A stretch of 64,000 nucleotides of DNA from positions 1,302,001 through 1,366,000 of the forward strand of contig NW_015622545.1 of assembly GCF_000835495.1 (NCBI RefSeq). Reading direction: 5' to 3'. This document shows positions 1 through 64,000 of this stretch, one piece after another. A program made the translations under genes and the position numbers. The stretch's first letter is position 1. The number at the start of each line of letters is the position of its first letter. The notes under the pieces were generated by a model. That model made no database searches, was not told the DNA's origin, and was given only the letters and a program-made list of their open reading frames with translations. The DNA is from Cladophialophora immunda (Eukaryota; Ascomycota; Eurotiomycetes; Chaetothyriales; Herpotrichiellaceae).

Positions 1-38
<38 letters not shown>
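1..38. repeat. (CA)n microsatellite
   Basis: Nineteen CA dinucleotides open the window. The run is cut by the window edge, so its full length is unknown. Confidence 0.95.
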
Positions 39-39
<1 letters not shown>

Positions 40-1200
40 CAACAATTAAGCAAAACAAAAACAAAAATTTAAGAAAGAAAAAAACGACAAAAAAACCTGA
101 TTGCTCAGGGAAAAACCCCCCCGGGGTTTTTATTGAATCCCGGACCTTGCGTACCTTCTCCCCTCTCGACGCGGACCCCTCCTGCTCAACCTCCTTCTCT
201 TTCTTCCTCCTTGAGCGCTCAACCCCAATTTCTCCCTTGCACTTCTCTCACTATGAGGCCTGTTTTGCTGAGTTGGTTGGTGTTAACAACGCAGATTGCA
301 GTCATCAAATTCGAAGTGGTGGAAAAGCTGTTGTGATGCAGTCCTGATCCGACGATTGTTGAAATGGAATTCGTCACAATAATTAATATGATAGTGAAAA
401 CAAAATGAGCCCCACTCTGTGATAAGCAAGATGTAGTGATGGTGCGGCAGTACCAGAGAGAAACCTGGGAATCCACGGGAAACGGTTCGTGCAGCGAACA
501 ATATCAATGTACTCAGAGCCAGAATGATTTAACATTTCGTATTCGAGGGTTCTGGGATCTTCTTATACGCGCTCCCTTGGATGTCCTTCGGCCCGCGCCG
601 AGTACGCGAGCCATCCAATTGCTGCCGCGGCCGTCATCCCCCAGTACCACAAGGTGCCGTGGGGTAGGAGTGCCCACTTCCAGCGCGGCGCCACATTTAC
701 CAGCACCGAGTCTGCGTCGCCCATGCCCTCGCCGGCCTCGCTCTCCTCCCCGTTCGAGGAGTGGTCATCCTTGTCATCCTCGTCGCAGCAGCTTGCCTCG
801 TCCCTCATATTCTCTTCTTCTCTATCCACATCCATCCTCTGCGGCGCTGCGTCGCCGTGCGCCGCCGTGCCCTGGCTGAGCAGCTCGACCGCCCACCCTA
901 CCTAGCTGACGACGCAGGCCCTCGCCGACCCGCATTCTCTCCATACCCGACCACAAACATGAAATAATAAAATATGACACACAAGACATGGAAATGCGTG
1001 CTCAGGAACCGCAACAACTACACATTCAGGGATATTCTTGCAGAGGCGCCGGGCAAAGAGACCGCGCCTGATTTACTTCTTTGTCGGGATGGCGACTCCA
1101 GGTTTATATGCCGTTCGATTTCGTGAGAAGTTCTATGCCTATTATAATGATTGGTAAGGCGTCCCTTCTAGTACGTCCCGTTTGCAATCTGAACCGCGCA
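39..1200. other. No assigned gene; weak minus-strand ORF with one membrane segment
   Basis: I recognise nothing in this stretch. On the minus strand a 90-codon ORF (835 to 563) starts with an acidic segment rich in D and E. It ends in a hydrophobic stretch (LWYWGMTAAAAIGWLAYSA) that could be a single membrane span. It may be an exon of an unknown small membrane protein, or chance. Other ORFs here are low-complexity S/P/R-rich reading frames typical of noncoding DNA. Confidence 0.25.
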
Positions 1201-1216
1201 CAGCGACTCAGACAGG

Positions 1217-2056
1217 TTGGGGGAAACGGTCGCGCTCAGGATCCTCGACCGCGAACAGTACGAAATATGGCTGGCCACCATGCGGCAGGATTATGCGGAG
1301 TTGGATGAGCGATTGGAGGCCATTTTCACCATCTCGGCGGCCGAAGCCGGAAAACACCCCAGGCTGCTGCATCAAATCTCCGGGGCGGACGATCTCTACT
1401 CCTGTCACGATTACAGCAGGTGGTGGCGCAGGCAGGTAGTCATGTGGTGGCACATTGTCTTGCTGGACCAGATGCTCAGCATCGATGGCATGTGCCACTT
1501 TTGGATGGACGAGGTGCCGGCGGACATACCCCTGTTTCTCGAACCCGCCAATCGGCACTGGTGGGGGCCTCCCTCGGACGCCGTGCACGCCTGCATCGCC
1601 ACTACTCCCGCGCCGATACCGAAGCCCAATAGCCAGCAAACGGTCGCCGCCTACAAATTACTAGCTCCCAGGCCGATACAAGCATCTGCTGCCCTCGATT
1701 GCGCAGGCCAAAACCTCGTCGCCACCATGCACGGGGCCCATGTACGCTTCTGCGCAGCGTACAAGAGTGCGCGAGATGCCTCATCCCCATCGGACGTCGA
1801 GTTCCGCGAGATCTGCTATGCGCTGCCGAGCATGTCATCATGCTCCCCGGACCGGCTGCAGATTTTGAGGCTGGTAGACCATTTCAAGACAGCCGGAACA
1901 TGGCATACTACAAATACGGTATTCTCAGTCCTAGAAGCGACCACGGGCCAGAAAATGGCGCACCCTTCCTCAGCAGCTTCCGGGAGCCCGGAAAGTTGCT
2001 CGGGAGCGCGCCGCCCGAGCGGTGCTACTAGATGGAGGATATGCTCGTGCTCTTAG
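1217..2056 (+). pseudogene. Fungal transcription-factor-like remnant
   Basis: A 279-codon frame whose first ~130 residues read like the middle homology region of fungal Zn(2)Cys(6) regulators. There is a paired aromatic segment followed by WWHIVLLDQMLSIDG and then DEVPADIPLF, resembling the usual pattern of WW, then LD, then a D-V-LP motif. No Zn-cluster DNA-binding domain is visible upstream; the preceding 200 bases have stops in all frames. After about residue 130 the translation becomes A/S/P-rich and loses family likeness. I infer an internal fragment of a regulator. The family call is moderate at best and the 5' and 3' limits are arbitrary. Confidence 0.35.
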
Positions 2057-4080
2057 TCCGCGACATATTCTCCAAGCACGACTTCCAAGCCGCCATTTGC
2101 ACCGCCGTCTCGAATGGTAGAGAGAGTCGATCGCGTTTCAGGGCGGTTGTCTTCTCCATCGGACATTTCATACTTGTCAATGTGGAGCTGATGTCCGTCA
2201 GTCACTCCAAGCGCCACAGTCTCTGGACAAGGTCCACACATGCTGTTGTTTGCTATTTCCACACGCACCGCCATAAACGGGCTGCCGAAGAAGCCATCAG
2301 GTATGGTGGTCCCGGTGACGCAGACCATTGGTGGCCACAAGTTCCGGGCACAGCTTCAAAACCCTGGCAGGCCTTTTTCTAGACAGAAACAGCCTCCACG
2401 AAGAAGAACACTTCATAGCCATCGGTCTACAGGCCCCAGCACATGCGAGTCTAGTCGTGGACAGGATGATGATGATGGTCGAGAAGCACATGGACGATCC
2501 CGCGGTGTACCAAGATCCGAACAAGTGGCTGTCACGTCCGATGCGTGTTTGCTGCTGGTCCGGGCAAGCAGCCTCTCCTCGACGTCGAGTCTGATTTCGC
2601 GCCGTTGCCGTAGGAGTCATGGCGACATTGCCGGCCTCCGGTGTTCGTCAGGAACAAAGACCATGCATGCCTGGCAACTTCTATCTCCCCAAAGCAATTC
2701 AAACGCATATGCCTACCGGACAAGGGGGTTCATGATCCAGACTGGACAGAGGAGTTCAAACATAAGGGGGTCAAGTAGGACCTGCTCAGGACCCTGCGGA
2801 TTTCGCCGGAGAGCCCGATCGTGTCCCACGCAACTGCGGTTCGCCGAGATCGACGCCATAGTCCGCAACCGACGGGTGCGCCACGCCAACCATGACGTTA
2901 CCGGCCCCTTCGACATAGCAGAGGTGGTGGACTGCTCTTCGATTGTGGCTGCGTTGCGGTGGGCGTGGGAGTGGCCGACGCGCGGAGCCCACCATCAACT
3001 GATCAGTTGGTGGCCCTGCATGCGTACCGCCTGGATTCGATATCGCCTGGATGTAAATGTTCTACGTAGACTTGTGGACGGCCGCCTCGCTGGCTAGGTC
3101 ACCTTTGGGCAGCACTTGGGCAGCGCTTGGGCGGTGCATCCGCAAGGCGCATCTCGAATTCAATCTCCAAAGCCTCCATCAGGGCCACCTGCTTGCTGTC
3201 TCACCATCATGCGCAGCTAGTACCTCGGAGATGGCTGGCGTGAGTGCAATACATAAGAGTCGGTGGGCCGCGTCCTACAAGCAAGCGGAAGGGGCGATAT
3301 ACCATACCCTCCGTCATCACCCTTCACTCTCCACCCATCTCCATGTGGCGAGTCAAGCCTAACAGTGCAAGCCGCGTCGCCGCCGAGTTTGGCACCGCTC
3401 ATCATCTCGACTTCATCAAGAGTTTCACACAGCGAGTGGCATAAAAGAAGGCCGCGGCCGAGGCGGGACCAGAGCGCCTCAACCCGGAAGCACACGTCGC
3501 CCTCCGTCAGCAGATTGCCCAGGTGTCTTACAGAGTGCCTGACTATGCCGCTACAGGATGGACGAGTAATCTTCAGGAGAACATCAAGACGTGGACCAAG
3601 TTCGTCGTAGGTCGAAGTGACCGCCCAGGCCATCCAGATCGGAGAGTGTGCAAGGCAGAGAATTCCCGGCGCTGGATCAAGATGCGGCTAAAGTTCTCCA
3701 TGGAAGCGAGGAACTGAAGGAACGAAGCCTGACGGAACCTGGGCGGCATCTGAAACGCCTAGGGGGGGCCTGTGGGGAGGCTGCAGTGACTCTGGCCGCC
3801 TGTGGTTGGAGGCTGCCCTTGGCCTCTTCCCCCCGTTCCGCGGACTTACCAAAACTATCAGGATTCCATCGTCAAGATGTCATCTATATCGCCTCATGTC
3901 AAATTGGCTTGTCTCCAGTCGACGTTGGCCCTCAATCGAACGGGGTCTAGATGAGATTGAATATAAAGTGCGGGTCCGTCTGGAAATGAATTCTCAATCT
4001 ATTTCGCAGCGAGCCCGTATTCACTCTGCAACTATCTGTTCAGTTGTCCAGCGAACGAACAAACGGCCGACTTCGCCCAC
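2057..4080. other. No recognisable gene
   Basis: Several overlapping ORFs up to 285 codons (2240-3097, +) exist, but their translations are S/R/P-rich and match no family I know. A plus-strand frame around 3343-3717 reads more like protein (helical, charged, one internal stop near 3441) but I cannot assign it. I see no tRNA, repeat or clear intron. Confidence 0.3.
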
Positions 4081-4087
4081 CCTTCGT

Positions 4088-5154
4088 TTACCATTCCACG
4101 AGTTTCCCCCCAGATGTCGGCATTCTAGTGTACTTTTTCTCTGTGCTAAGATGGCCGAAGTCGCAAATCATCCTCTCCTCCGACTCCTCCCCCTGCCATC
4201 TACTCCCCTCCTTTGCGAAGCGACAGTCCCAGACCCAATAAGACGATATGTTTCCCGCATATTGCTGCCACCAGACACCCATACAAGCTGCCACTACGAG
4301 GTCATACATCTTCAAACCCTCGCCATTGATAATGAGCTTGCCTAGCTTGGCACTGTGGCCTTTGAATCCACCTCCAGCCTTCTCCCGTTCAAGATCAAGG
4401 CTCATCCGAACCTGGTCACCCGGCTTGTCGAGCTGTGCTGGGTCCTCCATGGAGTCGGTGCTGTCACTGATCGAGAGCTGTTTTTGCGCTCTATGGGTAA
4501 AGGTCGAAAGCGCGGTAGATGATGCTCTTCACCATTGCTTGATCTGCGGGGGAGCCAGATGTGGGAGGATACTTGAGCACGTCCTCTAAATTTGGAAGAG
4601 TGGCCATGGTCTCGGGGCCGGAAAGACGTTCGCGGACAGCCCGGTTTATGGCGCCATTCAAAGACATGCCGTCAAGGGTTTCCAGGTCGTCCGGGAGTGC
4701 AGGTATGTTTGCCACATCGTCTTCTGTCTGCGGCTGGTCTCGAATGACCGTAGCAGGTTCGAGCTTCTTGAAGTCGAGCTTAATGTCTTTGTAAAGCACC
4801 TCGATCTCGAACTTCAGGTTCAATTTGAGCTCCGCAGAATAGTACAGTTCCAAGAGGACTCCCACTATTTCCATCTTTTGAGCCACAGCAGTTTTTGTCG
4901 TGGACTTTGTAATATCCCAGGAACTTCCAGAAGTCAAACAACAACCCGAAGATGTAAACCAGCGTATATGCGATCAGTGTGCAGCTGATGATGCCGGAAG
5001 CTGCGACTCCCATTCGAACGCCGAAGAGGTATAGTCCGTCGTACAGCTCCGCTTGCATAGCATCCCGCACTTGAAGAGATATCCAGAAGCTGAGTGAAGC
5101 TATGCTTACGTGAAACTTGAACAAGCTGGGTCTGGGGTCTGGTTGCGGCTGCAA
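4088..5154 (-). pseudogene. Decayed membrane-protein gene, family unknown
   Basis: Reading the minus strand from 5154, the first frame carries a clear hydrophobic helix, roughly residues 42-72 (GVRMGVAASGIISCTLIAY and onward to FWKFLGYY). Near 4900 the coding-like signal shifts to another frame (4937 to 4491). That frame has an amphipathic, charged C-terminal part containing LNLKFEIEVLYKDIKLDF, followed by a further frame (4450 to 4088) with EGLKMYDLVVAACMGVWW. Three consecutive pieces in different frames suggest either missed short introns or indels. I do not recognise the family. It lies just downstream of the homeodomain piece on the same strand, but nothing shows they are one gene. Confidence 0.35.
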
Positions 5155-5265
5155 CGGCTTGACAGGTCCTTTTGATGTCGAATCGGCACCGGGGTACCGA
5201 TATATCTTTCCGTGCCCTTCTACGCCGGGGTCCTGATCTGTCTCTCCCTGCCCTTCTACCCGCTT

Positions 5266-5546
5266 CAGGGCGGGAGCCTCTTTTTTTTCGCACGTCTGGA
5301 GACGAGTTAGACCGGGAATGGGGATATGGGCAGATGATTACCTGTTCTGAAACCAAACTCGGACAAATTTCTCTTCCAAGTTCAGTCTAGTGGCTATCTC
5401 CCCAGCTCCGCCGTTACCTGTGTTGGGTGTTTTTTTGAACTCTTGTTCAAGACTGTCGTACTCGTCTTTGTTACCCTCGTTCTTCTCTTCCTTATGTGCG
5501 TCGTTGCGGTATTTGGCGTAGTCATAGCTTGCTGGAGAAGAATCTC
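5266..5546 (-). pseudogene. Homeodomain fragment with an intact intron
   Basis: A minus-strand frame that opens near 5546 contains SLEQEFKK, then EIATRLNLEE, then VRVWFQN. At 5342 the exon ends AG and is followed by a 46-base intron (5341-5296) with GTAATC donor, a GTCTAAC branch-like site and CAG acceptor. Splicing joins into NRRAKKKR, completing the canonical recognition helix WFQNRRAKKK. This is the homeodomain helix 1-loop-helix 2-helix 3 pattern of a DNA-binding regulator. The basic N-terminal arm is poor and a stop follows four codons after the basic tail. Only the domain core is left, so I call it a fragment. An overlapping frame starting at 5561 is a shadow. Confidence 0.7.
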
Positions 5547-5561
5547 ATTTGGGTCGGCCAT

Positions 5562-6250
5562 TGAAGCAGAAGAGAAGGGGAAAAAAAATAAAGGTAGGAA
5601 AGGAAGCAGAAACAAAAGAAACAAAAACCACTGCACGAGAGAAGAATGGAAAGAAAGACACAAAAACAGCGACACAAGGTGGAATGGGAAGGTGAAGTAG
5701 CCCTGCCTGCCAGGTAGGAAGACGATGGCCACAGGCGCTGAACTAATCCAAGGATGGTACCTTCGGTTCCTTTTGCCTTGCCGGTCGCCCACGGTCGATT
5801 GGACGCCGACGCGCCCTTGCAAGGCGCCTCCCGAACCGCCTATGCATGGCAACTCCCACACAGCAAATCGGAGAGGTGGACGCAGACGCGAACACCAGGT
5901 TGCGGCCCACTCTCTGGGGATGTGCAGCGGGATCGATCTACTACCTGCCTAGTTGGGTCGTTCATTCGGATGCACGTACACGGAACACGAAACCCAGACG
6001 TTCATCCTTTCAACTCACCGAACGAGCACAGATGCCGGGCGCAGGTATGGTGCACGGTGCCGGCTCTTCCGTCTTATGGTTGCCCATCGCGCAAGCCGAT
6101 TGAAGTCGTTGTTGGTCTGGGGTGTTTGACACGGCAATGTTTGGGTGACGATGCGAGACCGAGGGTGGGGCGGCGAGTATAACGGTATTTTGTAAAGTAC
6201 GGAGTAAGGCTATGGGAAGTTACTCTGTAGTTTTGGTGTGGGCTCACCGT
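5562..6250. other. Intergenic stretch, no gene seen
   Basis: The segment 5575-5690 is A-rich (runs such as gaaacaaaagaaacaaaaac). Beyond it, ORFs of up to 142 codons occur with no family likeness. Nothing else is supported. Confidence 0.3.
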
Positions 6251-6262
6251 AAACCTATAGAC

Positions 6263-9200
6263 TTAGGGTTGGTCGTTGCGCTTCGAGAGCGAGCGAGGTT
6301 TTGTTTTTAGCCTTACAGCACGAATCATGAAGCCGTCGGGATCCGTCCACACCTTTTCGAGTACCGCTTGCAGATATGTCCGGGCCCCGTCCCTGCCGAA
6401 CTGCAGGCTGGAGAGCTCGATCAGCCTGTTGCTCGCATTGAGTCGGACGGCCTCTTCGTCGGCGTGGCGTATGTTGAGCATGTGGAAGAGCTCGTCGAAG
6501 AAGCAGCCCAGCAGCGGTACGAGCACAGTCGAGACGGATGAGAAAATAGTCCCGTGCAGCCATGCAGTCGCCATGAGGCATGCGTGCAGGTAGCTGTCCG
6601 AGCGGACCGTCGCGTCGGGGGGCGTCTCCTTTCGCAGCCACGCCACCGTCACACAAATCTGGGTCGCCTTGCCCTCCAGGTCCGCGTTGGGCGGGTACGG
6701 GGGCAGGCCCAGGGGCGACGCCGCCTTGTTGCTCGCCACCAGGATGCTGCTCCGTCGTTCGTGTATCTTGTCCCTTGCATGCCACGCCACGCCTGCGGCC
6801 TTGTCGCCGGCCACGTCCGGGGCATCACCGTGGCTGCTCTCCATGTTGTTGGAGGCAAGCTGGGGTCCACGTAGTTGCTGCACCGCAGAAGAGTTCGGAT
6901 GCGCCGCTCAGAGCATCCGCGAGGTGTCGCAGGCCATCTCTGTGTTCTGATACGTTGCTCCACGGATATTCACGCACCAGCCAGCCAATTCTTCCTCGTG
7001 ATAGGACAGCCGAACATCGAAAATCTCGTAGGCTTTCGAGAGGCTGTCGCGCGAGGGCAATTGCCAGATGATCTCTGTTTTCACCTGATATCAGCCATCG
7101 CTCGCACAGCAGCCGGCAAAGCCTCCCGAGACCACCTCATCCTACCTGACCGCATACGTCCTGGTCAAGCCAGCTAGCAACTGCGCGATCAGGCGGTCCG
7201 AGAGAGTCGAGGCGCGGAGAATCGAAGACTTTTCGACATGTTGGACTAGGTCTAGGACCAGCTCTGTGTACTGGAGAGTCGACTCGCCGCCCAGCCGGAG
7301 GCAGCGGCTGAAGAGCTTGACATATCAATGAAGATTGTACTCTAAAGACGACAGGGATGTGTGGCGCCGGCTGGCGTCGTTCCACTCGTCGCCAAGCTCA
7401 TCTTTGATTTTGGCAATGAGTTCTGGTACGAAGATGGCCAGGCACCCATCTGGATGTTGCAGCACCGCAGCCTCAAGAATTCTCGCCGCATAGCTCGACG
7501 CTTAGGGCAAAGGCGTCGACAAGAACTTTTTGGCAATTTCTAGCATGGCTTGTTTGAGCTGATCGCGGCTCAGCAGGCGAAGGCATTCGCAGGCTGCGTT
7601 CGTCAAGTCGGACGTGCCAGCATCGAGTTCCGAGTCGTCTTGCGAGGCCGAAGTTAGCGTTCTGTCTAGTGTCTACGCTTCTGTAAGCCTGCACCAGGAA
7701 GCCCAGTGCCTTCTGTAGGAACTGTCTGGCAAAGCCTGGAACGCGAGTTGTAGCGGACCGGAGCAAGGTAGACTCGTCGTGGTCGGAAAGTTCTTCACTG
7801 TACGGCACCTTCACCTCGGAGCCCGCCTTGTATAGACGTTCCATCTCGCCATTCCCCCATTGCATCGAGTGCTCGGCGTCGACCGTAATGTCCGAATTGC
7901 CCTTCTCGGCTAGGGGCAACCACGGAAAGCTGCATATGGTAGTCTTAACGAGCCTGGCGACAACTGCTGTGAACTTGGTGTTGTTTGGATGGATGCCGGC
8001 GCAGGTGAGCTCCATCAAGGACGGTGCGTGACACCGGAGCCCCTTTTCTCGGACCATAATGTTACTAAGCTGTTGCAACAAGTATAGGCTCATATAGGCG
8101 GCGTCTCCGTCGACTTTGCTGTTCTGGCTGACATAGAAACTTTTAAGCGCCTTAGGGACGATCAGATCGGGCTCGAGGTCGGCCAACAGTTGCAGGCTAT
8201 CGTGGGAGAGAGAACTGATTGGGAAGCTGTAGCGATCCTCTTGTGCCATCCGCAGCGAGAAAACGCCCAAAAAGAGCGCGCATCGGAGCAGTAGAACAAA
8301 TTTCTCTTTCAATTCCGGGCTGAGCCGCCGAGCGGGCGGCGTTCTCAGCTCGCCAGTCTGCTCTCTGTAGTATCGTAGGCTGAAGGAGTAGGCCACCCGA
8401 TAAAGGAGCCGGGAGACAAACAGAATGTCTGGGGGGTCGGCTTCTGGGTGGTACAAAAGACACACCGAACCTATAAGACTCTCTAGGCCTGAGAGCATCG
8501 AGGGTTGTAGCGTCTCGCACATGGGAGAGAGCGAGTATACGATCCACTCGGTGATTCTGCCGGCAAGAGTTGCTCGCTTTTCACGAAAGTCGGACGGAAG
8601 GAATTCAAGGATAGAAGGGTCATGGAACGACTGGCCGCCTTCCTTGTCATCTAAGAGGATGCATCAGCCGGGAAATGGCCCCGAAAATTGCGTCCGACTG
8701 GGCCGCACAAAAAATGCCGTGCGGTCCAAAGGAGACGTGTTCGCATTCCAGATGGGACGCGGCAAATCTGGAGAAGAGCTGAACATAGTTCGCGGTGGCT
8801 TGATAGCCATGGTTTTGCATGACGAATAGCTTGAAAAGCATGGGCCGGATGGTGGCCGGCTGGCAGTTGGGGCAAGACTCTGGGGCTGGGGCCGTCGGGA
8901 CCATGGCCGAGATCAGATTGGCTACCTGGGCTCCCTTATGCTTGTTGGGATGAGCCGTGTCGACAAAGGGGAGTAGCCTTTGGAGGATGGCTATTCGATC
9001 CTGGGGATCGAGCAGCGCTTGTGCATGGAAGAGGATCTCGAAGGCATTGAAGGTCCCTTGAACCATGTTGTTCTCGAGCCCGAGGTGCGGCGACTTCAGG
9101 CGTTCGATCATTTGTTCCCAGTCCAACTTCTTGTGTAGTGTCATGTCTCGGCTAGCGTCGACATATCAGCGTTGCCTTTTTCTGTCCCACGTCAAGTCGT

Positions 9201-9720
9201 TGAACATCCATTCACATCCATTCCAGGACATCCATCCCAAGCGGCGTGCCGGGCGCGAAGTCAAGGTTGAAGAGGATGGCAGCAAGCGTGGCGCGCGCCT
9301 CGCGGGGGATGTCGAGCTCCAAGAGCTGCCAATTCCTCAAATTTTCGCACCATAGCTGGGTCCCGCCCCCGCCGCGGCATTACCAGCATGAAGAGGGGCT
9401 CCCTTTGTATATTTGTGCAGCTGAGCCAGGTCGGTCCTGAGGTCACTCAGGTCGGGCTTGGCTAGAAGGGAGTCGGTGTTCAAAGTCAGGCGCATGGTCC
9501 CCCTGCCATCCATCCGGAAATTCCGTGTGCGCCCGAGAATAGAGAGCATTCATGGCTCATACCGCTTCTGGACTAGCGCCTTCAATTCCTCCCAGACTTC
9601 TATCGCGTCTTGCTCGGTCCATTGGGCTTCGTCGTGGGTGCATACATTGAGCTGGCTGCAGTAGCGTGGGAAGCCGATCAATTCGGTTAGGGGGAGGGAG
9701 GTTTGTCGAAGGGGAGGAGG
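6263..9720 (-). pseudogene. BLM10/PA200-like proteasome activator, decayed and 3'-truncated
   Basis: Reading the minus strand in order, a chain of frames follows the fungal BLM10 N-terminal half. FPRYCSQLNVC is near 9670. LRNWQLLELDIPREARATL is near 9330. LLDPQDRIAILQRLLPF and FSRFAASHLECEHVSFGPHG lie within 9144-8647. YYREQTGELRTPP, LSPELKEKFVLLLR and LADLEPDLIVPKALKSFY lie within 8522-7473. LTNAACECLRLLSRDQ, FVPELIAKIKDELGD and LIAQLLAGLTRTYAV lie within about 7650-7160. IIWQLPSRDSLSKAYEIF is near 7070. BLM10 proteins are HEAT-repeat caps of the 20S proteasome of about 2000 residues; here at most half is represented. At least two in-frame stops occur (TAA near 7500, TGA near 7325 where the family has Trp). 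The last part (6883-6263) is an open frame I cannot align. I judge it a non-functional copy. Confidence 0.75.
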
Positions 9721-9760
9721 TCGAGGAGGTGCTGACGGGGTGGCTCAGATCCGCGGGCCT

Positions 9761-11149
9761 GCTTTTCAGACAGCAGAAGATGCTGATGAGATAGGTTCTT
9801 AGCTAATGCACACGCCCGAAATGGGAGGGACACCGTGCACTGGGGACAGACACTTTTTGTACCGTTCGCCGAGGCGTGCGGGGCGCCAATTTAATTACCA
9901 CTGGCAGACGGGAGCCTGTTGCGCAGACAGGCAGCTGCACGCGACGCTTCTTGTCTGAATTTTCATTTTTCTCCCATTTTCGCCATCAACACTAACCTAG
10001 AATCTCTCGAATTAACATCTCCGAACATTGGAAGCAACGAAAGCTATCCTCCACTACGACTACGAAACCGTCCGCGACAAACACTCCAACTAACCTTTCA
10101 GTCTTCCTGTCGATTTGCCCTCGACCGGCCCGTGACCCGTTAGGTCCGAATGGACGCAAGTTCGACCGTTTTTGCAGCTGCGTGGCGATTGCTCGACCAG
10201 ACGCCCGAACCTGAACATGAAGTGCCTAAGACCTCCTCAAGATCCGAGTGCGAATTGCTCATAGAGCAAGGGTGGGCGGGGGAGAGCCATGCCATTATGG
10301 AAGAGAATCGGGAGCAGATTGAAAAGCAAGAGTACTGGAAATATGAAGAGACTTCAAGCTCGGCCTGGCTGCCAAACACGCCTTGCACGCGGGGTCGCGA
10401 CAGCAATGCAAAACGACAAAGAATTTGAACCTGGTACTGTCAGGCCTGGGTGTTCCGCGCCGAGAAGTCGAGAATATTGGATTCGGAGTGCCCGAGAAGG
10501 AGTACTGGGACATTGAGTTTGAATTATTGAAGAAATTCACAAACGAGATGCAGGAGTCGAACCAGAGCACGGAAGATTTGCAGGCCGCATCACCGACACA
10601 CACTTAGCCACTGGCACCTCGTTCTATCAACCGCAACGCTTCGCCCAAAAAGGGATCGGGGACTGGTAGAGTCCAGAGAGAAAACGTTCAGAGGGAAAGA
10701 TTCCAGACGGGAGGAGTGCAAAGACGCGCTGCCAGCCCCAGAACAGTCCGACAAGAAGAAGCAAGATCACAAAAGCATTGGAGTAACAGGAACTTCCTTC
10801 GGCAAGAGAAGGAACGGCAAGAAAAGCAACGGCGATGGAGGAAATGGTGAAGAGAGGGGGGGGACTGGGGCGAGCTGGCCCCTTGAGATCTACCTCAGGC
10901 AAGGAGACGACGGCCCTGTCGACCTTGGGCGAGCAGAACTCTTCACGAGCCTCGGACAGGCATGCAAGGACCAAAATATCCGCCGACAAACCACACCATC
11001 CTGCGGACAACCGTTCTGGGGGCTTGCGAAAACCGGCAAGAATCGAGAAACAAAAGTAACCAAAAAAGCGACCAAAGCAGCAATCAATTCAACCGGCAAT
11101 TCCACACTCTGGGCCCGACACCCTCATACGCTCGTGAGACCCGGAAAGG
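9761..11149. other. Region upstream of the kinase; possible N-terminal exons
   Basis: Plus-strand frames at 10150-10428 and then about 10430-10607 (another frame) contain charged helical segments (EENREQIEKQEYWKYEE, YWDIEFELLKKFTNEMQ). These could be the N-terminal, coiled-coil-like part of the kinase downstream, shifted by an unrecognised intron or an indel. From 10620 to 11150 the translation is Q/R/E-rich. No homology is recognised. Confidence 0.25.
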
Positions 11150-12289
11150 CCTGAACTCCACGGTATACGAGGAGTGGGGGCGTATTGCGAGCGGTGGTTA
11201 CCGACATGTGTTTCGTGTCAAAGTTGTCAAAGTTGTCAGTCGTTCGGGTTCTCAGCATGGCGGAGTTGGTCCCAGTCCAGATACATAACGACAGCAACTC
11301 GACTGCCTGCCCAAGCTCCAATCAATCCCAAAACCCCCTCCAGAGACGGAGTTAGTCGCAAAGGAGATCCATCACAAGGAAGACGGCGCTGAGAACACAA
11401 ACCAGCACTTCAGAGAAATGCTGGAAAATGAATGGCGTATCATGCAGAACATGCAGCATGTGAGCACGTCCCTCTGTTCCTTTCTACCCTTATTCTTTGC
11501 CCGTTTCCTTATTCGGCCACCCTCGACCGGAAAGGCAGATTATATGATAGGTATCTGCTAACGTGTTTCGGTCTCCCTCAGCCTCATATCAATCAGATAA
11601 TTGATTACGCCTTCCCAGATAGAAATGATGCCGGACCTGATGCCAGACCGTGGCTGATCGAGGAATACATGCCCAAGTGTCTACAAGACTGTCTCTGGGC
11701 GAAAGAAGAGGACTTGTACCTCCCTTTGGACAGGGTCGACATTACCAAGCAACCCCTGAGCGGCTCACAGCATTATCACGAAAACTGCATAATGCATCGG
11801 GACATTAAGCCTGACAATGTGATGATGGGTGTCGTCGAGGGCGATGGCAAGTCGGCCCGATGGCTCTGCAAGTTCACGGACCATGGCGCGGTGAAGGTGA
11901 CCAGGCAACTCGTGGCGGGACAGGCTGGGTCGCCATTTTACTGCGCGCCCGAGATCCTGGATCGTAAGCCTTATGGCGAACGAGTCGACGTCTGGTCCCT
12001 CGGTGTTCTATCCGTGGTGCTCTTTACGGGCCACGACCCCATTCGCGACAATCCCTACGTCGACATATATCCGCAGTCATCGTCGGAGGTTCGGGGTTGG
12101 ATGAACCTAGTCAGTAAGTTCATCAAGTTGTGCTATGATCCGAAGTGGCGTCCCCTCCTCAACAACATGCTCATGGAGAAGCCCCTAAAGCGGTGGCCCG
12201 CGCGTCGGTGTCAGATGTTCATGGCAGACCCATCCCAGCCGCGGGATCGAATCGTCTCCATACTTCCAGCGTTGTCCTCGAAAGAATAA
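11150..12289 (+). CDS. Protein kinase domain with DHG in place of DFG
   Basis: A Ser/Thr-type kinase domain in two exons. Exon one has a glycine-rich loop (GRIASGGYRHVFRVK, near 11190), the VAIK-type lysine in ELVAKEI (Lys codon 11361-11363) and a helix with LENEWRIM. An intron at 11460-11581 (GTGAGC donor, CTAAC branch, CAG acceptor) joins in phase to give MQHPHINQIIDY. The second exon has HRDIKPDNV (His codon 11795), the metal-binding motif as DHG (11879-11887), CAPEI (11942-11956) and DVWSLGVL. A stop near 11288 separates the glycine loop from the VAIK lysine, so either a small intron is missed or the N-lobe is broken. The catalytic Asp and the invariant Lys are present. The substrate is unknown. 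The reading frame ends with TAA at 12289. Confidence 0.7.
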
Positions 12290-12697
12290 CTCTTTACAGA
12301 TGCACAGTTACAAGAGAACCGGAGGAATTGACACGACCATCCCGAGCGCGACTGTCTCGAGCACGATGGTGCGGTGTTCGGTGATGGTCATGTGGAGCCC
12401 GGCGATGTGGAGCCCAGTGAAGATGGCTCCGATAATAGGACGATCCCTGAGCCACATGTTGCCCAGTTTCTGACCGGAGCAAATGCTACTCAGCTAGACG
12501 ACAGAGACGACAACATGTCGATCAGCACAACTGGAGCTTGGGCCCCGGAGGTTGGGGAGGATGACGCGCCGGCGACGCCCAAGGCACCCAGCGACGACGA
12601 CGAGCTGCCTTCCGTACCCTGCACACCAGATTATGACGACAAGGCGACGCATCCGGCCCCGGTGCAGGAAGTTTACGACTTTGCCAACGACGAATAG
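12290..12697 (+). other. Acidic open frame after the kinase, possible C-terminal tail
   Basis: A 107-codon frame (12374-12697) is rich in D, E and P (EVGEDDAPATPKAPSDDDEL) and ends in TAG. Fungal kinases of this kind often carry acidic low-complexity tails. The kinase frame stops at 12289, so an intron or frameshift would be needed to join them. I cannot decide between a tail, a separate small ORF and chance. Confidence 0.25.
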
Positions 12698-14882
12698 GAC
12701 TAGGAAGCAGACAACAGCTTCACAATGCAGATGTTCATCACGATTTACCTTGCCCGGACCGTCGGAAAGAGTCGAAGACAACAAGACCACCAATAGGAAA
12801 TCAAAGAAATTAAAAAAACAAAAAAGACAATGGGGTACCTCCCCTCCCTCCCCCTTTCTTCTGAGGTCCGCCTGCTTGGGTTTTGTCTTTGGGGACTCGG
12901 GAGCCAGACTGCTTTGACGGCTTGTCTGGTGGAGGAGCTGGTTAAGATTGCTGCGAGATCCCGAACAGGGGACCATCGTAGACCTCTCCGTCATTGTCAC
13001 CTACAACGACGCCATCGCTGTCGCCGCAGTTGCCGTCGAAATCGAGTAATTGGTCTTCATAACTGTCAGGTTGGTAAAATGGATAGGAGGGATGCGTAAC
13101 TACGCACCATCGAAAAACCTGGATGTCGGAGTTTCGGGGGGATGATCTGGATCAATCACCTCATTGTCGTTAGGGTGGGCACAACAAGTGCAGAGACGGT
13201 CATAATGCCGAATTTGCCCTACACCAGTTCCCTGGAGTATCGGGCACGAGAGGTTAAATGACTGAACACTGTTAAAGGTAGGTACTCGCACTGTTGTTCC
13301 ATCACCTGCTGGGTAAGGAGCATGAGAAAGTCGAAAGCTTGTCTGGTTGGATCGGGAAGCCATGGCCTGGTGTGACGGCAGGGACAATATTGTATATGTA
13401 GTTGTTGCGATTGAGTATCTGTGGTCCGAAGCGAGCGCTGGTTATTTTCATGAAGAAAACGGAAACGGAACAAGGAGTGACTGATTGCCACGGGAAGTCG
13501 CAAGAGAACAGAGCAATGAACATAGCGAGAGCTTTTTGGAGTTTTTATACGTGAGAACACAGGATGTCATGATAAACCTACAGCTCTCCAACCATCAAGC
13601 ACGCTCCCCTTTGTCAATTCGCCCCCGACTTCCAGCAGTCAAAGACCTATGGCATTGTGCGAAGGGCGTGGCGGCCCCCTGCCGTGGCTTGTAGTTCATG
13701 GTGTGTGGTGTGTGTCAAGAGACCGTCCCGTATAAACAAATATCGGCTTCATATTGGCTGAGCAGGCGAAGAAAGAAGGGAAAAAATAGCATCATTGTCT
13801 GGATTTGAAACCTGGAAGGATTATCAACACGGAACCAGATTGGTCTCGGCCATGGAAGAACATCCACCTACTGGATTCTGAAGGACCATCGGACTTTTCC
13901 AATTGATAAGAAGCAGCCATTTTTTGTCCACAACAAGCTGCTGCACCAATCATGGGTAGATGAGGCGTCTGGAAGTGACCATTCTCCAGCTTGGCAGCTT
14001 TGTGTTGTACAGGGAGGATCTCCATTGGCCCAACCACCATTTGTTGTTGTAGGACAGAGGCTCCCCCAGTGTCGACTATCCCCAGTTTTAGGATGGGAAG
14101 GAGGGCACCTGGGTGTAGTACGGCATGTCCGATTGGCGAGTAAAATGTCGCGAACTCATGCGTTACTGGAACTGCCTGTCATTGCTCCTGTCTTAATCCC
14201 CGAGACGAGCGCAAGAGGCGCAACTAGTGGCGAGGAAAGCTCGACGAAGTCTGGAAATAACGCGGCCAGCGGCCTTCCACTGCTCAATGGGCGGATAACG
14301 AGCCTGCATTGGCCCAGAGCTAGTATCATATGCTAGCACACCGGCGGTATCTCGACACCCGGGGCGGTTTGCGCTTGCGAGATCCTGGAGAAACAGCGCT
14401 TGAACTTGTCCTGGCAGCTCCCACCTCCCCCACCTGACCATTCTGAGCCCGGGATCGAGCTTCCCGCATGTGCCGCTTGGCCACCGACGATCTTGAGCTA
14501 TCGATTGAGTAGTCAAAGTCCTCGTTCATGTCTTTCTCCTCCATGTCCTCTTGTTCCCGGCGACGTTTCTGGCTGAGCGATAGGCTGGCTAGAGACGCCA
14601 TGCAAGGGGCAGGTGATTCAGAAGGCTCGTTCTCAGCGTCACTGCTGCCGCCTACATACGCTAAATCGCTTACTTCCCGAGAGGGTCGGCGTTTTGGACA
14701 CGCCAGGATATAAGTGTCTAGAACTGACCAATACAGATGGCTGCTGGCGGCTCGTGGTAATCCAGCATGTGCGCCGCATCTGGCAACCCAGCCCGACGAA
14801 AGTGTGCAAAAAGTTTGAATACATCGCGTGATACTGGGTGCAGCTAGACCTATTTAGGAAAGATTTATAGTGCCCTTATTTC
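12698..14882. other. No recognisable gene
   Basis: Minus-strand frames at 13363-13100 (87 codons, Cys/Pro-containing) and 14601-14326 (91 codons, charged N-terminus with QKRRREQEDMEEKDMNEDF) look somewhat protein-like but match nothing I know. Short T/G-rich runs occur near 13695. No RNA gene or transposon end is seen. Confidence 0.25.
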
Positions 14883-15466
14883 TTAGTCTAACCCGATTAG
14901 GTATATTAAGTGACGCGTTTTAGGCTTTATCTGTGACTGGTTGAACCCTGAAGGAGGCAGTCTCGACACAGGATTCGGGACTGTGCATGCCAGAAGGGTG
15001 GGCTGCTCCGAATCCGAATGAGATGGTGCGTCGTTGGGGACGATGGCGTTTGACAGACGCGGCGGAAGGCTTGGCACTGAGTTGGCTGCATGTTCGGAGG
15101 AGGCAACAACACCACTGGCTTTTTCGCCAGAGCTTGGGCAAGCCACGGATCCATCGTCTTCAGTTCTGGCTTCGAGCACTAGCGCATCTTGACCTGAGCG
15201 TGAGTCTGCTGGCATGTGAAGTGCTTGGATTTCGAACCTTCCCCCATACCTTGATGCCCAGGCTGCGCTTCTTTCGCGTTTTCGCGTCGGTCTTCCTTCT
15301 CGCGTCCCTCTTCTCTCCTGCGTTGTTTTTTTTGCTTGCGTTCCTCGCCCTTCTTTTCCTTCCTTCTCTGCTCTTCCTCGTATCGGTCACCCGCTCTGGT
15401 GAAGTGATCAATTCCGTAGCTCGTAAACTTCATGCTTAGGGTGGGGATATATATGTCGTACAACAT
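14883..15466 (-). CDS. Hypothetical two-exon gene, Lys/Arg/Glu-rich
   Basis: Two minus-strand frames can be joined in phase. Exon one is 15466-15250 (72 codons plus one base). A 41-base intron follows (15249-15209, GTATGG donor, CCAG acceptor). Exon two is 15208-14883, ending in a stop, for 180 codons in total. The protein has a strongly charged N-terminal half (repeated RRKEKKGEERKQKKQRRRE, likely helical) and an S/P-rich C-terminal half. A second Met at 15433 is an alternative start. The intron is near the lower size limit and lacks an obvious branch site, so the model may be chance. Function unknown. Confidence 0.3.
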
Positions 15467-16391
15467 CCTCGTGCCTCAAGAGCACCAGCGTGGTAGATGA
15501 AGGCACGGTCTTGACGGTAGAAAAGGGAGGGCTCATGTTTGGTCGGGCGGCAGCCCCCAGAATAGTCGTACCTAGGGCTCCCCTATCTATTTATACATGT
15601 CAGACTCTGCGTCGTTGCTATTTCTGTTTTCGAGATCGAGAGAGTCAGGCCTGCCTCGTCAATGCAGCCACCCCGCGACAACTGGAAAACTCTCTTCGCT
15701 GTTACCCCCTTGGACCGGTCACCATGGTCCATTGTACGGCACCGTTGGGATATCACATATCAGGCGACGGCACCGCCATGCAGGCTGGGACGTGCCAAGG
15801 AGGCAGGATCTCTTCCTGCAGGCTGAGCGCTTCGGCTTCGAGGTTGATGCAGCAGATCTACAAGAATCACATCCTGCAATGGCCGACACCAAGTCCATCA
15901 AGTTCTTCAAAAGTGATTTGACATTGTCCACCCGCGTTTAAACAAGTTAGTTAAAGCCATCCTTGACCGTGATCAGTCACCTGCTGAATAATGCCAATAT
16001 CCAGCTTCGAATTCTCGCTGTCCATTTCAACGTCAGTCACCATCAGCACGCCAGCTGTTCCCCTTGAGTTGTAGGCAGTTCATATGTGTATGTTGTAAAT
16101 GGAGCCACGACGGCCAGTGGACCCCCGGGTCTATCGTTACGGGAAATGTTTGTTCGGAAATTCCGTCTATTTGGCGTCGCCATGCACGAAAAGGCCCAGA
16201 AGTCCAGCGACGGGTTCTCGTGCCGTGTCTTAGGGGTCGAACGATTGGATCCATCCTGCTGGGACGTCGTCGCCGCAGTAGCAGCAGCAGGGGGAGGGGT
16301 GAGTTTGAACTCTGGGACCGTGATGGAGGGTCCGGGTGGCGTTTGATCAGCATCTAAGCTAACTTGGGACAAAAGGAACGCAACGATCCAG
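15467..16391. other. No recognisable gene
   Basis: Open frames on both strands up to 143 codons show no family likeness. One plus-strand stretch near 15820-15940 (ERFGFEVDAADLQESHPAM) reads like protein but is unassigned. The minus-strand frame 16402-16043 is Pro/Ala/Thr-rich. Confidence 0.2.
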
Positions 16392-16518
16392 TTGATGATC
16401 ATCCTAGGTCAATTGGTAGCCTCACTGGTCAACTTGGGCACCAAGGACTTTAAGAGCAACGCGGGCTGGCGGATCCCGGTCGGTCTTCAATTCATTCCTG
16501 CAGGATTTCTGGCACTTG
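16392..16518 (+). pseudogene. Sugar-transporter (MFS) fragment
   Basis: About 42 codons reading ILGQLVASLVNLGTKDF followed by GWRIPVGLQFIPAGFLAL. This is the segment of fungal sugar porters that runs from one membrane helix through the conserved WRIP-LQ motif into the next helix. The similarity stops abruptly at about 16520, where the opposite strand begins to encode an ankyrin-like piece. Only this short internal part of a roughly 500-residue transporter is present, so it cannot be functional. Confidence 0.65.
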
Positions 16519-16699
16519 TTTTGAACGACTTTTTGCTGCTGGGTACGGGGTCGTCGCCACTCTTGACGTCGTGCTCGTCGAACAATTTCTGTAAATCGGA
16601 CAGTCGACCAGCTTTGCATGCTTCCACCATCGCTTCCTGGTGAGGAGGGAGTTTACCGACTTGCTGTGGCTGTATAGGGGATGGAGGTGGCTGAGGCAT
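16519..16699 (-). pseudogene. Ankyrin-repeat protein N-terminal fragment
   Basis: From an ATG at 16699 the minus strand encodes a proline/glutamine-rich leader followed by MVEACKAGRLSDLQKLFDEH, the first helix pair of an ankyrin-type repeat. It then runs into KSGDDPVPSSKKSFKTS before meeting the antisense of the sugar-transporter piece. No second repeat follows. The rest of the parent gene is absent. Confidence 0.5.
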
Positions 16700-16957
16700 T
16701 GGTCGCCGAACGGAGAGTTGGCGGATACAAGTACATATCGGTTGAAGCGACGCCGGCGACAGACACCAGCAGAATCAACGTGGCGGGCAGATCGTTGTCC
16801 GCTGCATCACCGGGTCAGATGAACCCCTTGCCCAGAGGGAGCACTTACCAACTGATTTTAGACGCCTCATTCGAATCCAGGCTCCCGATGAAGGCCATGG
16901 AGAAGATGCGGATGGAGCTGCAGTGGTGAAAATCTTTGGCAAAGACCGGCCCACTGA

Positions 16958-17128
16958 GTCATCGAACTCAACGCCTCGGACGAACGAGGCCTCTCCGTGA
17001 TCAGAGAACGAGTCAAACAGTTCGCATCGCAACACCTGACACACCCTTTCTCGGATAAATACCGCAAGAAGTACCCATGCCCCAACTTCAAGGTGGTTTT
17101 GTTGGACGAGGCAGACCAGCTCACGCAG
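16958..17128 (+). pseudogene. Replication factor C small-subunit fragment (Rfc2/RFC4 type)
   Basis: Fifty-seven codons read [20 protein letters not shown], then [21 protein letters not shown]. This is the RFC box III-V stretch of the AAA+ clamp-loader subunits, including the Walker B DEAD. The YPCP insertion before the Walker B fits the Rfc2/RFC4-type subunit. Upstream, FGKDRPTE is in another frame and a TGA sits directly before the Val codon, so the piece is frameshifted at its 5' edge. The Walker A loop is absent. At the 3' edge it runs straight into a QCR10 fragment on the other strand. Confidence 0.8.
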
Positions 17129-17276
17129 GGTTGTCCTCCGGCGGCACCTCCCTGATCCAGTAGTTGCCGACGACGGGAAGCTTGGACAGAATATCTTGCC
17201 TCATGCAGGGAACTTCGCCGAAGGAAAAGACTGCAAAGACACCTGCCACAACGCCGAAACCCGAAGCAATATATCC
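17121..17276 (-). pseudogene. Cytochrome bc1 subunit 10 (QCR10) C-terminal fragment
   Basis: The minus strand encodes GFGVVAGVFAVFSFGEVP (membrane helix), RQDILSKLPVVGNYW and then [10 protein letters not shown] plus a stop. QCR10 proteins of the mitochondrial bc1 complex end in a helix, a D-IL-K-P-V(G)-Y stretch and PPEDNPF. Only the final Phe is replaced, exactly at the junction with the RFC piece. The N-terminal part of QCR10 is missing; upstream codons in the same frame are antisense of the PEX7 fragment. Confidence 0.7.
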
Positions 17277-17457
17277 TTGAGCGCTTCGGGATGACCCAAT
17301 CCGTGGATCAATCTCTGGGAGATGGCGATCGGTGCCACTCTGGACAAGATTTTCAGGCTGAGATTCGGCAGGCTGGGGGCTTTCTCCCGTCCCACCTTCT
17401 ATCGCGCTAATTATCGCATTGGACATCTCGTGCGGCGACAATCCCAATTGCCAAAAA

Positions 17458-17601
17458 CACTCGCAGGAAGCCTTCTCATGCAGCTGGAACCTCACGTCGA
17501 AGGCAACTTTTGCCTCATCATCCTGGGATGGGACAGTCAAGATATGGAGTCCGGAGCGGCAGCAGAGCCTGCTCACATTACCCACCCATTCCTGCACGTA
17601 C
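17458..17601 (+). pseudogene. PEX7 (peroxisomal targeting receptor) WD40 fragment
   Basis: Forty-five codons: HSQEAFSCSWN, FASSSWDGTVKIWSPER, LLTLPTHSCTY. This is one WD40 blade with the PEX7-specific continuation PER..SL.TL..HSCTY. PEX7 is the cytosolic receptor for PTS2 proteins and has six to seven blades; only one is here. Codons before and after lose similarity at once. Confidence 0.75.
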
Positions 17602-19059
17602 AGGACGAAGCTTGTTTGGCTGCTTTCTCTCGCCCCTGTTGTTCCTTGAACATACGTTCACAGTTCCTTAATTCGCGATCGAGGGTGTGGGGATCTTTCT
17701 CTTCTGGTTGAGCGGAAGCCGACATTGACTGTGTTGGTGCTGGCGTTACAGTGCCGCTGGAGCGATGGGACTGTAAGCGACCACCACTACCACTACTGCC
17801 ACTACTGCATGGCAGTGCCTGGGCTTTATGCTGCGTCCCGACTAAAAAAATTTGTTTGATCATCATTGTATTCACGTCTTTGTCTGGTTTGCTCCGCTAG
17901 ATCCCAGCAACGAAAGATGGAGAGCAATCTCGAGGTGGGTCCTCGCAGCCCATGCCTTCCCGCGCCACCTAATTCCAACCTCATCAAAGGAGGCAACCGA
18001 TCAGGAAAACGGTCCCCCAGTGGTCATCCGGTTCCGCCAGCTGGTCAGGTTGGTATTCGAGAGACGTCATCTGTCAGAATGGTCACAGAAGCTTGACTAC
18101 ACGGAATCCATAGAATTAAAGGGTGTAGGTTGCATGGAGGCCATATGAAGGGACAGAGTATCAGAGGAGACGCTCATATCTGTGCCACCAACGAGGGAGG
18201 CGTCTAACATAGCTGGTTGGAGACTGAAGGAATCCATTATGGGATGTGGTGGCGGTGGAGACGGTTCGTCCATATCCATTCGTTCTGCAATGTCCAAGAA
18301 ATCCCCGTCACCGTCGGTGTCCATTTCCTCGGCGTCATCCGTCACATCCGCGTCCCCTGCTTGTTCAGCCAGGAGATTCAAGCGATGCGGCGTGTCGATA
18401 TCCATTGCAGCGTATGGATTGAATGGCACGCAATGTAGTTAGTTATAGACTCCGGACAGGCGGAAATCCGCCTTTACGCGCGCACTTTGTGTCATCGTTT
18501 TGCAGCCCCGGGAGCCCATAAGTCCGGAGTCCAATTTGCTCCGGGAAGCTGTATGTGAAAGAGAAGGGATAGGGGACGTGGCACCTCTCTCGCTATGCCT
18601 TACCGACAGAATGCGTCTGCAACCACACAGTTTAGCAATGTGAAGGCCACCGGCAATGTGAAGGCGACCAATACGAGACTCGACGACTTGGATAACAGTT
18701 GTCGCCATAATCTTGAGCGTGATACTCATTCTCATATTCGTCATGGTGGAGCTCAGGGCCAAGGCAGTCCCTGTGATGCCAATGTCGATGCTGCATGGAA
18801 TTCTTGCCATATCGAATCAGATCAGTAATGTTTGCGTTGGTATCGCTATGCTGCGCAGCCGACGCCACCTCCCGCTCCACATCAAAGCACGGCAGCAATG
18901 CCAAATAAGCCCTCATCACAACATCCACATGCCGCGACCGCGATCCTGGACTATCCCACCTCGGACTTCGAGTCCACTTGGATGTGAGTTGCTCCGCCTC
19001 AAGGACAAGCTCGACGTGGCAACTAACAGGACCAGGTATCTCAACATCCCAACCTCCCC
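17602..19059. other. Unassigned part of the mosaic
   Basis: A minus-strand frame 18429-18097 (110 codons) begins MPFNPYAAMDIDTPHRL, is strongly acidic (EEMDTDGDGDF) and ends in a stop. It may be the N-terminal exon of an unknown protein. A minus-strand piece near 17720-17600 contains DRELRNCERMFKEQQGREKA, probably helical. Neither is assignable. Confidence 0.25.
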
Positions 19060-19161
19060 AAATCCTCTGTAACCTTGTTCGAGGCGAAGGCGCAAAAGGT
19101 GAGCTTTGAGGCCATTGGCAAGGAGATTGGCCGGGACGAGGTCGCGGTGGCAGCTCCCATC
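19060..19161 (+). pseudogene. Cyanate hydratase (cyanase) N-terminal fragment
   Basis: About 34 codons: [13 protein letters not shown], then [18 protein letters not shown]. This matches the helical N-terminal domain of fungal cyanases, enzymes that turn cyanate and bicarbonate into ammonia and CO2. One residue of the usual K(G)LSFE motif is missing. The catalytic C-terminal domain (Arg, Glu, Ser residues) is absent. A long minus-strand ORF covering this place is a shadow. Confidence 0.65.
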
Positions 19162-20602
19162 CTACGACCCACGCACTGGCTAGCCCGCAAGCGGCTTTTG
19201 CCACACGTTGTCTCTCCTCGTCAGGTGATTCCGATGGTACAGCACAGCTGCGTTGGTCCCTGGCTATTTTCCTGTTTTCGGACCACTTCAAGTCCGCGGA
19301 ACACCCTCGTCTCGGTTGGTCCCCCTGCCGCTCCTCGGTTGTCTCTGCCCTTATAACGTATCCCCAATCCGCCTCTGGTCCTGAAGTAACCCATACTCTT
19401 GTAGCTACCCCGATTTTGATATACCTTGTCGCAGAACGATCGTCCAGCGGGAAGATTCCGGTGAAGCGGCCATCACGTGGCAGCGGCAGTGGCGTTGAGC
19501 AGGAAAATTCCAAGATGGGACTTGACTTGGTATGGGAGAATAGGTACATACCGTAAAAAGAGCCGCAGTGGAGCGGCCTGATGGTCAATGCCATTGGGTT
19601 TATGGCCCAGGGATGTGGCCGACGCCCGGCTACAGAGAGAATGGGAAGAGAGGTAACCAAGGCTAGCCTGGGCAGGCTAGCAAAACTGAACGGGGCGTGA
19701 CACAATTGGCTCCCTAACGATCTGCATGTCGGTATACCGGGGGCCGCGCGCTGCCATTGGTTGTCAAATGATCACCATATTGTGCCCTGCAGACCAGGTT
19801 CCTGACACACATGACACGGTCAGACTGGAAAAGGTCTGCAATAGGCAACTCATGGGCCGCCGGAGTCCCTGCAGACCCCGAAAGTGCAGAACTGACGCAA
19901 ATTCAAAAAGGCCCAAAGGCCCAGGAGGCCCCACCCTCCAGGTTGCTGAAACCTGCGTCCTCAACCACCCAGATCACCAAACCCAGCCAGGAAACCCCCA
20001 AAAAAAAGCTCACTCGTCTTTCCCCTTTCCTAATCATTTCCATATAAACTCCTAGGAAACATGCTGCTGGACAGCCTCCTTGGGAATGACGCCCTGCGCC
20101 ACAAAGAATCACGGTAAGATTGTTTCATCATCGACGATAGCCAACTTGCTCTCGGTACTCTTCGTCGCGGTGCAGCTGCTCCCTCAACAGCTCAATCAAC
20201 GAGATGGAGCAAAATATCTGGGCTGCAACATCACAATCGATCAAATGGGCAACATCAGCATGACATAACGCTAGGACATTAATGACACAGCTCAATCCAG
20301 AACTCGGGGTCATCGGAGGCTGGCCTCAGAGCCTCGACGACCTTCTTAAGAGGTGTTCATCCCACTGTGAAGGCGTGGAGCGCAAGGCGCACATCTACGT
20401 GGAAATTTCATTCTTCGCCAAAGCGAGAATTAGCTCCGTCTACGCGAATGAGACTGCATTGCCCAAGACATATTCCAGCAGTCCGTCGTCAGATCGAGAG
20501 TGAGAAGGAGACGGAGAACGAGCAAGCTCAAGCAGAACTTTTCCGAGGTTGAACAATGGTCGATTGCGAATGTACGGCATCGGCTTGGGCTGTGGTGGTC
20601 TC
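19162..20602. other. Unassigned
   Basis: Open frames on both strands without family likeness. A homopurine run (cccccaaaaaaaagctc) lies near 19995. Nothing else is supported. Confidence 0.2.
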
Positions 20603-20953
20603 TCAGCAACTGCTTGCTGATGAATGGAAACATTGACGTCCGCTGGTTCGCTGCGACTGACGATACTCCTCTAGAACTCGGCTCAGGATTTTGCTGTACC
20701 GTTTGGCAACAAGCCAATTCTCCCCCATCTCAGCGAGGGTCGCCACGAAGAAGCTAATGTCGGGGTCCCTTTCTTTTCTCCTTGCACTCCTCAAAGAGAA
20801 TGGCAATGTCCGTTGTATATTCCTTCTAAAAATGCATATCGCCCTGTTTCCGGGTCCTCGATAAAGCCACATGTACCCGCCGCTCAGTGTCAATGTCACT
20901 AATGACGCTGAGTGGACTGCTAGCAGTGGTAGGCTCTTAATGGAAATTACCAT
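20603..20953 (-). pseudogene. Possible C-terminal piece of a fungal Zn-cluster regulator
   Basis: The minus-strand frame contains FFVATLAEMGENWLVAKRY and SKILSRVLEEYRQ. This resembles the terminal helices of Zn(2)Cys(6) regulators, where a tryptophan-containing helix precedes an aromatic-rich, amphipathic end. There is no DNA-binding domain nearby. The assignment rests on a short stretch and is tentative. Confidence 0.3.
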
Positions 20954-21560
20954 TCTCCTCGGGAGGATTTCGCACTATTAAAGACTGAGCGAAATCGACT
21001 AATCTCTGCTCAGTGGTGCCATTCTTCGTGGGCGACGAACGCTGTGACTGCAGTGAGATGACCTGGTTCTGGATTGCAAAAAGAGGCGTAGGGAAGCGAA
21101 GATGTATCCTTGACGCTTTTCCTTGGTCTAAAAGTGATATACCATACCCAAATTCGCCCCGGCGTATGTTCTGAATGCTATCTACGGATCCGCCGGCATC
21201 TGTTTCGGAATCTCATACGGCCTATTCGGGTCGCTTATAGCAGGTTTCAGAGTGTCTTCACTCCAACAAGTCACATCTTTCCCAAAGGTAGGACTGCCAG
21301 ACGGGTGTAATACTCCTTCTGTCAACGGTCTTGCAGGAGTCCCCTTTCTGCCTTTGTCTACGGTGTAGGAAAGGTGTGTGGGCTATATTCTTTGCGATAA
21401 AGAAATCCAAGCGGCCATCAATGCCGCTGAGCCTTTGCGTCAACAGCGAGAGGGAGACAGGCAGCCCGTGGCAGAGCCGCTCTGAGTTCGAAATTCGGTT
21501 CCTCGTGGGACGACGATTATTTCTTCGACAGTGATTGTGTCGACGCTGACCGCGATGGCA
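20954..21560. other. Unassigned; one hydrophobic plus-strand stretch
   Basis: Around 21150-21260 the plus strand reads LNAIYGSAGICFGISYGLFG and on to SLIAGF, a probable membrane-helix fragment of unknown origin. The rest shows no likeness. Confidence 0.2.
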
Positions 21561-21659
21561 TTCTGCCGGTGCTGCGACGACCTTCTCCGGTTCGATCTCG
21601 ACTAAATGCGCGTCCAACTCGTCCACCAGCCTCTGCACGAATTCCTCTTCGGTTTCCCC
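21561..21659 (-). pseudogene. Class-III aminotransferase fragment
   Basis: Thirty-three codons: GETEEEFVQRLVDELDAHLV, then EPEKVVAAPAE. In PLP-dependent class-III aminotransferases the motif E(S/T)..(E/D)YV..L..ELD..F...GP..V.AFVAE precedes the substrate loop. No PLP lysine region is present. Flanking codons are unrelated. Confidence 0.5.
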
Positions 21660-23425
21660 CCGTTGCGAAATGTCTCCCACGGATGTGATTACCGTTGGTC
21701 GGTGTTCCTCAACGGCTTTCACGGCTTCTGCAGTGTCTTCGTCACCGCGGCGTTCGCCTACACTGGAACTGAGCTGACCAGACTGGCTGCTGCGGAGACG
21801 GCCAACCCATAGTGCTGCAGATTGGGCTGGCGTACATCCCGCACGGCATCGGGATCATTGTCGGTGGCTACTGCGTTGGTCCTCGTTTGACTGTGGCAGC
21901 CCGGCGTTGAGAGCGCAAGTGTGGCCCAGTTCCTGCAGCTCGACACTATCGCGAATGGCGCAGACGAGAGCGCGGTCGCGACCCCCCATCACTGTCGCCG
22001 ACAAGAGATTGCGGTATGAGTTTAGAGAGCTCTAACGCCTACGCGGCGAAGGCTATATATCGTATCCTCTTCCGCCCGGACCACCACCAGGCGACCGGGC
22101 CCCATTCAACCCAATGACGTCTCAACCTCTTCTGAATTAACCACATCGCCTCAAAACCATGGACAACTACCATGAAACCTGGCACCGCTGGAGGGCTGCA
22201 CCACACCTTCGAAATTGCGTAGACTATCGACGCGTTGGCATTTGTGGCCGAAGATGCCTCGCAACATGTCCATCAGGGGGATATGGTGAGTTCGAGACGT
22301 GTCGAGATCGTATCCGTTGGTGCTGCTGGCACCGAGTTGGGGTCACCCATTTTGATATTCTTGTGTGGAGTCAGTTCCTCAGTCGGCCACAGCTTGAGTT
22401 CCTCCCCGTGCTGCGGACCCAGGCAATGCGATCGACAAGACAACAGGAATTCCAGAGGCAAAGAGTGCCAACTCAAGCAGTCATGGCACCGATTCAATCA
22501 GAATCAATCCGTGCACCCTCGATGCTGATTTGAGGTGCAGCACAAATCGCAGAGATGTCCGGTTTTCGCTTATCTCACGACATAGTCATTGCCTGTGCTC
22601 ATTTCACGGACTGAGATATCGCTGGAAACAATGTCGAAGTTTTCTTGAACGGGAAAAATGGTGTTTGCGAGGCGATTCAGGCGATTCTCAACGCTGCCTG
22701 TCAACTTGAAGGAATCATTGCCCTTGTCCCGGTCCCTGCGAGAACAGCTGCTGATGTCAATGAGATTTCTCAAGCCACCCGTTGCCGCCCGTGTTCCACG
22801 TCCCCAGCATTCGCCCGCTCTTCGACGCCGCCCTCCAGTGTCCGCCAGAACTGGCCTGTGTAAGCGGCAGATTTCAGCCACTCTCGGTGGTGTTGGTATG
22901 TCAATTGGCGTTGTCTTCGAGGTAAACAAACGCGGTGCCAACTTACGTCGAGGATTGCCGTCATATCGGGTTGAGGATCCGGAGAGCCGTCGCATACGAC
23001 TCCGGTGTCATCCGCCGACGCGAGGATCCCGCCCGAATAGGACGACTGGGGCGTCGTATGTGGCTACCAGGAGGTCGTGTTCGGCAGGCGCCCGACCACC
23101 TCTTATGAACAATTGCGTCCAGCGCAAACGACCTTGCCAAGGAACCTCAATCACACGGGCCGATGAGGCCAAGCTCAAGACCTGGCAATTTAGCAAATAC
23201 CAGAGCCATGGAGCTGGCAGTTTCCTTGCCACTATCGAAAATGATGGTGTGGTTCGCGAGGGCGTCGACGGGCGACATGTTGAGATTCTTCTTCAAGGCA
23301 GCCGGGAGCTTTTGTCACTGTACTGCGTTATGCTACATCGACTCTGGCTACACAATGTAAGCCACACACCAGTGATAGCATGTGCGACTCAATTCTGATT
23401 GCTACCAGGTGTTATGGAGCCGCGT
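21660..23425. other. Unassigned part of the mosaic
   Basis: Several ORFs occur (e.g. 22658-23398 +, 246 codons; 22995-22570 -, 141 codons) with arginine/serine-rich translations and no recognised motifs. They may hide further gene pieces too short or too diverged for me to name. Confidence 0.2.
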
Positions 23426-23494
23426 CTTGATGCAGGAGGCGGCACTGTTGATCTGATCACATACACCATCGTGTCGCTCAAGCCTACAATGGTC
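23426..23494 (+). pseudogene. Fungal Hsp70-like ATPase fragment
   Basis: The frame reads LDAGGGTVDLITYTIVSLKP. DAGGGTVDL is the second phosphate-binding motif of the actin-like ATPase fold of fungal Hsp70-related proteins; the following ITY.I.SL.P is typical of that fungal group. Only this strand-loop-strand segment is present. Confidence 0.6.
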
Positions 23495-23760
23495 GGAATC
23501 GAGCAGTTTGCCTCCACTTGTGCGTTTTCACAACCACAATATGAGCTCCTTGAACAAATAACAGTGATTGAAGAGGATCGACGTCAGTTCTTCTAACTGG
23601 GCGACATTGGTCCAAAGTTTGGTTATAAGTAGGCGACTCGCTTTGCGACGTCTTTGGCATGCGCATCGACTGACGAGGAAACCAAAGGTACCGTGGACAA
23701 TGGATCAAGCACAAGCCCCATTTTGCTATTGGCGACAAATATGCAGGCTCGTTTATGTTG

Positions 23761-23859
23761 CAGGACAGCATCCGTCGGGGGGGCTCTAACGCTGTCGAGT
23801 CGTTGAAGTCGCTTGGACTCGAATTGACCATACTGACAGGAGATGCCGAAAGTCCTGTT
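23761..23859 (+). pseudogene. P-type ATPase fragment, heavy-metal type likely
   Basis: The frame contains QDSIR, then AVESLKSLGLELTILTGDAE and a stop. D..R..A...V..L...G......LTGD is the hinge region of P-type ATPases where the phosphorylation domain meets the ATP site. The wording is closest to fungal copper/heavy-metal pumps. The DKTGT phosphorylation loop is not present. Confidence 0.5.
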
Positions 23860-23973
23860 CCTTAACCTGCCTATAGATGAACTCATGCTGCATTATAACC
23901 TGTCGATTTTGATGGTCACCCCAAGGAGCGCCGCGCCCGGGCAAAAGTGAGGGAACGGATGGCTGCCGCCGAG

Positions 23974-24048
23974 GGGACACCAGATCAGTATTATCTGGCT
24001 CCCTTTCTGCCAAGTCAACCGGATCTGAATTGGGCAAATGATGAGATT
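23974..24048 (+). pseudogene. Glycoside hydrolase family 13 (alpha-glucosidase) fragment
   Basis: About 25 codons: GTPDQYYLAPFLPSQPDLNW then ANDE. In fungal maltases the motif QYYLH.F...QPDLNWEN.. follows the first catalytic-barrel loop. The catalytic Asp and Glu regions are absent. Confidence 0.6.
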
Positions 24049-27000
24049 CCTAATCTGCAGCGGCTCGTTTTGCTTCAACATTGTGTGTTTTTTGCATCCT
24101 GGTTCTCTGGCATGGGCCATTCCAAAGCTCTGGTTGGATTTGTAGTTGAAATGGACTACTTGTATCTCATCTCATCCCCGTGCCCGTGACGAGAGCCCTG
24201 ATTAATTCCCTTTGCCGGTGCTGACGACTAAAGAACCACGCACTAGTACACTTGCGATGGATGCATGCAGCATTGTATCAGCTACAACTCGTGACGCTAG
24301 CTGCAGCTGGCTACTTGCCGCACATTTCCCAGGCCGCGGTTCGACATGCTGTGTGCGTTGCCCTCTGGCTTGGCTATATACTACTCGCCATGCATTCTCC
24401 AGTGGTCCCGCGAGAAGCCTGAGACTTGGTAGCCCTTGTCACCGGGCTCGGCTGGTGGGATTGGTATTGGATGCCAGACGTAAATGGAGAGGCGCACGTC
24501 TATGAAAGCCGTGAGCTAGCTCCCCTCACGCTTTTCCCAGCGCCTGTTCCCGGGGTGCTCGGTTCCGGGCTCCGCCTCGGCCCCTTCACCGCCACTGCGG
24601 ACGCAAATTAAAGTACGCCTAACGTGGAATCCGAAGCTGGCGATGCTAACAACACGGTCACCGCCGCAGCTGTCGGGGGTAGACGACGCGGAGGTGTCAA
24701 GGGAGGAGGATGCTGGCTATGACGGGTTGTTCGCGCTGCGAGACTCGCCGGTTGTGCCTGTCAACGGATGCCAGGTGAAAACTCTGCAGCAGGATTGCAA
24801 GACGCAGTCCTCCTTCTGAGCGTTCGTGGCAGCCGAAAGATGAGTCCTGGGCGAAATCGTGATGAAGAGGATGAGGGTTCTCTACGGAGCTGGAGGCACA
24901 GCAAACTGCGGATGAGAGTTTGCCACATCCTACCAGAATACGAGAAGGAGCGGCAAACCGGAGGCATTATTGCGAGAATGGTGCGAGGAGGGAGCGAGCT
25001 GAGGCCAGATGATGCATCACGTAATATCCAGCGAGCAGAACTTTTGCAAGGGTTTTCAGACGGGCGGCTCTGGGAATTTGTGGGTGGCTCCCAGCCGTTA
25101 AAAGAGACGCGGATCTTCCCAGAACCGGCAACACCGCCGCTAAGCGGATTAGATTGCGCCCAACCTAGCGTCAGCAAGCTTCATAGGGCACCGACGCATC
25201 TCTAGGCATGCAAGTCCGACGACGCGTGAGGTCCCAAGGATTCCGATTGATCCAGGCTTGCCGTCCACTCGGCCGCACAGGCAGCTCGTGTCGCACGGTA
25301 CCCGCCCCTAGGTCGCCACCCCGACAGACACATAAGCCCGGACACAGCTGGACGCCGCACAAGGACTATTTAACACTCAGGACTCCCTCATCTTTCCCCT
25401 TACCCCCCATCCCAATTCTTCTTTTCCTCACGCGCTCGAATGCCCCGCTCCGCATTGCGAGCTTTATGACGGATTCTCGCAGAGTGGAAGAGAGATGGTA
25501 GGGCACTACCGCTGGCGCTCGCCGGGCAGCATGTAATTGACCATACCCCAAGAGCACCGACTGCAACATCGACACCCCGGGCTGAAACGCTGCCTCCCCA
25601 AGAGGACTGGTCGACGGATGTGTCGAAGGTGAGCAAGACATGCCAAGATTGATCTACAGAAGCAACTGGCTGATGCTAGCATCCATGTGATGAGCAGGTA
25701 TTGAAAGCAGGATTGAGAGCAGGACAGTTCTGCCGAACAAGCAAAGCAATACGAAAACGAACGCGCCGCGCCGCCGACTAACACGCCAACCCCCCTTCCT
25801 CTCATGCACCTCGAACGGCGACGCTTTCCCAGAGCCAGATCAAGAATACAACACAGGGCCACTCCGACGACGAACAGGCAGATGCGTAAGCCAAAGACAG
25901 AAAGGGGGAGAAAAGAAGGATCCCCACGACTACGAAGACGACGACAGAGCGGTCTGCACCTCGGCTCCATGCACCCATCCACTTCAAACATGCCCGAGTC
26001 TACATGTCCTCCTCCAAAGACACCACGTTCTGCTGCCTGGCCCGCCAGTTGGCAGTGGGGAACCACCACCTATTGCGAGGGGCGGCTGGAGCAAGGGAGA
26101 AGGGCCGGATGAAGGCGGCGGGAGGGAGTGCGAAGCCCCCAGCGAAGTCGGTGTCGTCCGACTGCTGGTCGCAGTGGTGGTGGTGCTCGACAAACACCTC
26201 GACTCGGCTGCTGGGCGCGGATGGCGACCTATGCGGGGTTGGCTTGGCTGCACTACCAGATAGAGGGGACAGGGACATTGGATGTGGAGAGGGACAAGGG
26301 TGGGTGGGTCACCCACATGGCTGCACTGCATGAGATGATGGCCGAGGACGTGCGCTGACTGACACTACTGGCCTCACCTGGGCTTGGGTGTCTTGCTTAG
26401 GCGACGTGTGTGTGCTTGCCAGACGCGAAAGCGTTTCATGTGCATCCCCAAGCGAGATTACTAGTCCGGGATAGTCGGCCACCAGATAGCTTTAGCAAGA
26501 GACTCGTCTTCCTCGTGACCCATAGCTAATCTCCATATCATAAGTATAGATCAATTTGATAAGGACCAAGTCCCGGTCGAGGGTGTAATCGAGATGGGAA
26601 AACGAAGCCGAGTAGCAGACGGAGATGAGTCGAGAACGAGCACGGCCGGTGGTCAAAGATGTAGACTGTAGCCAGCGTTACAGAGGAAGCGGTCGCCCTA
26701 CCCTTGCCGCCGCTCGTCGGCAGCGGATCCGATAAGGACGGGGCCGTTGAGGAACTTTGCAAGGCGCTCGAGCATCCGATACGGGACATTATTGCGTGGG
26801 ATTTGGCGAGGCATGCGACATTCCATAAGGCTCACAAGATATGTCGTGAAGGGGTTTTCCGAACTCGGTAGGTCTCACCCTCCTCCTACCCGCCGCCCCC
26901 CTCCTTCCTCCCTCTTCTCTCTCTCTTCTCTCTCCCCATAGCACGGCTTCTTCTGCGGGCGCGACGGGTTCAATCCGCTTCGTACATTGCCAACTCTCGT

Positions 27001-28425
27001 CCCGACGGCGTGCTACGGAGCCACAACCCGAGGTCTGGGCGTTGTTCGGCTACTCTGGTTCTGCGATCCACATGCTTTGTGACCATCAGCAAATTCAAAG
27101 GTCTCCTCCGAAACCGTATTGAAAGTAGGGGACGAGGATGGCATACTCATTAAGGAAAGCAGGCCAGGACGATCATGATTTTCAGGTCATGCTAAGGGAA
27201 AAAAAGGACTAGCAGGACAGGACGATGAAAATTTAATCAAAATTCTGCGACTTTGCAAAGAAGGGAAAAAGGACCAGGTTCAGCTATCGAGAGAGTACCG
27301 CGAACTCGGGCCGTCCTCCCGAGCGCGCTGGCTACCATGACGGAATCCCTCCTCCAAGCTGACAGCAGCCTGCTCTTTACACTCGTCCACCATATTATTT
27401 CAATCTATACTGCTGCGTGCCGGGGCTGGGGCTTTTTTGATTCTTCATTTTTGTAGGGCTTCCCTATAAGCAACCGTCCCTTCCATTATTCTTGTCCATT
27501 CCTCGCCGTGTTGTAACAATCCTTGCGCTTATCGCTGACTGACCTCGACCTCGGCTGTATCTGCAAGTGCAATCAGAAAAGAGACGACTGACTGCTAGCG
27601 GATAGCAGTCTGGAATAGTAAACTGCGGTGTATATTGTGTACTAGAAGTCTGATATCACAAGTTACCAGCCTTGCCGGTATTTGGAGCTTCGAGGCTGAG
27701 CAAGGCTGTCCAAGTGCAGCCGCGAACTGCCACACTGCATGATATGCGAAGAAACCTCACAAGAATGTATTTACCCAACAAAACCAATGAGGCCTGGCCC
27801 AAAGATAGGCAGCACCCACGCCACCACTCAAAAGCGGCAGCGTAAGTTCTTTTCCGACTCTGCGGCTTGGAAGACCCTCTTGAATTCTTCTTGCACGCTC
27901 AGCCAGCTCGTTGCCAAATTCTTTCTGAGTCTCTGTGCTTTCTCCTCGCTGATGATGAGAGAGCGCATCGTATGGTGGCCATGGTCTATTCGCAGGGTGA
28001 TGTTGTTCGTCTGATCCTGGTGCATCGTCACCCAAGACCTGTCCCTAGCTCCTTTCAGTTTTGTTAACATTGTATTGTTTCATCATTTTCCATCGTAAGA
28101 TTGTTTGGTCCCAGCCAAGCTGTGACCTCCTTGGCATTCTGATAGATCGATCGCATCCTTTGAACCTGCTCGCTCTTCTCGCTATCGTTGGACTGGTCGA
28201 TACAGTTCCTTCGGCTGTGCAATTATATTGGGCGCTCGCTCAAGCATCTGATTAGCCTCTTTCTGAAGCTGTTGAGCCAGGGGCATGCTGCAACACCTAT
28301 ATCTCTTCGGCGCCCTCTTGGGGGTAGTCGCCAGCTATGCTTCGGCGTCATGCTCGCATCCTCCAGACTGCGCATCCACAGCACCGAGAAGCTTTGGAGA
28401 AAAAGTCCCCTGACCATCTCATCTT
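24049..28425. other. Long stretch without an assignable gene
   Basis: Two places look coding. First, a plus-strand exon near 26740-26867 (EHPIRDIIAWDLARHATF, then HKAHKICREGVF) ends at GTAGGT. It is followed by a pyrimidine-rich intron closing at CCCCATAG (about 26940) and a further open frame (HGFFCGRDGFNP). The family is unknown. Second, minus-strand frames at 26330-25366 have hydrophobic parts. Other ORFs (24768-25205 +) are unassigned. No repeats or RNA genes are seen. Confidence 0.3.
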
Positions 28426-28713
28426 CTATTCCTTCATCTCATCCTTCTCTTCGATAGTCCTTGCTTTGTTCAGATCAAGCTTGTTGCGTCCAGCGCCTAC
28501 CCCCGTCTCCTCGGTGACTGTATCAATCTCCATCATGGCGCCCAGTGAAGACACGAGTTCCTCTTCCGTCCAGTCACGATCAAAATCCTCACCCAAAAGC
28601 ATCCGGGATGCCCGTTCCGCACTCCTCAACGCTTCAATTTCGTCCTCTCTCAATGCCGAACACACCGCATGCAGTTTCCCAAGTTGGTCTGCCCACCCGC
28701 TCGGTCGCTGCAC
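28426..28713 (-). other. Helical open frame, unknown protein
   Basis: A 95-codon minus-strand frame with long helical, charged segments (ALREDEIEALRSAERASRML). Other charged minus-strand frames follow downstream (to about 27830, with SEEKAQRLRKNLATSWLSV). Together they could be exons of one alpha-helical protein. No motif identifies it. Confidence 0.3.
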
Positions 28714-28979
28714 TCCTCGAGTCTCTCTCGATCTGGACGAGGGGAGGCGTCTGCTTCAGTCACCGTGTCAATCTACAGATCATTGCCGCATGCACTGAAG
28801 TATACAAGGTGGCGGAAATCAACACTGATGGCTCGGTGACCTTGGCTGCAAACCAGCCTTGCGGAATCAAATCCTTTCTACTATGCAACATGCTTTCCTC
28901 TTGTGTATTCTAGCCGCCAGGGTTTGTTAAAGCGATGAGTGACATCAACCTGTACTAGATCCCGCTAGCATCGCAGAAG

Positions 28980-29106
28980 GTGATCCCCGTTTGCCCAACT
29001 CGTGCAGCATCTGGATGCCGCCAAACCCAGTTCCAATGACCAAGGCATCGTAAGCGACTCCCGCGTCGCCCGTCGTCTCAGAGGTGGTCAGATTGGTTGT
29101 TGACAT
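28980..29106 (-). pseudogene. Baeyer-Villiger/FAD monooxygenase N-terminal fragment
   Basis: From an ATG at 29106: MSTTNLTTSETTGDAG, then YDALVIGTGFGGIQMLHELG. This is the N-terminal FAD-binding Rossmann fingerprint G.G.GG of fungal Baeyer-Villiger-type monooxygenases (YDALVVGAGFGG...L). Similarity ends after KRG, before the expected FEA...GGTW region. An internal piece of the same family lies at 41.76 kb. Confidence 0.65.
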
Positions 29107-32100
29107 TGTCCCTGTTCTGCCAACAAAGAAATGCCGGAATGAAACGTTCGAAGACCTGACTGGTTCCTAGGCTGATGATTCTCTACGCTAGAGAAGAATG
29201 CCCTCGTTGCTGTCATATCAGGCCTCAAGCTGGTGGTCATCAAGTCACTAATGGTGGAGTCGAAGTGAGGGCCCTCTATCACGTCATGGTGTCGATATAT
29301 ATCCTGAACAATTGCAAGACCACACGAAGGCGCCTGTCGATTGCAGCAGCCATCTGCCCCCTGGTCACCAACAAACGAACCCTGAGCCTTCAGCCTCGAG
29401 TAGCTGCAGTAGGTCTAAACTTCGCCGAGTTCTTGTTGCATCGATATCTGTCCGGGCACTGAGCGAAATAGAAAACGTCACCACTTGGGCGGATTGTTGA
29501 TTGGGACAGCTCCTCAGCATCTGTTCCATTTTTCTTGGAGAGCTTGTGTAATCGAGACGGTCTGCTAATCGACTTCCCTCTGTTTGGTAGGTTGTCGGCA
29601 ACCTCCGAGCGGAAGGATCTGCTCTTTTTGCGGTTCGGGTCAGTAGCTCGCTTGCCTTGGCACACATGATCCAATCCACTGGCTACTTTCTGCAGACGTA
29701 TATGATGGTCTTGCTCTATTGGGCGGCAGTGAGTTCTTTCCTCACTTGGGTGTCTCGATTTCCAGGCCTTGCGCTGACTCTAGTTGACGACAGTGTTGTC
29801 CTCTTTACGGCGTCCCTTTGTTCCTGCCAACCATGCTTGAATGCTTTCCATTCGCTCGAGTCGAGTCAGTTGCTTTGACGAATTCTGGGGCATTCGAGTA
29901 TAGCAGGGAGCTTGAGGGCGTTGATACTTTCCAGGGTGGTTATGTTGGTCAGTCACATTGACACTCTTAGCGAAAGCATGTCTCTGTCGCACCTGGTCCA
30001 AAGCAAACACGTACTCTCATGCACCGCAAGCATTGAAGCCGACAATTAGCTTCTCCTTGTTCGATCTCCGGCCCTTCACACCTGCATAGGCCACACCGGC
30101 CGTCACAATCGGCCTCATCTACCTCATCATTATTGTGTTCTTCTCCTTCTCCTTTTTCCTCCCCATTATGCACAAGCAAAGTGGCGGTGGGTCTTATGCT
30201 GAACGCCCGACTGTCGGTGTACAAAGTTTTTGTTTTCTTTTTTTGCCTGGTTTCGGAGACCAACAGTTCGTCGGTACCTGATCCAAGGGGGCTCGCTGAA
30301 GAAAAAAGGTCGTGCCCATCAACTAGAAGCGTGGGGGAGGCTGGTGAAGCGAAACCAGCAACTGTTAGGCATCCTCGCATATGTGGCCGATCGAATCAAG
30401 ATGATGGAAGCGATTTGAGTTGGAGAGAAGATGCTGAGCTAGTTACGACTTGGCATAAAACTCCGATAGAGAAGACGCGATGTCAATTGAACTTCTGATA
30501 AAAAGCTGGCATTGGAGACTCGTTCGAGAGTCACAGAGTCGAGTTTTGAAATGACATCACCCCATGGTCAACTTGGGGGGGGGGGGGGGAGTTTCATGTT
30601 TTCTGATTCTCTCACTGTCATGTCTGCCCGAACAAGGGAAACACTCATTCGAAGGGAGATTGAGCGTAGACCCTCGGTGAACAATCTGTTCGATCCATAC
30701 GGCAAGGCTCATTCGGTGTTCAAACCCCATAGACTCTCTGGACCTCTTCCGAGGCCGAGTCCCAAGAGGCACCAGCTGCTCAGTCAAGCGAAGCTCCCAA
30801 GGAGTCCGAGGCGGCGCCTGCGCCCGAGTCTAGCACAGAGAAGGCTGAGTAAAGAGGATGTGTCCTTACTGGCCACGAAGTCCGTTGGCAAAGATATCAC
30901 CCGCGATTCTCTCCACAACGCCACATTCGCGGAAGTGACCTCGACATGCTACTGAGGATGGCCAAGGCCACGGTCTTATTTTGGTGGATCATATTTCTCC
31001 TTCCAAATCCTGGTGCTTTTCGGACGCCCGAATGTGAGTGGCTTGGTCTGTAGCTCCTGTGACGACGTTAGCAAACAAAATCCATCATCGAAGATCAAGG
31101 CTGACCGAAGATAGAAGCAGTTGATCGGAATATTCCTTTGGAGATTGGAGGGCAACCACATGCCGTTTAAAATGACTGCTATTTTCTTGCCGTGCTCTGC
31201 TGTTAAGATATAGACATGTCCCAGCGCTGCGAGCCTGAAATCGCTGACCCCTGGCCGACAGGGACATGAAGCAACTGATTGCCCGTTAAAGAGCGATCAC
31301 GGCGGTAGATGTACCTGATCATAATTGCTCAGGAGTGGCTAGCAAGCCGTCTGCTGTGGTGATTGGTACAAGGTGAGAAGTGGGAAACTGTGAAAACGAG
31401 TGTTGCTGCGATGTGTTGAGCGCATGCAAAGAATTCAACGAGAAGATGACGATTGAACTCAACACAGACTGCTCTCTTTCTCTCTCTCACGATTACCCGA
31501 CGCGGAGGACAGGCAGCTCTCTTCTGGTGGTGCTGCCACCTGCCCACCCCTTTTGCAAACGCGCCCACGGGGGGGTTTTCTCAGACCCGGGATCTCACGA
31601 CGTGAATGAGGAGAAGAACAAGTTGGGTTCTCTTGACCATGTCCCTTGCGACAGTTTCTGAAGTTCAGCTCTGATCGATTTCGGCAGCCGCTGGGGTGCT
31701 AGGGTTTCCGGGCTATGAGGCCGGAAGGAGTTACGATACCCTGGTATACTGCCACAATATGACGCCACTGCTCGTCAGGCCACCTGCCTTCCTCCTCGGT
31801 CAGAATTGCGTCGTGAAGCTCATGGCCTCGATCCACCATCTTTTCGGCCTTTCCGACTGCTTTCTCTTGCGAAGATCTGATGTCGATGGCCTGCCTGAAG
31901 CTTGAAAGCCTCGATACCTTCTCTTGCAGGCTGTTATCAAGACCGAGAAAGAAGTGAAGAGACTCCAAGACGACATCAAGTCCAAGATCTAGCACATGGG
32001 GGCTGATCAGATGAAGTCGTTGGAGGAAAGCCTCAATACCTTCCAAACCAGGCACAAAGTCAGTAGTAGCCGTGCGAAATCCCAGCCCGTGGACTTTGTT

Positions 32101-32166
32101 CCCTCACTCACCCACCCACCCACACCCACACCCATGTCTTGCAGCTACTTCAACTTGTTGTCTGCA

Positions 32167-32167
<1 letters not shown>
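29107..32167. other. No assigned gene; G-run and low-complexity tails
   Basis: A run of about 15 G occurs near 30578. A plus-strand frame near 30750-30851 ends in an A/E/S/P-rich tail (SEAESQEAPAAQSSEAPKES) closed by a stop, a likely C-terminus of an unknown protein. A minus-strand frame near 31900-31700 (KAEKMVDRGHELHDAILTEE) reads like protein. None is assignable. Confidence 0.25.
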
Positions 32168-32202
<35 letters not shown>

Positions 32203-32209
32203 ACACACA
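32168..32209. repeat. (CA)n microsatellite
   Basis: About 20 CA units with a single T interruption. The motif matches the run at the window start. Confidence 0.95.
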
Positions 32210-32379
32210 ATCCAAGTTGCACACCACTTGCGCACTAACTTGCTTGCGTCTGGTGAACTCCCTGCGAACTCCACTCAGGTCAGTAGGTGCCTGCGTCCAC
32301 GCCACGTTGGTCAACCAGCTGCCGCTGTCGTTGTGATGCATCAAAATACCAGGCTCTAAGCCCTCTACAGGCACAGTCG

Positions 32380-32650
32380 ACACCGTGGCCCAAGATAAAA
32401 GGTGGTCAAAGTGCAAAAGTTGTCCATGCCAAAAGTTACCCAAGTCCAAAAGCTGCCAATGCTAAAAGTTGGTCAATCAAACACTCCAACACACTCACAC
32501 GCTCAAGGAGGACGAAAAGTGTGTTTTTAGTCGACAGTTAGACACGAGTGGTGTTGGGACGAAAAGCCCAAAAGTTACCCAAGACAAAAGGTGGTTAACG
32601 TACAAAAGTTGCCTAAGCCAAAACGTGGTCCAAGTGCAAAACTAATGCCT
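32380..32650. repeat. Degenerate 15-18 bp tandem motif (CAAAAGTTGCC family)
   Basis: Two clusters (about 32395-32480 and 32565-32645) repeat a unit like ccaaaagttgtccatg with variants (caaaagttacccaag, caaaagctgccaatg, aaaaggtggtcaaag). The segment with gtcaatcaaacactccaaca is closely similar to the reverse complement of 59925-59990, so this is a dispersed family, not just a local tandem. Confidence 0.7.
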
Positions 32651-34131
32651 GCGTCTTGGGGCATTTTGGGGTGCTGGTCGTCGCTTATCAGTGCTTATGG
32701 TGTTACGGTGATCAGAAAGAAGGCGTTATGGCGCCACACGCTGCCCGCAAAGACCTGGCACCCGGTGACGACGTTGGCACCATCAGGCCGCCTGCCTTGC
32801 CTGCCACCGCGTTCCGCTTGCAGCGCAGCAGCACCATTGGAGTTGTCCAAGAAAAAGGAAAAAGGTCACAGGGTGAAGCCAGATGGCCATTTGTAGACAG
32901 GATGTTCTGTGAGAGAGGTTTTGAGCATTGAGTAACGTAGGTTGAGATAGGCACGGTACCTGAGAAAGCGACAGGAGTCCAGGTTCGTAATGACGCGCCT
33001 CATCCCACGGCCCTCTGCCCAACCAAGCGTTGGCCAGCTCAAGCCCTATTTGGCCAGCCGGTGAACTTCCCGGTGGCCGTCGCGTAGCTCAAGTACCACC
33101 TGATGGGCAACTGACAACGAGATTTGTGTTGTTTGCGTGCTCGCCGTGGCCGGAAATGCTTCAGCGCACCGCCCTGCGCACCCGTGTGTATGCGTGCGCG
33201 CCATTGCCCTTTCCCCGTTTCCTTCCCCCCCCCCTCCGTACACGTTGCTCGACTAGGCGCCGGACACAGGGTCCCTACATGCCTCTCGGTGGCCGGCCAG
33301 ATGGGCCTTCCTCGCACCTAATGGGTCTCGCTCGGGCGTGCACCTGCCAGCCGATCGTGAGCGGTGCATTTCGGCGCTCCTACAGGAATAATTTACCGAG
33401 CAGCTCCTTCATTGCCCTTCAGCATTGTGAATATTTTAGATTTCGGATTTCTAGATCTCTATCTCGTGTATCGTGTAGCCCGTATATCTTACATCTCGCT
33501 ACTATATACAGACGTCAAGCTAAGCCTACCTCGCCGTCGATACTTCGCCGTTGACTCTATTACTGGATCGACAACGAGGTGTGTCGACGGCGAGGTTAGC
33601 TTGGTAAGCTTATGACAACGCAAGATACGCGAGCAAGATAGACGAGATGCAGTAGACTCACTCAGCACTCAGCACCTAGTAGCGCACTCCTAGACTTGAC
33701 TTTGTTCTCGACGTAGACTCGAAATATCATCAGCTTACTTCCGCCCGAGGCTCCTCTAGACGTCCCTCAGCCTCCATTTGTTACGAAGGATCTTCAAAAG
33801 TACACAGCACTTCACTTCTTGCTCCAATAGGAGCTCTGACCCAGCCCTACGTGCTCCGTCAAGGATATGCAACCGGCGCTTGGTGTTCCATTAGAGGCTT
33901 TCTTTCTCTGGGCACAATGTTGGATCGTCCGCGTCCTGCCATGGCACGCGTCTGCTACCTTAGGCGTTTGGCAGAGCGGCCACCGGTTCCCGTTATCCGG
34001 CCAGTTGTCCTCCTTAAAAACGTCTTTCGGTCCTTTTTCTTATTGACCACCATGTTTTTCGACCCGTCCCCCAACCGTCGTCGCGGGCGGAAGCAGCCGC
34101 TCGTTCGCTCATCTCTCTACCACCACCAGTT
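32651..34131. other. No gene; possible old LTR-like or structured DNA
   Basis: A plus-strand ORF (33030-33554, 174 codons) has a P/R-rich, unconvincing translation. From 33430 to 33800 the base composition changes and a TATA-like ctactatatacagac is followed by a long imperfect inverted repeat (listed separately). An LTR remnant is possible but no matching second copy is seen in the window. Confidence 0.3.
33517..33602. repeat. Imperfect inverted repeat
   Basis: Left arm aagctaa(gccta)cctcgccgtcga at 33517-33540 pairs with tcgacggcgaggttagctt at 33584-33602: 19 bases match once a 5-base insertion is allowed. The loop is about 43 bases. It lies in the LTR-like stretch. Confidence 0.7.
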
Positions 34132-36342
34132 ATGCCCGTGGTTGAGGTCAGCAATGTTGCTGCGGACGTCATTGCTGCAAACAATGTCAATGTAGATGTT
34201 GCTGAAGGCAGTGTCGACGTAGACAACGACCCAGATGGCATGATCAAATGCTATCTAGTCAAGATCCCCCATAAGGCGCGCGGGAAATACAGACACGATC
34301 AAGAGTGCTTATCTGCCATCGCTCATCTACGACGAGAACGATGCTAACTGTGGCTCTTGTAGTCGAAAGGCTCTGGTTAAGGGTTTCGAAAGAATTTACG
34401 ACCTGAAGCCAATGAAAGCAGGCAAAACGCTGCGAAATAAGACGGTGCTCTATGCCTTCATCAAGCTGTGCAAGTGGGTAGAGGGGAAGAAAAAAGGATC
34501 ACTTGCCGACAAACTGGAAGCGGATCTAGAGCAGAAGAACAGGCAAGAGCAACCAAGACTTGGATCGACTCAGGATGAAATCCTGGCTGCCAAGCGGTTC
34601 CTCATATTGGAGCATCGAAGTGCAAAAAAGCTCAAGGCATGTGGTGGACCTTTATAAGTCTTTCGCCACGATATTCACATTCGTAAAAGGTACAAGGCAA
34701 TGCTAGCCAGGAAGTCGTTCTTATAGATGACCCCGCGGAGCGAGGAGAGCTAGCGGCACCAGCGGATGAAGCTAACGATCAAGAAGCCAAACCGGCAGAT
34801 GATGGGCATGACCAACCAGGGGTTCCTCGGATTGAATGGTGCGTTCTTGCCCCCTAGCGTTAGCACCGTGATGTAACGCCTAATCGAGACTTTCAGCCCA
34901 GTTTCTTTCGACCATATCCCCGAAACATGGTTTGTGGTGTGTACGGCCGAAACACGACATTCCTACTGCCGCAAGTGCTTCCACGAGATAGCAGTGAATG
35001 TGGCGGCCGCTAGCGACCCAGTCAAGTGTCCCCCTCCATGTGGTGTGGCATTTTTGGCGGAAAAATTTGGCTTTATGGGCCAAGAAATGACGCGCATCGG
35101 CAAGAAAAACCGGCTGTATAGCCTGAAGCAGTACGATCAGTTGGTGAAACTGAAGGAGAGAGAAGACATCCTGAATTCAATGCCGGGCCTCGAAACCTGC
35201 CCCGTCTGTGACTACATCGAAGACCCTTCAGAATTCCCGGATAAGAAAGCCCAACCACGCTGCTGGTGTAAGGTACAGAAGTGTGCCCAGGTCAGCTGTC
35301 GGCAGTGCTGCTGCGAATGGCATCCAGGCCAGACGTGTGAAGAAGCCAAGATGCCGCAGTTGAATCCAGACGTCGAGGAGCAGAGAATCCAGCTGAACAG
35401 GCTGCTGAGCGACGCCATGTCGGCTGCCAGGGTGCGCCGTTGCAAGTGAGTTGAAGACACGATAGCCGAGAAGCGATAAGTAGCCAACAGGTTCCGCTTC
35501 TAGTCAATGCGACAGTGGGCAAGAGCTCGAGGCTGGGTGCAACAAGATCATGTGCAAGAACGAGGAATGTCGCCACTATCAATGGTAAGGAATCCCTCCC
35601 CCGCTTGGTCTCATCTACTCTGTCTGGGCATCTACTCTGTCTGGGCTGCTGCTGGATCGTGTGAGCTGACGCATTGGACGGCTCGCTACTTTGTAAAGTA
35701 TCCCTCCTCCCGCTCAATTATAATGTAGACCTACAGCGGTCCAACTTCGACGCCTGGAAGTGGCAGGCCAACAGACTTACCCATGAACACTATGATCGCA
35801 GTCAGATGGGAGTCCTGAGAGTTGGAAGGAAATGCCCTTTATATTCCGACGTTAGACAACTTCACTGCAAGAACCGAGCCCACGCCGTCATGAACACGAA
35901 CACCAAGATCTTTGGGCATTATGCCAACGCTAACCTCCACAAAGATGAACTTCGCGAGATTGTGCAAGGATTGATATAAAAGGAGGCCGATAAATGGCAG
36001 AAGCTGATGAGAATAACCGAAAAGGATCTACCTTTTCCCTGGGAACAATAAGGAGGCTTCCGTCCGCAACCCGTGGCACCGCCCGCCCCACGACCGGCCA
36101 TTGCAAAACCCCCTCCCGTGTTAGCTCCATAGCAGCACAACATGGGCGGCGTAGGCGGAGGCGGAGGCATTATCCAGGGGCTGAGAAAAGCACTCAGGAA
36201 GCCGAAGGCGGCGATGGCGCAGTGGCATGCAGCCCACATGGTCCAAAACTACCCCCTCGCGAACCTCTTCAACGGTGTCCTGCCCCAGCAGAATTCGGAA
36301 CAGCAAATGCAACAAATGCACCAGCAACGGGCATTACAATAG
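34132..36342 (+). pseudogene. RBR (RING-IBR-RING) E3 ubiquitin ligase, RNF216/TRIAD3-like, with late stop codons
   Basis: Frames at 34132-34657 probably form the N-terminus. An exon ending at 34838 (VPRIE) splices over a 58-base intron (GTGCGT...CTAATC...TTTCAG) into ECPVSFDHIPETW, VVCTAETRHSYCRKCF: RING1, with Ser where a zinc Cys is expected. The same exon (34897-35445) has GLETCPVCDY, CSCRQCC-like IBR cysteines and HPGQTCEEAK. A second intron (35446-35503, GTGAGT) leads to RCNQCDSG, GCNKIMCKNEEC: RING2 with its catalytic-type Cys region. After a third intron, WKWQANRLTHEHYD and GRKCPLYSD match the TRIAD3 C-terminal region. The frame then meets TAA at 35977, TAA near 36050 and TAG near 36130, yet continues sensibly to 36342 (QQNSEQQMQQMHQQ). 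RBR ligases pass ubiquitin through a RING2 cysteine. Confidence 0.7.
35612..35645. repeat. Two tandem copies of a 17-bp unit inside an RBR intron
   Basis: The unit catctactctgtctggg is perfectly duplicated. It sits in the intron after 35584. Confidence 0.9.
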
Positions 36343-36605
36343 GCAAAGGCTCGCAACCATCCACCGCAGACTCAAATCCGTCCGCCACGGGCTCCCAACC
36401 GTCAGGCGCAAGGGCAGGCCCGGCGCTCGCTGTCCAGTCAAGTCAAGATCCGTCCTTCGCTCTGTTACGAAGAATACGGTCGTCCACTGCTCGGGATAGC
36501 CTTACACAAGCTTGGTCTCCGCTGCATCGTCAAATTTGTCGGGGCCTTTATCTTCCATATTGGGCACGGCACTTGTAGGTGTCTTGAATAATCACTGTCC
36601 GCCTG
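36343..36605. other. Gap between the RBR remnant and the next minus-strand frames
   Basis: Short, no feature seen. Confidence 0.3.
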
Positions 36606-37510
36606 TTATGAGATCTCTAAGGGTGGCGACGGCGTAAACGAGGCTCGTGATGATGGGCGGGCTGATGAAGTGTTTGGACGCACGTCGCGAGGGCGGGGCA
36701 AGTAGAATAGCAAGCCGATGGCAAAAACTGGAGTCTTTTTCTCTACGAGTTTCGGCTTCTTTCTTTGCAGCGGCGAGCCCAACTGGTGTTCAGGACCATG
36801 AGAAAGCGGTTTGATTGAGTTGGCATGTTCAGCAGAAGACCTTCGGCGCTGCTTTAAATCATCCTGGGCCTCAGGAAACGTAACCGAATCAAATGACACG
36901 CAGCGCGCGTCCGTACGAGCTTCAATGAATATGTCCCGTGAAGCCACGCTAGGTGAAAGTGCTGTGGTAGGTGACATGAGGACATACCGGTGTTACGCTC
37001 CTCCACCGCAGCGCGTATTCTAGCCATAGCTTCCTCCCGCGCGATCACCCTCTTACCATCCATGTGTCCACATCCTTTTGGCTTCATCATCATTCACCAC
37101 CTGAGCAGTCGTCATCTGACTGATCTCGATTTATTGGAGGATTTGGAGGCGTTAGACTCTGCTTATCATTGCGCCGATCCGGGCTTTGGGTTTTTGAATC
37201 GCGAGTCAGCTCGATGGGGAATTCGGCACAATTTTGTGAAGTCCTCGTCGCCAACCCCAGGCACCATGCCGTCATCTTGCAGGTGTCATGTTTGTAACTA
37301 CCTTCTTCTACTTCGCTACCCATATCTAGTCCGTATGCACAAATACATAGGTATGACTGTTATCCTCGAGGAATTCGTGGAGCTCAGCTAACCTGACAAC
37401 CCGTCATTCTCATCAATTTCTTCATCGTCTTCGCTGCTGTAATCTGGATCGGGGCCTCTATCACCACCCCCACCACGGAGCCCAATCATTCCTTGGAGCA
37501 CTGGGGTTTC
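36606..37510 (-). other. Possible multi-exon gene of unknown function
   Basis: Minus-strand frames follow one another: an acidic piece near 37500-37390 (GLRGGGGDRGPDPDYSSEDD), a frame 37323-37090 ending DQSDDDCSGGE, a frame from 37093 (KGCGHMDGKRVIAREEAMAR), and 36977-36606 with a long charged stretch. GT...AG pairs exist between them (e.g. GTATGT at about 36988), but I could not make all phases agree. It lies just 3' of the HNH gene on the same strand. No family recognised. Confidence 0.25.
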
Positions 37511-37537
37511 TCGTAGTCGAAAAGGGAAACGCTGCTC

Positions 37538-38851
37538 CTAAGAACGTGCCCAAGTCTCTCTGTCCGTATCCCATTCATAGTCGCTCTCAGTATCACCCCT
37601 TCCCTGGTCGTCTTCGAAATCGACCCCAACATCGTCCTCGTCGTCACTTTGGTGAAAAAAATCGTCTGGGAGGTCCCCTGCTCCGCTCATTGCCGTCACG
37701 CGGTGTAGATACCACTGCATCTCCAGTAGCTTCATATTAGGTAGCGGTCGCAATTCTGGGTCATCGGTTGTGAGACAGATTTGTTGTCCGGAACTGATGA
37801 CTTCCAAAGTCTGAACGTCAAATAGCCTCGTTTCGTTTGGACCGTGATCTGTGATCGCTAAAGAAGGGACTTGAGCGAGGTCAACGCGTTCAGCGTATGG
37901 GTTTGAGGACAGCCAATGAAACTCAATATCCAGCCGTTTCTTGTCATCTGACATTTGGATCGGCTTCAGGGCGAAATACGCCTTTCCCCAGTATGCATGC
38001 GCGTTTGGGCAAAGACCGATTAGATTTTGACAGGTTTCAGTACCGTGAGGAAAGAGTGCGTTGAACCAAGCATCCACACGCTCGTCGGACCAGAACATTC
38101 GGAGCATGGTCCAGAAGGACGTTCCACTCTGTTGCGAGGCAGGGCGGAGTTCGATTTGCAGAGAGAATGGGTAAATATGGGCAACCTCAATTGGGTCGCC
38201 AGCCTTTGTCAGAACACATTTCATCTGGTCTCTCTGATAGCACTGGGCATTATTAGCATAAATCAAACTTTGGAAACTAACAGAATAGACCTACTCGCTC
38301 TCGCTGGCTCTTGGAACGACCACCAGATGGCGAAAACTGCTGATTTGCTGATGGCGACCCTAGAGCAATTGGTTGCAACGGGGTCGAAATCGGTCGTCCA
38401 CTAACGGTTCGCTTTTGTCCACGTCTTCCATCTGCCAGAGGTGATAATGCGGGAGATGACTGTGCTGAAGATGGCTGTGCTTGAGGAGGCCGTATGGGAG
38501 TAGCAGATGCCTGCGGCGTGGGGACGCGTTGTGGGGTAGAAGCGGTAGAGACTGGTGCTCGCTTTCGTTGAGCCCCTAAACAGTATTGTTAGTAATTTAC
38601 AGTGCTCGATTTGGTCTTGTCACCGTACATGCTTGAGCAAGCTTTGTGTCGCATTCCATATTATGGAATGCCATTGCCATTAGCGCCGTCGGCCAGCCTC
38701 CTGCAGCTCCCCGTAGCTTCTCGATATCAGAAAGCCAGAGACAAGCCCAGGCCGTCGGTTGTATTTCGCCCATTTTGTCCTTCAGAGTTTGGATCAGGCG
38801 AATGCGTTCTGGATCAGAAAATTCTGCTTCAGGACCATTGGTAGAAGCCAT
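37538..38851 (-). CDS. HNH-endonuclease-domain protein (fungal HNH_2 type)
   Basis: The best-preserved gene in the window. There are three exons. Exon 1 is 38851-38629 (MASTNGPEAEF, then DPERIRLIQTLKDKMGEIQ), exon 2 is 38575-38295 (S/T/P/Q-rich linker), exon 3 is 38242-37538. Intron 1 has GTACGG donor and TACTAAC branch, and intron 2 has GTAGGT and GCTAAT. The sum is 1209 bases, 402 codons plus stop, no internal stop. Splice 2 creates RERCYQRDQMKCVLTKAGDP, then EVAHIYPFS: the Cys and His of the HNH fold. The family continuation follows: FW..LRMFW, CQNLIGLCPNAHAYWGKAYF, ALKPI and FHWLSSNP. The C-terminus is very acidic. Many Pezizomycotina carry such proteins in multiple copies. Nuclease activity is not proven for most, and the role is unknown. 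A longer N-terminus (in-frame Met at 38980) is possible. Confidence 0.85.
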
Positions 38852-41754
38852 GGTGGTAGTTGGGGGACTCGGACGAAATGAGACAGGAAAAGATGCAACA
38901 AAAGGGTGCAAGGGACGAACGAGGGAAGGTGGTGGGATCGAGGTGAGGGCCGAAACGCGGTGTTCAGGTCGAGGGACCAAGACAAACCAGATTTCGCGAG
39001 AGAGAGAGAAGAAGAGGAGAAGAAGAGAAGAAGAGAAAAGTTGGGCCTTTAGCAGGTGCGGGCTTGGCAGAATAGAGTTTGAAGAGTGAGGACGTCATGA
39101 GGTGCAGGGGCTGCTCCCAAGAACGCAGGGGCTGCCAAGAGCCGTCTTGACCAAAGGCTTCAAGATTGGCCCAAACCTACTGAAAGGTTGCCCGAGCTCC
39201 GTTAAGAAATCGGAGAAGCAAATCGCGATAACAACGCGATCGAGGCCAACACGGCGACCGAGTGCCACACGAAGCTGCTCAGCAAGCACAACTTCACAGC
39301 AGTGTTGTGGCATCCGAAGGACCTTTGGTCCAGGGAAAGGCGAACAAGGCTGTCGACGATATCCGCCCGTACCCTGGACGAGCACAGCAGGTTTTTCAAG
39401 ACGTACACAGTCGCGGAGATGCACTCAACGAAGATACAAGGGCCTTGTCGACACCATCAAGGAACTCGCTCCGGCCAAAACCACCAGGGGCGATGCCATT
39501 GGAACGCATACTATGACCCAGATGCTTCGGCACCCGATCGACGCCGTCACCGGGCTGCTGGGATGCATCGACGGACGACCCTGATGACTGGCGGGCAGAC
39601 GCTTAGATACTTGTCCTTTCGCCTTGCGAGTCCGTTGCCCGATGATCGACCATGTCTCTAGCTTTTGGTCAAAGTTGCCGCACGACAGCCTGCAACTCGA
39701 CCGCCAAGTGCAAAGCGTGACGCCATGCGGCGTGTGAGAGTGTCGGTTGACTGTGACGCCGTGGCCTCGTCTGCCGCCATCCTGCCATCTGCAAGCCTGT
39801 CACATGCAAGCGGCCTCGATACGTGCTGGGAGGACGAATTAATGGTCGGTGCCTCTTGCCGCAAGCCATAAGCGGCCATGCTCCGCCACCTTAGACGCCC
39901 ATGGCCTGGCTACGGCGATTGGCGTTCTCGCGCTTGGACGTTACCTTGTCCATTGCCGCCATTCAGATGCATCTGCCTCAACATTGTACTCGCGAATCCT
40001 TACGGCTACTACCAAGAATAGCTACGCATCATCACCGTGAGCCGCTTTGGGCCGTGGGATCACTACCCGCTCGGGCCTTTGTCGCAAGCCGTACTGGCCT
40101 TTGTCACACGTTGTGCTACGGCTGGACACCGGAAGATGGAAGGCCCCTTGGAGGATGAACAGGAGATGGTGCAGGGCCAGCGACATGTTCGCATTCCCGG
40201 CTATTTTGTGACTCCGATGATTCATTGAGGAGCTGGCCATCGTGTTGGCGCATGGAGACGGCCGCATTGATCGGCCTCGCCGGAGACATAAAACGGGCAA
40301 AAGCAAGAGCAGACCCGTCCCAATGTTGGGTACAGACGACGGGACTGTGCATAAGGCTCTGTGGAACTCACTTCTTGAGTCCAAATCCGTATATATATAT
40401 AGGCCGGAGGTCTGCTCTGTTCTACAGTGCTCTTCCACACGGGCACCTGCCTACCTACCTATCTACCAAAAACTCGCCTACCTACCTCTACCTTGCTAGG
40501 TGTAGATTGCAGTTACCTAGCGCCCCCACCAGGTCCACACATCTCGTCGCTCAGCCCTCCAGACCACGACACAACTCGATGATGACCATCGATGAACTTG
40601 CCCAGCAGGATAGCAATGGAGCCTGCGGGAATCCGGCGGGCAAGCCGCACTCCCTTCAAACCTCTCCGAAGGCCTCGCCGCCTACAAGCTGGTAGAGATG
40701 ATCTATCGTCACTTTGTCCTCAGCAAGAGATCAGAGCCTGCTATTTGAGATAAATGGATTGGGAAATGGAGCTGTCTTCCTCGGAGCTCCAGTATCCATT
40801 GCCGCTTCTCATGCTGTCCCAAGGGACTGTGGGCAAGAAATGGAGAGCGGCGTCGGGCATTTTCTATTTGAGGGCCGAAAATACTTTGTCCCACCCAAAG
40901 TCGACCTGATATCCCGAATCATGAGATCTGACATGTTAGACAGGATGATTCCAACCAAAGTCCCGTCCGTCGTTGGACGCTCTTCGTATGGCAAAGAGCT
41001 TGACTTGGCCCTGACGAGGACGGCATGGTGAAGGACTGTTTCGGTCTGCTCGAGAAATGGATCTCATATGTCGTTCTGGTTTTTCGAGCGCAGCGTCTGA
41101 TCTCTTACTTTTGCGTTCGACTGGTGTTTTGCGTGCCCAAGGACTTCTCGGTCTCTGCCTCGTCTCCTTCTGCATTCGCCGTTCGGCCATAATGGTGCAC
41201 TTTCACTCAAAGAAAGGAGATGCCTGCGGGAGGTGCAGATGTCGTGTGATTGAACGTGGCGCTGTCGTGGCGTAGATAGACGCCACAACTGCCTGGTCTG
41301 GGCATTCAGGGGTCGGAGATATAATTGTCCGCATGTCAATCTCGGACGACCCTGCTTGCTCAAAATGGCCGATCCGGCAGTAGCAGAAGGGATTAACAAC
41401 CAGACAACCTCACTAAGTAAATGTGCACCATCGACAGGTAGATCTGCATTTTACTGACGACGTGTTCTGCGGGTATGCCATGAAGCGAAAGGCATGCCAC
41501 TGATGGATTAGTCCTCAGACCGAGAAGCGCATTTCCCTGAATTGGACCTTCCGGGGCATCACGGGCTATGATAGAGCACAGTAAGCAAAGTCAGCTCGCA
41601 TTGACTGAGGTTGGCGGCCCCTCTCGGATGGCCATATCGATTGATTGGCAACGGCAATCAGCTGGGTGGCCCGGAAGTGAGGCTCCCGGGCTGTCGCGGC
41701 CTTAAGTAAGGGTTGGGGCCACCAGGCCAAACATAGGCCAAACATACAGATTCA
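38852..41754. other. No assigned gene; GA-rich tract and unassigned ORFs
   Basis: A GA-rich tract (agagagagaagaagaggagaag) lies at 38998-39040, upstream of the HNH gene. Plus-strand frames 39302-39500 (LWHPKDLWSRERRTRLSTIS) and 40714-41031 (105 codons) look protein-like but match no family I know. TATA-like tatatatatata occurs at 40390 followed by CCTA-rich DNA. Confidence 0.25.
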
Positions 41755-41880
41755 CGAGTATGCAAGCAACAACGAAAAAGTGGAACTTGAATCGTGATAT
41801 CAAGTTCAAACACAGAGTTATCGAGGCTGTGTGGCAAGGGGAGAGCGGAAAATGGAAAGTCATCATTCAGAACCGGATGG
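41755..41880 (+). pseudogene. Baeyer-Villiger/FAD monooxygenase internal fragment
   Basis: The frame reads ATTKKWNLNRDIKFKHRVIE then AVWQGESGKWKVIIQN. In fungal Baeyer-Villiger-type monooxygenases, Y..H.F.LRKDI.F...V..A.W....GKW.V precedes the NADPH-binding domain. Similarity stops at a short (ggatg)n slip-like run near 41880. It could come from the same parent family as the N-terminal piece at 29.0 kb. Confidence 0.65.
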
Positions 41881-43177
41881 GATGGGATGGGATGCGTCAG
41901 GACCATTACATTCAGGCCGCCCATATGGCTGGGAATCCCTATCCACGGGTACAACATGCCGAGTTCTACATAATCGGGGTTTCTGGCTCCCTTAATCTCT
42001 TCATACGCCGTGACATCCAACTCCAGACCGGCTACCAGCACAAGTATACCTCCGTCCACTCTCGTAGCTCTAGCCTGTGTCGCTCTCCAAATCGAAGAGA
42101 GACCAACGCCGACGCCAACTTGATGTGGATGATTGCCCAATTGGACTACGTGTCAGACCAAAAGAATTCGCAAAGGTAGCGAGTAGTGCAGTCAGAAAGC
42201 ACCGTCTTTCCAAACGTAGCCATTGAATTCAGCCACCTTGAGCACCAGCTCGCCAGGGAAAATATATTCAAAGAGCTTTTTACCCAGTTCACGTTTGAGC
42301 AGCACTTTTGACGGGAACACGGTGACCTAGAAACGCTCCAGTACGAGGATTCCGGCGATGGCTTCGAGCATATACCAGTGCACCTAGAGGATTTTCTAGG
42401 ACCCTTCCCCCAGGGTACTTCGAGGAGCATCGAGCCCAACGATGAAGCTGCTAGTTGCAACAACCCAAGTCTCTCTCACACATTCCCCATCCCCTTTATG
42501 TTAAAGCTACAAATCTCGATGTATCCTCGGATCTCCCATAGCATAGGACGGGCCTTTCGACTTACAGCGTTCGCCTCTGAATGGCTTTCATCAATGCCAC
42601 CGATTTTCTTCCACTCCTGAGCCAGAGCAGTAACAGTCTTGAGGTCATGAGACAAGAATCCGGGGGTCATGGGAGAGGTACGGGAGGAAAAGCAGATAGG
42701 ATTACCAATAACAGGCAGACTGAATCTTCAGTCTTGCAACTTGAAAGAATGAAAGGCTCAGAGCTCTTGAGGGGGAGGAAGAACCAGGTATAAATGGGTT
42801 GGGTGTGTGCGGGTTTTGGCGGTGGGCAGCAATGGTTCGGATTTTTCGCGCGATGCTTCGAAGCTCAACTGCGGCCGTGGGATTGTACCGAATAGCAGGG
42901 ACGACGACGACGACTTCGAAGAGCCGAAGACGATGATGAGGAGATGAAATGTTGAGTTCCAATCTGAATTTTTCAACAACGAGCGTTAGATTAGCTGAAG
43001 CATTCAAGCCGCTATCGGGCTTCCTTTTGGCCCGAGTGAAAACGAGGACTGGCTTGTCCGCCACGCCGCGCCTATCGAGAATGCCTTGGTGGCCCAGCAT
43101 TCACGGGTCGAAGCCAATCCAGCCATCGCTTTCAAAAGCGAGAGCAGCAGCATACTGGACGGTCTGTTTACGCCATA
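41881..43177. other. Unassigned
   Basis: A minus-strand frame (42140-41658) and plus-strand frames near 42378-42620 are open but unassigned. A plus-strand frame near 43030-43190 (EDWLVRHAAPIENALVAQHS) reads like protein; family unknown. Confidence 0.2.
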
Positions 43178-43369
43178 TTACCATGGCGAGATAATGGCAG
43201 CCGCCGGCGGTACGTTGTCGTTAACTGCGCGGAGGAATTGAGCGCCCACGATGACGTTGACAGAAGACCAGCCGAGACACGCCAAACAATTGAAAAGAGC
43301 GATGATTTTGACCCGAGGCCAGATCTCAAACCGCCAGCGGGAGCGGTATGTGTTGCCTGCCGTTCGAAG
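43178..43369 (-). pseudogene. NCS1 nucleobase permease (purine-cytosine permease type) fragment
   Basis: The frame contains RTAGNTYRSRWRFEIWPRVK, then IIALFNCLACLGWSSVNVIV, GAQFLRAVNDNVPPAAAI. This matches the segment G.RTM...R...G..GA...A..N...C.GW..VN.I.GAQ.L..V of fungal FCY2-like permeases, one of the most conserved parts of the family (12-helix symporters for cytosine and purines). The remaining helices are missing; upstream codons are unrelated. Confidence 0.7.
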
Positions 43370-46300
43370 GGCAGACATAACCGACAAGCGCGGCAGCTGT
43401 ATCTTGACATGGAAAAACCCAAGCCTAACTCGACGCCCAAGGCCGACGGCCATCATGGGCGCGGGCTTGGGCAAGGATGTCGCCTTCCACGTCGTAGGCG
43501 ACGTAGACGCCTCCGGGAGCAACACGCCTTGGGACGAGCTTGTGCGTTCTTGAAATGAATCTGAAAACGAGCGGCATCCGCGGCGGCCACGGCGAGCACC
43601 ATCGTGTGCAGGACTCGGACATGTCTCGGATGCCCCAGGAGTTTCTGGCCCAAGCGGGCTACGGGACGACATTTCTAAACACGGACCAAGATTATATTGT
43701 TTGGATTCAAAACGTTCTAGCACTCGGAGGGGAAATGGAATACTTGTATCATTTCAATGCTACCTTCACTTATCTGCCCTTGAACAAGCATTTTCCGTTA
43801 GTTCCTTCGACCAAGCGCAGCGCCGAAACGATACCTGGAAGCCGACCAGATCGACGAAAGACATCAGTCGCAGCATAATCTTCCTCCAATCGTTGTACCA
43901 CACATTAATCTCAACTTGGATGTCGCGGAGGATGTCCATGACCGCCAACATCTTGGTTAAAGCTCCAGTTAAAGTAGCATCAGCTCGAACTCTTCGTCGG
44001 GCGGGACAAAGGATCTGGTCCGGTCTGTCTCAAACTTGCCGAGTTGCACACACTGGTGTAATTGACAATCTTCCAACGTGACAGAGCCAGCTGCGGACCA
44101 AACTTATTTGAGAACTTGACCCGGTGGACCCCGTAACTTGCGAGATGATGTTTCGCCACTCACTTAAGACTGACTATCTTGCCAGTTGCACCTTTTGCGA
44201 ACCATGGGAATCAGGTGAATGCCGCGAATGCTTCCCCCGTTGCTTCTTGCGTGACTTCCACCTCTCTTTCCGAACTGAAGACACGGTGATCTCTTCAAAG
44301 ACCCCAAAGGATTGGAGGAATTCCTCGACAAGTTTTCTCTGTGGAAGAATTCTGTTTCGGGACGGAAACTACACCAATGTCAATTGGATCGGATTTTGGG
44401 TGAGCTTCCAGCAGTGAACGCCTTTGCCTTCAACGTATTGCCTCTGGACAATGTCGGGCCCGGTATACCGCGTCAGGTGCACTATTGCGCAGCGCAAATT
44501 TGATCTTCGACCCCCACTGAATATGGCATCGGAATCCGCGATGCCATTCTTGAGGAGCCATGGACGGATACGATTAATCTTTGGATTCAGGCCCGGAAAT
44601 TTGGAAGAGTTTGAGCATTCCCTCGTGGTGCGTCAGGAAGCCTGATCGAGTTTCTCCCATGTCATTCACGTACTGGCCTTGTTAGCGAATTTACATCCAT
44701 CATGGGAGAAGCAGGCCGCTGAGGTGATTTTTCGGCTGTGTGCATACCTCGAACAGCTGCAGCGCTGTAAAGAGAGCGAGGAAGAGTTGACAGTAGCTCG
44801 TCTGCGGATGCGCCAGTTCCGCTGGGAAGCGACTCGCACTCTGCGCCAGCAATTGAGCTACATAGGTCCAAGAATCTCAGAGTTAACTGAGAAGGTCGCG
44901 GCCCAGTGACGTCCTTGCCGCGACTCGCCCAAACAGGCCTCACCAGCTCCGTCGTCGCCCGAGTGGCATACCTACAAACAAATCAATAATTAAAACCTTT
45001 GCCCTGCAGGGAATGCTCAGCAACTCCACTCGCACTCCGCTTCACAAATTTTTCAGGCCTGTGGCCAGACTTCCCACCCATTTCTCTCTATTCAGAGTTC
45101 TATTCCATCAACGAGCTGCACCTAAACCTAAAAACCAATTTGACCTGCGTCGGTGTCGATGAGGGAGAGAAAATGGCACAGCTGACATTCTCGAAGATAG
45201 CATTCGTTGGTGATCATTTATGGAAGCCGGACCTTTTGCTAAAGCAGCGCAATACCTGCAAGAACATCTGCAACCACCCGCAAATAGCCTCGAGGTCGAT
45301 TGGAGGGGGGGGAGGGGGAGGAGGAGGGTGGACTAGTCGGTGCCACTTAGAAGGCTGTGGTGATATTCGTACAGAATAGGTCTCTCCCATGATTCCGGGT
45401 CTTGCGCGTCAGCTTGAAAAGGATCTCTTCGACACTCTTCTCAGCCTCTGTGTTTCTCCTGCCCGCTCCGCCTACCAATCTGATGCAGTGGGAGCACCCG
45501 ACGCAGGAAGCCCAAGTCGCGAGTGAAGGAGGAGGATTTTCAGACTAACGGCTCGATCATCAGTTCGAGTTCCATCGAAAGTTGGAAGACGCATTCCTGG
45601 AACATGAATTTGGTATGTACGGATCTGGGCACTCGAGTTGTTCGGAGCGTTTCTCAATCCCCACGTTTGCACTCGCCCTTGAAGGCATGCAATTGTTTTG
45701 TGCTGCAGTTACTCCCAAGGAGGTGCAGTAAGACCAAGGCGAAATGGATTCTTGGAAAGAAGACACAAGCAATTGCTCTTGCTGCATAACTCGTCTCTCA
45801 TTCATGCCTCCTCATCTTTCCAGCCCCTTGCCAGCGAAGGCCTCGCTGCAGACGCCACAAAAAGCTGGGTCGACAAAGCTCGGGAGCTGTCAATGGTGGC
45901 CTCATTTGGGCATTCTATACATGGCCGTGCCGCCCGGGTCTTGGCTCCGTCCACATCGCCGGATATCGTGCCATCAGCCAGAGTTAACATGCTGACTGGC
46001 GTCCGCAAGAAGAGAAAGGAGTATAGAGCACTCTTCCCGTGGGGGCTTGCGTAGAAAAGAAAAGCTCCATTGCAAAGGCGCAGTGGGGCCCCAAGTTGTT
46101 CAATGGCCGTTCCGGCCGCAGTACCAATGGCCGACCTGAACGATCTCGGCATGTAAGGAACAAACATTCAAGGAGAACGCACCGGTGTTCACTTCTGAGA
46201 AATCCTTGAAGGATGTGAAGGTTGCGCGCTAGTGAACATGTTATCGCAACGTCTCACAACCACTCAAGACTCGTCCTTCTTCCCACTCGAACCTGGACGA

Positions 46301-46496
46301 CGATTTCGAAAACTCCATCGACAGATTCCGCACCATGATTGAAGGCCTGACCACTTGCCGTAGGACGGTTCGAAGTGGCGTCCTCACTCAGGCCGCCACT
46401 ATTAACACTGGAGATGGCTAGTCGTCGGCTCAGACTCCCTGAAGCGGCAGACCTTGACACACCAACCGGCTTGCGGTCGCTCGTGGCTGCAACTCT
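43370..46496. other. Unassigned part of the mosaic
   Basis: Protein-like but unassigned plus-strand stretches: 43640-43770 (GYGTTFLNTDQDYIVWIQNV), 44310-44500 (LEEFLDKFSLWKNSVSGRKL) and 44679-44909 (helical, QLQRCKESEEELTVARLRMR). A run of glycine codons (gggggaggggga) lies near 45307. No family is recognised. Confidence 0.2.
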
Positions 46497-46844
46497 CTTT
46501 AGTGATCCATGGCTGGAACCCGAATCAGGGCGGCAAAGACAAATTGGCCAGCACCGCATTCGGCCTGTTCATGCTGGGCGGCGGATATATCGGTGCAACT
46601 GTGTGCATTTACCTCGTACGGAGTACATGACCCTGAGTAGAGTTCCAAGACGCATTCTAGCACAGCTCGAGTCTCGTAGATGCCCCTGAGTATGGCGGGC
46701 ACAGGAGAAATGCAAAGGACAAAATATTTTTCACGATCGACCTGCCGTGGAACAACAGGAAGAATCGAGACAGAGACCGAGATCGCAGGCGCTACGACTC
46801 TGACCGCGAAAGAGATCGTCACCGAGACGCTGCAGTAAAATAGG
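46497..46844 (+). pseudogene. Two unassigned protein fragments: membrane helix and Arg-Asp repeat
   Basis: Near 46503-46627 the plus strand reads VIHGWNPNQGGKDKLASTAF then GLFMLGGGYIGATVCIYLV, a hydrophilic loop plus a membrane helix. At about 46690-46844 it reads DLPWNNRKNRDRDRDRRRYD then SDRERDRHRDAAVK and a stop: an arginine-aspartate/serine tail as in splicing factors and some RNA-binding proteins. Parent genes are unknown. Confidence 0.3.
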
Positions 46845-47109
46845 TTTCCCAGCAGGCATGTGCCTGCCAAACAAGGAGACAAGAGCGGTTAAACCGCTCA
46901 TGAGCACAGGGCAGCATCAGCCTCGTCTCACTCTGTGAGTCTACATAGGTACCTCTATTACTCGAGAACGAAAGAGGGTAGAAATTGTGGAGTTGAATCT
47001 GTTCTCAGCTGGGTAGATTTTCAACCAGCCAGGCTGCAACAGGTGCTCTCCGCGACAGTCCAGATAAAGGCACGCTTCTGGATTCTCCAGCATGGGACCA
47101 TATTTCGGT

Positions 47110-47222
47110 TGAGGGATATAAGTACCTTTTTCTTCTTCTTTAGAGTCCTATTAGCGTTTATTGTCTTTAACTTCCTCTACACGATATCGTACTCTATATC
47201 TCGAAGGAGGTATTTACTAACT
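47110..47222. other. Short AT-rich, RIP-like stretch
   Basis: The stretch from about gagggatataagtacc to ggaggtatttactaac is AT-rich with almost no CpA, like the hAT element further on. It directly precedes the sugar-transporter piece. Confidence 0.4.
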
Positions 47223-47427
47223 GCCACGGCTCGTCTCCGCGTCAAGGCCATCGCGATCGGCCTCACGCTGCAGAACTCGGTCAAGGTCATGTGGCAATTC
47301 GTCCTGCCCTACATGTTCAACCCGGACAAAGGCAACCTCGGCGGCAAGGTCGTCTTCGTCTTCGGCGGGCCCAGCTTCCTCTGCCTATGTTACCTGTGGT
47401 ATTTCCAGCTTGGATGGCTGTACTAAT
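47223..47427 (+). pseudogene. Sugar-transporter (MFS) C-terminal fragment
   Basis: The frame reads LTATARLRVKAIAIGLTLQN, then FVLPYMFNPDKGNLGGKVVF and VFGGPSFLCLCYLWYFQ. In fungal maltose/hexose porters RLR.K...L......... .PYM.NPD..NLGGK.GFIFGG......YVW. is the helix 11-12 region. The following PETKGR motif is missing: translation ends LGWLY and stop. Confidence 0.75.
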
Positions 47428-48771
47428 TCCGCCAAACCCAGTGAGGGAAAGCTTCTTGGCAGCCATGTTGTCCTTGTATGCCCCTTGTGCACGCTGAAGC
47501 TAACGGCGCAGGCCGCGATGCTCAATATCTCCTTTGCAGGTTATAAATTTGTACCAGGAAGGGAAGGCGGTCCAAAAGGGATACGAGTTTCTCAGGGGTA
47601 CATTTCAGCCTCACCACCTGGCGTCGGTTGACCGCCGTAAGCAAATCAGTGTCCACATGAGAGTATCAAAGCCACTCCCAAGCTGAAAGCGCGAATGAGA
47701 GGGCGCCTTGCCTTTCTAATGGGAGTTAGTCCACAAAGAATGGGTGGCCTTGCACATCGAGGGCTGGTTTGGCCAATCGAAGCTGGCTTTCTTTGCGGTG
47801 CTGGTCACGCTGAAGAGAGATTGTGCAACAGTGAAAGATTCGCGCACAAGGACAGGCTTCCGCCCGGACGGGAAGACTCGCATCAGGAAGCTCCTGTTGT
47901 GTGCGAACAGCAAGTCCACGTAGTTCTTGTGAAGTCTTCGGATCGCCGCTTCGGACAGAGAGCTGTAGAAAACAAGGAATGTTTTTTGCTTACCACAAGA
48001 GACTGTTTCTTGCCGTGATGTCTCTTTTCAGCTGGAGCTGGGCCGTCGGAACAGTTGGCTCCACCGTGAGGAGGCACTGCTCTCGGTTGACCAAAGCACT
48101 TCCTCTGAATCCACTGCCATGGCTCCCACCTGGGTGGCGCCCGCGTTCCACGACCGCGCATTGTCGGCCGAGTTAAGCTCCTTTCGGGCCTGGGGCTGAC
48201 AGTCAACTATATTCTCAGTGCTTTCACCGCATCGATACGCCCAGACCTGGCCGATGCGACCGATGTGTTTTCGCCGTGCCATGGCTTTTAAGGAGCATTC
48301 GAGAACAGATACTTCTTATGCTTCGTCGATCACGAGCAAGGGAACATGTTCTGGCCCTTGGAGGGGCCTGCCCAATGCAGCAGGTGCTGGGTATCTGACC
48401 GTGCGCCAGGGAGATATCCTGTTTGGTGATATTTTGAATGACTTCTGGCATCTTATTATTGGCAAGCAGACTCGTTGCCACTCACCCGGTCTAAGGCCTC
48501 TGGCGCGCCAGACCTTGAGTTTACGGAGGACAGGGTGGAGGGCGAGGATAGTGCCTTCTGCTTACTCTCCACCGAAGATCATGCGCACAACATGCATCGT
48601 CGCTACTGGGAAGCTTTTGAATAATCAAAGGGGTTTGGATACCTGGAAATGGCCATGTTTCACGAATTGACGCGAACGATGCAGACTAGGAAGCTCATTG
48701 CGGGGGAGGCATTGCGGCAGGATGGCTCGATCAATTATGCGTTATCTCTGCCTGGGCGTCGCCCACCCTGC
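47428..48771. other. Unassigned
   Basis: Plus-strand frames near 47737-47920 and 48510-48625 (LTRSKASGAPDLEFTEDRVE) are protein-like but unassigned. No repeats seen. Confidence 0.2.
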
Positions 48772-49383
48772 TCATCTCCATCTTCTCGCTGGTGCCAAGA
48801 AAAGATGAAGCCTAATTGTCAATTTTCCATCACTCCAGAATCTGCTAGAGGAGAAGACGAGCAATGACTTACCGACATACCAAAAGACATACAGAAGGGC
48901 CAGCGAAACAGCACGGAGCTTCGCAAGCACTGTCTCCGACAAGTACACGGGTGCGGCGATGGACGAGGCGCCGGTGCCGAAGCCCATGATGATTCTCGCG
49001 ATCACAAACATGGCGATATTCTGAGCGGCGCGACAAACACAGAAGCGAAAGAGGATATAATAACAGAGTGGCAAGGTGCAGGCAATCAAACGAAACAAAA
49101 GGTGGGTCGAGGTAGACACCCCTCGGAGGTGGCAGTCAAATTGCATGCACTCCCAGATAGCCAAGAGGACCAATGCCAGGATGAAGATAGTGGGCCAGTT
49201 CTTGAGCTTGTCTCCACTGTACACGCTCGAATACATGCTGGACAATTCTTCAAGAACGTCCTTGTGCAACTCACGCCACATATCAGCCATGGCACACTTG
49301 ATCTGGAAGTTGATCATGACCGGAGCCATCGTCTTGCCGAAGAATTTGGACGTGAAATGTAAAGATATCTCCCGACCCGACAC
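48772..49383 (-). pseudogene. Sugar-transporter (MFS) N-terminal-half remnant
   Basis: A 203-codon minus-strand frame. The central part reads AAQNIAMFVIARIIMGFGTG, ASSIAAPVYLSETVLAKLRA, then a hydrophobic helix ending FWYVG. This is the helix 4-5 region of fungal sugar porters (R...GFG.G.....P.YL.E..P.K.RG), with the conserved Pro-Lys-Arg-Gly loop changed to LAKLRA. The N-terminal ~90 residues do not align with the family. It lies 1.4 kb from, and opposite to, the C-terminal sugar-transporter piece. Confidence 0.65.
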
Positions 49384-50309
49384 CGAGCTGACTCTTGAGA
49401 TATGATGTCAATGTGTGCGGCGGTACTTGAGCGCGGCATTCCTTTTCCACTTCAAACCACTGGTAGCCAGCAATCTAGCATCTCTTCTGTTGAGCCTCTC
49501 GAGACCGTCTCCTTTGCCTTCCCGCCAGCCAGCCGGCTACTCACTAGTTACTTTGGTAGCGTACGGGTCTTCCACCCTCAGCCCTCGATGTGAGCTCCTC
49601 ACTCCAACGGCACTCCACAAGGTACACCAATGTGTACCGAATGCTTCTCATACAAAAGCACCTCAGCCTGATCCCAGGTCGACGCTACTGGTAACTGCTG
49701 TATGCCCGCCGTTCTCCACACAGATACCCTGTATGAGCCACATCGATGCTATTGGCCCCAAGTTCTTAAGAGAGCTACAAGGTATTCTCTTACAGACGCC
49801 CTTGGGGTTTCAAGGACACTTTGTGGAGTTGACTGTCAGCAACACTGGAAATACTCCTGTAACCTCTGGAATAAGCAGCTTTCAAAATAGGGTTCGCGGC
49901 CTAACTTATGCTACAGGACCGTACTCCTCGTGTAGACAGCCGCGATCGGTGGTTCGTGTGCACCTGCACTCTGCCAGAGCCTGCTGGCAGCCGCGATATA
50001 CAAAGGGCAGCTATGCAACTCGGAAGCCAGATGACTCAAATTCGACCAACTGCCATCTTGGGGGCGAACCGGTGGGGCTCAGAGGTTAAGAATATGTTCA
50101 GCTGAAGAAGATGTCGCTGAAGGGCTTAAGGCTTGTAGGAGGAACAATGCCATTTTTACGTCATTCTCGTGTGGGTCATTCCGTCCAGCCTGGATAATTT
50201 ACAGAACAACCTGGTGGTAAACCCAATTCCCGCAAGGCCGAGAGAGGGACGTTAAGACAAGGCTCTGTATGTAAAGACGAGTTGTGCACAGCTGCGGCAT
50301 TATGTATGT
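49384..50309. other. No assigned gene
   Basis: A 224-codon plus-strand frame (49415-50089) exists, but its translation is S/P/L/T-rich and unlike any family I know. Confidence 0.25.
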
Positions 50310-50622
50310 CTACACTTTAAACAATGTCTGCTGATTGCCTTGGGCTTCCAGTATTTTCTCCTCTGGGGTGCCCAGGATGTCATAGACGCCAACCCTCCGC
50401 AACCACTCGACTGGCAGCGGCGCGGGCAGGTTGGGGGTCAGCATGTTGTGCTTGTGGAAGGTCTGGAACAGGTGGTCCGGCACCATCTCCTCGCGCTCCC
50501 ACTCCATGGCGTACGGTAGCAGGTGCTCCTCCAGGAGCGCGCGGCACGCCTTCCGGAGCCGCTTGTGCGTCTCCTTGTAGTACCGTGAGATCAAAGATCG
50601 AGGGAAGGGGTTTCTGGGGTTC
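50310..50622 (-). pseudogene. Acyl-CoA dehydrogenase N-terminal fragment
   Basis: After a TAG acceptor-like site at about 50623 the minus strand reads NPRNPFPRSLISRYYKETHK, RLRKACRALLEEHLLPYAME, WEREEMVPDHLFQTFHKHNM, then LPVEWLRRVGV, and stops at 50310. This is the alpha-helical N-terminal domain of fungal acyl-CoA dehydrogenases (YY...H..LR...R..VE..I.P...EWE....VP...). The FAD-binding middle domain and catalytic Glu region are missing. Confidence 0.7.
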
Positions 50623-50859
50623 AGCTAATATTCTGTTCATTTTGTATAGTATTCAGCTTTAGCGGGAGTTTTTCTGGTTTGTATTCAATCAGCGATGGCA
50701 ACCTTTGCAGAACATATGATATCTGCTCAAGGGGTTACATGATTCATCCACCCAATTCCTCCAATTCCTTTTTGTCCAACGAGTCTGCTTGATCTGCTTT
50801 GCGCATTTTCCTCCATTATCGTAACTTCCCCTCTGATGCATTTGTCACGATTCAACTCT

Positions 50860-51249
50860 TTACCACGCTTTCCATCTGCGGCCAAATAAATACCAACGAA
50901 CCCTGTCCCAATCTTCTTCTACAAGGCACGGTTTGAGTATAGTTACTAGATACCCAAGCCGCTTCTCTACAATTTCGCCTCTGCAGGGCTGTAGTTTTCG
51001 ATCGCACGCCACGACCCCGTCAATCTGCTTGATTTGGCTTTTGGCGAAGTACAGAGTCGCCGTGAGTCCCGCTCCGTCTGGCGGGTGTGACGGCGGCGCA
51101 GAGACCTCTTCCGGAAGCGTCGAGAAGTGTATGTCGAGAAGGTCACTGATCTGGGTGCACAGTTGAGCGAGGCTGACTGTGACTTGAGCCAGACTCGTCG
51201 CCTCCTGTCGGTCTGTATCTAGCGGCGACTGTTGCTGCCCCTGATCCAC
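50860..51249 (-). CDS. Hypothetical protein
   Basis: A 129-codon minus-strand frame from an ATG at 51249 to a stop at 50860. It has a helical start (EATSLAQVTVSLAQLCTQIS) and ends GYLVTILKPCLVEEDWDRVR. It reads like protein but I recognise no domain. An overlapping frame (51388-51143) may supply an upstream exon. Confidence 0.35.
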   Translation of the reverse strand: MDQGQQQSPLDTDRQEATSLAQVTVSLAQLCTQISDLLDIHFSTLPEEVSAPPSHPPDGAGLTATLYFAKSQIKQIDGVVACDRKLQPCRGEIVEKRLGYLVTILKPCLVEEDWDRVRWYLFGRRWKAW

Positions 51250-51443
51250 ACCGAGGTTGAAGTCGGCCCATAGTCCCCAATGTAGTCTGCTTGCGAGATG
51301 GAACTAGTAGGTCTTTCTCCTGGCTCGCCGGCAGCATGGACGATTCCCGAGAGTACGCACGAATTTTCAAAACTGGGAATGGTGACACATTCTTCTCCTT
51401 CCCTTTTACTTCACGACGCCCTTTGAGGACAAGACATACCAGA

Positions 51444-51451
51444 CGAAGGAG
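51444..51451. repeat. 8-bp target-site duplication, left copy
   Basis: CGAAGGAG directly before the left end of the hAT element. An identical copy follows the right end. Confidence 0.9.
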
Positions 51452-51469
51452 CAGCGTGGTTTTTGATAC
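51452..51469 (+). repeat. Left terminal inverted repeat of the hAT element
   Basis: 18 bp, identical to the reverse complement of 55046-55063. Confidence 0.95.
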
Positions 51470-51634
51470 CTCGGGTATTGAAAGGTATCATTACGATACT
51501 AGTATTAGCGTATATTACTAGTATTAGTAGTATCATGATACTTCTTAGCATTCCTCACACACCGTACACACCGCTCTTCAAAAATCTTTCCCTCTCTTTT
51601 CTTCGTACGCATTTATTCTTTTAAAGAATAAAAT

Positions 51635-53661
51635 ATGGATTCTGAGGTAGATTCATCTCTTCACGAGCCTTCTACTATTATAGATTTAGTTTTAATAACC
51701 TCGAAAAGAGATATATCTACTCCAAAAACATAGGCTTATACTCGTACGCCACTTTAACACGAACCTAAATCAAAAGATAGAGTTCGATATCTCTATTATG
51801 CCTACTGTTCTCTTACCTCGTCGTATAAAACTACAGTTACTATAAACTTTCGAAAATATCTATAATTAAAGCATAATATTAATATTAAAGAGGATATTAG
51901 TACGATTCAGTTATTAATAATTCAAAATCTTCAAAAGCTTTATTAATAAGCAGCGATTTAAGGTTAAACGGGCGAAATAGACTCTAAAGTCTTTTTAAAA
52001 GTCCTAAATTAAGAGATTCTTAATAAGGCACTAGTTTCATTAATTATCGTACGAAATCTTTCATTCCGAATCGTTAAATCGCCTAAGTTTTATACCTTCT
52101 ATTATATTCTTAATCTAGAAGTTAAGGATTATCTTTATACGGTACACTTAACAGTTCCATATCTCATTAAGTAATTATACCTTACTTAGAAAGATATCGT
52201 ACGAAAAAGACTTTAGTTAGTAAGCTTAAATATTTATATCTTAGTTAATATCTAGATATTACTAAATTAACTTCTACTCCTAGGAATCTATACTTATTTT
52301 ATATAGTACGATTAAAATACTATATTAAAGGCTCTTCTCGCTCTTCGTACGGTTCTAAGTTATACTAAATCTAAATAATTTAATACTTTTCTTCTAGTTC
52401 TTTAAGAGTATAGGATCGTCTGAAAGCTTAGTATAATTATTAGTAATAATGTAACCTTAAATAATACACTTTTACGTACGATTACCGATCACTTATAAGT
52501 AGAAGAGGATCTTAAATAGAACCCTATCTATTAAAGAATTCGCTATATAGGTTATATTATTAATCTAGCTATATAGGCTTTTCTATTTTAAGATCTTATT
52601 GAAATTAGTTAACTTAAAGCGTACGACGAATAAGAGATATTAACGGAAGATTAAGAGGAAATTAAGTAATAACGAATGCTATTTCGAAATTTTAGACTAC
52701 TTAGCTAACTTTATAATATCGTTATATATATTCGAAGTTCTTCTAGTCGTACGGAGGAATTTAAATAGCTTATAAATCGAACGATCCCTCTCGATAACCG
52801 TACGAGATGGAATAGCTAGTACTTAATACTTAATGTAACTATTAATAAGGCGGGATTAATTGACTTATATATAAAGAATCACCTATTAGATCTTTAAGCG
52901 GATTATCTTACTCTTAAAGCCTAGGATTAACTACGTATAATTAAGACATTTCTTTAACTATTCTATCGAGTAACATTAGAAACTTAAGATAATTAGGTAA
53001 TAATTAATCGTACGCTCTTTATAATAGATATCCTTATTTAGTACTTTAAAAAGGCTCTTATACGTATATCTAATATTAAAGAAAGTATTACTAACTATAT
53101 AATAGATTTAATATACTTCTAATCACGAATTCCGTTATCGAATTAAGAAAGAGTGGGAAGTTTTCGATAAGTACTATAAAAAGATAGACGAATCTCCTCT
53201 ATACGTAGCCGCTCTTATACTTTATCTAAATTACCGTACGAAGTATATTCGTGTAAATTAGAAAAAGAGATAGTAAATACTAGTCTTAAAAAAGATTAAG
53301 GAGCTTTAGGAGTCCTATCATGAGAAAATACCTTTTTCCTTAGTATCTTTATCGTACGAAGGAGACTCTACTTAATCTCAAGATCTTAATAAGTTTAATT
53401 AGATTGCTCGAGACTTAGGGAGATATACGCGTCCGGTAAGTTAAGATAAGTAGGAAGACTATAGTAATAGAGAACCGTACGATATTAGAAAACAGTCTGC
53501 GTTAGGGTAGTGGTGTTAAGATGAATAAAGGAGACGTTAACTAAGGTTATCGTATATGGTAATTGATATTTTATCAATCCTAGCTATAAGTGATGAACCA
53601 GAACGAGTCTTCTCTGGTGCACGTCGTACGATATCTTAGTGAACTGGGGCGAGGCTTCTAG
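51635..53661 (+). pseudogene. hAT transposase, inactivated by many stops
   Basis: The start is ATG at 51635 (MDSEVDSSLHEPSTIID). Landmarks in order: ALVSLIIVRNLSFRIVKSPK (52028-52087), the hAT pattern just after the zinc-finger/linker; DKYYKKIDESPLYVAALILY near 53166-53225, typical of fungal hAT transposases; and SDEPERVFSGARRTIS (53589-53637), the C-terminal hAT dimerisation motif. Dozens of TAA/TAG codons interrupt the frames, many at places where the family has Gln, Trp or Arg, consistent with C-to-T changes on either strand. The 5' and 3' landmarks are in different frames, so there is an intron or an indel between about 52090 and 53160. Confidence 0.85.
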
Positions 53662-53689
53662 CCATAGGCGCCAACTCGTACGGCGGTAG

Positions 53690-53960
53690 GTAACAGGCGC
53701 GTTCACATCTTGTCAAGCAGTTGATTGATTGTCTTGTTGTTGTCCTCTCTATCTGCCCAGGCGAATAACAAAAGAAAAGACTACCAAGCTAAAGTGGTAC
53801 CCTCGAACTGACCAATCAGAGAGTGGCAACGTTTGCCTGTACAATGTACAGCCAAAAGCTGACCAATCAACTCGCTCGCCCGCCTTGCATCTCAGGTCCT
53901 CTCCAAACCTTTCCCATTACATTAGGAAAGGGCACAATTAGGGGCAGAAAGTCTTGAATA
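53690..53960. other. CpA-containing island inside the RIP-mutated hAT element
   Basis: From about gttcacatcttgtcaagcag to aggaaagggcacaatta the DNA has ordinary composition and many CpA/TpG sites, unlike the DNA on both sides. It lies after the transposase end. No inverted ends or target duplication were found around it. A repeated ctgaccaatca motif occurs inside (53808 and 53859). Confidence 0.6.
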
Positions 53961-54840
53961 TGTAGAGTGTTTGAAACATTAGAAACGTAGTGGAATCTCA
54001 GTTAATATTAATTAAGATTATAATGTACGATTTAACTTATTTAGTTTCGTCTTTCGACTACTTATCCTATCCGCTATGTAGAGACATAAGTTACGGTAGG
54101 TATCGCTAATAACCCTAGGCGACTAGGTATATACAATATGTGCTTATACTTATGCTCGTACTCGCATAGAGAGATAAAAAAGAAATCTCGTACGTACCTA
54201 AAGTTAAATTAGATTTTAGGCCGAAGCCCTAGTTAGGATAATTTAAAGGTTATTATCGTCCTTATCGTCTGACGATAATTCTATAGTCTCCTCCCTATTA
54301 TTATCGTCCGTAGTTAATGAATAACGTGACGTATAATCACGCCACTTATAATTAGCATAGGCCCCCCCAAAGTGTCCTGGAAGTTAGCGACACTCTGGAA
54401 AAGGCGTTAGACGGTTCGTACACTGATTACAGTGCCGAACTGGTCGTACGCTACGTAATTGAATTAATACGGCGTTAATGTAGGAGGGCCGATGGGACCT
54501 AAGCTACCTAGGTATGATATAGCTACGGACAAAGGCTACATCAAGACCTAGCATTACTAGGGCCTAACGACTTTAAGGACTGTGGGCGTACGGAGCTAAC
54601 TCCTACCCGCCCACGAGTAAAAGCGGTACTCGCTGCAATACTAAATTAGCGGTAGTAAGGGCGGTAGCGGCCTAGGCCGCATCCCAGCGGACGACAGCTA
54701 ATCTATCGTTGTTCCTACTCTTTGTTAATATCGTATACTGTTGAAGGGGGAGAGGATTAGATCGCACTGTGCCATTACAAACACTAACGTAATTGAGTTA
54801 GTAAGTATCTGATAATTAGGGACTGGGTACGTACGATTAG

Positions 54841-54890
54841 TGATGGTGGTGATGGTGGTAGTGGCGGTGGTGGCGGTGGCGGTGGTAGTA
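54841..54890. repeat. GGT/GGC-rich trinucleotide microsatellite
   Basis: Runs of ggtggtgatggtggtagtgg type units near the right end of the hAT element. Confidence 0.85.
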
Positions 54891-55045
54891 TTAGTGATTA
54901 GTAGAAGGAAAGAATTTTGGGGGCGAAAAGTTTTCGCTTTTGTGGTGCACGTGACTAGCTCTTGGCGTACGGAAATGCTAAGAGTATCATTATGATACTA
55001 ATACTATCTGATTCATACTAGTATTGTATCAGGCTTATCGATACA

Positions 55046-55063
55046 GTATCAAAAACCACGCTG
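55046..55063 (-). repeat. Right terminal inverted repeat of the hAT element
   Basis: 18 bp, followed directly by the second CGAAGGAG target copy at 55064-55071. Confidence 0.95.
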
Positions 55064-55071
55064 CGAAGGAG

Positions 55072-55320
55072 GAATTTCTAGGTGCACTTAATTTCGTACA
55101 CGTCCTTCTCCAGTTCTCAAGCCGACGAATTTTTCAAGGACAGGGTATCTTTTCGAGGCCTGGCTCCTATCGACTGGCAGTTTTACCATCAACGGTCGAC
55201 CTTTCCGATACCAAGGGCCATCCAATAACTCAATTCTCTCTTCCCATCATCTTATCGTCACATATGGACGTCCGAGCACTCAGATTCGCCGGGTCGTGTC
55301 GAACAGGCCGCCTGATCTAG
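55072..55320 (+). pseudogene. 3' part of an open frame split by the hAT insertion
   Basis: The frame EFLGALNFVHVLLQFSS and so on runs open to TAG at 55320. If the element and one target copy are removed, it joins in frame with LLPFYFTTPFEDKTYQTKE, read from the left flank (from about 51391). So the element probably landed in an exon or other open frame. The family is unknown. Confidence 0.45.
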
Positions 55321-56560
55321 GCAGCGGTAGCAAAGTCCAAAATGGAGCACGTTCTTCTCGAGTTAGGAGGCTCAAGCCTCCCAAGCCAAAAGGTGATCGG
55401 GGTCGCGCCCTCGCGTTTGGCGGTCTCGAAGTAGTTCATGATCGTTGAAGGACCAGTTTCAGACGACCATGATCTATCATGCTCGGCATTTCTTTCAGAT
55501 CTCCAATCACGGTGCTTGTAAGAGACGAGCATTTGGTCCCAGAGTCCTCAGAAGTAATGTTGAGGATTGGGATGCTGTCCTACCCACGCCGTCCTACCGT
55601 TTCCCGTGTCTGGATCTCGACCTCTGCACTGACTCGTCATATCTGCATGCTCTGATCTCATGCCCAGCCAGCCCAAGCCTCTAAACTACAAAGGAGGTGA
55701 AAACTCCGATTCGAGGTAGTGCGGGCGATCTAGACAAGTTTGTCGCACTAGTTAGCAGCTTCGTATGCATACCGATGGTACATTGCTACCCTCCTTTGTT
55801 GCATCTCAAGACTGTGGCAAAGACCGACCTGCAGTGAGCCTTTATTCCTCGTCCTGAGAGATTTCAATCACTTTCTAATTGAACCGCACTTCCGAGTTAT
55901 ATTTTGTTGTGAGATGGCGCAAGAGTATAGCGGCCAGTCTTGACTGAGGACAATTGATACCCGACGGGAACGGGCTGCCTCTTTCTCTTTTCTGATGGAT
56001 TTGGGATAAACTGTCAACCATGTTAATGGAGGACGATTTAGCATCTAGAACACAGCAGAGTGTACGATAGGGTTGCTCCCTTGTTCAGAGTATCCTGGTC
56101 TGGAAAAGCTGATAGATGAGGGCAAGGTTCCTCTTGTAGTCACATTCGTTTGTGCCCGTCGCGTCGGGACCAGATGTCGCCGACGCTGCCCCTCTGGATC
56201 CTTTGTCGATCGAGGATTGAATCCCTCGGATGATGGAGCTATCGATTCGGCTACGCCTGCTGCCTGCTCCCGCCCTAGACTGTATCCAAATACACAACCC
56301 CATCACCAGGGGCTGAGAAATAGGAGTAGGGGGATTCTATGTCTCCCGACTTCTTTGCACACACCCGTCCTCGAGGTCTAGGGCGGCTTTCGCCCCTGGC
56401 TCGACGTCCTAAAATTGCAGTCTGACGAACCCAAAGTGACTCGGCAATGACGGCGCGGTGGATGGTCTGTCGATCAGGTCGCATTATCGTCATCTCTCAT
56501 TACTCATTCGGAGATATCTCCTTAGGATGCCCCATTCCCTTGTCCTTTGCAGTGGACCTT
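55321..56560. other. No assigned gene
   Basis: ORFs up to 102 codons on both strands with no family likeness. Confidence 0.25.
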
Positions 56561-56960
56561 CCCTAGGGATGGGCAGTCACACTTACTAGTAATGCTCGTT
56601 TTAAGAGATATAATTCTAGGAATTCTACTACTGCTACTATACTGCCGTATTCCTCATCGGGGTGAAGTAAGGTTAGGCTATTACTTCCTAAGTAGTTAAG
56701 CGTTCCTATCGTAGAATAGATTAGTATCTAGCTAGAGGATACTTAACGAGCTTAATAATAGTATACCTAGCGATTATATCTCAATTTATCTAGAAAGTCG
56801 ATAGCTTCCGGGCTAAGAAAGCGCTAATTATCCGTATTAACGAAACTCTACCACGGCTTTCCACATCTAAGTCACACGGCCCTCGTATAGAATCGGTTGT
56901 CTTCGAAGGGCTAAGGTCTTAGAAAAGTCATTCTGAACTCTTAGGAATTCGGATCCTAAG
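56561..56960 (-). other. RIP-like AT-rich segment enclosing the CK2 piece
   Basis: CpA is scarce and TpA frequent, with many stop codons in all frames, as in the hAT element. Apart from the CK2-like codons listed separately I find no transposon ends. Confidence 0.5.
56769..56870 (-). pseudogene. Casein kinase II catalytic subunit fragment, RIP-mutated
   Basis: The minus strand reads GKPW*SFVNTDN*RFLSPE then AIDFLDKLRYN. CK2 alpha has PW..F...NQ..(V/I)S.EAIDFLDKLLRYDH in its C-lobe. Both stops are TAG where the family usually has other residues, notably Gln in the NQ position (CAG to TAG). One Leu of KLLRYD is missing. Only about 34 codons of the ~335-residue kinase remain. Confidence 0.65.
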
Positions 56961-57152
56961 ACCACTGGACATAACTTAGTCGTGAAATATCAATATTATC
57001 ATCGTCGTCTCTGTTGATTATGCCGTCTTTAGGACTGAAGAAATCCTTCCGCTTTGACTGTAAGCTTTCATATGCAGCCTTATCTTGATGGTTTTGAAGG
57101 GAGTGCTCACGAGCCTCCTTGTAGTCCCCCAAATTCAGGTTATGGTTCGGAC

Positions 57153-57300
57153 AATATGTCGGCACGATCGAGAACGGGGACGTGACACGAATTCAGGTGC
57201 TGCTCGACGAAGGGGCCGATATCAATGTGAAGCAAGACTCATGGGCTGGAAAGACGGCATTAACAGAAGCCGTTGCGGACGGTCGTAGGGAACTGTTCCG
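57153..57300 (+). pseudogene. Ankyrin-repeat fragment
   Basis: The frame reads ENGDVTRIQVLLDEGADINV then KQDSWAGKTALTEAVADGRR. This is one complete ankyrin unit (G....VQ.LL..GAD.N....G.TAL..A...G). The next repeat does not follow; codons become unrelated after ELFRTKV. Confidence 0.65.
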
Positions 57301-58659
57301 TACCAAAGTTCCGTACCAAAGTTTGCCCCGATTCTCGCGCGGCGAGAGGACGCTGAGGCCCAAACTGATGCCCAGCTTTGGCATTCGTTCGGTGCAGCCC
57401 CAGAAATCAAGCTCTCCGCTCCCGCTTCTCAAAATGAGGCAGAATAACGCAAAATAAGGCAACCGAAACAATGCAGAAAGTTCACAGCCACCGCCGAGCT
57501 CATCGTAAATACTCAAGGGGAAGAAGAAGGCTGTGCTTGGGTTGGCCCATTGGCCCTGCTGGGGCGACAACAAAATCGGATGCTACCGGAATGCGAGCTT
57601 GTTTGTTATTAGTGAAGGGTTGCGTACTGTTGCGTCGCCGTTGCTGTTGAGTCCGCCATATAAACGAATGTCGGTTCTGAGCACTGGGTTGTTTACCAAC
57701 CTGTTCGTCGACCAGGGTCCCTGTTTCGACCTGCTGAAGCTGTCTGAAGCAGTTGGATAGTGCGAATGGAATTTTTCCTGCTCCTCCCGTCCCATGCATC
57801 GATATGCATAAGAGGAATTGCTAACGGACTAGCACAATTCGGCAAAGTAGCCAATGGCGGGAAACTGCAGGCGTCCTGGACTGTCGACAGAGCAGCAGCT
57901 CATGGAGTGGCCCCAAGCCATCATCTCCCTTTGGCGATTGCTACAACTGACAGTGCTCTGTTGTACTACAAACTAGGGTCCCACAGCCGATAGGCCCTGC
58001 CCTAAGTGCTCCCCTCCGCGCAGCCAAGATGAGCCAGGTCGATCGTTGAGGACCAGCGAAGATTGGTGATTTCAATGGGACGAGAGGAATCTGTCGCTGC
58101 CCGCACATGAAGGATCGACCGTCTGGGAGGAGCAACTGCTTGACGCTCCAGATCCTTTTGTACGATCGAGATGCCATTGTGCTTGTGGCAACAGCTTTGC
58201 TCTATTTTCCACTTTGCTACACACTACACAGCTGGCCGTTCCACACATCACCCTGAAAGGCGAGGAAGGACTGCCTACCCATATCACCGGCCGAGCAAGG
58301 CATGGTCCGTCCAGGTAGAATCATCCCGAAGAACCAACCAAACACTGAAGGAAGCCGCCTGCCTCCGTGCTCGTCTCTCTGCGCCAGCACGCGCCCACTA
58401 GCAGGAGATGAAACTGTTTGACGCAGCTTGGTTCCCATAGGCACCGTTGGCCGACGGACCCCTCTCTCCATCGAAAAGCAGGGAGGCATCAGTGAGTCGG
58501 TTGCTATGCCAAACACAAAGTCTCTCCTTCGAGGGGTTGATTGCTTGATGGCGTTGTGACTGCGGTGAGTCGGGAAACACTGGCACGGTTCAGACATCAT
58601 GGTTGGCATGACCGCATTCAGAGCTTCTTCCACGGCAAGTCCACCTGAGTGAGGATCCA
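57301..58659. other. Unassigned; possible pieces of a P-loop and an oxidase protein
   Basis: A minus-strand frame from 57799 begins MHGTGGAGKIPFALSNCF, which looks like a degenerate P-loop (GGAGK followed by Ile instead of Thr/Ser) of a NACHT/NB-ARC-type protein. The rest does not align. The minus-strand frame 58633-58217 may be a continuation of the flavin oxidase piece but is not recognisable. Confidence 0.3.
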
Positions 58660-58878
58660 GTAGCAGGGTGCATGCGGGTTAAGATGGACTCTCCGGCCGA
58701 TAGGATCTCGGGCTTCAAACAGTGTCACCTTGACGCCGCTACGAGCAAGGACATCTGAGTATCGAAGTCCCGCGATGCCTGCGCCGACGACCGCTATGTG
58801 GGGGAATCTGCCTGATGACAGTGTGCCGGCATCCCGGAGGGCTTGCATGGTGCAAGAGGGAGGCGAGGATGACGGCAT
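58660..58878 (-). pseudogene. Flavin amine oxidase N-terminal fragment
   Basis: From an ATG at 58878 the frame reads through RFPHIAVVGAGIAGLRYSDV to VKVTLFEARDPIGRRVH. This is the FAD-binding Rossmann motif GAGIAGL followed by the E-A-R-D-.-IGGR motif of fungal flavin monoamine oxidases. The second Gly of IGGR is changed to Arg, which should hurt FAD binding. Similarity ends shortly after this motif. Confidence 0.7.
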
Positions 58879-59672
58879 GGGACCATTCGCATTGCCATTG
58901 TGCGCGCTGTTAGCAAGGTCGCGAGAGATTCAATTTGTCCTCGGATTCAACAAGACGCATCCGCTGTGTGACTTTATGGATGCAGGAAATCACAAAGAAG
59001 CCACGGATACCAAATTGAAGGGTGGAATATACCGAAGGCCAACATTTTTTGAGAACCGAGCTGACTCCTTTGACAGAGCATATCATCTCTACATCTACAA
59101 TGTCCATTACAAAACATTGCTCTTCGGCGGGTCGAGCCAGATCCCAAATGTCGATACACGTGGGTTTTATTTTTCAGCGGAGAACAGTATAAATAATACA
59201 ATCAAGAGGAGGTGGAAAGTTCCAGCGGAATCGCCTTCATGCGGGGGTGGAATTGACGTTTGCGCTGTCAATAAACACCACCTCCACAGCGGCGAATCTT
59301 TCTCACGTTGTCAGCTAGTGTCGGTACGAGCTGAATGGGAGGAGACTTACGCAGCCGTGATGCGAAAAATCGGTCGAGAGCTGGGTCATTGGATGGAGGA
59401 CGCGGCTGACTAGCTAATGCTTCGCGTTCTTACTCTCATGCAACATCGAAGCCTCTATCTAGGGTGCTTCCAGAACATCCAGTGCGAGAATGACGAATCG
59501 CAAAGGCCCCAGCCCTGACGCAACAACCGCAACGTGAAGCGTTCAGTCGCTGTTGATTGCCATTTGCAGATTTGTCAGATGGTGGACTCGACTTGCTCAG
59601 GAGGCAGCCAGCCAGCGAACTCGGGGTCTCCCTCCATTCACAGAAACGATATGCATTGACTGCGCCCCTCAC
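58879..59672. other. Open frame of unknown origin
   Basis: A plus-strand frame continues to 59413 (GGIYRRPTFFENRADSFDRA, later VRAEWEETYAAVMRKIGREL). It reads like protein but matches no family I know. Confidence 0.25.
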
Positions 59673-59673
59673 T

Positions 59674-59714
59674 CACTCACTCGCTGACTGCGCTGAACAG
59701 TGAGCGAGTGAGTG
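59674..59714. repeat. Hairpin-forming inverted repeat
   Basis: cactcactcgctgact (59674-59689) pairs with agtgagcgagtgagtg (59699-59714), 15 of 16 bases. It lies at the edge of a low-complexity, repeat-like stretch that runs to about 60010. Confidence 0.8.
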
Positions 59715-59924
59715 GGAAGGTCTGCGTTGAGAACAAAGCTTAAGTCGAGGAATGCGCTGCTGAGGGAGTGCCGAGTGCAAAAAGTTGAAGTTCTGGAAGT
59801 GTTCTCTGGCGTGCGTAGTGCGCTGGGACTGAGTGCTGGGTGCTGGGCGTCGAGAAGAAAGTTTAAAGTTCTGCGAGTGCCCTTCTCCCTCTGCGCGACT
59901 GCGCTGGACTGCCCTCGAGTGTGT

Positions 59925-59990
59925 TCGTGTTTGATGGACAAACCTTTTGGCTTTGGCAACTTTTTGGTGCATGGCCGTTGTCGATGCACT
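59925..59990 (-). repeat. Second copy of the CAAAAGTTGCC dispersed repeat
   Basis: The reverse complement (caaaaagttgccaaagccaa, then aaggtttgtccatcaaacac and aacacactc) matches 32440-32515 with few differences. The two copies are in opposite orientation, 27 kb apart. Confidence 0.65.
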
Positions 59991-60488
59991 GGACCTTGAC
60001 CGTGGACTGCGCCGTGCTGGGCCTCGTGGGATATATATCCATCATGTTCCTCCTCCTCGCCGGGATCGCCGACCCGACACCTTCGTAGTCGCGTAGCTGG
60101 ATGTGTTCGTCGATATGGGCCCTGGTCGTGGTCGCGTTTTGAAACCTGTTCGTGTACCTGCCTTATCTGCTGCTCCCCGTACGTCAATATGCCCGTCTTG
60201 CACACACCCACGGTAACTTGGCTACGCCGTGGCACGACGGTCGTGCGCGATAATGAGGATCTTGTTCTCCGGCGTCTAGGCGGGCCCGGATGCCCTCGTG
60301 CCGATGTTGGAGCCCTCGATTGTGACGCTGTTGACGCCCCATATTCTTGTTCTTGTTCTTGTAAGTGCCGGTGCTCAACGGGATGGTCACGCCGGTGTTG
60401 GCGGTGCCGGTCATGGCCGTACACTCATCGTCCTCTTCTGGTTCAGGCGATGGCGAGCTTGTTCACGGGGTCCTGTATATGTTTAGGG

Positions 60489-60594
60489 TCTCGATCAGAC
60501 CGGGATGTCTGTTCTCGCAGCCCGTGCAGATGGTGATCCTCGGCTACGCCGTGCAGTTGACCTCGATATCTATCGTACCGCCGCATCAAGCTGT
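60489..60594. repeat. Direct repeat, copy 1
   Basis: From tctcgatcagaccgggatgt to cgcatcaagctgt. It matches 61073-61184 with scattered substitutions; copy 2 carries a short tandem insertion. Confidence 0.85.
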
Positions 60595-60599
60595 TGCCC

Positions 60600-61072
60600 T
60601 AACCATGCTGGCTTCCTCGCAGCTCAAAGGCACGAGCTGAAGTAAAAATCTCGGGGATCTCATTGGTGTTACTCCTCTCAAGTCAGTCATGGAAGTTCGG
60701 TACCTGGAGGAGCAACAGGAGCATCGACGTTCTTGATACCAGCTTCAATCACCAGCACCGAGACCTTGGGGTCTTTGGATCAAGTTTCCCCCAAAGAAGA
60801 CGACGATGATGGTGGCGATGAATCAAAGGGTTCTCTAGCTTACCGTAGTCATTTACCTCCTGGAAGTACATGTAGACAATGCCGCTGATCATGCAGGCGT
60901 CCCAGCACACGCAGTGGACCAGGGTCGTAGGGCAGTATCCGTCGGTGTTCGGGTAGCCGTTCGTCCTGGCGTATAGGCGTGGCGCTGCGCATGTCTGCCT
61001 GCGTGGGTTTTGGAGCATGTGGTCGGTCGTGTCGCTCTGTGTGTGCCTTTTGGTGTAGGGCCTCTCGATCAG
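60600..61072. other. Spacer between the direct repeats, unassigned
   Basis: A minus-strand frame (61324-60749) includes a hydrophobic stretch (WDACMISGIVYMYFQEV). No family recognised. Confidence 0.2.
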
Positions 61073-61184
61073 ACCGGGATGTCTGTTCTCGCAGTCGGTG
61101 CAAATCGTGATCCTCAGCCATGCCGTGCACTTGACAGGCCGTACACTTGACCTCGATGTCTGTCGTACCGGCGCATCAAGCTGT
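61073..61184. repeat. Direct repeat, copy 2
   Basis: See copy 1 at 60489-60594. It overlaps the end of the regulator fragment (SLMRRYDRHRGQV on the minus strand). Confidence 0.85.
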
Positions 61185-61186
61185 CC

Positions 61187-61494
61187 AGGTACACGTCGCT
61201 GACCATGCAGACGCCGCGCATCGCCAGGCCTGATGCCCGGAAGTCGGACTCGCAGGGCATGGGAACATCGCTGTCGTAGAGCTTGACAGCACGAGGCCTG
61301 CCATGCGCGACACTGATGCAGCAATCCCGGGCCTGGATGTGCACGAGGTCAATGGCCAGTGTCTGACCGACAAAACAACGTCGTGGACGCGATGGGGCAC
61401 TTACCACTAGTGACTGCCATATTCGGCGCTGGAGAGACGCATTCACCGGGACCTTGCCGTCCCGGTGCAGGCCGATCTGAAAAGAAATGCTCAC
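61187..61494 (-). pseudogene. Fungal transcription factor middle-domain fragment with intron
   Basis: Exon 61494-61405 reads FQIGLHRDGKVPVNASLQRR then IWQSLV. A 42-base intron (61404-61363, GTAAGT donor, CAG acceptor) joins in phase zero to TLAIDLVHIQARDCCISVAH, GRPRAVKLYDSDVPMP. The order A..LGLHRDG, RRRIWW.L, GRP.AI...D.DVP.P is the signature of the Fungal_trans domain of Zn(2)Cys(6) regulators. The Zn cluster is absent. The second W of the usual RIWW is Q. Confidence 0.65.
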
Positions 61495-62229
61495 GGCTAG
61501 ACACAGCCACTAGTAGGCCGTGTCGAGAGACAAGCTCTCCGGGCCGTACGGCGTCCACCACTAAAGTAGAGGGAGTATCTGGCCGCCATCATGATGATGG
61601 CCACGATGCACTGTGAATCCGTGCTCGCCGGGTCGTAGGCGATCCCCGCCGTGATCTGGTTGATGTTCTTGCGGAACAACGTGTATAGCGCGATGGGTAG
61701 AGACACGGGAAGAGCTCGGACTCGCTAGAGAAGATGCTGACACCCCCTCTCATTCCTCAGAGAACTGCTCATCCTCTTTGCCGTGTTGGAGCCGTTACCG
61801 CTGTTGTTCGGCAGGGACTGGAACGGACTGCCCATGTTGTTTTGGATGCTCGGCGGGAATAGGCACGCTGCTATGCCTCTCACTGGAGCAATTGCCGCGG
61901 GATTGGGGTGCTGGACCGACCCAGCTGGCGGAATGTAGACTTTGATCAATACTTTCCATACTAGGCTCATGAGCCAGCCTCCGGTCTGGCATGACGGGCA
62001 AGCCTGCTGGGGCAACGGGGATGTTGTTGGCTGTTCCGGCTGCTCTTTGTGGAAAACATGGACTTTGCCCGATCGGTGGTGGGTGTCGGTGGGCCTTTGT
62101 CACGGCGAGGTAGGCGCTGATCATCTTGAGCTTCACGTTGTTCGGGAAATACCCGTCCAAGGAAGTCGACGACGTGATGCTGCCCCTCGGCGGCTGGATC
62201 GACTCAGTCTCGCCCACCCATCCACGTCT
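61495..62229. other. Unassigned
   Basis: Minus-strand frames 61706-61497 (LPIALYTLFRKNINQITAGI) and 62217-61795 are open but unassigned. They might be distant parts of the neighbouring pieces. Confidence 0.2.
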
Positions 62230-62714
62230 TACAGATGCTGGTCCAGTGCTTGACCCGGTGCGACGGATCGCGTTTACTACCCAGCAGGATCACGCGGTCC
62301 TCGGGGATGTTGGACATCTTGGCCGCCTTTAGGGCCGTGGGCAGGAAGTCCGTCGCCGTCACGATCGCCTTGGACCCAGAGTTGGATAGCTGGAAGGACA
62401 GCTCGTCGGCCGAATACGCGGGGTTCGCGGGCGATATGATGCCGCTAGCGAAGAAGACGCCATAGATAGACGATGGGGGTAAAGTCGACGTCGTTGGATG
62501 CGTAGATGTTCAGCACGTCGCCCTTCCCCCGGTCCCGGAGGTTGCGTAGACCGCCTCCAAACGCCGCAGCGGCTTCTTTGACATCGGCCCACGTGTAGTG
62601 CCGCGACGAGTCTCGTGGAACACTGCAAGGCACATTGAGCGGGCCGTCCAAAACGATCCAGTCCAACATGCGACAAATGCAAGACACGCGGAAGGTGGTT
62701 TCTGGTTTCCACAA
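62230..62714 (-). pseudogene. 4-coumarate-CoA-ligase-like acyl-CoA synthetase fragment
   Basis: The minus strand reads [40 protein letters not shown]. After a one-base frameshift near 62466 it continues GVFFASGIISPANPAYSADE, LSFQLSNSGSKAIVTATDF, LPTALKAAKMSNIPEDRVIL and RDPSHRVKHWTSI. This is the N-terminal part of fungal 4CL-like adenylate-forming enzymes (T..D......FA.GL, GG..SPANP.YT..EL..QL..S.A). The AMP-binding SSGTTG motif and the C-terminal domain are absent. Confidence 0.75.
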
Positions 62715-62731
62715 TCAGCGTGGTGTGGTCA

Positions 62732-63400
<669 letters not shown>

Positions 63401-63739
63401 GCAACGCATGTACCGCAAACCAAAAGTTTCAGCCGATGATGGCGTTCAGTGATGTGGTAAGTCTGCTTTTGTTTCTCCTCCACGGACTGGCGTGAGGGCT
63501 TTGCCCCGCTAGGCTCAAGATTGTAGATGGCGGCGATACTGCTTGGTGATCAAGGTGGCCGGAGGGGGATGGGGTGGAACAGTTCAAAAAGCCCCAGGCC
63601 TCAGCCAGAAGATCGAGAAGCACAGAATTTGTTGCGCTGTCACGTTGGCCGAGGCTGGAATTGGGTTGACTTCCTAGTGAGCGAACGACGGCCAGATGGC
63701 AGTGGTGCAAGCTTGAACTGCTTGGCCAACGAGACTGAC
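63401..63739. other. No assigned gene
   Basis: ORFs on both strands without family likeness. Confidence 0.25.
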
Positions 63740-63900
63740 TTAGCTGCCGTAGTAAATGATGCACGGCACCCCCAACATGCCGAACGATGCTCTGAACGTG
63801 CCCGGAAAGTTGGTACCAAGCTGGCTACCCAGGTATCCAGATACAGCGCAGGGAGTGGAGACGATGATGTTCCCGACCAAGCACGCCACCACACAGAGCC
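63740..63900 (-). pseudogene. NCS1-type nucleobase/allantoin permease fragment
   Basis: The frame reads GLCVVACLVGNIIVSTPCAV, SGYLGSQLGTNFPGTFRASF, GMLGVPCIIYYGS. NCS1 permeases have a helix, then G..G..Y.I.FP...R.SFG..G, then the next helix. Only this region (about helices 2-3) is visible. A different NCS1 region is at 43.2 kb. Confidence 0.55.
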
Positions 63901-64000
63901 CTGGATTCGGTTCGTGAGAGGAGGCTGAGCTTGACATCTCTTGACGGGGTCTATGCAACCGTTCTTGACGCCATCTTCCACGGTGTCCAGGACACTCCTG

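What the first reader, a model, noticed from the sequence alone, without database searches (positions are those of the whole stretch)
16392..24048. Dense mosaic of short pieces from at least ten unrelated genes
In 7.7 kb, on both strands, I read about 70-210 bp segments of a sugar transporter, ankyrin protein, RFC subunit, QCR10, PEX7, cyanase, class-III aminotransferase, Hsp70-like protein, P-type ATPase and GH13. Each starts and stops abruptly inside a domain. They share no pathway and are normally unlinked genes. The same pattern continues more loosely over the rest of the window (monooxygenase, NCS1, acyl-CoA dehydrogenase, CK2, amine oxidase, acyl-CoA ligase, ubiquitin). A process that captures and splices small gene fragments, or error-prone repair that fills breaks with random genomic templates, would give this. 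It is not the usual look of a fungal pseudogene region.
Basis: partly seen in the sequence, partly recalled or inferred. Interest (0 to 1): 0.88.

Follow-up and report, generated by a model that had tools for sequence, protein, structure and literature searches.

The report
Fungal chromosome stitched from genome shards
A stretch of one chromosome of a black fungus is made of about two hundred short copies of sequence taken from all over its genome and joined end to end, an old, decayed scar of DNA repair resembling events studied in yeast assays and damaged human cells.

Summary
Searched against its own 42.2-Mb genome (Cladophialophora immunda), the window yields 214 alignment rows (roughly 200 pieces; 29-432 bp, median 125) from all eight large contigs, both strands, abutting in seven blocks that span 33.2 kb. 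Parents exist elsewhere. Two further C5 stretches are built alike; one C7 control is not. An assembly chimera is very unlikely: copies differ from parents by about 5.4% substitutions, almost even over codon positions (167/158/201), as expected of old, unconstrained copies of this genome's own sequence. Junctions show excess microhomology. Divergence is similar between blocks, which suggests one main burst; one piece shared with another mosaic implies an older mosaic template. In two blocks 28 of 33 closed pieces are 136-207 bp (mean 169, SD 15.5), nucleosome-sized. Best reading: a chromoanasynthesis-like burst that inserted short genomic fragments at breaks in an unusual region of C5. Whether the fragments were pre-formed or copied by serial template switching is unresolved, roughly 55:45. 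The type of event is known; the fixation in a fungal chromosome, piece number and size ruler look new.

The parts
3540..4875 (.). Block A: 6 abutting pieces from C4, C2, C2, C7, C4, C7 (64-374 bp)
   Evidence: 99.6% covered
15598..19156 (.). Block B1: pieces mostly 136-187 bp from C1, C2, C4-C8; 12 pieces closed on both sides
20029..24082 (.). Block B2: shorter pieces (median about 100 bp); stretch 19157-20028 before it has no assigned parent
27350..32090 (.). Block C: 31 pieces; 17 of 21 closed pieces are 156-207 bp, the other four 33-66 bp; strongest microhomology
   Evidence: 94.0% covered
36419..37391 (.). Block D: 8 rows from six contigs
40887..51451 (.). Block E: 72 rows from eight contigs; E1 to 44.59 kb short pieces, E2 wider sizes; ends at an AT-rich repeat
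55500..57284 (.). Block F: 9 rows; its left limit is set by where my query began
58685..64000 (.). Block G: 24 rows, lower identity (mean 89%), mixed with repeats and nested insertions; runs to the window's end
18082..18244 (+). Piece from C1:5431647-5431802, also present with the same two ends at C5:1664590-1664750
30160..30364 (+). Piece from C1:5431822-5432028, 19 bp from the parent of the piece at 18089
16956..17129 (-). Piece of a replication factor C subunit gene (C7:1732501-1732674)
16350..16516 (-). Piece of a sugar transporter gene (C7:2357304-2357470)

Best explanation
The blocks are scars of a burst of chromosome repair on C5 in an ancestor of this fungus. Shown: about 200 short pieces of the fungus's own nuclear genome, taken without visible preference for coding sequence or base composition, lie head to tail at one region in random order and orientation, joined with a few bases of shared sequence, while the parents remain in place; the pieces have since decayed without constraint to about 5% substitutions, to a similar degree in every block. 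Inferred: breaks in this region of C5 took up short genomic DNA fragments, joined to one another by microhomology-assisted end joining. In blocks B1 and C the fragments look pre-formed with a size ruler of about 169 bp, as expected of mononucleosomal DNA from degraded nuclei or of unligated Okazaki-sized DNA. In E1 the sizes are broad and the microhomology weaker, so copying or another fragment pool may have contributed there.
For: Own-genome mapping (tally). Contig use fits contig size (chi-square p 0.29, all pieces of three mosaics) and neighbours share a contig no more often than expected (22 of 160, expected 22.2). Parents not enriched for coding or G+C. Codon positions 167/158/201 in 67 coding pieces of 166; 39/44/49 in 18 pieces with long parent ORFs. 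Substitution rates 4.3-6.3% per block for A-F, between-group chi-square 13.6 on 8 df. Microhomology above a blunt-join simulation: mean overlap 1.72 over 119 junctions against 1.14 over 1,610 simulated, p 5.6e-5; exact run 2.19 against 1.11 over the 99 junctions without a gap. Size ruler in B1 and C: 28 of 33 closed pieces 136-207 bp, CV 0.09, against CV 0.39 in E1. One 163-bp unit with the same two ends occurs in two mosaics beside different neighbours.
Against: The dinucleotide periodicity expected of nucleosomal DNA was not significant in 43 parents (p 0.15 and 0.24). The size ruler holds in two blocks only. Substitution rates within some blocks vary more than one age allows (B1 p 0.006, C p 0.005, D p 0.0006, E1 p 0.005), so later additions or older templates are mixed in. 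Block G is older or more disturbed. The figure is biased upwards because junctions with unassigned bases (20 of 119) were left out. The unit with shared ends is one case. Human chromoanasynthesis by template switching gives similar piece sizes and junctions (PMC13065848).
Confidence: 0.5

Rival explanations
1. Serial template switching: a broken end primes synthesis at a microhomology, copies 30-300 bases, dissociates and anneals elsewhere, many times over (microhomology-mediated break-induced replication, chromoanasynthesis). No free fragments are needed.
For: Parents are intact; junction microhomology; non-overlapping neighbouring parents as in the human hotspots (PMC13065848 passages); the copies carry more substitutions than the parents' third-position excess accounts for (about 4.8% against about 1.1%), which could partly be error-prone synthesis; broad sizes in E1 and E2.
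Against: Narrow 169-bp size class in B1 and C; one unit with identical ends in two mosaics; no case found of one parent stretch copied twice in overlapping pieces within the window, although about 0.2 would be expected by chance, so this absence says little.
Confidence: 0.38
2. Slow accretion: single short insertions at breaks over a long time, nested in one another, in a region where nothing selects against them.
For: Within-block overdispersion of divergence; nested pieces in block G; a shared piece whose template was already diverged.
Against: Similar mean divergence from A to F; blocks are closed chains of abutting pieces rather than interrupted ones; parents split by later insertions are seen only in block G.
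Confidence: 0.1
3. Assembly or library chimera.
For: Long reads could not be examined, and the sequencing method is unknown to me.
Against: A chimera would be about 100% identical to its parents. Here 5.4% substitutions (1,216 of 22,433) fall almost evenly on the three codon positions, and a decayed piece is shared with another site.
Confidence: 0.02

Closest known systems
Human chromoanasynthesis by mitotic MM-BIR (PMC13065848; abstract, outline and passages seen)
   Same: Dozens of short insertions from many chromosomes joined in one molecule (their complex 111: 109 insertions from 18 chromosomes, 21-245 bp, median 77); insert medians of 155-234 bp in fibroblasts; microhomology of 2-3 bp; neighbouring non-overlapping source hotspots.
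   Different: Theirs are somatic telomere-fusion molecules in cell culture; 64 of 109 insertions came from 19 hotspots, whereas here sources are nearly all scattered. Here the product is fixed in a fungal chromosome, decayed, and comprises about 200 pieces in 64 kb with more outside. The role of Pol theta shown there was not tested here.
Distant templated insertions at breaks in budding yeast (PMC11724301, PMC10802722; passages seen)
   Same: Copy-paste of nuclear DNA from all over the genome into breaks; preferred inserts about 45-300 bp; NHEJ-type microhomology; paired adjacent pieces from one locus in rtt105 mutants.
   Different: Complex events there hold mostly two to four fragments and come preferentially from fragile or repetitive sites; here chains run to tens of pieces with no source preference seen for coding or G+C.
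Complex NUMTs (mosaic organelle DNA in nuclear chromosomes; passages in PMC10802722)
   Same: Several fragments joined end to end at a break.
   Different: Here the source is the nuclear genome; organelle sequence was not searched for.
Gene-fragment capture by Helitrons or Pack-MULEs (recalled, no call)
   Same: Fragments of unrelated genes brought together.
   Different: No transposon frame around the blocks was seen in the searches made; pieces include non-coding DNA and abut without spacer. Terminal structures were not searched for specifically.

Membership tests
Chromoanasynthesis / MMBIR product | Many short templated insertions from several chromosomes in one place | tested here: met
   214 rows from eight contigs
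Chromoanasynthesis / MMBIR product | Copy, not move: sources remain in place | tested here: met
   Each mapped piece has its parent elsewhere in the same assembly
Chromoanasynthesis / MMBIR product | Microhomology at junctions above chance | tested here: met
   (p 5.6e-5); by block strong in C and B1, near the null in E1, D, F
Chromoanasynthesis / MMBIR product | Repeated overlapping copying of the same locus | tested here: not met
   Not seen in the window; four pairs of neighbouring, non-overlapping sources within 121 bp. Uninformative at this sampling.
Chromoanasynthesis / MMBIR product | Polymerase and ligase dependence | not testable with these tools
   Needs experiments
Capture of nucleosome-sized DNA | Narrow size class near the nucleosome repeat | tested here: met
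   B1 and C only: 28 of 33 closed pieces, mean 169, SD 15.5
Capture of nucleosome-sized DNA | Ten-base dinucleotide phasing in the sources | tested here: inconclusive
   p 0.15 and 0.24 with 43 sources
Capture of nucleosome-sized DNA | Fragment ends at nucleosome borders of the sources | not testable with these tools
   No chromatin map of this fungus on hand
Transposon-borne gene capture | Terminal repeats or other transposon frame around the captured pieces | not tested
   Only noted that block E ends at an AT-rich repeat
Assembly chimera | Pieces identical to their sources | tested here: not met
   5.4% substitutions, near-even over codon positions

The most novel reading that the evidence does not exclude
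A large part of C5, perhaps most of the stretch between about 0.8 and 1.7 Mb, is a genomic landfill: a region that repeatedly receives nucleosome-sized fragments of the fungus's own degraded nuclear DNA, shed for instance when nuclei are destroyed after hyphal fusion, and stitches them into the chromosome, with older landfill serving as source for newer. The size ruler then records chromatin structure in the DNA sequence itself.
Probability: 0.25. Interest if true: 0.93.

Novelty: new variant of a known kind. Interest (0 to 1): 0.82.

Why it matters
Complex templated insertions are studied as events of minutes in mutant yeast or damaged human cells. Here is an inherited record with about 200 parents known to the base, old enough to show its decay and young enough to map its junctions. 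It allows direct tests of how such chains form: size ruler, microhomology, source preference, errors on copying. It also shows a way in which a fungal chromosome can gain tens of kilobases of non-repetitive, gene-like sequence that annotation may mistake for genes.

Tried and rejected
Artefact: rejected by neutral divergence. Foreign or relative's DNA: differences would concentrate at third codon positions; they do not. Reverse-transcribed RNA: not favoured, because many parents are non-coding and coding is not enriched; spliced introns were not checked piece by piece. RIP as the cause of the differences: C-to-T in CpA context 4.6% against 5.0% in CpG, and mosaic blocks lack the RIP index seen in the AT-rich repeat. 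End motif of sources: only a mild G+C rise at the first bases inside the ends, which microhomology could cause. Ten-base periodicity: inconclusive. Trace of the mosaic in other species through an ORF lying in it (18632-19705): none of 2,435 candidates reached E 0.001; weak, since such an ORF need not be annotated elsewhere. Rfam and tRNA scans of the window: nothing. Plasmid collection: nothing. Literature: searches listed no paper whose title or abstract start describes such a mosaic in a fungus; the C. immunda genome paper PMC5595782 has no occurrence of mosaic, duplicat or fragment in its main text. Only open-licence papers are held, so this is no proof of absence.

Rows dropped before counting: 49 of 263 (39 hits on C5:0.77-1.71 Mb, 6 at the AT-rich repeat, 2 in the first 500 bases, 2 near-duplicates). 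Of the 214 kept, 5 lie more than half inside another row, and several parents are split into two or three rows. Sequence was in hand for 166 of them after removing overlaps; the parents of block G, most of F and the 16 pieces were not fetched.
Full report
What is there. The window is C5:1302001-1366000 of a 42.2-Mb genome in 39 contigs. A 349-aa ORF at 7473-8522 is identical to a protein named PV07_08728 of Cladophialophora immunda on a contig of 4,609,732 bp, the length of C5, so the organism is that black yeast.

Nine searches of the window against its own genome gave 263 rows that I tabulated, of which 214 remain after removing 39 hits on C5:0.77-1.71 Mb, 6 at an AT-rich repeat, 2 in the first 500 bases and 2 near-duplicates. 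They are 29-432 bp long (median 125; 171 of 214 are 60-210 bp), 74-100% identical (median 94), 104 on the plus and 110 on the minus strand, and come from C1-C8 (45, 40, 39, 37, 15, 12, 21 and 5). 154 of 213 neighbouring rows lie within 13 bp of each other. They form seven blocks that span 33,201 bases, 27,439 of them covered. Coverage is a lower bound: searches scored 40 of 69, 43, 68, 56 and 49 candidates, and 53001-55499 was not searched.

Controls. In 9000-15597 and 24083-27349 no piece was found with all candidates scored. A 3,162-bp stretch of C7 around one parent matched only itself and the window. Two further C5 stretches are mosaics: 901 bp at 1.664 Mb with 8 pieces from four contigs, 92% covered, and 3,051 bp at 1.423 Mb with 25 rows from eight contigs, 81% covered (10 of 10 and 40 of 45 candidates scored). 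Both were chosen because they match the window, so they do not measure how common mosaics are on C5, and one control stretch does not exclude them elsewhere.

Old copies of the own genome. In 166 alignments with sequence in hand, 67 lie in one clearly longest open frame of the parent; substitutions fall 167, 158 and 201 on codon positions 1, 2 and 3. With 18 pieces inside long parent ORFs it is 39, 44 and 49. Genes under constraint, or gene pieces from a relative, would differ mainly at position 3. The copies therefore decayed freely. The excess at position 3 (about 38 of roughly 3,365 sites, 1.1%) is what the parents contributed, against about 4.8% on the copies. That the copies changed more than the parents is an inference from a small excess (test of evenness p 0.053) and could reflect codon constraint in parents, a high mutation rate in this region, or errors at copying.

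One main burst, with an older layer. Substitution rates of blocks A-F are 4.3-6.3% and differ little between groups (chi-square 13.6, 8 df), but vary more within B1, C, D and E1 than sampling allows. One reason is visible: the piece at 18082-18244 also lies at C5:1664590-1664750 with the same right end and the same 7 bases at the left that the parent on C1 lacks. The two share six differences from C1, one of which would be a stop codon in the C1 gene (PAS and GATA domains), and have 7 and 9 private ones. So a decayed copy existed first, and was then used in two mosaics with the same ends.

Junctions and sizes. Over 119 junctions the mean overlap is 1.72 bases against 1.14 in a simulation of blunt joins with 5.5% mutation (p 5.6e-5). 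Among the 99 without unassigned bases the longest run shared by both parents averages 2.19, against 1.11 when one parent is shifted; this choice of junctions favours high values. Block C has 3.25, B1 2.46, E1 1.56; C and B1 exceed E1 (p 4e-4). Pieces closed on both sides in B1 and C are 136-207 bp in 28 of 33 cases (mean 169.3, SD 15.5), the other five 33-66 bp; E1 is broad (mean 108, SD 42). I defined B1, B2, C and so on after seeing the map, so the contrast between blocks is not a planned test.

Sources. Contig use fits contig size (p 0.29). Of 44 parents of 100 bp or more in long loci, 24 lie in an open frame of 150 codons or more, against 57% of random stretches of the same loci; G+C is the same in parents and flanks. 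Four pairs of parents used in different places lie 19-120 bp apart; 2,000 simulations of 198 random parents gave a mean of 0.59 pairs within 500 bp, 99.9th percentile 4. Two of these pairs include a weak match (84% over 67 bp; 74% over 93 bp). Beyond 500 bp I saw no excess.

Mechanism. Random sources left in place, random order and orientation, and microhomology are the marks of chromoanasynthesis. In human cells such chains arise by template switching with Pol theta and Pol delta, with inserts of 21-245 bp in the most complex case, and non-overlapping source hotspots (PMC13065848, abstract and passages). In yeast, DNA of about 45-300 bp is captured at breaks by end joining, mostly one to four pieces (PMC10802722, PMC11724301, passages). 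The narrow 169-bp class and the unit with fixed ends favour pre-formed fragments for B1 and C. Mononucleosomal DNA is the obvious candidate; Okazaki fragments are another, since in yeast they are sized by the nucleosome repeat (PMC6393292, passage). Periodicity in the sources did not confirm nucleosomes. I therefore hold fragment capture only slightly above template switching.

Novelty. The kind of event is known. A fixed, decayed example of this size in a fungus was not found in my literature searches, which cover open-licence papers and of which I saw titles and the starts of abstracts.

Noticed in passing
51452-54800: AT-rich stretch (34.6% GC, TpA/ApT 1.44, (CpA+TpG)/(ApC+GpT) 0.48) with copies on C1, C3, C5, C6 and C8: a repeat with the signature of RIP, which the neighbouring mosaic lacks.
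   Followed up: partly
62144-62856: Parent C3:5479561-5479715 appears in three parts interrupted by a C6:1927055 piece and a C3:5016166 piece, the latter flanked by a 5-base duplication of the parent: nested insertions, possibly a small transposon.
   Followed up: no
32385-33781 and 59687-60015: Short diverged repeats (66-97% identity) found only on C5 between 0.8 and 1.7 Mb, several copies; they mark this part of C5 as unusual.
   Followed up: no
7473-8522: ORF with the middle HEAT region of proteasome activator PSME4/Blm10; only one other homologue in 5.8 billion proteins at E 0.001, CLAIMM_15098 of the same species, 63% identical.
   Followed up: partly
37538-38266: ORF with an HNH_2 endonuclease domain (E 6.5e-12), between mosaic blocks.
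   Followed up: no
11432-12289: Protein kinase ORF matching the kinase profile only from position 72, so without its N-terminal part in this reading.
   Followed up: no
L069:1120-1371: A piece with a C4 parent (91%) has several relatives on C5 (0.98, 1.00, 1.05, 1.70 Mb; 85-94%): a mosaic piece that seems to have multiplied within C5.
   Followed up: no
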